Assembly (NCBI GenBank): GCA_020845955.1
Contig: JADLEU010000041.1
Coordinates: forward strand, 1-39,511
Reading direction: 5' to 3'
DNA from: Anaerolineales bacterium
GTDB taxonomy: Bacteria; Chloroflexota; Anaerolineae; Anaerolineales; UBA6663
DNA: 39,511 bases
How positions within the stretch are numbered: position 1 is the first letter of the stretch; every line of letters begins with the position of its first letter. A program made the position numbers and the translations under genes. Under the pieces are notes generated by a model that was not told the origin of the DNA, made no database searches, and saw only the letters and a program-made list of their open reading frames with translations. Below are positions 1-39,511 of this stretch, piece by piece.

Positions 1-1035
1 CACGAACAGCAGCGCCGTGAAGGCGTCGAAGAAGGCCCGGCCGGGCAGGTTGTGGCGCGCCAGGGCGTCGCCGGCGCCAGGCCAGACCAGGCCCGCCAGC
101 GTGTGGAGTGTGCTGATCGCCAGGGCGGCCGGTAAGCCGGTCTGACCCGTGCGCAGCGCTTGGCTGGTGGTCAACGCGCGCGCGAAGAAAATGTCGGGGT
201 GTTGCCAGAAGTAGGCGCCGAGGGGCAGCGCGGCGGCCAGGGCCGCTCCTGCGGTCAACAAAAGGCCGGCCAGAGGCCCGCGGGCCGCCGGGCGTTCGGC
301 CCACGCGATCCACAACAAGGCGCCGGCCACTCCGAGCGGCAGCAGGCGCGCCGAGTAGTAGGTGTAGAGCGAAAGACCCAGGGCCGCGCCGGCCGCCGCG
401 AACATCCACCGTTTGCTAGCCCGCAGGCCGGCAGCCAGGCCCAGGTAGGTGAGGGCAGCCAGAGGGGTAGTGAGCGTCATCTCCGCGCCCCCGCGGCTGA
501 TGATGGCGTCGGGCACCGACACGGCGACGACGCCGGCCGCCAGCAGCGCCAGCCCCGCGGCGCGCGGGCGCGGCTCGTCCAGGGCGAAGATCGCCCGCAG
601 CGCCAGGAAGATGAGCGGCAGGCTGAGCGCGCTGAGCAGGGCGACCCCGCCGCGCGCCGCCAGCGGGTGCCCGCCTGAGAGCCAGCGCGCCAGGCGGGTG
701 AGGTAGATGATGGCGGGGTAATAGCCCCCGCCGCCATGGCCGATGTAGACGGGGAACTTGCCGGCGGCGGCCAGGTCACGGGCGATGATGCTGACCAGCG
801 ACTCGTCAAGGAACTGGCCCGGCGGAACTTGCGCCAGGCCGGCCAGCCGGAAGACGCCTCCCAGGATCGCCAGACCCGCCAGTACGGCCCAGGTGGCCCG
901 GGAGGACAGCGCCGGCCGGGTCAAACGAGGCGTCCAAGAAGTGTAGAAGTCCGCATGCGGTCTATCCTGATAACCTTTGGCGATCGTGGCTGGAATTGGC
1001 TGGGCCCCTGATCGCTGTGCCGCCCTCACGCGCAT
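1..1035 (-). CDS. GT39/ArnT-like membrane glycosyltransferase, N-terminal part (truncated by window edge)
   Basis: About 345 codons are open without a stop from an ATG at 1035 to the left edge, so the C-terminus is missing. The translation is a multi-pass membrane protein. After a first hydrophobic segment (WAVLAGLAILGG) comes a short loop with LDES, the usual place of the acidic catalytic residue in polyprenol-phosphate-sugar dependent transferases of the PMT/ArnT family. Next is YPAIIYLTRL, then SRGGAEM and SLYTYYSARLLPL, and near the edge ARHNLPGRAFFDAFTALLF. This last block resembles the conserved RHNLPGRP-type segment of bacterial GT39 proteins. The role would be transfer of a sugar from a lipid-linked donor to an extracytoplasmic acceptor; substrate unknown. 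No clear ribosome binding site precedes 1035, and a GTG at 1059 is an alternative start. The adjacent kinase gene is divergent. Confidence 0.8.
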   Translation of the reverse strand, partial: MRVRAAQRSGAQPIPATIAKGYQDRPHADFYTSWTPRLTRPALSSRATWAVLAGLAILGGVFRLAGLAQVPPGQFLDESLVSIIARDLAAAGKFPVYIGHGGGGYYPAIIYLTRLARWLSGGHPLAARGGVALLSALSLPLIFLALRAIFALDEPRPRAAGLALLAAGVVAVSVPDAIISRGGAEMTLTTPLAALTYLGLAAGLRASKRWMFAAAGAALGLSLYTYYSARLLPLGVAGALLWIAWAERPAARGPLAGLLLTAGAALAAALPLGAYFWQHPDIFFARALTTSQALRTGQTGLPAALAISTLHTLAGLVWPGAGDALARHNLPGRAFFDAFTALLFV

Positions 1036-1098
1036 TCGCCGGCGGGCCCTGGCCGTCACCCCATGCAGCAGCGCCGTGCAGCCCGCGCGAGCCGCCGC

Positions 1099-1104
1099 AT
1101 CATA
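1099..1104 (-). promoter_or_regulatory. Putative -10 box (TATGAT) for the GT39 gene
   Basis: On the minus strand the sequence reads cgcTATGATgcg, matching the gcTATAATgcg context seen before several other genes in this window. It lies about 65 nt before the chosen ATG. No convincing -35 is present. Confidence 0.35.
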
Positions 1105-1183
1105 GCGCAGGCCGGCGGGAGGACCAAGCCCAACCAGCAGGTTAGAGGACCGTGGGCGAGTACCTTTTCGGCCGCGTCGGTAG

Positions 1184-1189
1184 TATAGT
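1184..1189 (+). promoter_or_regulatory. Putative -10 box (TATAGT) of a leaderless transcript
   Basis: TATAGT is followed by only six bases (aaggac) before the ATG at 1196. Transcription normally starts 6-8 nt after a -10 box, so the mRNA would begin at or next to the start codon. The aagga just before the ATG is too close to act as a normal Shine-Dalgarno. No clear -35 is seen. Confidence 0.4.
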
Positions 1190-1195
1190 AAGGAC

Positions 1196-2422
1196 ATGGC
1201 CTCCGCCCCAAACGCGGACTCCCCGTTCACCCATCTCACGCCAGCGCCCGCGCCGGAAAACGCCCAGCCCACTGCCACGGTGCTGGTGGTGGACGACGAG
1301 CCGTGCAACGTGGAAGTCATGCAGACGTTCCTGGAGATGGAGGGGCTGCGGGTGGTGACGGCCTGGGACGGCGAGACGGCGCTGGCGGCCGCGGCCGAGC
1401 ATCGCCCCGACCTGATCCTGCTGGATGTCATCATGCCGGCGCCGGACGGCTACGAGGTCTGCCGGCGGCTGAAAGACGACCCGGCCACGGCCTTTATCCC
1501 GGTGGTCATCCTGACGGCGCTGCGCGGGACGCAGGAACGGGTCCGCGGGGCGGAGGCCGGCGCCGATGAGTTCTTGTCGAAACCCTTCGATCCCATCGAG
1601 CTGCTGGCGCGGGCGCGGGCGCTGCTGCGCGGGAAGTGCTATCACGACCAAGTGCTAGCGGCCAACGCCGCCCTGGAGCAGCGCGTGGCCGAACGCACCG
1701 CCGAGCTGGCGCACGCGCTGGAGACCCTGCGCGGCCTGGACCGGCTGAAATCGGACTTCATCGCCAACGTGTCACATGAGCTGCGCACGCCGCTGCTGCA
1801 CATGAAGGGCTTCATCGACCTGCTGGCCGACGGCGCTATGGGCGCGCTGACGCCCAAGCAGGTAGAGGGTCTGCGCGTCGCCCGGGAAGCGCTGGAACGG
1901 CTGGAGATCGTGGTCGACGACGTGATCGACTTCAACACCCTGAGCGAGCAACGCCTGGCGCTCGAGCCGGTCTATCTGCCGGACGTCTGCCAGAACGTGG
2001 TCCAGGGCATCGCGGCCACGGCCGCGCGCCGCCGGGCCCGCGTCGCGCTGGCCCTATCGTCAGACGTGCCGCGGGTCAAGGCCGACCGGATCGCCCTGAC
2101 CCGCGTGCTGCGCCACTTGCTGGACAACGCCATCAAGTTTGGGCCGGCGCACCAGATCGTGCAGCTGCGGGCCGAGCCGGTCGGGCAGCGCGTGCGCGTG
2201 ACCGTGCGCGACCAGGGGCCGGGCATGGCGCCGGATGACCTGCAGCGGGCGTTCGAGGTCTTTTACCAGTCGGATGGCTCGGCCACGCGCAAGGCCGGCG
2301 GGTTGGGCCTGGGGCTGGCGCTGGTGAGAAAGCTGGTCGAGGCCCACGGCGCGCAGATCCAGGTCGAGAGCGAAGTGGGGTGCGGGAGCCGCTTCTGGTT
2401 TGAACTGGCGGCGGCCGAATAA
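1196..2422 (+). CDS. Soluble hybrid response regulator - histidine kinase
   Basis: A 408-aa signalling protein with the receiver domain first and the kinase second. The REC domain spans about 28-145: VVDDEP acidic pocket, phospho-acceptor Asp77 in LILLDVIMP, conserved Lys129 in SKPFD. A short coiled-coil linker (about 155-182, rich in A/E/L) leads to the HisKA domain with His194 in the H-box SHELRTPL. The HATPase domain follows, with Asn311 in the N-box (LLDNAIKF), the G1 box DQGPGM (339-344) and the G2 box GGLGLGLAL (368-376). No membrane segment, PAS or GAF domain is visible. It would be a cytoplasmic kinase whose activity is set by phosphorylation of its own REC domain by another kinase. 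The cognate regulator is not in the window. The gene stands alone between a divergent glycosyltransferase and a convergent HAD gene. Confidence 0.93.
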   Translation: MASAPNADSPFTHLTPAPAPENAQPTATVLVVDDEPCNVEVMQTFLEMEGLRVVTAWDGETALAAAAEHRPDLILLDVIMPAPDGYEVCRRLKDDPATAFIPVVILTALRGTQERVRGAEAGADEFLSKPFDPIELLARARALLRGKCYHDQVLAANAALEQRVAERTAELAHALETLRGLDRLKSDFIANVSHELRTPLLHMKGFIDLLADGAMGALTPKQVEGLRVAREALERLEIVVDDVIDFNTLSEQRLALEPVYLPDVCQNVVQGIAATAARRRARVALALSSDVPRVKADRIALTRVLRHLLDNAIKFGPAHQIVQLRAEPVGQRVRVTVRDQGPGMAPDDLQRAFEVFYQSDGSATRKAGGLGLGLALVRKLVEAHGAQIQVESEVGCGSRFWFELAAAE

Positions 2423-2483
2423 GAGCGGCAGCCGCTCGCCCTCACCCCAGCCGGTCTCTGACTATCGCCGGGATTGGGAGCGC

Positions 2484-2574
2484 GGACCCTGGTGGGGTCC
2501 AGGTAGGCGAGGCGAGCTGCCTCGGCAAAGGGCGCCTCGCCAGGACCAACACGACAGGGCGCGCTGAAAGCGCG
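2484..2574 (+). other. Run of three perfect hairpins in the 3' tail of the kinase gene
   Basis: Three inverted repeats follow one another: GGACCC (2484-2489) with GGGTCC (2495-2500); GGCGAGGCG (2506-2514) with CGCCTCGCC (2533-2541); and CGCGCT (2560-2565) with AGCGCG (2569-2574). Together with the terminator at 2581 they make an almost fully structured 3' untranslated region. GC-rich DNA produces hairpins easily, so function is unproven. Confidence 0.4.
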
Positions 2575-2580
2575 GCGCGG

Positions 2581-2607
2581 GCGGCTCAGTGAGTGAGCCG
2601 CTTTTTT
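2581..2607 (+). terminator. Intrinsic terminator of the kinase gene, overlapping the end of the convergent gene
   Basis: GCGGCTCA (2581-2588) pairs perfectly with TGAGCCGC (2594-2601) around a 5-nt loop and is followed directly by six T (2602-2607). The hairpin includes the last codons and stop (2586-2588) of the minus-strand HAD-DinB gene. On the minus strand the stem is not followed by a T run, so it should stop plus-strand transcription mainly. Confidence 0.85.
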
Positions 2608-3827
2608 GTTTGCCGGACCTGGTCGAGGTGGATGCGGTCGTGGTCGAGCACCCAGCCGACGATCTCCGAGAGCAGGGTCGGGCCAAAGATGGCGTGCCGG
2701 GCGGTGCGCGACCAGATATTGGCCGGCTGAGCGCGCAGGAAGCGGATCGCCTCCTGGCGCGCGGCCGAGAAAGCGATCAGGGCCTCTGGGCCGGACTGGG
2801 CGCCGTAGTCGCGCTCGGTGGCCCACGGGTCGGTGTCGGCGCCGGCGATGAAGGGGTTGTTGTTTTCGACAACGGTCCGCAGGCGAGGCAGGTTGACCTC
2901 GCGCTCGACGTCGCGCAGGTGGCAGACGATTTCGGTCAGCGACCACTCAGAGGGGGCCGGGCGCGTCGGCCAGCGCGGCGCGGGCAGGCCGGCCAGCGTG
3001 CCGTGCAGCGCCGCCAGGCTGCCGGCCAGCAGGTAGGGGTAGGCGCGACCCGGCGGCACGGGCGCTTCGGGCAGGCCGGGCACGTGGGCGGGCGCCCAGG
3101 CGGCGAAGTCGTCCAGGGTGCCCTGGCCGACCGGCTGCGCGTCAACCCAGTCCAGCCGGGCTGCCCGCGCGGCTTGCGGGGCTGTGCCGGTGTCCGCGGC
3201 ACTCGCGGCGTTGATCCAATAGGTCGGCATCCCCAGGGCGGCGGCCGGCAGGATGTCCTTGTGCCAGTCATCGCCGACCACCAGGGCCTGCTCGGGACGC
3301 CGCCCCAGGCGCCCCAGCACTTCGGCGAAGTATTCGGGGTGAGGCTTGGCGAAGTGACTGTTGGTGGAAGCGGTGACTAGTGCGAAGGCGTAGTCGTCCA
3401 CCCCCGCCCAGCGCAGACGCCCGCGCAGCGCGGGCAAGGTGAAGACCGGCCCGGTGGTAATGGCGACATCGTAGCCGCTGGCGAAAGCCCAATCCAGGAT
3501 GGCGCGGGCCGCGGGACGGCGCGTGGTGAGGGGTTCGAGCGCGCCGTATGGGCCGGCATAGTAGGCGTCGAATTTCGCCATCCACGCCTCGGGCGTCCAG
3601 CCCATGGCCGGCGAGAAGCAGTCGCTGAACACGTCCAGCAGCACGCGGGCGGGATCGGTGTTGGCCATCATCGCGCGCGTGGCATTCAACATCTCGGCCA
3701 CTAGGCGCTCGGCGCGCGGCTCACCGGCGAAATGCTCGGTGATGGTCTGGAAGTAGGCGGGCAGAAAGACTCCCATGTCGTTGCCGAGCAGGGTGTCGTC
3801 CAGGTCAAACAGCAGGGTGGTGATCAC
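2586..3827 (-). CDS. HAD-family hydrolase fused to a C-terminal DinB-like domain
   Basis: A 413-aa protein starting at GTG 3827. The open frame extends further upstream, but the extra residues are Arg/Pro-rich antisense-like sequence, and the HAD fold starts right at VITTLLFDLDDTL. HAD motif I is DLDDT (Asp8 nucleophile, Asp10). Motif II is probably in the AITTGP stretch, and motif IV is GDDWHKD with the preceding Lys in the AKPHPEYF region. This suggests a phosphohydrolase of the haloacid dehalogenase superfamily, substrate unknown. From about residue 290 a four-helix DinB-like domain follows: EWSLTEIVCHLRDVE near its start and DHDRIHLDQ near its end supply His residues typical of DinB metal sites. 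No internal start separates the two domains, so I read it as a genuine fusion. The GTG overlaps the TGA of the Cys-rich gene upstream (GTGA, 3824-3827), implying translational coupling. Confidence 0.85.
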   Translation of the reverse strand: MITTLLFDLDDTLLGNDMGVFLPAYFQTITEHFAGEPRAERLVAEMLNATRAMMANTDPARVLLDVFSDCFSPAMGWTPEAWMAKFDAYYAGPYGALEPLTTRRPAARAILDWAFASGYDVAITTGPVFTLPALRGRLRWAGVDDYAFALVTASTNSHFAKPHPEYFAEVLGRLGRRPEQALVVGDDWHKDILPAAALGMPTYWINAASAADTGTAPQAARAARLDWVDAQPVGQGTLDDFAAWAPAHVPGLPEAPVPPGRAYPYLLAGSLAALHGTLAGLPAPRWPTRPAPSEWSLTEIVCHLRDVEREVNLPRLRTVVENNNPFIAGADTDPWATERDYGAQSGPEALIAFSAARQEAIRFLRAQPANIWSRTARHAIFGPTLLSEIVGWVLDHDRIHLDQVRQTKKRLTH

Positions 3828-4162
3828 GGGTTCTCGGGCAGGCGCAGCTTGCCGAGGCTCTCGTGGCAGCGGCCGCAGCCGGCCTGCGGGTTCGGGACGT
3901 CGGCCAGGGTCTTGGTGCACGAGGCGCTGACGGCGACCTTGCGGCCCAGGCCGCCCCAGGTCTTGACGACGCGCGCGTCGAGCACCAGGTGCTGGCATGC
4001 GTTGGCGCGCAGCAGCTTGGGCACGGGGCAGTCGCGGCACAGACCCGGCGTCCAGCGCGCGCTAGCCGGATCCCGGGCGACCAGCCGGCACTCCTGCTGG
4101 TTGCGGCCGCGGTAGTAGTTGGCGTAGAAGTACCGGCACTCAAATCCGGCGGGTGTGCGCAT
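3824..4162 (-). CDS. Small cysteine-rich protein of unknown function
   Basis: I do not recognise this 112-aa protein. From ATG 4162 it carries eight cysteines, with spaced pairs such as CRDCP and CGRC near the C-terminus, and an aromatic N-terminal stretch (CRYFYANYYRGRN). The pattern suggests zinc or iron-sulphur binding, or disulphides; there is no signal peptide or membrane segment. A GGAAAGG lies 13 nt before ATG 4162. An in-frame GTG at 4204 would add 14 residues but lacks a ribosome binding site. Its stop overlaps the GTG of the HAD-DinB gene by four bases, so the two are almost certainly co-translated and may act together. EF-P lies 81 nt upstream on the same strand and could share the transcript. 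Confidence 0.7.
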   Translation of the reverse strand: MRTPAGFECRYFYANYYRGRNQQECRLVARDPASARWTPGLCRDCPVPKLLRANACQHLVLDARVVKTWGGLGRKVAVSASCTKTLADVPNPQAGCGRCHESLGKLRLPENP

Positions 4163-4243
4163 GGCGGAGCGGCAGCCTTTCCAGCGCGCCGGCGGCCCCG
4201 GCACGGGCGCGGATTCAGGTCGTTCGGGGGAAGGCCCTGGTGA

Positions 4244-4801
4244 TCATGCCCGGGTCAGGTAGGCGCCTGAGCGCGTATCGACCTTGATTGTATCGCCGAC
4301 GCTGACAAAGAGCGGCACCTGGACCTTGAGGCCGGTCTCGGTCGTGACGAGCTTGTTGGCGCCAGTGGCGGTATCGCCGCGCACGCCCACCTCGGCCTCC
4401 ACCACTTTCAACTCGACGGCGGTCGGCAACTCGAGCTCGATCGGCTCGTCCTGGTAGAAGGTCAGCTTGACTTCCAGCCCCTCTTTCAGGTAGCCGGCAT
4501 CGTCGCCGAGCAGCTCGCGCGTGAGCATCGGCTGCTCGTAGGTCTCCGTGTCCATGAAGTGGTACAGGCTGCCGTCGCGGTACAGATACTGCACCTGGTG
4601 ATGGTCGAGCCGGATATCCTGGACGCGGTCGCCGGACTGGAAGGTGCGGTCGATCGTGGCGCCCGAGCGCAGGTTGCGCAGCCTGGTGCGGATGGTGGCG
4701 TTGCCGCGCCCCGGCTTGTTGTGCGAGTACTCGAGCACCTTGAAGATCTGACCGTCGACTTCAAAGGTGACGCCCTTGCGCAGGTCGTTGACGTCAATCA
4801 T
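4244..4801 (-). CDS. efp: Translation elongation factor P
   Basis: A 185-aa protein of normal EF-P length with the three expected beta-barrel domains. Domain I holds the KOW-like N-terminus (MIDVNDLRKG) and the loop YSHNKPGRGNA. The middle holds the HFMDTETYEQ region. The C-terminal OB domain has VRGDTATGA and ends in VDTRSGAYLTRA. EF-P binds between the ribosomal P and E sites and relieves stalling at polyproline. The tip residue that is a modified lysine in Escherichia coli is Arg32 here, as in the rhamnosylated EF-P type, but no EarP or EpmA gene is present in this window. A good ribosome binding site (AAGGAAAG, 4808-4815) lies 6 nt before the ATG, and a TATAAT lies about 105 nt upstream. 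Confidence 0.98.
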   Translation of the reverse strand: MIDVNDLRKGVTFEVDGQIFKVLEYSHNKPGRGNATIRTRLRNLRSGATIDRTFQSGDRVQDIRLDHHQVQYLYRDGSLYHFMDTETYEQPMLTRELLGDDAGYLKEGLEVKLTFYQDEPIELELPTAVELKVVEAEVGVRGDTATGANKLVTTETGLKVQVPLFVSVGDTIKVDTRSGAYLTRA

Positions 4802-4906
4802 AGCGGACTTTCCTTACGTTAAGATTAGAAGCAGTTGGGCCCGACTCAAGAAGCGGCGCAGGCTCACCATCAGCCTGCGCCGGGTTGCGCGGCCCGAGTG
4901 AGACGC

Positions 4907-4912
4907 ATTATA
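4907..4912 (-). promoter_or_regulatory. Putative -10 box (TATAAT) for efp
   Basis: The minus strand reads gagccgcTATAATgcgtc, the clearest copy of the gcTATAATgcg context in the window. The leader to the efp ATG would be about 98 nt. No good -35 at 16-18 nt is visible. Confidence 0.5.
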
Positions 4913-5015
4913 GCGGCTCGCAGGCAATTCTTCCAGGCAACGCCTGTTCAGGGTGTCTCGGGGGCCTTATCCGGCCAAAACTCCTGGATACCGCTCCTGT
5001 TGAGCCTGGCAGGTT

Positions 5016-7838
5016 TCAGCCGCCATCGATCCAGCGAGCGGCGTCGCGCGGCAGTTGGGCCAGGGGCCCCTGGCGCACGGCGCAGGCCGGCAGCGAGTCG
5101 AGGAACAGGCGGCCGTACTGCTTGGTGAGCACGCGCCGATCGAGGAGGACGACCACACCGCGGTCGCTGCGCGAGCGGATGAGGCGGCCGAAGCCCTGGC
5201 GGAACTTGAGGATTGCCTCGGGCACGTTGTACTCGTTGAAGGCGCGCTCGAAGGTCTCGGCGCGAGCGGCGATGATGGGGTCGGTGGGCACGTCGAAGGG
5301 CAGCTTGACGATGACGAGCGCCGAGAGCGCCTCGCCGGGCACGTCGACTCCCTCCCAGAAGCTCTTCGTGCCCAGCAGCACGCCGCCCACCGAGGTCTTG
5401 AAGGAATCGAGCAGGGTGCTGCGCGGCGTGCCATCCGACTGGTCGTAGACGTCCACGTTGGCGCGGGCCAGCGGTTCACGGATGGCCTGCGCCGCCTGCT
5501 TGAGCTGAGCGTAGGAGGTAAACAGCGCCAGGGTCCGGCCGCGCGTGGCGGTGCACAGCGAAATCAGGGCCTTTTCGACGGCCTGCTGATGCTCCACGCG
5601 CAGGTGCGGCTCGGGCACGTCGTTGACCAGGTACAGCAGGGTGGAGGTCTCGTAGTCAAAAGGCGACCCCACGGCCAGCTCGTCGGCCTCATCGGCGTTC
5701 AGGCGCCCGCGCAGGTAGTCGAACTCGCCGGCGGTGGTGAGCGTGGCCGAGGTCAGCACCACGGCTTCCTTGGCGTGCCACAGGTGTTTTTCCACCAGCG
5801 ACCCGACGTGCAGCGGCGCGGCGTGCAGCGAGACGCGGTCGCTTTCGCGGCGCGCCTCGGCCCAATAGATCATGGCTGGGTCGGGCTTAAGGACCAGGCC
5901 GTCCAGGTTATTGATCAATTCTGCCAGGTGGCGGCCGGCAGCGTGGGCGGCCGACATTAGGTCGTCGCGCTCGTCGATGTCATACTCGGGCAGCTCATCC
6001 AGGGCGCGGCCCAGGCGGGCCAAGGTTTCCGCCAGGGGGGTCAGGGTGCGCCGGAGCTCTTCCCAGTGCAGCTCCACCTGCTCCCAATATGGCTGGCTGC
6101 GCGTGGCCGGGATGATGCGCACTTGCTGGGTGTATTCGCCCAAAGCCTGGGCCTCGCGCTGCTCTTCCATGAAGTGGGCCACCGCCTGGAAGAAGTGGCG
6201 CGCCACCGCCAGGGCGGTGCTGGCCCGCTCGTGCGCGTAGTTGATCTCGTGGTCGAAGCGCGCGAAGATGTCGGGCGGCACGCTCGCGCGCGTGGCGCCG
6301 GCCAGCCGTCCGAGCAGGCCCGCGCTGGGGCCGCCCAGGTCGCGCAGTTGGCGCTCGAGGTCTAGCCGGTGGATCTCAAAGCTCAGCCCGCCGGTGGTGG
6401 CGGCTTCCAGGTGGTGGGCCTCGTCCACCACCAGGTAGCGATAGTCGGGGATCACGCGGTTGTCGGAGGCGATGTCGGCCAGCAGCAGGGCGTGGTTGAC
6501 GATGATGAGGTGGGCGGCCTGGGCCGCCCGGCGCGCGCGGTAGAAGGGACAACGCCCCTGCATCTTGCTCTGGCACATGTCGCCGGTGCAGCCCTCGTCC
6601 TCGGCCGAGATGCGCAGCCAGATGGCGCGCTCCTGCGGGCCGAGAGAAATGTCATTCACGGGGCGGCCGACGGCGTCGTTCTGGCCCTGGGATTCGTGCA
6701 GCCAGACGAGGACTTTGGCCAGCACGCGCATCTCGTCGGCCGTTTTTGGGCCGTGGCGCCGCAGGCTGTCGAGCCGGCGCGGGCACAGGTAGTTGCTGCG
6801 GCCTTTGAGCAGGGCGGCGCGAAAGTCCAGGCCCAGCGCGGCCTGCAGGTCGGGCACGTCCTTGCGGATGAGCTGGTCCTGCAGGTTCAGCGTGTTGGTC
6901 GAGATGACGACGCGCTCGCCGTTCTGGAGTGCCCACCGCGCGGCGGGGATGAGGTAGCCGACGCTCTTGCCGGTGCCGGTGCCGGCTTCCACGATCAGGT
7001 GGCGGCCCTCGGAGAACGCCCGCGCCACCGCGCGCAGCATTTGCACCTGCTCGGCGCGGTACTCGTAGTTCGGGAAGTGCCTGGCAAAGGGACCGGCGTG
7101 CTCGAGCAGCGCGGCCAGCTCGTCGATGTCGAACGGGGTGACGGCGGCCTTGCGCTGGAGCGGGCGGTAGTCATCGCGGGCGCCGCTGGCGCTGGCGAAC
7201 AGCGGGCCGGCCGCCTCGCCACCCGCGCGGGCCGGCACCCGCTCCTTGGAGCGAGCGCGCAGGGCCTCTTCAAAGACCAGTCCGCCGCCCCACTCGACGT
7301 CGCGGCCGAGGTGCACCAGCTCGGCCAGCAGGTTGAGGGGCAGCTCGAGCGCCTTCTTGAACAGGGCCCGGAAGACGCCTAGGGTGACGCGGCAGTCGTC
7401 GAGGGCCCGGTGCGTGGCCGGCAGGCTGATGCCGAGGGTCTTGCCGAGCGAAGCCAGGTTGTAGCGCCCCGCCGTGGGTAGCAGCACCGAGGCCAGGCCG
7501 TAGGTGTCGAGCGCGCCGTTGTCGCGCAGGCTGCCTTTGGCGCGCAGGAAGCTTAGGTCGAAGCCGACGTTGTGGCCGATGACGGGCGCGCCGCCCACAA
7601 AGGCCTCTAGCTTGGGCAGCACGGCCGGCAGGCGTGGGGCGTTGACGAGCATAGCATCGGTGATGCCGGTCAGGCGCGTGATGAAGGGTGTCAGCTTGCG
7701 ATTAGGATTGACCAGGGTGGAGAACTCGGCCTCGATGCGCTCGCCCCTGAACTTGATCGCGCCAATCTCGATAATGGCGTCGCGATCCGCTTCGAGGCCG
7801 GTCGTCTCAAGGTCGAGCGTGACAAAGGTTTTGGTCAT
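5016..7838 (-). CDS. dinG: DEDDh exonuclease - DinG-type Fe-S helicase fusion
   Basis: A 940-aa protein joining an epsilon-like 3'-5' exonuclease to an XPD/DinG superfamily 2 helicase. The exonuclease (about 1-165) has Asp9 and Glu11 in LDLETTG, Asp94 in GHNVGFD, and His143 with Asp148 in HRALDDC, so a complete DEDDh site. The helicase has Walker A AGTGTGKS (285-292), DEAH at 472-475 (VVDEAHH), and four cysteines (352, 417, 422, 430) placed as in the 4Fe-4S domain of DinG/XPD enzymes. The C-terminal helicase half ends in FGRLIRS-type sequence and YGRLFLDSLP. The likely role is DNA repair, unwinding 5' overhang, D-loop or R-loop substrates with attached exonuclease activity. The same fusion is known in Firmicutes. 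The gene is monocistronic, with a TATAAT about 30 nt before the ATG and no strong Shine-Dalgarno. Confidence 0.95.
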   Translation of the reverse strand: MTKTFVTLDLETTGLEADRDAIIEIGAIKFRGERIEAEFSTLVNPNRKLTPFITRLTGITDAMLVNAPRLPAVLPKLEAFVGGAPVIGHNVGFDLSFLRAKGSLRDNGALDTYGLASVLLPTAGRYNLASLGKTLGISLPATHRALDDCRVTLGVFRALFKKALELPLNLLAELVHLGRDVEWGGGLVFEEALRARSKERVPARAGGEAAGPLFASASGARDDYRPLQRKAAVTPFDIDELAALLEHAGPFARHFPNYEYRAEQVQMLRAVARAFSEGRHLIVEAGTGTGKSVGYLIPAARWALQNGERVVISTNTLNLQDQLIRKDVPDLQAALGLDFRAALLKGRSNYLCPRRLDSLRRHGPKTADEMRVLAKVLVWLHESQGQNDAVGRPVNDISLGPQERAIWLRISAEDEGCTGDMCQSKMQGRCPFYRARRAAQAAHLIIVNHALLLADIASDNRVIPDYRYLVVDEAHHLEAATTGGLSFEIHRLDLERQLRDLGGPSAGLLGRLAGATRASVPPDIFARFDHEINYAHERASTALAVARHFFQAVAHFMEEQREAQALGEYTQQVRIIPATRSQPYWEQVELHWEELRRTLTPLAETLARLGRALDELPEYDIDERDDLMSAAHAAGRHLAELINNLDGLVLKPDPAMIYWAEARRESDRVSLHAAPLHVGSLVEKHLWHAKEAVVLTSATLTTAGEFDYLRGRLNADEADELAVGSPFDYETSTLLYLVNDVPEPHLRVEHQQAVEKALISLCTATRGRTLALFTSYAQLKQAAQAIREPLARANVDVYDQSDGTPRSTLLDSFKTSVGGVLLGTKSFWEGVDVPGEALSALVIVKLPFDVPTDPIIAARAETFERAFNEYNVPEAILKFRQGFGRLIRSRSDRGVVVLLDRRVLTKQYGRLFLDSLPACAVRQGPLAQLPRDAARWIDGG

Positions 7839-8231
7839 ACAGGCGGCCCAGGCTTGGGGGCGGAAGGATTATATCACGCGCGCTGGCGCGCCGGCCGTGG
7901 GGCCAGATCTTAAGCAGATGTTTATACCCCGGCCGGCGAGGTTGGGGTATGCTTGTCGGGGCTTGGAGCGCCATGCGATCGTGCGCCTGTTGCCGGGCTG
8001 GCGCGCAGCCAGGCCGGGCGTTAGCGCCCAGCCCGCCGGGACGCGATCCTGGGCCTCCGAACGAGGCGCCGCACGCAGCGGCGCCCCTGTGCTCATTTGT
8101 GTGATCCAGCGTGGACCGGCCGGGACGGCCCCTGGCTCCCCTGCTGGAGGATAGCCAGCCGCCTGGAGCGGGCTTATACTGTTGACTGCCGCAGCGGGTC
8201 TCAACCAGCTGCAATCCGGGGCTAGACTCAG
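7839..8231 (-). other. 393-bp divergent intergenic region between dinG and the GH-A-like gene
   Basis: No protein-coding signal, tRNA or rRNA piece was recognised. It contains the TATAAT at 7868-7873 serving dinG and a TATACT at 8175-8180 that could serve the rightward gene. The middle (about 7985-8060) is GC-rich with several short inverted repeats. Long frames crossing it have the composition of antisense frames and are not supported. Confidence 0.5.
7868..7873 (-). promoter_or_regulatory. Putative -10 box (TATAAT) for dinG
   Basis: The minus strand reads gcgtgaTATAATcctt, 29 nt before the dinG ATG, giving a leader of about 22 nt with no Shine-Dalgarno. The -35 position is GC-rich and unlike consensus. 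Confidence 0.5.
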
Positions 8232-9590
8232 GTGATTAGCATTAGTCGACAGACTCCTCAGCCGCTGCTGCCCCGACAGCGCCGGCAGCTCATTCTCCTC
8301 ACCCTTCTCTTGGCCTGCGCCCTGCTCGGCCTACTGCGCGTGGCGGTCAGCGCCACCAGCGGCGGCCAGGGGCTGCCCAACCTGGAGACGCTGTTGGCCG
8401 GCAACCTCGACTCGCAGGCGACGCGCACGCCCGTGCCTACCGCGCCGCGCATCATCCAGTGGCAGTGGGCGCTGGGCACCGCCACCCTGGCCGAGGATCC
8501 CGGCCCGGCCGCGCCTGAGGAATATGTCGTCTACCTGCCCGGCGTGTTCCGCAGCGACCCGGTCACTTGGGGCCAAATCGAGGTCGAGCCCGAGCCACCG
8601 CCGGCCTCGCCGACGCCCAACTGGCCGAACGGCCTGGATCGGCTGACGAACAGCAAGCTGGGCCTGCACATCGTCGTCAACAACGACCCATTCATCATGG
8701 AGTTCATCCGCCGGGCCCGCCCGCGCGTCGTCAAAGCGGTGGACGACCTGGGCTGGCTGGCGGACGTCAAGCAAGTTTCGCCGAACACGATCACCCTCGG
8801 CCGGATCCAGGGGCAAAACGAGGATCTGGTCCTGGTCAAAGACCCCGTGGCGGCCGCCGACGAGTACATCGCCTCGCAGCTGGAGAAGTACCGGCTTAAT
8901 CCGGGTGTTGATTTTTGGGAGGGCTGGAACGAGTTCGTGCCGGTCAACCACGAGCGCCTGGCCTGGTATGCCAAGTTCGAGGCGCGGCGCGCGTGCGCGA
9001 TGCAGTCGCTGGGGTACCGCGCTGGCGTCGGCGGCTTCTCGGTCGGCGTGCCCGAGTTCGCCGACATGGCGGTCTTCATGCCGGCCCTCGAAGCGGCCTA
9101 CCGCTGCGGCGCTATTTTCACCCTGCACGAATACAATTCACCCACCATGGCGTGCGGCGTGGGCGTGGGTGGCCAGAGCTTGATCCCGGGCGCGGCGCCC
9201 CTGGGCGTGCCGGCCGGCTACCACACGTTGCGCTATCGCTACTGGTACGAGTCGTATCTCAAGCCGCTCGGCATGGGCGACCTGCCGTTGGTGATCAGCG
9301 AGGCGGGCGTGGAAGGCCGCCCGACGCCCGGCGGGCCGTGCAATGACCCGGGCGGCCGGGCCTGGAAGGCGTACGGCGACTGGTGGGTGGCGCAGGGCTA
9401 CGGCCCAACCCCGGCCGAGGCCTACGTGAACGTGCTGTCATGGTATGATGAACAGCTGCGCCAGGACCCGTATGTGCTCGGCGCCACGCTCTTTACGGCC
9501 GGAGCGATCCACGGCGATGCCACCTGGTTTCCCTTTGACCTGCACGACGCGCTGGTGCCCCTGGCCCATTATGCGGTTGGCCTGCCATGA
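8232..9590 (+). CDS. Secreted or membrane-anchored GH-A-like TIM-barrel protein
   Basis: A 452-aa protein starting at GTG 8232. An N-terminal basic stretch and hydrophobic segment (about 18-40, RQLILLTLLLACALLGLL) form a signal peptide or anchor. A Thr/Pro-rich linker follows, with YVVYLPGVFR at about 98-107. This matches the VYLP motif of other secreted proteins here, but internally rather than at the end. The remainder looks like a clan GH-A glycoside hydrolase barrel: WEGWNEF with Glu234 in the acid/base position, LHEYNS on a middle strand, and VISEAG with Glu357 in the nucleophile position. A retaining glycosidase on an extracellular polysaccharide is plausible; the family is not determined. 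It is followed by a strong terminator and is probably monocistronic. Confidence 0.75.
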   Translation: MISISRQTPQPLLPRQRRQLILLTLLLACALLGLLRVAVSATSGGQGLPNLETLLAGNLDSQATRTPVPTAPRIIQWQWALGTATLAEDPGPAAPEEYVVYLPGVFRSDPVTWGQIEVEPEPPPASPTPNWPNGLDRLTNSKLGLHIVVNNDPFIMEFIRRARPRVVKAVDDLGWLADVKQVSPNTITLGRIQGQNEDLVLVKDPVAAADEYIASQLEKYRLNPGVDFWEGWNEFVPVNHERLAWYAKFEARRACAMQSLGYRAGVGGFSVGVPEFADMAVFMPALEAAYRCGAIFTLHEYNSPTMACGVGVGGQSLIPGAAPLGVPAGYHTLRYRYWYESYLKPLGMGDLPLVISEAGVEGRPTPGGPCNDPGGRAWKAYGDWWVAQGYGPTPAEAYVNVLSWYDEQLRQDPYVLGATLFTAGAIHGDATWFPFDLHDALVPLAHYAVGLP

Positions 9591-9632
9591 GACGGCGGCG
9601 CGCCAGCCGGTCACGACAGCGGAATTTCGGGA

Positions 9633-9666
9633 AGCGCGGCTCCTTGTGAGCCGCGCTCCCTATTTT
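9633..9666 (+). terminator. Intrinsic terminator between the GH-A-like gene and pyrG
   Basis: AGCGCGGCTC (9633-9642) pairs perfectly with GAGCCGCGCT (9648-9657) around a 5-nt loop, followed by ccctatttt. This 10-bp stem separates the two plus-strand genes into different transcripts. Confidence 0.85.
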
Positions 9667-9675
9667 GCGGAGTGA

Positions 9676-11391
<1,716 letters not shown>

Positions 11392-11463
11392 GCCGGGGCG
11401 GCTCACCGCGGCTGCGGCTCGTCATTGAAATGCTGCCAGAAGCTCCCCCGGTCACTCTTCGAC

Positions 11464-11469
11464 TATAAT
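11464..11469 (+). promoter_or_regulatory. Putative -10 box (TATAAT) for the DUF5693-flippase operon
   Basis: The sequence is cgacTATAATcaccg, 118 nt before the ATG at 11587 and 73 nt after the pyrG stop. No consensus -35 is seen. Confidence 0.45.
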
Positions 11470-11586
11470 CACCGCGCGGGCCGGCGCGGGCAGGTCCGCC
11501 AGCCACCGTCTCGGGCTGCTGGGCCTTCAGCTGGTCCGTGCCGCCGTTTGTCCAGCCCCACCCACCGCCGACCGCTTACATCTGAA

Positions 11587-13497
11587 ATGCGTCTCTCTTC
11601 TTTCGTCAATCTGGGCCTGATCGCGGCGGGCGCCGCGGCTTCGGTGCGCACGCTGCTGGATCGTCACCGCTGGGAGCAGTCGAACCGGCGGGCGTTCATC
11701 GTGCTCGATTACGACGACGCCTTGGCCGTGTGCACGCGCGCCGGCTTGGAACTGCCCGAATTTCTGCGCGACGCCCACCACCACGGCGCCACTCATCTCT
11801 CGCTGCCCGAGCTCACTCTCAGCCGGCTGATTGAGAAGGGTCGCCTGGTCCCAACCGTGGTGGCGCCCGGCGCGCAGCCGCGGCCCGCCGGGCGCTGGCA
11901 CACCTTGGCCAGCGGCGAGCCGGCCCTGCTGGAGCACGTGCTCCGCGAACTCAGCGCGCGCGTGCCGGCGTCGCGGCCGCACCGCGTGGCCGAGGCCGAT
12001 GTGCCGGTCATCGCGCTGGCCGGCGACTGGCCGACCCTGGCCGAGATGGGGCTGGGCTTTGAGGCGGAGGCCGCCGCGGCCGCGCTGGCCGCCGGGCTGG
12101 GTGTGGTGCCGCAACCGGTCGGCTTCGCCTGGCCCGAGGGGCGCCTGGTCGAGCGCAGCCTGCTGCAGGCAGCCGGGCTGCAGACCACGCCCAATGACCC
12201 CATCATCCTGGCCTTTGAGGGCGACATCATCTTGGGGCATGAGATGCACCTGGGCGCGACAGTAGACTGCATGCTGCGCCACCGCCTGTACTTCGCCTAT
12301 TTTAGCGAGACCCGGCACCAAAAGGGGGACTGGTTCATCGCCAAGCGGTTGGCCTCGACCGGCCAGGTGATCCCGGCACATGCCTTTACGCCGGCCGCGA
12401 TGGTGCCCGAGGACTTTCACTCCGCGGCCCACCATTGGGGCATGCTGGCGCGCAGCCGCGGCATCCGGCTGTGCTACGTGAACGTGTTCCGGCGCATTCA
12501 CGCCACGGAGCCCCTGGATTGCTTGCGCTACCTGGAGCACATCAAGGGCGAGCTTGAAGGCTTGGGACTGCAACTGGGCAGCGGCACGCCTGGCGCGCGG
12601 CCGTTGGCGGCGCCGCAGTGCCGGACGCTGGCGGCGGCGGCGCTCGCGCCGGCCGGCGCGGCCGCCCTGGCCGCGAGCCGGACGCTGGCCCTGCCCGAGC
12701 CGGCCGCGCTGGCCGTCTCAGCCGCCAGCGTGGCGGGCGCCATCGCCTTGCCCTACCTGGACCGTCCCCGCGGTCACCTCGAAGAGGCCTATCCGCCCTC
12801 CTATGCGCCCAAACTGCTGGCGCTGGCCGGGGCGGCGGCGGCGCCCGCGGCGGCCGCGCTGGCCGAAGACGGCTTGGCTGGCGCGGCCGAGGCGGCGCTG
12901 ATCCAGGCGGCGTTGGCGGCGAGCCTGGCGGCTTTCACAACCGGCCAGGACTATGCGCTGCGCATCGAGCAGTTCCGCTCGCTCGACCTGGACTGGGCCA
13001 TGCCGCTGGCGGCCGTGCTGCTGCGGGCGGGGCAGGGGCGCGGCCAGTGGGCGGCGCTGGCAGGGCTGGCCGCGGCCTGGGGGCTGGCGCGAGCCCGCAC
13101 GCCCGATGTGCTGGGCCAATTGGATCGCGACCTGCCGGCCGGGCACACGCACCATCTTTCGGCGGCCCAGCGCGTGTTGGGCGACAGCCTGATGGCACTT
13201 GGGCCGCGCCCCGGTCGAAAGTGGTCCGGGCTGGGGCTGGCGGGGCTGGCTGCCGCCGGCTGGCTGCGCGGCGCCGGCCAGCGCAACCTGGGGCTGGCCG
13301 CGGCCCTGGTTGGCGCCTTCGCCAATGCCATGACGCTGGCCGCCTTCCGGCAGCCCGAGCGGCCCTTGGCGCAGACGGTGGAAGGGGCCGGGCGCAGCTG
13401 GGCGCGCTGGGGCCTGGTGACCGCCGGCCTGCTCGCCGCGGCCGGGCTGCTGCGGCCCGTGCCCGGAGATCGCCGGCGCCCGCCGGCTGGGGCCTGA
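11587..13497 (+). CDS. DUF5693-like membrane protein
   Basis: A 636-aa protein. I take ATG 11587 because the first membrane helix (FVNLGLIAAGAAASV) starts right after it; the 54 upstream in-frame residues are Arg/Pro-rich and cover the TATAAT. An extracytoplasmic domain of about 320 residues follows, containing FIVLDYDDALAVC, a glycan-enzyme-like HHHGATHLSLPELTLSRL region, and GDWFIAKRLASTGQ. The C-terminal half is a set of hydrophobic Ala/Leu/Gly-rich helices. This layout fits DUF5693, a family of unknown function often encoded beside surface polysaccharide genes in Gram-positive-like bacteria and Chloroflexota. The next gene, 23 nt downstream, is a flippase, supporting a role in cell-surface glycan export or polymerisation. 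No clear Shine-Dalgarno is visible. Confidence 0.75.
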   Translation: MRLSSFVNLGLIAAGAAASVRTLLDRHRWEQSNRRAFIVLDYDDALAVCTRAGLELPEFLRDAHHHGATHLSLPELTLSRLIEKGRLVPTVVAPGAQPRPAGRWHTLASGEPALLEHVLRELSARVPASRPHRVAEADVPVIALAGDWPTLAEMGLGFEAEAAAAALAAGLGVVPQPVGFAWPEGRLVERSLLQAAGLQTTPNDPIILAFEGDIILGHEMHLGATVDCMLRHRLYFAYFSETRHQKGDWFIAKRLASTGQVIPAHAFTPAAMVPEDFHSAAHHWGMLARSRGIRLCYVNVFRRIHATEPLDCLRYLEHIKGELEGLGLQLGSGTPGARPLAAPQCRTLAAAALAPAGAAALAASRTLALPEPAALAVSAASVAGAIALPYLDRPRGHLEEAYPPSYAPKLLALAGAAAAPAAAALAEDGLAGAAEAALIQAALAASLAAFTTGQDYALRIEQFRSLDLDWAMPLAAVLLRAGQGRGQWAALAGLAAAWGLARARTPDVLGQLDRDLPAGHTHHLSAAQRVLGDSLMALGPRPGRKWSGLGLAGLAAAGWLRGAGQRNLGLAAALVGAFANAMTLAAFRQPERPLAQTVEGAGRSWARWGLVTAGLLAAAGLLRPVPGDRRRPPAGA

Positions 13498-13520
13498 GAC
13501 AGACGCCTGACGGGCGACCG

Positions 13521-15047
13521 ATGAGCACGCCCGAGGACCACAATAGCGCCGCGGCCCAGGCGGCCGCCCGCAGCATCTGGGCCATTGCCTTCAACCAGGT
13601 TGCCCAAGTGGCCGGCAGCGTGCTCTTCGTGGCGCTGGTGCCGCGCCGGCTGGGGACCGAGGTCTATGGGCAGTTAGCCTATGCCTTCGCCCTGATCACT
13701 ATCTTGCAGATGCTGGGCGAGCTCGGTTACCAGGAGATCTTCAGTCGCTTCCTGCCGGAGGTGCGCCACAGCCAGGGGGCGGCCGGCGTGCGCGCGCTGG
13801 CGCGCGGATTGATGTCCGTGCGCCTGGCGGCAGGTCTCGGGTTGGGCCTGGTCACGCTCGCGGCGGCCCGCCTGGCCGCCGGCTGGCTGGCGCCGCCGCA
13901 GATTGCGTTGATGGGCCTGTCAGTCACGCTGCGGGTTTTTGCGATGGGGCCGTTTGCGCTGCTGCTGGGGCTGGGCCAGACGCTGAAGTGGTCGGTCGAC
14001 ACGACCTGGCGCCAACTGGTGGTGACGGGCTTGATGCTGCTGCTCGTGCCTCGGCCGTCGCTGACCTTGGCGCTGGCGGCCCTGGCGGTGCAGGAAGCCC
14101 TCTTCCTGGCAATAGGCGTCTGGTGGGCACGTGAGTGGCTGTTTGGAAGCCCGGAGGCCGCACCTCCGCGCGCCAAGACCCTGAAACCCCGGCGGATGAC
14201 GTCTGATCTGCTGCGCTTTGGGCTGGCGTTCTCTATCGCCAATTTCGCGCTGGTGCTGCTGTTCCGCATTAGCCCCATCATGGTGGAGACCCTGACGGGT
14301 TCGCACTCAGAGACGGGCTACTTTGATCTGGCGCTGGGCGGGCTGCTGTTTCTGTACACGCTGCTGGCCCAGGTGGCCTACGCGTTTGTGCCGATCCTGA
14401 CGCAGCTGCGCCTGGCGCAGCGCCCACTCGAGGCGGCCGCCTGGCTTGGGCGGGTGGTGCGTTACTCGGCCATGCTCATGGCGCTCGGGCTGGGTGGTAT
14501 GTGGGCCGTGGCCACGCCCGTGGCGCCGCTACTGTTCGGAGCGGGGTTCGCGCCGGCGGCCGGCACTATCCGCATGATGGCACTGGGGTTGCTCCCGCTG
14601 CCGATTGCCTGGGCAGGCGTCTGCCTCAGCACGGTCGACAAGCGGCCGCGGCAGAAACTGTGGGCGGCGCTGGCCGGGCTGGTCGTCTTCCTGCTGGCGG
14701 CGCTGGCGCTGCGCGGCGGCGCCTCGGCCGGGATCGCGCTGGCAGTCGCGCTGGCGCTGCTTGGGTATGCGCTGGGCTTTGGCCCCAGCGCGGTCGTGGC
14801 GGCGCGCACGGGAGGTCCCGGCTGGGCGGCCGCCACGGCGGGCGCGGCCGTCTTCGTTCCCCTCTTCTTCTGGCGACCCGCTTCGCTGCCGCTGGCGCTG
14901 GCGGTTTGGGCCGGCCTGGCGGGTGTGTACCTGGCCGGCATGCTGGCAGCACGCGTGGCGACCGCCAGCGAGGTCAGGGCGGTGCTCGGCGTCGTCAGGC
15001 GGCGGGGCCGGGCGGCGGCAAACGACCGCGGGGCGGCGGCGCAATGA
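13521..15047 (+). CDS. Oligosaccharide flippase (Wzx/MVF-type membrane protein)
   Basis: A 508-aa protein with about 12-14 hydrophobic segments. The N-terminus (SIWAIAFNQVAQVAGSVLFVALVPRR) followed by YGQLAYAFALITILQMLGELG is the typical opening of polysaccharide-export flippases of the MOP superfamily. A second copy of the fold begins near residue 230 (LLRFGLAFSIANFALVLLFRIS). It would move lipid-linked oligosaccharides across the cytoplasmic membrane. The reading frame is open for another 900 bases upstream, but that part overlaps the DUF5693 gene and has shadow composition, so I start at ATG 13521. It is in an operon with the DUF5693 gene (23-nt gap). Confidence 0.88.
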   Translation: MSTPEDHNSAAAQAAARSIWAIAFNQVAQVAGSVLFVALVPRRLGTEVYGQLAYAFALITILQMLGELGYQEIFSRFLPEVRHSQGAAGVRALARGLMSVRLAAGLGLGLVTLAAARLAAGWLAPPQIALMGLSVTLRVFAMGPFALLLGLGQTLKWSVDTTWRQLVVTGLMLLLVPRPSLTLALAALAVQEALFLAIGVWWAREWLFGSPEAAPPRAKTLKPRRMTSDLLRFGLAFSIANFALVLLFRISPIMVETLTGSHSETGYFDLALGGLLFLYTLLAQVAYAFVPILTQLRLAQRPLEAAAWLGRVVRYSAMLMALGLGGMWAVATPVAPLLFGAGFAPAAGTIRMMALGLLPLPIAWAGVCLSTVDKRPRQKLWAALAGLVVFLLAALALRGGASAGIALAVALALLGYALGFGPSAVVAARTGGPGWAAATAGAAVFVPLFFWRPASLPLALAVWAGLAGVYLAGMLAARVATASEVRAVLGVVRRRGRAAANDRGAAAQ

Positions 15048-15065
15048 GCCAGGCGGCGCCTGGGC

Positions 15066-15071
15066 TATAAT
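15066..15071 (+). promoter_or_regulatory. Putative -10 box (TATAAT) for the S9 peptidase operon
   Basis: The sequence is tgggcTATAATgccg, 67 nt before the ATG at 15139 and 18 nt after the flippase stop. It is another gcTATAATgc copy without a recognisable -35. Confidence 0.5.
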
Positions 15072-15138
15072 GCCGATCACGTTATCCGGCACGGGCGCCG
15101 CAGCGTGCCCGCCCACACTTGCGTCACCCCTAAAGACC

Positions 15139-17007
15139 ATGCCGCTGCCTCTCAACCGCCTATATCTTTCCCGATCGATTTCGGAGCCTAGCTTTGGCGA
15201 GACGCCGGCAACGCTCTATTACGCCAGGCAGGCCGATGGCCGCTGGAGCATCGTGCGCCAGCAGGTCGACACCGGGCTGGCCCAGCCCGTCACCGCCGAG
15301 CCGCCGCCGTTTGGCGGTGTCGGCTATGGCGGCGGCCAATACTCCGTGCGCGGTCAGGCGCTGGTGTACGCCGGGCGCGGCGGCCGGCTGCACGGCGTGG
15401 ATCTTGTAAGCGGCGAACAGCGGCTCATTTCGCCGGCCTACGAGGGGGTGGCGGCGCCGGCCTTGTCGCCCTGCGGCCGGTTTGTGGCCTTCCTGGCCGA
15501 GCAGGACCACCGCTGCAACGTGCTGTTGGTGGACGCGCGCGGCGAGCACCTGCCGGTCAAGCTCTCGTCTGACCCCTGGTATGCCTTCAACCCAACCTCC
15601 TCGCCCGATGGGCGGCAGGTGGCCTGGATGGAGTGGGACGAGTACGCCATGCCGTGGGATGAAAGCCGGCTAGTGGTGGCGCGCTGGGCGCGGCCAACGT
15701 CCGAGTGGGAGCGGCCGGCGGACGGGCTGCCGCTGTCCGCGCGGCAGCTCGCGCGGGCGGGCGTGAGTTACAGCTCGCCGCAGTTCAGCCCCGATGGCCA
15801 ATGGCTGGCCTTTGCCAGCGATGAGACCGGCTGGCGCGGGTTGTGGGTGACGCCGGCCAACGCGGACGATTTGCGGGCCGCGGCCGAGCCGGTGGACCTG
15901 GGGCCGGGCGAAGTGGGCGGCCCCGATTGGGCGCCGGGCAACATCAAGATGCGCTGGGCGCCGGATGGCTCGGCGCTATTTGCGCTGCGCCGGCACGCCG
16001 GCCGCGTGCACTTGATGCGCGCGGCTTGGCCCGCGAAGACGGTCAGCGAGATCGAGACGGGCTGGACCTGGATGAGTGGCCTAGCGGCCGCGGGTGACAG
16101 CCTAATCCTGGTGGCCGAGCGGCCGGCGCACCCGCCGGTAGTGCTGACCGTCGATACCGCCACGGGTGCGGCCGTGCCACGCGCGACGAGCGCCGTAGGC
16201 GTGACCGCCGCGAGCGATCTGGTCGAGCCGCGCCTCATCGCCTGGACGACCCAGGGTGGCGCGGCCGTCTCCGGCGTGCTCTACCCGGCGCAGGCGGGCG
16301 CGACCAGCAGCGGCCCGCGGCCCCTGCTGGTCGTGATCCACGGCGGCCCAACCTCCGAACGGGGCCTGAGCTGGGACGCGGAGGCGCAATACTTTGCAAC
16401 GCGGGGCTGGCACTACCTGCTGGTCAACTACCGCGGCAGCACCGGTTTCGGCCGCAAGTTCCAAGACCAGCTCAAGGGGCAGTGGGGCGTGGTCGACGTG
16501 CAGGACGCGCGCAGCGCGGCGGAGCACCTAGTGGAGCAGGGGCTGGCCGACCCGGAGCGGCTCGTGATCATGGGCGGCAGCGCCGGCGGCTATACGACCT
16601 TGATGGCCTTGACTCAAGACCCCGGCTTCTGGACGGCGGGGATCTCCAGCTATGGCATCGGCCAACTCTATGACCTGCAGGCGGGCTCGCACCGCTTCGA
16701 GCTGCGTTACGAAACGACGCTGATCGGCCCTCTGCCCGAGAGCGGCCGGCTGTGGAAAGAGCGCTCGCCGCTGACCCACGTGGGCAAGCTGCGCGTGCCG
16801 GTGCTGCTGTTCCACGGCCGGCAGGACAAGGCCGTGCCGGCGCAGCAGTCGATCGACTTCGCCGAGGCGGTGCGGCGGCAGGGCGGCACGGCCGAGCTGG
16901 TGCTGTACGACGACGAGGGCCACGGGTTTACGCGAGAAGCCAACCGCCGCGACCAGATCGAAAAGATCGAGCGCTTCCTGGACAAGCACGTGCTGGCCCG
17001 GCAATGA
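15139..17007 (+). CDS. S9-family prolyl oligopeptidase-like serine peptidase (copy 1)
   Basis: A 622-aa protein with a beta-propeller part (about 1-370, with WD40-like repeats such as ALSPCGRFVAFLA, SSPDGRQVAWMEWD and FSPDGQWLAFASDE) and a C-terminal alpha/beta-hydrolase. The catalytic serine is Ser481 in GGSAGGY, with Asp563 in GRQDKAVP and His595 in DEGHGF. VIHGGPTSE and NYRGSTGFG are further S9 marks. It probably acts as a cytoplasmic dipeptidyl- or acylaminoacyl-peptidase on short peptides; there is no signal peptide. The stop overlaps the start of the GTPase gene (ATGA at 17004-17007), implying translational coupling. A second S9 peptidase lies at the right end of the window on the other strand. 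Confidence 0.93.
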   Translation: MPLPLNRLYLSRSISEPSFGETPATLYYARQADGRWSIVRQQVDTGLAQPVTAEPPPFGGVGYGGGQYSVRGQALVYAGRGGRLHGVDLVSGEQRLISPAYEGVAAPALSPCGRFVAFLAEQDHRCNVLLVDARGEHLPVKLSSDPWYAFNPTSSPDGRQVAWMEWDEYAMPWDESRLVVARWARPTSEWERPADGLPLSARQLARAGVSYSSPQFSPDGQWLAFASDETGWRGLWVTPANADDLRAAAEPVDLGPGEVGGPDWAPGNIKMRWAPDGSALFALRRHAGRVHLMRAAWPAKTVSEIETGWTWMSGLAAAGDSLILVAERPAHPPVVLTVDTATGAAVPRATSAVGVTAASDLVEPRLIAWTTQGGAAVSGVLYPAQAGATSSGPRPLLVVIHGGPTSERGLSWDAEAQYFATRGWHYLLVNYRGSTGFGRKFQDQLKGQWGVVDVQDARSAAEHLVEQGLADPERLVIMGGSAGGYTTLMALTQDPGFWTAGISSYGIGQLYDLQAGSHRFELRYETTLIGPLPESGRLWKERSPLTHVGKLRVPVLLFHGRQDKAVPAQQSIDFAEAVRRQGGTAELVLYDDEGHGFTREANRRDQIEKIERFLDKHVLARQ

Positions 17008-18308
17008 CCAAGGTCGACGATCTGCTCGAAGAGTTTCCGGACAAGTCGCAGCGCCAGCTCAAGGCCATGTGGGCGGCCCTGCCGCTGCCGATGCAGGCCG
17101 AACTGGCGTCGTCTCTGACGCGGCTGCCGGGCGACGTCAAGCTGTGGAAGCTGCTGCTGGGCCTGGCGCTGACGCAGTTCAAGATCGCGTTTGGCGATAA
17201 GCACACCGTGACCATCGCCGGCCCGGCCAACGCCGGAAAATCCACCCTGTACAACCAGTTCGTCCGTTCCGCGCGCGATCGGGCGTCCGTCAGCCCGGTG
17301 CCGGGGACCACGCGCGCGAACCAGTCGGCCGACGCGGGCTTGTTCAGCCTGACCGACACGCCCGGGGCCGACGCGGTGGGGCAGGTGGGCGAGCGCGAGA
17401 AGGAGCTGGCGCTGGACGCGGCGGCCGAGGCCGATGTGCTGGTGATGATCTTCGATGCGTCTCAAGGGATCCGCAAGAGCGAGCAGGCCGTCTACCACGA
17501 CTTCGAGGCGCTCGAAAAACCGATGATCGTGGTATTGAACAAAATGGACCTGGTGCGGCGCGACAAGAGCCAGGTGATCGGGCAGGCGGCGGCCAACCTG
17601 GGGCTGGAGGCCGAGCAGTTGGTGCCGATCTCCGCCAGGGACGGCGCCAACGTAGAGCGGGTCCTGGTGGCGATTGCCAAGACCGAGCCGGGGATCATGG
17701 CCGCGCTGGGCAAGGCTCTGCCCGAGTATCGCTGGCGGCTGGCCTGGACGGCCATCACCGGGGCCGCCTCGACCGCGGCGGTGATCGCGCTGACGCCGCT
17801 GCCGATCTTCGATGTGGTGCCGCTGCTGGCCGTGCAGACATCATTGGTGCTGGGCATCGCCCGCATTTATGAGTACGAGCTGTCCCTGGAACGGGCGCGC
17901 GAACTGGCAATGACCTTTGGGCTTGGCTTCCTGGGGCGCACGTTGTTCCAGGAGCTCAGCAAGCTGGGCGGACCGCCGGGCTGGCTGATGTCGGCGGCGA
18001 TCGCCGCCTCGACCACGGTCGTCATGGGCTATGCCGCCATTGCCTGGTTCGAGCGCGGCGAGCGGCTGACGGGCGAGTCACTGAAGAGGATCACCCAGAC
18101 GCTGACGAGCGATCTGCTCGAGCGCCTGCGCGGGTTGGGCAAGCGCCGGCCCAGCAAGCAGGGGCTGCGCGACCGCGTGGCGGAGGTCCTAGACGAGTCG
18201 CCGCTGGCGGCCGGCCCGGAGGCGTTTGTGAAGGGGCCTGAGGCGGCTGAAAGTCTGAGGAGTCCCGGGGGGGCCAAAGGGCCTGATGGGGGAAATGCAG
18301 CTGATTAG
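17004..18308 (+). CDS. Era/YcjX-like GTPase with C-terminal DUF697 domain
   Basis: A 434-aa protein. The G domain has G1 GPANAGKS (73-80), a PGTTR switch I, G3 DTPG (118-121), G4 NKMD (179-182) and G5 SAR (210-212). After about residue 240 comes a hydrophobic region (VIALTPLPIFDVVPLLAVQTSLVLGIARIY) characteristic of DUF697, then two more hydrophobic segments and a charged tail. Proteins of this kind are membrane-associated GTPases of uncertain function, often linked to envelope or stress responses. The start overlaps the peptidase stop and the end overlaps the FGE-like gene by 23 nt, so it sits in the middle of a tightly coupled operon. Confidence 0.88.
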   Translation: MTKVDDLLEEFPDKSQRQLKAMWAALPLPMQAELASSLTRLPGDVKLWKLLLGLALTQFKIAFGDKHTVTIAGPANAGKSTLYNQFVRSARDRASVSPVPGTTRANQSADAGLFSLTDTPGADAVGQVGEREKELALDAAAEADVLVMIFDASQGIRKSEQAVYHDFEALEKPMIVVLNKMDLVRRDKSQVIGQAAANLGLEAEQLVPISARDGANVERVLVAIAKTEPGIMAALGKALPEYRWRLAWTAITGAASTAAVIALTPLPIFDVVPLLAVQTSLVLGIARIYEYELSLERARELAMTFGLGFLGRTLFQELSKLGGPPGWLMSAAIAASTTVVMGYAAIAWFERGERLTGESLKRITQTLTSDLLERLRGLGKRRPSKQGLRDRVAEVLDESPLAAGPEAFVKGPEAAESLRSPGGAKGPDGGNAAD

Positions 18309-19188
18309 CGGGAGGCGGGACACTCAGGATCGCACGGGCGCGCCCGAGCGCTGGCGCGTGTCGGACGGGACCGAATTTGCGCTGGTGCCGGCCGGCCCGT
18401 TCGTCTATGGCCCAGAGGAGGTCTACGAGCGGCTGGCGCAGGCGCCGGCGCCTCGCCCGCGCCAGACTCTCGAACTGGATGCCTTCTGCCTGGCGACGCG
18501 GCCGGTGAGCTACTCCCAGTGGAAGGCATTTCTCGACGCCACGGGGTTTCGCTGGGGCGGCGAGTGGTGGGCGATTGATCGGCGCTGGCGGGCGCGCGTG
18601 CCGTTCGCCGGCCGGCGCTTTGCGCCGGCGCGCACGTACCCGCCCGAGATGGCGCAATACCCCATCGTCGCGGTCAGCCAGACAGAAGCCCTGGCTTACT
18701 GCGAGTGGCTGTCCGGCCAGATTGGGCGGCGGTGCGGTCTGCCGAACGAGGCGCAGTGGGAGAAGGCCGCGCGCGGGACCGACGGCCGCACCTATCCCTG
18801 GGGCGAGACGAAGCCGCGGCCCGAGATCCAGTGGCAGCGAAGATTCCCCGTGGGGATTGAGACGTATCTTTATAGCCTGGTGGTGCCACCCCGCCGCGAA
18901 TGGGCCCGCGCCGGCTGGTATTGGCGCAGCGGCACGCCGCTGCCGGTTGGCGCGGCGCCGCAAAACCGCTCGCCGTACGGCTGCCTGGACATGGCCGGCA
19001 ACATCTGGGAATGGACCACCAGCCTGTATAACCCGAATCTGCCCGGTTTTCACGTTGTCAAGGGAGGGTCTTGGGGGTACAGTATTCACCACGCCAGGCT
19101 CTACGTTCGCAGCGCGTGCAGCGTCACGACGCCGAGCCAGGACTACCGGGCGCAGGGCACGGGGTTCCGGGTGGCCGTGGCGGGCTGA
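18286..19188 (+). CDS. FGE/SUMF1-like (sulfatase-modifying factor fold) domain protein lacking the catalytic cysteines
   Basis: A 300-aa single-domain protein of the formylglycine-generating-enzyme superfamily. Conserved fold signatures are VPAGPFVYG near the N-terminus, the YPIVAVSQTEALAYCEWL helix, LPNEAQWEKAARG, PWGE, GCLDMAGNIWEWT and KGGSW (259-263) with GTGFRVA at the end. True FGE enzymes have two cysteines 3 and 8 residues after the GGS motif (GGSY-x-C-x4-C). The corresponding positions here are Tyr265 and Ala270, so copper-dependent formylglycine formation is unlikely. Non-catalytic members bind ligands or act in other oxidations. ATG 18286 has AAAGGG 4 nt upstream and overlaps the GTPase end; ATG 18295 is an alternative. 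The radical SAM gene starts 14 nt after its stop. No sulfatase is present. Confidence 0.85.
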   Translation: MGEMQLISGRRDTQDRTGAPERWRVSDGTEFALVPAGPFVYGPEEVYERLAQAPAPRPRQTLELDAFCLATRPVSYSQWKAFLDATGFRWGGEWWAIDRRWRARVPFAGRRFAPARTYPPEMAQYPIVAVSQTEALAYCEWLSGQIGRRCGLPNEAQWEKAARGTDGRTYPWGETKPRPEIQWQRRFPVGIETYLYSLVVPPRREWARAGWYWRSGTPLPVGAAPQNRSPYGCLDMAGNIWEWTTSLYNPNLPGFHVVKGGSWGYSIHHARLYVRSACSVTTPSQDYRAQGTGFRVAVAG

Positions 19189-19202
19189 GGCGGGGAGGTG
19201 GG

Positions 19203-20693
19203 ATGAGGGCGGACCTGATCTACCTGATTAACTTCCGCAACGAGCGCGATATGTATCCGCCGTTCGGCCTGATGTACGTGGCTGACGCGCTGCTGCAGGC
19301 TGGGTTCCAGGTCAGGCTCTATCACGAAACCGAAGCCTTTGTGGACGAGTTCGTGCGCGCCACGGCCGAAGCGCGCCCGCTGTTCGTGGGCCTGAGCACC
19401 ATTACGGGACCGCAGCTGCGGCCCGTCATCGAGACCTCGCGCCGGCTGAAGGCGCTGGGCATCCCGGTAGTCTGGGGCGGGGTGCACGCCACCATCATGC
19501 CGGAGGAGGCGCTCAAAGAGGACTACGTCGACTTTGTGGTAGTGAACGAGGGCGAGGAGACCGTTCAGGAGCTGGCGCGCCTGCTGGCCGGAGCGGCGCC
19601 GGCCCAGTTTGGCCTCGTCCGCGGGCTGGCCTGGAAGGATCAGGGCCGGGTGGTCGTCAACCCCGAGCGGCCCTTCATCCGAGACCTCGATCGCTTCCGG
19701 CCGCGCTGGGACCTGATCCCGGTCGAGCGCTACCTGATCCAGTCGGGCCCCTATGACCGGGCGCTGCCGGTCTACATCTCGCGCGGCTGCCCGTTCCGCT
19801 GCGGGTTCTGCTACAACGAAGTCGTGATGAAGCGCACCTGGCGCCAGCATTCGGACGAGTTCGTGCTGGAGCAGGCGCGGTGGCTGAAGGACCACTACCG
19901 CGTCAACGCCATCGACTACGCCGACGACTACCTCTTTGGCCGTATTAAGCCCATGCAGCGGTTGGTGGAGAAAGTCGGCATGCCCTGGAGCGGGCAGGTG
20001 CGCGTGCAGCTCCTCAAGCCGGAGTTCGTGCGCTGGATGCGCGCCACGGGCTGCCAATGGGTCAACATCGGCGCCGAGTCCGGCTCACAGACCGTGCTCG
20101 ACTCGATGCACAAAGACCAGAAGGCCGAGCAGATCGAGTGGGGCGTGCGCAACCTGGTCGAGATCGCGCCCGAGGTCGAGGCCAACTTGAGCTTTATCGT
20201 CGGTCTGCCCGACGAGAACGAGGCCGAGCGCCAGGTGACGTTCGACCTGATCGAGCGGCTGGCGGTCATGAGCGCCAGGGTGCGCTGCTCGGTGTGCGTC
20301 TACATGCCGTACCCGGGCACGCCGCTGTGGCCGGAGGCGCTGCGGCGCGGCTACGTACCGCCGGCCCGCCAGGAAGGCTGGTGCGAGTTCGACCTCAACC
20401 GGGGCAACACGCCCTGGATGTCGGACAGCGAGGCCCAGGTGATGAGCGAGATCAACGACATCCTGTTCGTTGGGCGCTCGAGCGGGCACTGGCTGTTGGC
20501 GCCCTACTATGGCCTGCTGCGCTGGCGCTGGCGCCACATGTATTTCAGGCACTACTGGGAAGGCGCGCTCAAGAAGTTCCTACTGCGCACGCCCCTGCGC
20601 GGCCTGCTGGACTGGATGATGCGCCATTGGGTGCGCTACAACCCGATCACGCACAAAGGGCCGGTGGCCGAGCCGGGCGCGGCGGGAGACTAG
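19203..20693 (+). CDS. B12-binding-domain radical SAM protein
   Basis: A 496-aa protein. An N-terminal Rossmann-like cobalamin-binding domain (about 1-140: YPPFGLMYVADAL, PVVWGGVHATIMPEEAL, VVNEGEET) is followed by a radical SAM core with the 4Fe-4S motif Cys196-x3-Cys200-x2-Cys203 (RGCPFRCGFC), NIGAESGS and SFIVGLPDE. The DxHxxG cobalt-ligand motif is absent, as in many members. A C-terminal region of about 100 residues is rich in Trp, Arg and Tyr. Relatives include methyltransferases and ring-forming enzymes acting on lipids, antibiotics and peptides; the substrate cannot be deduced. A good ribosome binding site (GGGGAGGTGGG) decides ATG 19203. It sits between the FGE-like and GNAT genes and close to the PqqD-B2-AsnB block. 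Confidence 0.9.
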   Translation: MRADLIYLINFRNERDMYPPFGLMYVADALLQAGFQVRLYHETEAFVDEFVRATAEARPLFVGLSTITGPQLRPVIETSRRLKALGIPVVWGGVHATIMPEEALKEDYVDFVVVNEGEETVQELARLLAGAAPAQFGLVRGLAWKDQGRVVVNPERPFIRDLDRFRPRWDLIPVERYLIQSGPYDRALPVYISRGCPFRCGFCYNEVVMKRTWRQHSDEFVLEQARWLKDHYRVNAIDYADDYLFGRIKPMQRLVEKVGMPWSGQVRVQLLKPEFVRWMRATGCQWVNIGAESGSQTVLDSMHKDQKAEQIEWGVRNLVEIAPEVEANLSFIVGLPDENEAERQVTFDLIERLAVMSARVRCSVCVYMPYPGTPLWPEALRRGYVPPARQEGWCEFDLNRGNTPWMSDSEAQVMSEINDILFVGRSSGHWLLAPYYGLLRWRWRHMYFRHYWEGALKKFLLRTPLRGLLDWMMRHWVRYNPITHKGPVAEPGAAGD

Positions 20694-20730
20694 CGCAGCC
20701 GGCAGCCTGCTGAGTGCCCGAGGCCGGTGG

Positions 20731-21501
20731 ATGATTGAACTGGCAACCGCGCAGCGCGAGACGCTGCGCGCCTGGTTAAAGCCCGAGCGCCCGGGTCCGC
20801 TGGTTGGCCCGCACGTCCTCAACACCGGGCACGGCCGGGTTTTCGTTGACGGCTGGCCAGGGGCGCGAGCGGTGCTGGCTGAGGCGGCGGACAACTTCGC
20901 CTTGCGCGGCGACCCCAACCGCCTGGCGCCCGATGACCTGCGAGACGTGGTGCGCGGTTTTGTGGAGGCCGAGGCGGCCTGGCTGCCCAGGCTGCGGGCC
21001 ATTGACCAGGACCTAATCGAGTGGCCGCGCGTCGTCTATGCCCTCGACGCTCCGCGCCGGGTCCGCGGGCCGCGCCGCGCGCAGGTGCGCCCGTTGCAGG
21101 CGAGCGACGCTGCCGCGCTGGCTGGCTTGAGCCCAGAGACCGCCTGGGTGTGCAAGACGTGGGGTGGCGCGGCCGGGATGGCGGCGAGCGGACGGGCCTG
21201 GGGCGCGTGGCTCGATGGCCGGCTGGCGTCGGTGGCCTGCGTGTTCTTCCAGGGGGATGAGTACGAAGACCTGGGTGTCGCCACCGAGCCGGCCGATCGC
21301 GGCCTTGGACTGTGCACGGCGTGCGCCGCGAAGCTGTGCGCGGACGTCGTTCGGCGCGGCCGGCGCCCGAGCTGGAACACATCGCTCGACAACCGGGCCA
21401 GCCAGCGAGTGGCCGAGAAGCTGGGCTTTCAGCGGGTGCGGGAAGACTGCCTGTACGTGGTGGCGATGGCAGCTGAGTGGAATGGGGCGCAGTTCGCGTG
21501 A
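20731..21501 (+). CDS. GNAT-family N-acetyltransferase
   Basis: A 256-aa protein. The C-terminal half (about 118-250) is a GNAT fold: DAAALAGLSPETAW, WGAWLDGRLASVACVFF, the acetyl-CoA region VATEPADRGLGLCTACAAKL, and the closing SLDNRASQRVAEKLGFQ. The N-terminal about 110 residues have no recognised domain and include a VLNTGHGRVFVDGWPGARAVL stretch seen in two-domain GNAT proteins. It would acetylate an amine on an unknown substrate. It is 37 nt after the radical SAM gene, so probably the last gene of that operon, and is convergent with the kinase-like gene (25-nt gap). Confidence 0.85.
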   Translation: MIELATAQRETLRAWLKPERPGPLVGPHVLNTGHGRVFVDGWPGARAVLAEAADNFALRGDPNRLAPDDLRDVVRGFVEAEAAWLPRLRAIDQDLIEWPRVVYALDAPRRVRGPRRAQVRPLQASDAAALAGLSPETAWVCKTWGGAAGMAASGRAWGAWLDGRLASVACVFFQGDEYEDLGVATEPADRGLGLCTACAAKLCADVVRRGRRPSWNTSLDNRASQRVAEKLGFQRVREDCLYVVAMAAEWNGAQFA

Positions 21502-21526
21502 GACCGCCGGGCGCCGAGCTGCTGTC

Positions 21527-22510
21527 TCACGCGGGCAGGGTCGCGGCCAGCAGGGCGGGCAGCGCGTCGAGGTCGGGCGCCAGGCGCAGCCGGAAGGCGG
21601 GCGCGCTTTGGATCAGCTGATTGAGCAGGGCCAGGTGGGCGGGGATCAGGGCGCGATCCCACTGTTCGACGGCGTGGGGTAGAATCAGCCGCAAGGCCTC
21701 GGGGGCTGGCAGCGGCTCCAGGGCGTGGCTGGCGCGGGGCTCGATCTGCGGGAAGAGGAGGGCGCCGGCCGGGGCCGAATCGGCCCAGACCTGGGGATAG
21801 ACGCTCTCGGCCGCAAAGAGCACCTTCTGTCGCGCGCCCGGCGCCGCGTTGAGCGGCTGCAGCTCGGGGAAGCGGGCCAGGGTGTCGGGGTAGGCTGAGA
21901 GCAGACCCGGATACGCTAAGACCTGCACCCGGCTCGCCTCGCTCCTAAGCATGGGTGAGTCGTTTGACAGCAGTTTCCAGCCGGCGTGGAGCAGCGCCAG
22001 GCCGGTGGTGGTCTTGCCGGCGCCGATGCCGCCCACCACCAGCACTGCCCCCCGAGCGCCCGGCGGGCAGGCCGCGAAGGCGTGCAGCAGGAACCGGCCA
22101 CGGCGCCGCAGGTGCGGCGATAGCCCGATGGCCACGAGGTCTTCAAAGACGCCTTGGGCCGCCAGCGCGGCCGTCGTCAGGACGCCCTCGGTCCGGCCGG
22201 CGGCTAGGTCCAGGCGTAGTTGGCCAAAGCGCGGGAAGTGCGCGCTGACGCAGCCCGCGCTCCGCAGGTAGTACGCCAGCAGATCGCCCTGCTGGAAGTC
22301 GGGGGCCCCAGCGGGGGGCGGCGGCGGCGCGGCGGCCAGCGCCAGCGCGAGGACCAGGTCGGGCGCGGCCGCGGCGCCGCCCGGCGGGCGCGAGGCGAAC
22401 GCGGCGCGCCAGCGCTCGCCAAGCGCGAGGCCCGACCAGCGGCCGGCCACGAGCAGGTCGTGAAGCTGCCACCGGCACTCATCCGCTGCCGCCGGACCGC
22501 CTGGGGTCAT
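21527..22510 (-). CDS. HPr-kinase-like (serine kinase) P-loop protein of a RiPP-type locus
   Basis: A 327-aa protein from ATG 22510; the upstream in-frame 28 residues read over the promoter and are rejected. The N-terminal half (to about 150) has no clear motif beyond a hydrophobic core. The C-terminal half is an HprK-like P-loop domain: VLVVGGIGAGKTTTGLALL with Walker A at 160-169, then LLSNDSPML (180-188), where HprK relatives have an acidic (A/S)DD pair, so the first Asp is replaced by Asn183. A late HAVEQWDRALI matches the C-terminal end of these kinases. Homologues in paeninodin-type lasso clusters phosphorylate the precursor's C-terminal serine. Here the gene is divergent from PqqD with 53 nt between them and may be leaderless. 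The activity is uncertain because of the Asn. Confidence 0.8.
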   Translation of the reverse strand: MTPGGPAAADECRWQLHDLLVAGRWSGLALGERWRAAFASRPPGGAAAAPDLVLALALAAAPPPPPAGAPDFQQGDLLAYYLRSAGCVSAHFPRFGQLRLDLAAGRTEGVLTTAALAAQGVFEDLVAIGLSPHLRRRGRFLLHAFAACPPGARGAVLVVGGIGAGKTTTGLALLHAGWKLLSNDSPMLRSEASRVQVLAYPGLLSAYPDTLARFPELQPLNAAPGARQKVLFAAESVYPQVWADSAPAGALLFPQIEPRASHALEPLPAPEALRLILPHAVEQWDRALIPAHLALLNQLIQSAPAFRLRLAPDLDALPALLAATLPA

Positions 22511-22517
22511 GCGGCGC

Positions 22518-22525
22518 AGTATAGC
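22518..22525. promoter_or_regulatory. Overlapping divergent -10 boxes between the kinase-like gene and PqqD
   Basis: On the minus strand TATACT (22523-22518) lies 7 nt before the kinase ATG at 22510, a leaderless arrangement. On the plus strand TATAGC (22520-22525) overlaps it and would start a transcript about 32 nt before the PqqD start. If both work, RNA polymerase could serve only one direction at a time. No -35 of good quality is seen either way. Confidence 0.4.
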
Positions 22526-22563
22526 ACGCGCGGGTGGCTTTCCGCGCCGGCAGGAGGCGAGGC

Positions 22564-22833
22564 TTGGACGCTCAAACGCGATTGTGCCATTCACCCGACG
22601 CGACGTTTCAGATCGTCGCCGGCGAAGCGATCCTCATCCATTTGCAGACCGGCTACTATTATTCACTGAACGACGTGGGCACCCGGTTTTGGGAACTGCT
22701 GGACGGCCAGCGCAGCGTTGCCGACTGCGCGACTGTGATCGCCGGCGAATACAATGCGCCGGGGACCGTCATCTTGAGCGACTTGCTGGAATTGGCCACG
22801 GACCTTCACACAGAAGGCCTGGCAGCCGTCTGA
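22564..22833 (+). CDS. PqqD-family peptide-binding protein (RRE / lasso B1-like)
   Basis: An 89-aa protein with the PqqD winged-helix fold: FQIVAGEAILIHLQTGYYYSLNDVG, then FWELLDGQRSVADCATVIAGEY and a final helix. Such proteins are RiPP recognition elements that hold the leader of a precursor peptide and present it to the modifying enzymes. The start is the TTG at 22564, because a perfect AGGAGG (22552-22557) lies 6 nt before it and the length is then exactly that of PqqD. A GTG at 22534 would put this Shine-Dalgarno inside the gene. It is first in the operon PqqD-B2-asparagine synthetase. Confidence 0.88.
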   Translation: MDAQTRLCHSPDATFQIVAGEAILIHLQTGYYYSLNDVGTRFWELLDGQRSVADCATVIAGEYNAPGTVILSDLLELATDLHTEGLAAV

Positions 22834-22893
22834 GCAGGCGGCTGGGCCGCGCTCCGTCCGGCGCGCTGGATCACGACGCCGCGGGGGAGTACG

Positions 22894-23349
22894 ATGCGGG
22901 CACGAATTCGCAACTTGTGGGCGGGCCTCGCGGCGCTTTGGCTGCTCTTGGCGCCGCGCCACCGCCGGCTGTGGGTGGAGATGCGCGGATACGTGCGCGC
23001 GCTGCCCGCCGCCCTGGCTGGCCCGCTGCCCGCTGCCCTGGCGGCCCAGACGCCGGCCCAGGCCGACCTGGACCTGCGCGAAGCGGATCTGCGCCGGCTG
23101 GCCGACGCAGCCGCGCTGTTCGAGCGCCGCTCGCCGCTGGGCTTGTGCCTGCGCCGGTCGCTGGCCCGCTATCACTATCTACGCCGCGCCGGCGTGCCGC
23201 TGACGCTGAACTTCGGCGCGCGCTTCACCGGCAGGCGGCCTGATCGCGACGTCACCGGCCACGCCTGGGTGACGCTGGCCGGCCGGCCGTATTGCGAGGA
23301 TGGCGAGAACTACAGCGGCTTTGCGGTGATGCTGCAATACCCGGACTAA
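22894..23349 (+). CDS. Lasso-type B2 protein (transglutaminase-like leader protease)
   Basis: A 151-aa protein of the transglut_core3 / lasso peptide B2 family. The N-terminal about 35 residues form the hydrophobic-basic helix usual in B2 proteins (LWAGLAALWLLLAPRHRRLW). The catalytic set is visible: Cys85 in PLGLCLRRSL, His123 in TGHAWVTL and Asp136 in PYCEDGEN. The Cys-His spacing of 38 and His-Asp spacing of 13 are close to those in McjB. The enzyme should remove the leader from a precursor peptide held by the PqqD protein. GGGGGAG precedes the ATG. It begins 60 nt after PqqD and ends 19 nt before the synthetase. Confidence 0.88.
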   Translation: MRARIRNLWAGLAALWLLLAPRHRRLWVEMRGYVRALPAALAGPLPAALAAQTPAQADLDLREADLRRLADAAALFERRSPLGLCLRRSLARYHYLRRAGVPLTLNFGARFTGRRPDRDVTGHAWVTLAGRPYCEDGENYSGFAVMLQYPD

Positions 23350-23368
23350 CCCCAAACGAACCCGCCCC

Positions 23369-25234
23369 ATGTGCGGCATCCTCGGCTTACTCGCCCCCGG
23401 CGCCCACCCACACTTGGCCGAACTGCTTCCCCTGCTGGCCCACCGCGGCCCCGACGACGCCGGCTGCCACGCCGACGCCGACGTCTTCCTGGGCGCGCGC
23501 CGGCTAAGCGTCATCGACGTGGCCGGGGGTCATCAGCCGTTGAGCGTTGAAGGCGGCCAGGTCTGGGTGGTGCAGAACGGCGAGATCTACAACCACCCGG
23601 CCCTGCGCGGCGAGCTGGAGGCGCTCGGTCACGTCTTTCGCACCCGCAGCGACACCGAGGTGATTGCCCACGCCTACGCCGCTTGGGGCGATGACTGCGT
23701 CCGGCGGCTGCGGGGGATCTATGCCTTCGCGGTCTGGGACGCGGCGCGCCGGCGGCTGCTGCTGGCCCGCGACCGCTTCGGGGTCAAGCCGCTGTACTAC
23801 GCGGAACTGCCCGGGGGCGGTCTGGCCTTCGCGTCTGAGATCCGGCCGCTGCTGGCGCTGCGCCGGCAAGGCGCGCGGGCCAACACGGCGGCGCTGCGGG
23901 CGCTGTTCGCGTTGGGATTTGTGCCTTCACCGCTGACGGCCTTCGAGGGCATTGCGAAACTTCCGGCCGCGCACACGCTGGCGGCGCGGGCCGGGCAAGT
24001 GCGCCTGGCGCGGTATTGGGACCTGCCCGGGCCTGTCCGGAACGGAAGCAGGCGCGAGTCCGCGGCCGAAGCCGTCGAGGGGTTCGGCGCGCACCTGGCG
24101 CGCGCGGTGTCCGAGCAGCGCATGAGCGAGGCGCCGCTGGGCGCGCTGATCAGCGGCGGACTCGACTCGGCGTCGATCGCGGCCCTGCTCGCGGCCGAGC
24201 TGCGAGCCGAGGCGGGCGAGCCGGTTCACACGTTCAACATCGGCTTCGAGCAGCCCGGCTACGATGAGGCCCGTTTCGCCGCGCTCACCGCGCGCCGCCT
24301 GGGCGTCCGGCATCACCAGGTGCGCTTCGGCGCGGCCGACTTCGACCGTTATCCCGAGATCGTGGCCCGCCTGGAAGAACCCCAGTGCTCGGCCACGGCG
24401 CTGCCGATCTACCGTCTGTACCAGGCCTGCCGCGCGGCCGGGCTGGTCGTCATCCTGACCGGCGAGGGGGCCGACGAACTGCTCGGCGGCTATCACTGGT
24501 TTCAGGGCGACGCGCGGGCGCGGCGGCTGTTCGTGTGGCCGGCGCCGCTGCGCCGCCTGGCGGCGGCCAGCCCGCTGCCCATCTCCGCCGCGGGGCGGCG
24601 CGTGCTGCGCAGCGGCGAAGCCAGCGCGCTGGCCCGCTACGCGCTCTGGCAGCGGCCGGGCGAAGCCGAAACGAGCACGGTATTCGTGCCGGACCTGCGC
24701 CGCCAAGCGGGCGGCTTGGACGTGTGGCTCGCCGGGCTGGACGGCGCGGGCGGCTGGCGTGACCCGTTCCGGCAGTTCCAGTACTTCGAGGCGCGCACGC
24801 GGCTGGTCGACTTCATCAACTTTGAGGTCGACCGCATGAGCATGGCCCACTCGATCGAGGCGCGCGTGCCGTTCCTGGATCACGAGTTGTGGGAATACGC
24901 GGCACGCCTGCCGAGCAGCCTGCTCACCAGCGGGCGGCCCAAATTTCTGCTGCGGGCGGCCATGCGCGGCCGGCTGCCGGCCGAGGTCCTGGCACGGCGC
25001 AAGCAGGGGCTGGCCGCGCCACACGCGGCCTGGCTGCGGCGGACCAGGCTGCCGGAGTGGGCCGAGGTGGCACTGTCGCCCGCGGCGCTGGTGGGCACGG
25101 GCTACTTCGAAGCGGCCGAGGTGGGGCGGCTGCGGCGCGAGCATCAGGCCAGGCGCGCCAACCACGCGCGGGTGCTGATGGGCGTGCTGAGCACGCAGCT
25201 TTGGCACGGCCTTTTTGTCGCCGGCGGGCCTTAG
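23369..25234 (+). CDS. asnB: Asparagine synthetase B-type amidotransferase / lasso-cyclase-like enzyme
   Basis: A 621-aa protein. The N-terminal class II glutaminase domain is complete: Cys2 after the initiator Met (MCGILG), RRLSVIDVAGGHQP with Arg45, NGEIYNH (70-76) and the SDTE motif with Asp95. The synthetase domain has the PP-loop SGGLDS (262-267), LTGEGADELLGGY and the C-terminal EARVPFLDHELWEYA. Lasso cyclases share this architecture but often lack the glutaminase nucleophile. Here it is intact, so the enzyme should use glutamine-derived ammonia, making asparagine or amidating some other carboxylate. Its position after PqqD and B2 is that of a lasso C protein. No Shine-Dalgarno precedes the ATG, so reinitiation after B2 is likely. 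Its stop overlaps the convergent gene's stop. Confidence 0.92.
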   Translation: MCGILGLLAPGAHPHLAELLPLLAHRGPDDAGCHADADVFLGARRLSVIDVAGGHQPLSVEGGQVWVVQNGEIYNHPALRGELEALGHVFRTRSDTEVIAHAYAAWGDDCVRRLRGIYAFAVWDAARRRLLLARDRFGVKPLYYAELPGGGLAFASEIRPLLALRRQGARANTAALRALFALGFVPSPLTAFEGIAKLPAAHTLAARAGQVRLARYWDLPGPVRNGSRRESAAEAVEGFGAHLARAVSEQRMSEAPLGALISGGLDSASIAALLAAELRAEAGEPVHTFNIGFEQPGYDEARFAALTARRLGVRHHQVRFGAADFDRYPEIVARLEEPQCSATALPIYRLYQACRAAGLVVILTGEGADELLGGYHWFQGDARARRLFVWPAPLRRLAAASPLPISAAGRRVLRSGEASALARYALWQRPGEAETSTVFVPDLRRQAGGLDVWLAGLDGAGGWRDPFRQFQYFEARTRLVDFINFEVDRMSMAHSIEARVPFLDHELWEYAARLPSSLLTSGRPKFLLRAAMRGRLPAEVLARRKQGLAAPHAAWLRRTRLPEWAEVALSPAALVGTGYFEAAEVGRLRREHQARRANHARVLMGVLSTQLWHGLFVAGGP

Positions 25235-27630
25235 TCGACGGCCTCCACGATCAGCCGATCCACCTTCAGGCCGGCCGTCCCAGCGTAGTCCAGCATAAAG
25301 ATCAAGGCCTGGGGCTTGGGGTTCTCAAACGAATATTGAAGCGAATAGTAACGGCCGTCGGCGGGGATGCCGGCCGCGGTGAAGTCCCACCGCTGGGCCA
25401 GCGCGGCCGCGTCGGCGCCGATGACGCGGGCGCTGCCCAGCACGCTGTCGGGGCTCAGTGGTTCGGCGGCGGGCAGCACGGCCACCGAGATGGTCAGCCG
25501 GTAACGGCCGGCGCCGTATGGCTCCGCGAAGCTGTACGCCAGCCTGCCCGGTTCGTGGCCGGCGGCCGGGTCGGCCTGCATGGCCTTGCCCCGGTAGGCC
25601 GCGGGGTCCGCCACGGCGTCGCCCACCGTCCGCTGCAGATCCACGGCCAGATAGGTGCGCGGCTGCGGGCGCAGCGAGAGGCCGAAACTGCCGGCCGCCA
25701 GCAGCGCCAGGCCCAGGCTCAGCGCGGGAGGCGGCGCAAAGGCGCGCGGCCGCGGCTGGCGCGCCTTCCGCAGCGCCAGCCAGCCCACTAGCGCCGCGGC
25801 CAACAGCCAGACGGCCGCCAGGCCCAGGGAGTGAAAGAGATCGGGCGCGATCGACAGCATCCCGACCTGGAGTGCGGCTTGCCCGGTTGCGCTGACGAGC
25901 ACGGTCGGCGGATGCCCCCAGCCGTTGTACATGGGGCTGTAGAACCCAAAGCGATACAGGCCGTCGGCGGACAGATCTCGGCCCAAGATCGTGGCGGAAA
26001 AGTAGTCGCCCGCCTGCGGCGAAAAGATCCTGATGCTGGCGATGGGCGTATCCGGCCCGGCGTCCGGCGCCGCTAACGGCAGGCGCGCCGTGTACCAGCC
26101 AAAGGGAAATTCAGGCAGGTCGACCTGGCGCAGCACCAGCCCGCTTTCGCCGGCGGGCGCTTGCCAGGTGGGCGCCTCCGTTAGCCGTGCCCGCACCGCG
26201 CCGGCCAGCAGCTCGGATGGTTCACTACCCGGGCCCGCCAGCGGCGTGCCGGCCACGGCACCCTGGCCGGCCGGCAGGAAGGCAAAGCGCGCCATGGCTG
26301 GCACCACCGCTTCCAGATCGAGCCGCGGCTTGAGCGCTTCGACCGGGCTGGATAGGATGCCGCGTATGGGCTGCGCCACGACCAGCGCGCCCGACCACAG
26401 GCTGGCCGCCAGCAAGGCGGCGATGACGGGCCGCGCCCGCACCGGCGGACCGGCGGCCCACAGGTAAGCCAGGCCCCCGCCCAGCAGCGGCAGCGCGGCG
26501 ATCAGGAAGCGGGCCGAATATTCCCAGCCCAGCCAGAACCCGCCCCAGACCGCCACCGGCAGCAGCGCCGCCGCGAACGGCGCCAGCAGCGCCAGCCCGG
26601 CCAGCGGCCGGCGGACCAGCAGCAGGGCGCTGCCCCACAGGGCGGCGAGGTAGACAGGCGCCGTGATGACCAGGCCGCGCTGGTTGTCGAACAGCCAGCC
26701 CAACAGCCCGCGGCCCACGCGTTGGAGCGCGAACGACCGCTCCACCGCCAGCGGGATGGGTCCGGCGTAGGAGGCCGCCGGCGAGGCGCTTCCGTAGAGC
26801 CAGAAGCTGAAGAGCATGTAACCGGCCAGGCCGGCCCCCGCCAGGAGCGCAGCGGCCAGCCAGGGCCGGCTGCGCTCGCGCCGAGCGCGCCACAACCCCC
26901 AGGCGGCGAAGAGCGCCATGGCCGGCAGGAAGCGCGACGAGAGCCAGGGCAGGATCGCCAGGCCCAGGCCAAACTGCACTATGCCTGTCACGCTCAACGG
27001 GCGGGCCGCGGTCTGGTGGGGCCGGTACCCGCGCAAGGCCTGGCGGGCGGCGAGGATCAGGCCCAGCGCCGCCAGCGCCTCCGGATAAACCAGGAACACG
27101 TACCACAGCACCGGGGGCGCAAACGCGATGGCCGCCCAGCCGATGACCGCCGCGATCCAATTGCCGGTGAGGTCATAGCCCAGCAGGAACACCTGCGCGG
27201 CCAGCAGCGCGCCAATCAGCGCCAGGGCGTAGAGCACGCCGGCCAAGCCGCCCAGCGCATAGGCCGGGGCAATGGCGAAGCTCAGGCCCAGGTTGTGGGT
27301 GAGCACCGCCTGGCCGTCGGCGCGCACCCGCACGTGCGGGTTCAGATAATACTCGCCATAGTAGGGGGCGTAGTCGCGTTCGGCGTAGTTGTTGTTCAGG
27401 TCCAGGTCGCCGTCAAAGACCAGGCTGTGGGCGGCCAGCAGGTAGTGCGGCTCGTCGCCGCTGCGGGCCCAAACGCGGGCCAGCCAGGGCACCAGCGCGA
27501 CGTAGACCGCCAGGGTTGCCAGAAAGACGGGCAGGCCGGGCAGGCGGTTTAATCCGGCGGCAAGCGCGCGGCTGGGCGGCCGGCCGGGCGCGTCGGGCGG
27601 CTGCCTGGGCGGCGCGGCGCGGGTGTTCAT
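25231..27630 (-). CDS. Large GT-C-like polytopic membrane protein
   Basis: A 799-aa protein. The first helix (VFLATLAVYVALVPWLARV) is followed by ARSGDEPHYLLAAHSLVFDGDLDL, an acidic first loop like that of GT-C glycosyltransferases, and about ten hydrophobic segments up to roughly residue 430. After this comes an extracytoplasmic part containing FGWYTARLPL, a further TM pair (about 600-660), and a final soluble beta-rich domain ending YYSLQYSFENPKPQALIFMLDYAG. It probably transfers a sugar from a polyprenyl-phosphate donor outside the cytoplasm. ATG 27630 overlaps the stop of the preceding glycosyltransferase gene (ATGA, 27627-27630); longer in-frame starts are inside that gene. It is last in a four-gene operon, and its TAA overlaps the TAG of the convergent synthetase. 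Confidence 0.82.
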   Translation of the reverse strand: MNTRAAPPRQPPDAPGRPPSRALAAGLNRLPGLPVFLATLAVYVALVPWLARVWARSGDEPHYLLAAHSLVFDGDLDLNNNYAERDYAPYYGEYYLNPHVRVRADGQAVLTHNLGLSFAIAPAYALGGLAGVLYALALIGALLAAQVFLLGYDLTGNWIAAVIGWAAIAFAPPVLWYVFLVYPEALAALGLILAARQALRGYRPHQTAARPLSVTGIVQFGLGLAILPWLSSRFLPAMALFAAWGLWRARRERSRPWLAAALLAGAGLAGYMLFSFWLYGSASPAASYAGPIPLAVERSFALQRVGRGLLGWLFDNQRGLVITAPVYLAALWGSALLLVRRPLAGLALLAPFAAALLPVAVWGGFWLGWEYSARFLIAALPLLGGGLAYLWAAGPPVRARPVIAALLAASLWSGALVVAQPIRGILSSPVEALKPRLDLEAVVPAMARFAFLPAGQGAVAGTPLAGPGSEPSELLAGAVRARLTEAPTWQAPAGESGLVLRQVDLPEFPFGWYTARLPLAAPDAGPDTPIASIRIFSPQAGDYFSATILGRDLSADGLYRFGFYSPMYNGWGHPPTVLVSATGQAALQVGMLSIAPDLFHSLGLAAVWLLAAALVGWLALRKARQPRPRAFAPPPALSLGLALLAAGSFGLSLRPQPRTYLAVDLQRTVGDAVADPAAYRGKAMQADPAAGHEPGRLAYSFAEPYGAGRYRLTISVAVLPAAEPLSPDSVLGSARVIGADAAALAQRWDFTAAGIPADGRYYSLQYSFENPKPQALIFMLDYAGTAGLKVDRLIVEAVD

Positions 27631-28781
27631 GCGTCCGGACGCGCGATTGGCCCGGCGGGCTCGGCCTCGGGGTTGGCGATCAGCGCGCCGTCCGCGCGGA
27701 CTAGGCGCGCGCCGTGGACGAAGTAGCGCAGCGTGCCAAGCGCGAAGCTGAGGTTGTTGTAAAGGTAGTAGAGCCAATGCCAGGGCAGCGCGGCCAGGGT
27801 GAAGGCCAGGCCGCGGCGCCGGGTCCAGAAGGCGTACAGGTGCGCGTTGAGGGCCAACAGGGCCAGGGCCAGCCCAGCCGGCAGCGGCCACAGGCCGGGG
27901 AGCCAGGGCACGAGCGCGAGCGACAGGCACAGCAGGGAAGTCAGGGCCACGCTGGCGCGGTTGGAAGTCTGCAGGTTGAGGTCGAGCAGGTAGGGCCGCC
28001 GGGCCAGGGCCGGATCGGGCAGGCGCAGCAGATCGCCCGTGGCCAGCAGAGGCTCGCTGGTGCCCCGGGCGCGCGACTCGCGCCACAGCAGCACGGTCCA
28101 GGGAATGCCGCGCTCGCAGATGTCGGAGCGCAGCAGGCTGCCGGCGGTCCAGCGCTTGAGGTGGACGCATTGCATCGCCTTGAGCAGGCGGATCTCGCCG
28201 CCGCGCCGGCGCAGCCGGTAGCCCAGGTCGATGTCCTCGATGCTGGGGCGGCCATAGGCGGCGGCGTCGAAGCCGCCCAGCGCCAGGAAGGTGCTCAAGC
28301 GCATAGCGCCGCAGCCGGTCCAGAAGGTCGAGGCCCGGGTGTGGGCGTGCTGATGCACGTAATGGTGCAGCAGGTTCTTGTACTGCGACAGGAAGTTCGG
28401 GGCGGCTGGGGCGTCGTCATACGAGCCGAAGACGGCCTCCAGCGCGGGATCGGCGGCGAAGGCCTGGGCGGCCAGCCGCAGCGCGCCGGGATGCAGCGCG
28501 ACATCGGCATCGACGAAGAACACATAGTCGCCGGCCGCCGCCCGCGCGCCCACGTTGCGGGCGGCGGCTGGACCATGGCCGCCGGGGGCGGGAGTGGCCA
28601 GCACGCGCGCGCCAGCCGCGCGGGCCACGGCCGGGCTGTGGTCGCGGGAGCCGTCGTCGACCACGATCACGTCGCTCTCGGCCAGGCCGGCGCACGCCGC
28701 CCGCGCCGCGTTGAGCGCAATTAAGCACTGCTTAAAGGCTTCGCCGCCATCGCGGACGGGCACGATCAGGGTGAACTTCAT
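27627..28781 (-). CDS. Family 2 glycosyltransferase with C-terminal membrane helices
   Basis: A 384-aa protein. The GT-A domain has IVPVRDGG, VIVVDDGSRD, the metal-binding FFVDADV (DxD), TGCGAMR and SIEDIDLGYRLRR, in the normal GT2 order. The last 120 residues hold three or four hydrophobic segments (SLLCLSLALVPWL, LALALLALNAHLYAFW, HWLYYLYNNLSFAL), anchoring it to the membrane. It resembles the mycofactocin-type and surface-glycan GT2 enzymes; donor and acceptor are unknown. Both ends overlap neighbours by four bases (ATGA at 28778-28781 and 27627-27630). Confidence 0.9.
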   Translation of the reverse strand: MKFTLIVPVRDGGEAFKQCLIALNAARAACAGLAESDVIVVDDGSRDHSPAVARAAGARVLATPAPGGHGPAAARNVGARAAAGDYVFFVDADVALHPGALRLAAQAFAADPALEAVFGSYDDAPAAPNFLSQYKNLLHHYVHQHAHTRASTFWTGCGAMRLSTFLALGGFDAAAYGRPSIEDIDLGYRLRRRGGEIRLLKAMQCVHLKRWTAGSLLRSDICERGIPWTVLLWRESRARGTSEPLLATGDLLRLPDPALARRPYLLDLNLQTSNRASVALTSLLCLSLALVPWLPGLWPLPAGLALALLALNAHLYAFWTRRRGLAFTLAALPWHWLYYLYNNLSFALGTLRYFVHGARLVRADGALIANPEAEPAGPIARPDA

Positions 28782-29992
28782 GCCGTCCTCTCGGTCGCCG
28801 TCCAGCGCACCGGCCGGCGCAGGACGCTGGCCAGCGCCGACCAGGCGGCAACGGCGATGTCGAGCGCGAAGAAGAACGGCACGACCGCCAGGCGGCCAAA
28901 GGCGGCGAGCGGCTCGCCGGCCAACCGCAGCGCGGCCGCCATTTCGAGCGCCGGCACGCCGAAGTAGGCCAGCCAGACGATCCGCGGGAAGCCGGCCGTG
29001 CCCGGTCTCCAGGCGTCCAGCAAGGTGAACAGGCCGCCGGCCAGCAGGGCCAGCCGGTCGGCGTAGCCGAGGGCGAAGAAGGCCAGCTCCAGCTTGAGCA
29101 GCGGCGAGAGGCGGGGGCCGCGCCAGAGGCCGGGCAGGCGCCCGCCGCCGGCCTGGTGAAAGCCACGGTTCCAGCGCAGATGCTGCCGCACATAGCCGCG
29201 CACGGAAACCGGCGCTCGGTGACGCGAGACCGAGGCATCCGCGAAACGCGTGCGCCAGCCAGCCAGCGCGAAGGCCAGGGTCAGGTCGGTGTCTTCGAGC
29301 AAGGCGCCGCGCGTAAAGCCGCCCACGTCTGCCAGGGCCGAGCGGCGATAGGCCACATTGGATCCCAAGAGCGCGGGCGCCAGGTCCAGCCGGTCCTTGG
29401 CGCGCATGGTGATGAATTGGTGGACCAGGGACTCGATGGCGGCATAGGCCGCGGCCGGGCTGGCGGCGCCGTTCACCACGCGCATCTGGCCGCTGGCGCC
29501 AGCCACGCGTGGGTCGGTCAGCGGCGCCACAAGGGCGCGCAGCGAGCCCGGGTCAGGTTGATGGTCGGCGTCGTAGACCACCACGATCTCACCCCCCAGC
29601 GGCGGCAGGGCCTCCAGGGCCTGGTTGAGGGCCTGGGCCTTGCCGTGGCTGGCCGGCAGCTCGATGACGCGGGCCCACGGCCGCGCGGCAGACCAACCGC
29701 GCGCCAGTTGGGCACTGGCGTCCGCTGAGCCATCGTTGATCAGCGCGGCGCGCAGCCGGCCGCGCGGGTAATCCAGCGCGTCCAGCGCCGCAAACAAGGC
29801 TGACAGCGAGGCGGCCTCGTCTCGGCACGGGATGAGGGCCGTCACGGGCGGCAGCAAAGGCGCCGGCTCCGCGGCGGCTGACGCGCTGCGCCTGGGCAGC
29901 GCTGGCGCCACGGCCGCGGCCAGCAGCGCCGCGCGCCGCAGCGAAAAGGCCAGCAGGACCGACGCCGCGGCCAGCGCCGCCAGGTGGAGCAT
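28778..29992 (-). CDS. Processive-type family 2 glycosyltransferase (QxxRW)
   Basis: A 404-aa protein with an N-terminal membrane helix (LAALAAASVLLAFSLRRAALLAAAV), then a GT-A domain with ALIPCRDEAAS, ALINDGSAD, VVVYDADHQPDPGS (DxD), LLEDTDLTLAF and QHLRWNRG. The last is the QxxRW motif of processive cellulose- or hyaluronan-synthase-like enzymes. Two or three C-terminal helices follow. It may polymerise a beta-linked glycan or a poly-N-acetylglucosamine-like chain. The ATG at 29992 directly follows the stop of the DUF3048 gene (TAGATG, no gap). Confidence 0.9.
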   Translation of the reverse strand: MLHLAALAAASVLLAFSLRRAALLAAAVAPALPRRSASAAAEPAPLLPPVTALIPCRDEAASLSALFAALDALDYPRGRLRAALINDGSADASAQLARGWSAARPWARVIELPASHGKAQALNQALEALPPLGGEIVVVYDADHQPDPGSLRALVAPLTDPRVAGASGQMRVVNGAASPAAAYAAIESLVHQFITMRAKDRLDLAPALLGSNVAYRRSALADVGGFTRGALLEDTDLTLAFALAGWRTRFADASVSRHRAPVSVRGYVRQHLRWNRGFHQAGGGRLPGLWRGPRLSPLLKLELAFFALGYADRLALLAGGLFTLLDAWRPGTAGFPRIVWLAYFGVPALEMAAALRLAGEPLAAFGRLAVVPFFFALDIAVAAWSALASVLRRPVRWTATERTA

Positions 29993-31255
29993 CTATCCGG
30001 CCGGGCAGCCCTGCGACTGCGATGGTCCCTTGAAACGGGTGCTGAACACGCCGTTTTCAGCCGTGGTGGGCGAGTCGAGGTCCACCAACGCGAACCAGGT
30101 ATTGCCCGGCGCCAGCGGCACGATCTGGTTGCCGGCGCCGACCAGGCCGATGACGTCGGTCTGGCTGAAACGGACCCAGGTGACATCGTACATCTGGCCG
30201 TCTCGGAAGAGGCGCGCCGGCCCGCTGCCCCACACCTGGATCTCATAGCCGCAGTGGCCGCCGTTGCCGAAGTCTTCAGGGATGTCGGTGGTCACGTGAT
30301 TGGCATACAGCACCACCACGTTGGCGGCCGTCAGTTGCTGGCCGTTCACCGCGTCGGTGTGGGGCGCGAGTTGGCCGGCCGTGTCAGTGTCAACCCAGCG
30401 GGCATACCGGCCCTCCGTCGCGTCGTAACGCCACTCGGCCACGTTGTAGTCCACGGCAAAATCGATGTGCACCGTGTTGACGGGACTGCCGCCCGGCGGC
30501 GGCTCGGGATCGAAGGCCATGCCGTTCAGGCTCTGGCGGCCGTTGAGTCCCAGGCTGCTGGCCGTGGCCCACAGGTCGGCGGTGCTGGCAAAGAGGTTGT
30601 TGGTGGAGGCCTCGGGGCCCTCGCGGCAGAGCGGCGGGCACTCGTCGTAGCCAGTGGCCTCGGCGATGACGCGGTCGTAGAAATCGGTGCGGGAGAGCGC
30701 GTTGAGCACCCCGGCGCTGGAGCCGGAGGTGACCAGCAGGGCATCGTAGGACTCGGCCAGCACGATGTCGATCAGCCGGGCCGAACGGATTGATCCGACC
30801 TTGGGGGCATCGTTGCCCAAGAAGATGGCCGTCATGCGCGTCACGCCGGCTTCGGCGTAGTGCTCGAAGACCAGGTCGGCCAGCGACAGGCCGGCCTGCG
30901 GCCGAACCCGGCGCGGGAACTGGGAGACTTTGACGGCGATGGGGCGGCGCTCCAGCACGGCCGGGTCAGCCACCTGCTGGCCGGTGAGCGGGTTGACGTC
31001 GGGCGGGAAGTCGTTGGGGCCGAAGCGCGTGATGACCTCGGGCGTGACCAACTCGGCCGTCGGCGCCGGGAGCGTGGGGGCGGTCGCGACCGTGGGCTCG
31101 AGCGTGGGCAAGGCCACCCGCGTGGCACTGGCCTCCGGCGCGCTCGTCGGGCTGGCCGGCGGTGGGGTGCTGGTAGGCGGCGCGGATGGCGTGGGGGATG
31201 AACAGGCGGCCAGCAGGCACAGGCCGGCCAGGACGGGCGCGAAACGCAGGCGCAT
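29993..31255 (-). CDS. DUF3048 domain lipoprotein (YerB-like)
   Basis: A 420-aa lipoprotein. The signal sequence ends in the lipobox L-A-A-C with Cys18, followed by a Ser/Thr/Pro-rich linker to about residue 75. The DUF3048 domain is evident from NPLTGQQVADPAVLERRPIAVKV, RPQAGLSLADLVFEHYAEAGVTRM and GSIRSARLIDIVLAESYDA, and its C-terminal half has VNTVHIDFAVDYNVAEWRYD and TWVRFSQTDV. The function of the family is unknown; members are outside the cell membrane and some contain a peptidoglycan-related fold. It is the first gene of the glycosyltransferase operon, with TATAAT about 58 nt before the ATG. Confidence 0.92.
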   Translation of the reverse strand: MRLRFAPVLAGLCLLAACSSPTPSAPPTSTPPPASPTSAPEASATRVALPTLEPTVATAPTLPAPTAELVTPEVITRFGPNDFPPDVNPLTGQQVADPAVLERRPIAVKVSQFPRRVRPQAGLSLADLVFEHYAEAGVTRMTAIFLGNDAPKVGSIRSARLIDIVLAESYDALLVTSGSSAGVLNALSRTDFYDRVIAEATGYDECPPLCREGPEASTNNLFASTADLWATASSLGLNGRQSLNGMAFDPEPPPGGSPVNTVHIDFAVDYNVAEWRYDATEGRYARWVDTDTAGQLAPHTDAVNGQQLTAANVVVLYANHVTTDIPEDFGNGGHCGYEIQVWGSGPARLFRDGQMYDVTWVRFSQTDVIGLVGAGNQIVPLAPGNTWFALVDLDSPTTAENGVFSTRFKGPSQSQGCPAG

Positions 31256-31312
31256 CAGGAAGACCTCTCAGATCCAATCCGCGGGGTGAAACCGGGCTGC
31301 ATCTGGACGGGG

Positions 31313-31340
31313 ATTATAGCGCATTGAACGGGCCGGTCCA
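31313..31340 (-). promoter_or_regulatory. Putative promoter of the DUF3048-glycosyltransferase operon
   Basis: On the minus strand TGGACC (31340-31335), a 16-nt spacer and TATAAT (31318-31313) in the context gcgcTATAATcccc. The -10 is perfect and the -35 is a moderate match. Confidence 0.55.
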
Positions 31341-31344
31341 GGTT

Positions 31345-31375
31345 AACCAACAGGCCTCCCAACCGGGAGGCCTGT
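31345..31375 (-). terminator. Terminator of the large secreted-protein gene
   Basis: An 11-bp perfect stem, ACAGGCCTCCC (31350-31360) and GGGAGGCCTGT (31365-31375), with a 4-nt loop. On the minus strand it is followed by ttggtt. It lies just after the stop at 31411 and before the next promoter, so it separates two transcripts. Confidence 0.75.
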
Positions 31376-31410
31376 AGCGGACTGGCCGAGCGAGCGCTGA
31401 AAGCGGCGGT

Positions 31411-34400
31411 CTACTTACTCACGGCGGGGAGGAACACGACCGGTGCCAGGTTGACCACCTGGATGAGCACGGGCGAGACGCTGGGCTCGAAGCGCCCATC
31501 GCCCAGGTAGTGGGCCGTCAGGCTGTGCGAGCCAAACGCCAGGGTGGCGATGGGGATCGGCGCAATCGGGCCGATGCCAACGCCGACCGTAGCCGCGCCT
31601 TCCTTCAGCAAAACTAGGCCGCTCGGCAGCGGGACGCCCAGCGTGGACGTAACGGTGGCTGTGAAGGCCACGATCCCGCCGGACTGCGACGGGTTGGGGC
31701 TCGAGAACAGATTGGTGATGCTGGGGGCGCGCGGCGCGGCGCCAAAGAAACACAGCCGATCGCGGTTGCGGTTCGGTTGGCCGGCCGGCGTGCCCGAGGC
31801 AGGATCATTGCCTTCAAAGCGCAGGTCGAAGGCCGACACGGCCGGGCTGCTGCCGGAAGCGGGCGTGGCCGAGTCGAAGAATTCGTAGGTGACGTACTGC
31901 GACCCGTCGCCGATCAGTCCGGGCGGGTTGGGGAACGCGTTCAAGTCGGCCGCCCGCCCGACCTCGCTCAGGTTGATTTCACCCGCGCCGGGCGGCTGGC
32001 TGCCAGCCGCGAAGCCGGCCAGGATCGGGCTGGCTGCCAGGCCGATCGCGTCCATCCGGCCGTAATCGAAGCACATCTGGCCGCTGCCCTGCGGCCGCGC
32101 CGGCAGCCCGACCAAGGCGCCGGTGGCTGGTTCAGCCTGGAAGCGCAGGTCGGTGGGACCTTCGGCGGTCCCAACCGAGCTGGCGCTCTCATCCAGGCCG
32201 GTGCCGTCGTCATACAGGGTCACGGTGAGCGTGTTGCGTGAACCGCAGGCTTCGCGCCCGGCCTCCGGGACGTTGATCCACCGGGCCACGAACTGATTGA
32301 TGCCGGCGAAACCGAGCGCCTGGACCGGGAAGGTGTTCGTATACCCGGCAATTCGACTCGCGGGGTTTAGATCCATCCAAGCCGGCGCGATCTTGGCCGC
32401 GCCCGTGACGAAGCTATTCGCGCTTGGGGTGTTGTCGGTGTCCCCCGTGCCAAACGTCAGGTTGCCGTTCGAGTTCAGGTAGAAGCCGTTCCAAACGGAG
32501 TCGCTGTAGACGGCCGTGTCACCCAACACGAATTCAAAGCCGCCCTCCCATAAACCCGGCATGGGCGGCGATCCCTCGGCGCCAGCATCGTCGCCGCGGA
32601 AGGGCGGATTCTGGTCGTCTCCGCCCGCCGCCTGGTGGCTGGGGTCAAAGCTCTCGAACGTGACGGGGCCGCTGGTGGCATTGTCGCCCTGAGTGGCGCC
32701 GTTGGGCAGGTTCGGGAGGGCGGCCGGGTCAGTGCGAGTGCGATTGACGTAAACCAGGAAGCCGCGGCTTAGGCCCGCGACGCCGGATGGCGTGACCGAT
32801 ACCTGGTCGAGCGGCGCGCTCCAGAAGATGTGGTCGAAGCGATCAGAATCGCCGTCGGCCGTGGCGGCGCCGCTGGTGGCGCCGTTGGGCGGCAGGTCGC
32901 CGCGCAGATCGACAAAGTCGCCCCGGCGATCGCGCGGGGCCTGGTCGGGGAAGACCAGGATCTCTCCAAGGGCCGGCGACGGATCGCGGCCGACCCCGGC
33001 CGGCGTCCCGCCAGAGATCACGTAAACCTGGTGTTGTTCGTCGACGGCCAGCCCGCTGTAGATGGTGTAATCGATCTGCAGATCCAGTTGGAGAGTGTTG
33101 CTGGTCGTCGTGTCGCTGAGAGTGCCGCGCAGGTCGGGCCCATTGCCCAGAACGAAGGCGCGGAAGTTGTTCACCCCAGGCGTGCCCGCCTGGCCAGCCA
33201 GGGCCGTATCCGCAAACCCATCGGCGATCGGGATCGTTCCCGTAGTCGTCTGTGTGATGGAGCTGCAGATCTCAAACGCGCCGATGTTGTCGGCAAACGA
33301 GATGATCATCGACGGGGTGGGTCCCAGGGCAGCCGGACTGGGGAAGAGCCCCGAGCGATCCTGGACCTCCTGGGAGTCGGCGGTCGAGTAAGAACGGGCG
33401 GCGGCGGCGTAGACCGTGTTGCCGGCGCCGGAGGCCAGGGCGACGAGGTTGCCAAAGGCGCTCGAGGTGCCCGAGAAATTCGTGAAGCGGTTGACCTGGT
33501 TGAGAGGGCCGCTCGTCGTGCCATAGATGCCTTGAGCGGGATTGAGGCTTGACAAGGTGATGATGCCGCTGGTGGCCAACGAGCGATCCTGGTTGCCCCC
33601 GGCGCCCGGCGCGTCGACCGACGTCGCCTTGACCAGGTTGGCGCCCGAGAACTGCGTCAGATCGACCTGTTGGAAGTACACGCTGCCGTCATCATCCACG
33701 GCCACGCCGGCCAGATTGTCGAACACCGAGTATGCGACGCCAAAGGCGCCGCCCACCCGCACCGGAAAGCCTGCCGGCGCCAACGTCCCAGGCGGCGCGG
33801 GCGCGGGGCTGACGAGATCAGCCACCGGGAAGGCCAGCAGGCCGCTGCGCACCAAGGTGTTGTTGCCCGCCATGCGCAGCCCGCCGCCTGTGTCCCAAAA
33901 GGTGACGTACAGGATCTCGCCGATCTGGCCGTCAAAGCCAGCATAACTGCCGTTAACGCGCGCGAACGAACTCAGGTCCGCGACAGGGTTGACCGCCAAG
34001 CCGGTCACGACAATTTGGTCGTCGCTGAGCAGGTAGCCGAAGGCGTTCAGGACCGTCGGCAGGTTGATGGCGAAGACCGAGTCCTCCAATGGGCTGTCGT
34101 AATCGTTGTCGTCGGTGTCGATGGAGACGAACACATTCCCGAGCGAGTCGCCGTAGTAGTAGACCGTTTCCGTGAACCCGCTTGAGAGGGTGTGTTCCGA
34201 GAAAGCGACCCGGGTGATCTGCCACTGGTTGAACACGGAGGCAAAAGTGCCGGAGAGATCGACGACCTCCGCGCTGTGGTCGGCCGTCAGGTCCTCGCGG
34301 CCATCGAAATCGGCGAGCAAGGCGACCTCGGCAAAGGGCTGGCCCCGCCCGCTCATGGCCGTCATCAGTTGGGCCGAGGCGGCCGCTCGATCACTCAGGA

Positions 34401-34731
34401 TCTTGGGCAGGCCGGTTTCGACGAGGCTCGGGTCGAAACCGCCGACGCTGGGTTTGACCAGGCCATTTTCTTCCACGTACCTGGCCACTTGCAGGCTGGC
34501 TTCGGTCGGGGTCATGCCAGACGGCCGCAGGATACCCAGCCGTTCGGCGACTTCGGCAGGGGCAAGGGCGTGGTCCGGCGCGGGGGTTTCGGCCGAGGCG
34601 GCGACCGGCTGCGGAAGCGGCGCTTGCGTGGCGCCGCCCGCCGCTCCAGCAGAGAGACTCGAGCCAAAGACGATGGCGCCGAGGGCCAGCAGGCGAATGG
34701 CGATAAAGCGGGGAGTGACCCCAGTTTTCAT
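31411..34731 (-). CDS. Large secreted protein with Ig-like C-terminus and VFLPAVSK tail
   Basis: A 1106-aa extracellular protein. ATG 34731 is chosen because GAGGT lies 6 nt upstream and a signal peptide (about 1-33, RLLALGAIVFGSSLSAGAA) follows at once; the longer frame runs through the leader. The body is Gly/Ser/Asp/Asn-rich with beta-propeller-like segments (VYFQQVDLTQFSG, LAVDEQHQVYVIS). A region at about 715-985 resembles a nidogen-like surface domain (NSNGNLTFG, APAWMDLNP, QFVARWINVPE). The end (about 1010-1095) is a bacterial Ig-like repeat (FSSPNPSQSGGIVAFTATV, GSHSLTAHYLGD). The last residues VFLPAVSK match the V(Y/F)LPxVxK/R tail of many Chloroflexota exported proteins. Function is unknown; surface adhesion or a structural role is a guess. 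It has its own promoter and terminator. Confidence 0.85.
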   Translation of the reverse strand: MKTGVTPRFIAIRLLALGAIVFGSSLSAGAAGGATQAPLPQPVAASAETPAPDHALAPAEVAERLGILRPSGMTPTEASLQVARYVEENGLVKPSVGGFDPSLVETGLPKILSDRAAASAQLMTAMSGRGQPFAEVALLADFDGREDLTADHSAEVVDLSGTFASVFNQWQITRVAFSEHTLSSGFTETVYYYGDSLGNVFVSIDTDDNDYDSPLEDSVFAINLPTVLNAFGYLLSDDQIVVTGLAVNPVADLSSFARVNGSYAGFDGQIGEILYVTFWDTGGGLRMAGNNTLVRSGLLAFPVADLVSPAPAPPGTLAPAGFPVRVGGAFGVAYSVFDNLAGVAVDDDGSVYFQQVDLTQFSGANLVKATSVDAPGAGGNQDRSLATSGIITLSSLNPAQGIYGTTSGPLNQVNRFTNFSGTSSAFGNLVALASGAGNTVYAAAARSYSTADSQEVQDRSGLFPSPAALGPTPSMIISFADNIGAFEICSSITQTTTGTIPIADGFADTALAGQAGTPGVNNFRAFVLGNGPDLRGTLSDTTTSNTLQLDLQIDYTIYSGLAVDEQHQVYVISGGTPAGVGRDPSPALGEILVFPDQAPRDRRGDFVDLRGDLPPNGATSGAATADGDSDRFDHIFWSAPLDQVSVTPSGVAGLSRGFLVYVNRTRTDPAALPNLPNGATQGDNATSGPVTFESFDPSHQAAGGDDQNPPFRGDDAGAEGSPPMPGLWEGGFEFVLGDTAVYSDSVWNGFYLNSNGNLTFGTGDTDNTPSANSFVTGAAKIAPAWMDLNPASRIAGYTNTFPVQALGFAGINQFVARWINVPEAGREACGSRNTLTVTLYDDGTGLDESASSVGTAEGPTDLRFQAEPATGALVGLPARPQGSGQMCFDYGRMDAIGLAASPILAGFAAGSQPPGAGEINLSEVGRAADLNAFPNPPGLIGDGSQYVTYEFFDSATPASGSSPAVSAFDLRFEGNDPASGTPAGQPNRNRDRLCFFGAAPRAPSITNLFSSPNPSQSGGIVAFTATVTSTLGVPLPSGLVLLKEGAATVGVGIGPIAPIPIATLAFGSHSLTAHYLGDGRFEPSVSPVLIQVVNLAPVVFLPAVSK

Positions 34732-34838
34732 GTTGACCTCATTTCGTGATGGTGAGAGGTCCGGCCGGCGGCAGCCGGGCCCGGGCAGTGCTTTGGCTAG
34801 AGGCGGTCGGGCAGGCACGCCCACCGTGCGACCCGTGG

Positions 34839-34867
34839 ATTCTAGCGCTCTTCAATCACTCAGTCAA
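34839..34867 (-). promoter_or_regulatory. Consensus-like promoter for the large secreted protein
   Basis: On the minus strand TTGACT (34867-34862), exactly 17 nt spacer, TAGAAT (34844-34839). This is the best -35/-10 pair in the window. The predicted leader is about 100 nt. A second TTGACG-like sequence lies just upstream. Confidence 0.7.
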
Positions 34868-34995
34868 TTTTGACGTAAAGTTGACTTGAAGGACAGCCCC
34901 GGTTGGTTGGGGCGTTTGCCAACAAGATCCCGGTCGAATTGAGGTAGACTGGCATCGTCCGCGTCGCAGCACTCACTCAGGAAGGGGACCACCGT

Positions 34996-35994
34996 ATGGA
35001 ATACCGTCAATTAGGCCGCACCGGGGTGAAAGTCTCGCCGCTGTGCCTGGGCGCCATGAATTTCGGAGAACGGACCGACGAGGCCGACTCGATCGCCATC
35101 ATCCACGCGGCGCTGGCCGCGGGCATCAACTTCATCGACACCGCCAACGTGTATGCCGGCGGGCGCAGCGAGGAGATCGTCGGCAAGGCGCTGCGTGGGC
35201 GGCGCGACCGGATCTTCCTGGCCACCAAGGTGCGCGGGAAAGTGGGCGACGGCCCAAACGATCAAGGCCTGTCGCGCAAGCACATCTTCGAGGCGTGCGA
35301 CGCTTCGCTGCGCCGGCTGCAGACCGACTATCTTGACCTGTACCAGACGCACCGCCCCGAGCCAACCGTGCCGGTGGACGAGACCCTGGGCGCGCTGACC
35401 GATCTGGTGCGGGCCGGCAAGGTGCGCTACGTCGGCTGCTCGACGCACCCGGCCTGGATGGTGATGGAGGCGCTGGCGGTCAGCGAGCGCGAGCACCTGG
35501 CGCGCTACGTCAGCGAGCAGCCGCCCTACAACCTGCTGGACCGCCGCATCGAGAACGAACTGGTGCCGCTGGCGCTGCGCTACAACCTGGCGCTGCTGCC
35601 CTGGGCGCCGCTGGCGCAAGGGGTGCTGGCCGGGCGCTACCGCGGCGGCGAACCGCCCGCGCCTGATTCCCGCGCCGCGCGCATGCAGGCCACCATCTAC
35701 GCCGAGCGGGTTACGGCGCGGGGGATCGCGGTGGGCGATCAGCTGACCGCCGCCGCCCAGGCGCACGGCAAGACGCCGGGGCAGTTGGCTCTGCTGTGGT
35801 GCAAGGACCAGCCGGGCATCACGGCCCCCATCTTCGGGCCGCGCACGATGGCGCAGCTCCAGGACGTGCTGCCGGTGCTGGAGATGTCGCTGGCTTACGA
35901 GGAACGCGAGGCCTGCGACGCCCTCAACCCGCCCGGCGGCGTGGTGGCGAACTTCCACAACACGGCCGGTTGGATGAAAACCCCGATCGCGTAA
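34996..35994 (+). CDS. Aldo/keto reductase
   Basis: A 332-aa NADPH-dependent oxidoreductase of the AKR superfamily (YajO/YghZ-like subgroup). The catalytic tetrad is Asp48 and Tyr53 ([11 protein letters not shown]), Lys78 (LATKVRG) and His119 ([10 protein letters not shown]). Other marks are the N-terminal [21 protein letters not shown], the [14 protein letters not shown] strand and PIFGPRT in the cofactor site. It reduces aldehydes or ketones, substrate unknown. GGAAGGGG lies 9 nt before the ATG. It is divergent from the large secreted protein (264 nt between them) and convergent with the CAP gene (26-nt gap). Confidence 0.95.
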
Positions 35995-36020
35995 TCGGCG
36001 GCCTCCAGCTGGCGCCAGGG

Positions 36021-37049
36021 CTAGGGGCGCGGGGCGGACAGGGCGCCGGGTACGGGCCCTGGCCCGGCGAACGCTAGGGGGGTAGCGGCGCTCACGGCCG
36101 TGCTTTCGGCGTTGGCGGCGACGCTGAAGGACCAGGTGTGGGTCTGGCCGTTGGCGGTCAGCGAGACCGTGTAGGCCACGCCCGGCGCCAGGGGCGCGCG
36201 CGGCACGAGGACGACGGCATCGCGGCTGTTGAGGATCGCGCGGCCCAAGCCCTGGGCCGCTCCCTCCGGGTGGGTGTAGGTCGACTCGCTGAAGACGCAG
36301 TGCTCCAGCGCGGCGCCGGAAGTGGTGATGGCGCTGGCGCTCACTTGCGGGATGAGGTGGCCGGGCCCCAATTGGAGCAGCAGCGGCAGGCCGGCGGGCG
36401 CGGCGTAGCCGGGGCAGCTGGCCAGCGGGTCGGGGTATTCGCCCCAATGCTGGCTGAGCGGGATGACGGCGCCCGGGGCGGGCCAGATCACGGGGTATTC
36501 GGCCGCCAGAGCGTAGTTGAGGCCCCGGATCACGTCCAGGCCGGCCGAGGTTTGCAGGCCGCCATCTGCTTCGCGGTAGCTGCCAAACCCCACCTGGGTC
36601 AGGCGAGGATCGAGGATCCCCAGGGCATGGAAGGGCGCCTGCATCCAGGCGCCAATCGCCCATGAATCGGGCGCGTTGGCGGCGTAGCTGGCGGTCAGGT
36701 TGCTTTTCTGCGCCGCGGCCTGGCCTTCCGGGGTGTACCAGGGATTGGCTGGGTCTTCATCGTGCTGCAGCGTGTTGGTCTTAACGCTGTAGCGAGCGTG
36801 GAACACGTTGCCGGCGCTCCAGGCGGCGTTCTCGGTGACGGGCGGAAGGTTGGCGGTCGTGCGGTAGAAATTCACTTGCCCCAGCCAATCCGCCGGCAGG
36901 GCAGGCGGCGAAGCAAAATGGGCGGCGGGCAAATAAACGGTTGCGGTGATCGAAGGGGTGGCCGCTACCGGCCGCAGCCCGGCCGCCAGCAGGACTCCCA
37001 GCCCGGCCAGGCGCAGACCCCAGGCGAAACACGTGCGAAGGCAAATCAC
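36021..37049 (-). CDS. Secreted CAP-domain protein
   Basis: A 342-aa protein with a signal peptide (GLRLAGLGVLLAAGLRPVAA), then ATVYLPAAHF, another copy of the VYLP motif just after the signal. A CAP/SCP-like domain follows: LGQVNFYRTTANLPPV, NVFHARYSVKTN, LQHDEDPANPWYTPEG, GAWMQAPFHALGILDPRLTQVGFG. The C-terminal part (about 240-325) looks like a beta-sandwich ending SLTANGQTHTWSFSV. CAP proteins are extracellular with debated activities. I propose GTG 37049, which precedes the basic start of the signal peptide and has AAAGGAG 13 nt upstream; this spacing is long, so the start is uncertain. Further upstream the frame stays open but reads as non-coding. Confidence 0.8.
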   Translation of the reverse strand: MICLRTCFAWGLRLAGLGVLLAAGLRPVAATPSITATVYLPAAHFASPPALPADWLGQVNFYRTTANLPPVTENAAWSAGNVFHARYSVKTNTLQHDEDPANPWYTPEGQAAAQKSNLTASYAANAPDSWAIGAWMQAPFHALGILDPRLTQVGFGSYREADGGLQTSAGLDVIRGLNYALAAEYPVIWPAPGAVIPLSQHWGEYPDPLASCPGYAAPAGLPLLLQLGPGHLIPQVSASAITTSGAALEHCVFSESTYTHPEGAAQGLGRAILNSRDAVVLVPRAPLAPGVAYTVSLTANGQTHTWSFSVAANAESTAVSAATPLAFAGPGPVPGALSAPRP

Positions 37050-37367
37050 AGGTACGGCGGCGCTCCTTTGCGAGTGCGGCGGTGAGGCCTGTTGTGCTGA
37101 TCCCGCCCACACGTCCCGCCAGTCGAGGCTGGCAGCACGGCCGGGCGATTGGGGCTTTGTGTCGTAACAAACGCTGGGCAATCCTAACCGCTGTTGGCGC
37201 GGAGGGCAATAGTCAATTGGTGCCGGATTGCACAGATTATGTTTCTGCTTGGGCACCCCCCAATTGGCTGCATTTCGGGCCGCTTTTGGCCACTAGAGCA
37301 AATTCCTGTAGTCGTTGTCAGTCTCGTGTTGACATCGAAATGGCCCCGACCGGATAGGTTGGGGCCG
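37050..37367 (-). other. 318-bp intergenic region between the S9 and CAP genes
   Basis: This is the least GC-rich stretch of the window and has no supported gene. It holds the terminator of the S9 gene (37342-37366) and presumably the CAP promoter. A minus-strand TTGACT (near 37211-37216) has no convincing -10 at the right distance. No tRNA or known RNA motif was recognised. Confidence 0.5.
37342..37366 (-). terminator. Probable terminator of the right-hand S9 peptidase gene
   Basis: GGCCCCGAC (37342-37350) pairs with GTTGGGGCC (37358-37366), with one G-U pair and a 7-nt loop. It lies directly after the minus-strand stop at 37368, and atttcg follows on the minus strand. Confidence 0.65.
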
Positions 37368-39296
37368 TTATCCGCCACTTCTTGTTTGAGTTCCAAGGTG
37401 GCGCTGAAAGAAGGAAAGTATTTCTGAATAACAGCGCACCTTGTTCTCAAACTTGAGCACGTCGTGGCCCTCGTTGTCGAAGACCAAGTAGTCGACTTGC
37501 TTGCCCAGTCCGCCCAGGCGCTCGACGACGTCGCGCGACTCGGGCTCGACCACGCGCGGATCGTTCTGGCCCTGGATCACGAGCAGGGGGCAGGTGATCT
37601 GCTGGATGTAGGCGGCCGGCGAGCGCTCGGCCAGGAAATCGCGCTCGGTCTCGGGGTCGCCCACGGCCACGCGAAAGTAGGGCTTCCAGGTAGGCGGGAT
37701 GCGGTCCATGAAGCTCAACAGGTCGTAGGGGCCAAACATGTCGACGGCTGCCGACCACAGCTGGGGATGGCGGCTGGCCAGGGTCAGCGTCATGTAGCCG
37801 CCGTAGGAACGGCCGACCACGCCCGCGCGCGCCACGTCCAGCCGGGGGTCTCGCGGCAGCACCTGGATCATCGCGTGCACGTGGTCGAGCCGGTCGGCGC
37901 CGCCCCAATCGTGATCGACCTTTTTCATGTAGTTCAGCCCGTAACCGGTGCTGCCGCGCGCATTCGGCACGAAAACAGCGAAGCCGTTCAGGGTGAGGAA
38001 CTGGATCAGCGGCATCGAGAACCAGGCGAAGTCGGGGCGCTCCTGTCCCTGGGGCCCGCCGTGGACGTAGTACACCAATGGCCGTGGCCCGGAGAACCCC
38101 AGGGCCGCGGCCGGCAGGTATAGGCGGGCTGAGATGCGCAGGCCGTCGTACGAGGTGAAAGAGGCGTCTTCGCCGGCGGAGAGCTGTTCGGCCGGGATGC
38201 CCAGGACGCGCTCGGCGGTGTGCTGCACGACCTGGTCGCGCGCCGGGCCGCCAACGGTGTAGATCTGGGTGGGCGAGGTGGCGGTCGAGTAGGACAGCAC
38301 GTGGGTGTCACTGCCCTTTTCGTAGAAGCTCGATTCGAGCACGCCGCTGCCCAGCGGGCCTTCGCCGGCCAGGATGGTGCGCAGCGCCAACGCCCGCGCG
38401 GCCGGGTCGAACTCCGCCTCGTACAGCCACGACACGCCGTCGATGTTGAACTCCGCGGTGAAGCAGTTGCCGCGTAGGCGCTGCAGGCCAGTGAACTCGC
38501 CTGCGCCGCAGTGGCGCTGGCCGGTGATGGTGACGGGCTGGACTTCGGCCGGCGCGCCCTGGCTGAGATCGAGGTAGCCCAGCCCGTAAGTATCGGTGAA
38601 GAGCGCGGTGGCCAGCAGCACGCCCTGGTCCTGGTTGACGAAGAAGGCGCTGAAGAAGGCCGGCACGGCGTACTCGCGGCCGGGGACGCGGTCCTTAAGC
38701 GGCGTGCCGTGCAGCCGCCGCCGCTCGCCGTCCTTGTGCCAGAAGAGCACGTTGTCGCCGGCGGTGTAGCCCTCGCTGAGAATGAGCTGCCGGTGGTCGT
38801 CGCTGACGCCCTCGGGGATCAGCCCCCACTCACTTTCAGCCAGGTGCTCGAGCCTGTCCTCGGCCAGCCAGCCGCGAAACGTTATCAGCTTCGCCTCCCG
38901 GCGCGATTCAGCCACGAAGTAGATCACGCTTTGCTCAAGGTCGGCCTTGGAGCTGTGCACGCGGTAACCGCCGAGCTGGCCGCCAAAAGCCGGCTCGGGA
39001 AAGCCGCCGGTCAGGGGCACCCGCATCGGCTGGTAGTTCTCGTCCCCGTCCCGATCGAGCATGACCAGGATCTGGCCCAGCCGGGGAAAGGCGCGAAAGG
39101 CATATCCGCCGAGCAGGTGAGGGTTCTGCAGGGCCAGGTGCGGCGGCAGCAGGGGCTCGGGGACGCTGCCTCCGGGCCGGGCGGCCATGCGGTACAGACT
39201 GAGCCGCCCGCTGAGATCGCTGACGAAGTAGATATATCCGCCGGCGAGCTGGGGGGCCATGAAGAGGCGGGCAGCAAGCAGGGACTCAATGCGCAT
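37368..39296 (-). CDS. S9-family prolyl oligopeptidase-like serine peptidase (copy 2)
   Basis: A 642-aa protein with an N-terminal beta-propeller (about 1-370) and C-terminal alpha/beta-hydrolase. The triad is Ser497 in GRSYGGY, Asp579 in GQNDPRV and His611 in NEGHDV; VHGGPQGQE and NARGSTGYG are additional S9 motifs. There is no signal peptide, so it probably cleaves short peptides in the cytoplasm. It shares the fold and motifs with the peptidase at 15139 but differs in propeller sequence and oxyanion context, so it looks like a distant paralogue, not a recent duplicate. TGGAG lies close before the ATG, and a TATAAT is about 67 nt upstream. Confidence 0.93.
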   Translation of the reverse strand: MRIESLLAARLFMAPQLAGGYIYFVSDLSGRLSLYRMAARPGGSVPEPLLPPHLALQNPHLLGGYAFRAFPRLGQILVMLDRDGDENYQPMRVPLTGGFPEPAFGGQLGGYRVHSSKADLEQSVIYFVAESRREAKLITFRGWLAEDRLEHLAESEWGLIPEGVSDDHRQLILSEGYTAGDNVLFWHKDGERRRLHGTPLKDRVPGREYAVPAFFSAFFVNQDQGVLLATALFTDTYGLGYLDLSQGAPAEVQPVTITGQRHCGAGEFTGLQRLRGNCFTAEFNIDGVSWLYEAEFDPAARALALRTILAGEGPLGSGVLESSFYEKGSDTHVLSYSTATSPTQIYTVGGPARDQVVQHTAERVLGIPAEQLSAGEDASFTSYDGLRISARLYLPAAALGFSGPRPLVYYVHGGPQGQERPDFAWFSMPLIQFLTLNGFAVFVPNARGSTGYGLNYMKKVDHDWGGADRLDHVHAMIQVLPRDPRLDVARAGVVGRSYGGYMTLTLASRHPQLWSAAVDMFGPYDLLSFMDRIPPTWKPYFRVAVGDPETERDFLAERSPAAYIQQITCPLLVIQGQNDPRVVEPESRDVVERLGGLGKQVDYLVFDNEGHDVLKFENKVRCYSEILSFFQRHLGTQTRSGG

Positions 39297-39362
39297 CGGG
39301 GCTCCAGGGGGCGGAATTGGCCGGGATCGAGGCAGGCGCGCGGCCTCGACCGGTTCAACCGC

Positions 39363-39368
39363 ATTATA
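39363..39368 (-). promoter_or_regulatory. Putative -10 box (TATAAT) for the right-hand S9 gene
   Basis: The minus strand reads ccTTATAATgcggttg, about 67 nt before the ATG at 39296. It shares the TATAATgcg context with the efp box; no good -35 is present. Confidence 0.5.
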
Positions 39369-39447
39369 AGGCCGGGCGGGGGGAACGAAAACCGCTGCCC
39401 TCGGCGCGCGGCGGCCGGGCGCGAGGGCCCACGGGTGGGGACCGCCA

Positions 39448-39511
39448 ATGAAGCCAGCCGGGCCGCGCGGCGCGGATGCCGAATCTGTGATCGCAGCAGG
39501 CCCGGGGAGCG
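39448..39511 (+). CDS. Possible 5' end of a rightward gene (truncated by window edge)
   Basis: An ATG at 39448 with GGTGGGG about 8 nt upstream opens a frame of 21 codons to the edge (starting MKPAGPRGADAESV). It is divergent from the S9 gene. Too short to recognise or to confirm as coding. Confidence 0.2.
   Translation, partial: MKPAGPRGADAESVIAAGPGS

Follow-up and report, generated by a model that had tools for sequence, protein, structure and literature searches.

PQQ and mycofactocin are made from very short, conserved precursors with the participation of a PqqD-type RiPP recognition element (RRE) and a radical SAM enzyme. An RRE, a B2 protease, an AsnB-fold enzyme, an HprK-like kinase and an NTP-transferase-type enzyme are found together in lasso peptide systems of the paeninodin/pseudomycoidin type, with a Ser phosphorylated by PsmK and hexoses attached by PsmN in the pseudomycoidin-type lasso (PMC9266682). 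Linear polyphosphorylated peptides (LPP; lpp clusters), a RiPP family that is reported to be confined to Bacillota, derive from precursors of 35–200 aa with variable cores and a YxxPxVLxHQxIxFETxxS leader motif, the leader being cut by an SpI-like peptidase (Nat Commun 2026, PMC13381572). Outside peptide biosynthesis, the glutamine-dependent amidotransferases AsnB/AsnH/LtsA, which have the asparagine synthetase fold, carry Cys2 and target a carboxylate other than that of free aspartate, amidate wall precursors (PMC8554201).

The window analyzed in this work is a complete contig (39.5 kb) of a metagenome-assembled genome (MAG), which carries a four-gene cassette recalling all of these systems. 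It is rather probable, judging from sequence comparisons, that this cassette supplies the enzymatic half of a RiPP-type pathway with dispersed genes, with a 23-residue micro-precursor encoded on another contig (C283) of the same genome as the candidate substrate.

Gene Content of the Cassette

The sequence-only reading had recognized here genes of a kinase, a PqqD/RRE protein, a B2-type cysteine protease and an AsnB-type enzyme, separated by gaps of 25, 53, 60 and 19 nt. Gene positions and families were confirmed by profile searches and predicted structures, and the gap sizes are correct.

The kinase, Kin (21527..22510, minus strand), contains a GGIGAGKTT P-loop at residue 160. It showed no significant Pfam domain, only weak HprK_rel_A/B matches, and failed the HprK-specific NCBI models. 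Its AF2 model (pLDDT 94.5) matched PEPCK with a VIA Z-score of 17.6 over 282 residues, as well as PEPCK and HprK with a Foldseek probability of 1.00, and the predicted fold is clearly that of the HprK/PEPCK superfamily. Orthologues of Kin (about 50–67%) adjoin the PqqD, B2 and AsnB genes in relatives. The PqqD-family RRE (22564..22833, plus strand; PF05402, 57 bits) is one of two encoded in the genome, and its most likely start is the TTG at 22564, since AGGAGG lies just upstream and the alignment places the start of the closest relative at this position. It scored below the cutoffs of the lasso-specific PqqD models (33 of 80 and 25 of 70), as did the PqqD protein of the true lasso cluster located on contig C204 of this genome.

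The B2 protein (22894..23349, plus strand; PF13471) is a transglutaminase-like cysteine protease exceeding the cutoff of NF033537 (44.5 bits, cutoff 33). From the previously proposed catalytic triad, Cys85 and His123 were upheld as invariant among 14 relatives, and the third position had to be corrected from Asp136 to the equally invariant acidic residue Glu135. In the phylogenetic tree, window-type B2 proteins, found so far only in Chloroflexota, form their own clade apart from lasso B2 (support 100/100). The AF2 model (pLDDT 94) gave only weak, mixed transglutaminase-like matches in Foldseek and VIA (Z 4.4 or less), which are no guide to function. Solo window-type B2 loci of families f18 and f24 are flanked by unrelated housekeeping genes.

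The last gene (23369..25234, plus strand; TIGR01536, 441 bits, cutoff 267) encodes a glutamine-dependent amidotransferase in which Cys2, NGEIYN, SGGLDS, GEGADE and the K449 equivalent are kept. The family assignment thus stood, and the lasso-cyclase type did not: against the lasso cyclase model NF033535 the protein reached 226 bits (cutoff 525), compared with 625 for the control enzyme from C204, which has Ser in place of Cys2. An alignment with E. coli AsnB revealed that the equivalents of Cys2, R49, N74, G75, E348 and K449 are kept in the window enzyme and lost in the lasso cyclases tested; unlike these cyclases, it retains all tested glutaminase residues and most synthetase residues. In the tree it groups with asparagine synthetases, including E. 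coli AsnB, and is split from lasso cyclases at 95/82. It shares Cys2 and the glutamine-dependent fold with the wall-precursor amidotransferases mentioned above, and differs from them by its location inside a PqqD-B2-kinase cassette.

Search for a Precursor and the Micro-ORF Family

As had been claimed from the sequence, no precursor was found in the gaps, and this holds for the entire 39.5-kb contig, on which no short intergenic ORF was detected that had a Shine-Dalgarno site or a leader of the lasso type. Comparison of the window with the syntenic contig L115 (72–80% identical) revealed no conserved short intergenic ORF; the conserved small ORFs were just PqqD, its shadow frames and weak chance matches elsewhere. 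Two further candidates were rejected: the opposite-strand gene that separates B2 from AsnB in some of the relatives encodes a PMT_2-type glycosyltransferase, and a precursor fused as a PqqD tail, present at loci L188 and L193–L195, is absent from window-type PqqD proteins.

The comparison of relatives led to a family of 21–23-residue ORFs of the form MKxYxKPxLKKHxxLKxVTFS[SA]H. The copy of the window's own genome, MKTYTKPTLKKHSALKQVTFSSH (23 residues; contig C283, 43547-43618, minus strand), is located just upstream of a gene of the nucleotidyltransferase NTP_transf_5 (PF14907), which gives the previously raised alternative of a precursor encoded elsewhere a specific and well-supported candidate. 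In 298 genomes of the class, 11 copies were detected at E ≤ 1e-10 (next best match 0.03), and the motif was specific in 2.2 Mb of loci, with 0 matches for the reversed motif. One more copy, MYKKPKVTKHQTLTQ in G167, was picked up by a broader model and is interrupted at the contig end. A Shine-Dalgarno site precedes every copy and the pN/pS within groups equals 0.08–0.14; on such sequence evidence, the micro-ORF is a real coding sequence, which was missed by ordinary gene finding because it is so short. Its C-terminus, VTFS[SA]H, is near-invariant across families f1, f15, f18, f46 and f48; within the candidate core FSSH, which contains no Asp or Glu, the first Ser is invariant and the third position varies (S/A/M). 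The composition of C283 (GC 0.67, tetranucleotide r 0.84) is compatible with the window's genome, in which the micro-ORF and the cassette lie on different contigs of a MAG with an estimated contamination of 4.4%.

Several side searches accompanied this analysis. The C283 micro-ORF and a nearby RT gene were considered as a diversity-generating retroelement and showed no direct repeats, while a first LPP-like DNA pattern, with mismatches allowed, gave chance-level matches and missed the real copy. A search for longer YxxP/WxxP peptides indicated that other PqqD loci hold precursors of their own, and they are therefore not clean negative controls for it.

Linkage of the Micro-ORF with the Cassette and Other Genes of the Window

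In two relatives (G247 and G207) the micro-ORF shares a single cluster with genes of, in this order, NTP_transf_5, a DUF5693 protein, an FGE-like protein, a radical SAM enzyme, Kin, PqqD, B2 and AsnB, and in eight other genomes the micro-ORF occurs unlinked to the cassette. The f18 cluster comprises, again in order, the micro-ORF, radical SAM, NTP_transf_5, GT2b and GT2a, and that of f48 the micro-ORF, NTP_transf_5, GT2b, GT2a, GT-C and DUF5693, with the B2 and Kin genes unlinked to the micro-ORF in both families. The NTP_transf_5 gene adjoins the micro-ORF in the window's genome, f46, f18 and f48. Window-type B2 occurs in 10 of the 11 micro-ORF genomes (Fisher 1.5e-12; 2.9e-10 for the unlinked cases alone), p-values that are inflated by shared ancestry and come from the same genomes from which the micro-ORF hypothesis was drawn; the exception is G047 (genome 81% complete). 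Window-type B2 and Kin co-occur even when unlinked (p 4e-9). Five genomes that carry window-type B2 (G244, G295, G250, G079 and G230) yielded no micro-ORF, and the peptide of f24 genomes is longer and different.

Further genes of the window have homologues in these clusters. Orthologues (65–69%) of its B12-binding radical SAM enzyme (19203..20693, plus strand; PF02310 and PF04055, CxxxCxxC at 196) adjoin the micro-precursor in f18 genomes and lie near Kin in eight window-type loci. The preceding gene (18295..19188, plus strand; PF03781), of an FGE/EgtB-like protein with a sulfatase-modifying factor domain, is linked in relatives to PqqD-AsnB or to the full cassette, and that of the DUF5693 protein (11587..13497, plus strand; PF18949) belongs in f46 and f48 to the cluster of the micro-precursor. 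Homologues of the Wzx-like flippase (Polysacc_synt; 13521..15047, plus strand; PF01943) adjoin PqqD in f18 and are placed downstream of the micro-precursor in G200. On the minus strand, a large predicted GT-C-like membrane glycosyltransferase (25231..27630; weak LA_3751-family glycosyltransferase match), with a homologue in G278 and G200 (32% over 600–800 aa) that belongs to their micro-precursor clusters, is followed by two family-2 glycosyltransferases: GT2a (27627..28781; PF00535), with homologues (47–52%) in the f18 and f48 clusters, and GT2b (28778..29992; PF13641), whose homologues (44–48%) lie there directly downstream of NTP_transf_5. The suspected relevance of surface-glycan genes was borne out, the micro-ORF being linked to genes of a flippase, a nucleotidyltransferase and glycosyltransferases.

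Proposed Pathway

The four cassette genes probably belong to a larger, mostly uncharacterized Chloroflexota pathway. We infer the role of the micro-ORF as its substrate, the order of the steps and the chemistry of the product as follows. PqqD would bind the YxKPxL..H leader, Kin would phosphorylate a core Ser, and NTP_transf_5 together with the GT2 and GT-C glycosyltransferases would attach sugars to this Ser, while the radical SAM and FGE-like enzymes could introduce further modifications. B2 may cleave the leader off after the invariant Thr or one residue later, AsnB may amidate the only carboxylate of the core (its C-terminus) or a sugar acid, and the Wzx-like flippase would export the product, which is probably tiny, almost unchanging and decorated with sugar and phosphate.

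Such a scheme gives "precursor-less" lasso-like cassettes a pathway that can be tested, with a named 23-mer as the candidate substrate, and it exemplifies how RiPP precursors can escape notice when they fall below gene-calling length limits and are remote from their own enzymes. It also suggests that the envelope of Anaerolineae, which is poorly understood, contains a conserved modified peptide.

Alternative Explanations

One alternative is a split-B lasso peptide cluster, to which the sequence-only reading had likened the block, with a canonical precursor that is elsewhere or lost. PqqD, B2, an AsnB-fold enzyme and an HprK-like kinase do make up the lasso set, and B2 passes NF033537, but AsnB fails the cyclase model and keeps Cys2, both enzymes are split from their lasso counterparts in the trees, and the candidate core offers no Asp/Glu as a lactam-forming residue, which a lasso core would carry at 7–9. 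Moreover, lasso leaders defined by two simple patterns were present in 9 of 21 true lasso loci and in none of 18 window-type loci, the window and 17 others (p 0.0014). The suggested genome-wide search for Y-x2-P-x-L..G..T leaders did yield one real precursor among 6 matches (5 for the reversed control); it belongs to the true lasso cluster on C204, and none was found for the cassette, because the relevant candidate peptide has an LPP-type leader. A lasso peptide cluster, also of the paeninodin/pseudomycoidin type, is thus disfavored and very improbable.

There are two other explanations. In one, which we regard as rather unlikely, PqqD, B2, Kin and AsnB act on a glycan, a lipid-linked intermediate or a surface protein (AsnB on a uronic acid or wall peptide), and the micro-ORF serves only as a leader ORF in regulation or encodes a small partner protein. 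The GT2, GT-C, NTP_transf_5 and Wzx-like genes are indeed constant neighbors, and AsnB is a canonical glutamine-dependent amidotransferase with homologues amidating wall precursors (PMC8554201); however, an RRE together with a B2-type leader protease speaks for a peptide, the leader of the micro-ORF is of the RRE type and in the LPP register, and, unlike a cis-regulatory uORF, the micro-ORF is conserved at the protein level and precedes different downstream genes in each family. In the other, which is unlikely, the micro-precursor gives one small diffusible cofactor- or metallophore-like molecule (compare PQQ and mycofactocin), and the sugar genes either are there by coincidence or tailor this molecule. 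The near constancy of VTFS[SA]H across five families, unlike antibiotic-type RiPP cores, and the presence of PqqD and a radical SAM enzyme would agree with this, as would the terminal His, a possible metal ligand. Yet the co-traveling Wzx-like flippase, DUF5693 protein and three glycosyltransferases better fit a surface product, the core is unrelated to those of PQQ and mycofactocin, and neither system matches the B12-type radical SAM enzyme, the added kinase and amidotransferase or the glycan genes.

Relation to Linear Polyphosphorylated Peptides

With respect to the preferred peptide pathway, we tentatively suggest, as a possibility of somewhat less than even weight, a new Chloroflexota RiPP class, in which the products of scattered genes phosphorylate, glycosylate and possibly amidate a 21–23-residue precursor with a near-invariant four-residue core, the outcome being one conserved product, located at the cell surface or resembling a cofactor, and not an antibiotic. 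Should this equally tentative assignment be true, the micro-precursor would be among the shortest known.

LPP systems are similar in the register of a partly matching leader, the discrete RRE, the HprK-like kinase, the NTP transferase and the setting in polysaccharide loci. They differ in the longer precursors with variable cores and in the SpI-like peptidase, a gene of which was not noticed beside the micro-ORF, whereas here the core is a near-invariant FS[SA]H, the protease is of the B2 type, an AsnB amidotransferase, a B12-radical SAM enzyme and an FGE-like protein are added, the genes are dispersed and the host belongs to Chloroflexota. Because the third core position varies, the LPP phosphosite S3 is not conserved in the micro-ORF, in contrast to S2. 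The micro-ORF leader follows the LPP register (Y0, P3, V/L5, H8, I/L11, T15, S18): Y, P, V/L (or M), H, I/L and T are present in nearly all copies, S18 varies, and Q, F and E are unmatched. This would extend the LPP-type leader, previously reported from Bacillota only, to Chloroflexota.

Gene content of the window and the lasso peptide reading

Within C41, the 39.5-kb whole contig of a Chloroflexota metagenome-assembled genome that makes up the entire window, the four genes of the sequence-only reading were confirmed in position and family: an HprK/PEPCK-like kinase (21527-22510, minus strand), divergent from PqqD (TTG start, 22564-22833), B2 (22894-23349), and an AsnB-type enzyme (23369-25234). 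The gaps in this block are 53, 60, and 19 nt long, and 25 nt more lie between the kinase and the gene beyond. The kinase superfamily was backed by structural comparison (Z 17.6), and for B2 such comparison was uninformative. From the B2 triad proposed earlier, Cys85 and His123 were retained, while Asp136, which varies, had to be replaced by Glu135, invariant in 14 sequences. The lack of a local precursor also held: scanning the intergenic regions of the whole 39.5-kb contig yielded no short ORF preceded by a Shine-Dalgarno site, and comparison with the syntenic relative L115 (72-80% DNA identity across most of 15-31 kb) revealed no conserved small ORF beyond PqqD and its shadow frames. A GTPase with DUF697 (17004-18308) lies between the flippase region and the FGE/EgtB-like (FGE) gene, in the same place as in L115, the closest relative.

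The lasso-like label given to this block was rejected. A genuine lasso cluster is present in the same genome on another contig, C204 (L063, 3520-7522), and comprises PqqD, B2, a cyclase (Cys2 to Ser), a precursor (...YTPPRLTVHGDVQSLTGKIGQDPDLDGGGSFLPA) passing the lasso-leader model, and an HprK-like kinase. Its cyclase passed NF033535 at 625 bits (cutoff 525), whereas the window AsnB scored only 226 with this model and 441 with the asparagine synthase model (cutoff 267). Aligned to E. coli AsnB, the window enzyme retains Cys1, Arg49, Asn74, Gly75, Asp98, the ATP loop, Glu348, Asp351, Glu352, and Lys449; most of these are gone from the lasso cyclases tested, in which the ATP loop and two aspartates remain. 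In the trees, the window-type B2 proteins form a clade apart from lasso B2 (support 100/100), and the window-type AsnB joins E. coli AsnB rather than the lasso cyclases (95/82). Two simple leader patterns picked out a precursor at 9 of the 21 true lasso loci and at none of the 18 window-type loci.

Distribution of the cassette

The window-type B2 was confirmed in 20 genomes among 298 class members searched, and a search of 84,980 species, not exhaustive because it was pattern-based, yielded 31 named matches, all from Chloroflexota. Comparison of the four-gene order across relatives, as proposed earlier, showed that PqqD, B2, and AsnB remain clustered at most named loci and that the kinase usually accompanies them. 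One flank often carries a B12-radical SAM (rSAM) and an FGE-like gene, the opposite flank an Exo_endo_phos gene or glycosyltransferases. In the f18 group of genomes the parts are dispersed, with flippase-PqqD, kinase, and B2 each at its own place; AsnB joins the flippase-PqqD loci in two of three cases, and so does FGE. Nevertheless, kinase and B2 co-occur even when unlinked (Fisher 4e-9); such a distribution is suggestive of a single function, not of a degenerate cluster.

In f18 loci L083, L084, L086, L090, and L183, the kinase or PqqD-AsnB stands behind Crp, DHODB-type Fe-S, and DHODH-like genes, and RidA, ClpS, and YbaK-like genes also adjoin the kinase of L086. In PqqD from f38-type cassettes, the C-terminal half holds an additional insert of about 60 residues (L078 8408-8866, L079 3877-4335, L119 5041-5508).

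A micro-ORF encoding a candidate precursor

The search for short ORFs conserved among close relatives revealed MKTYTKPALKKHETLKQVTFSSH in L121 (G247) and a corresponding ORF in L122 (G207); both lie upstream of NTP_transf_5, within a cluster that also contains the cassette. The window's own genome encodes MKTYTKPTLKKHSALKQVTFSSH on another contig (C283:43547-43618, minus strand), where an NTP_transf_5 gene that shares 46-50% identity with the NTP_transf_5 genes of G247 and G207 follows after 157 nt. An origin elsewhere, one option of the sequence-only reading, thus has a candidate, which is the cassette's likely substrate; the composition of C283 is compatible with that of C41 in this metagenome-assembled genome (GC 0.67, tetranucleotide r 0.84). 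A class-wide profile search found the micro-ORF in 11 genomes at E<=1e-10, with no others under 0.03; one more copy, in G167, is truncated at the end of its contig, and extending the search to 400 genomes of the phylum gave no further convincing copy. Every copy is preceded by a Shine-Dalgarno sequence, pN/pS within groups is 0.08-0.14, and in 2.2 Mb of locus DNA the motif matched family members only (reversed motif, 0).

Near the C283 micro-ORF, a reverse transcriptase gene (RVT_1, 334 aa) lies beside an FG-GAP repeat protein (L223 10555-13006); no template/variable repeat was found that would mark it as a diversity-generating retroelement.

The micro-ORF is followed in f46 by NTP_transf_5, DUF5693, FGE, rSAM, kinase (opposite strand), PqqD, B2, and AsnB; in f18 by rSAM (65-69% to the window gene), NTP_transf_5, and the glycosyltransferase GT2b, plus GT2a in two genomes; and in f48 by NTP_transf_5, GT2b (in G278), GT2a, GT-C, and DUF5693, with a flippase added in G200. 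Therefore, each window pathway gene (cassette, rSAM, FGE, DUF5693, flippase, and glycosyltransferases) has a homolog beside the micro-ORF somewhere. The window-type B2 occurs in 10 of the 11 micro-ORF genomes (p 1.5e-12; unlinked cases only, 2.9e-10; both values ignore shared ancestry), G047 being the one without it, and in five window-type B2 genomes the micro-ORF was not detected.

Similarity to linear polyphosphorylated peptides and the putative pathway

The leader motif of linear polyphosphorylated peptides (LPP), YxxPxVLxHQxIxFETxxS (PMC13381572), is matched by the micro-precursor in the same register at Y0, P3, V/L5, H8, I/L11, and T15, and at S18 in most copies. In LPP, reported as limited to Bacillota, the leader is cut after the motif Thr and an HprK-like kinase phosphorylates the third core residue (PMC13381572). 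By analogy, the micro-precursor core would be F-S-[S/A/M]-H, with the first Ser invariant; under the lasso rule, which places Thr at -2 (PMC10368454), it would be S-S-H.

On the gene families, residues, trees, micro-ORF, and co-occurrence established here, a putative substrate, reaction order, and product may be proposed. The PqqD (RRE) would bind the micro-precursor, whose Ser would then be phosphorylated; sugars would be added next (in pseudomycoidin, hexoses are put on the peptide by the NTP-transferase-like PsmN (PMC9266682)), rSAM and FGE could introduce further changes, and B2 would remove the leader. As the core has neither Asp nor Glu, AsnB cannot form a lactam; it may amidate the C-terminal carboxylate, the only peptide target in the core, or a sugar acid instead, after which the Wzx-like protein would export the product. 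Because the core is near-invariant, its sequence suggests one conserved product, not a diversifying antibiotic.

Other PqqD-associated peptides

In the f24 genomes the micro-precursor is replaced by a different, longer peptide of LPP-like type (...KKTYQTPTLTKHQRLQKVTLGTVSNGPNWLLPGN), whose gene is placed between those for PqqD and the HprK-like kinase; these precursors of 41-43 aa with a VSNGPNWLLPGN-like core (L176 7607-7732, L177 8000-8128, L178 1914-2039, L179 7392-7517, L269 7149-7280) bear LPP-type leaders outside Bacillota. Four PqqD proteins (L188 6375-6839, L193 6618-7073, L194 7148-7576, L195 6617-7261), adjoined in three cases by an HprK-like kinase, have a C-terminal tail resembling FxPPxxxKYTDMQxLLxLDPIHxVDxxGWP and are possibly RREs fused to their own leader/substrate. 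Short ORFs with a WxEPxxxxERS leader-like motif follow PqqD in L189 (7029-7190) and L190 (7593-7781) and are candidate precursors of another RRE system.
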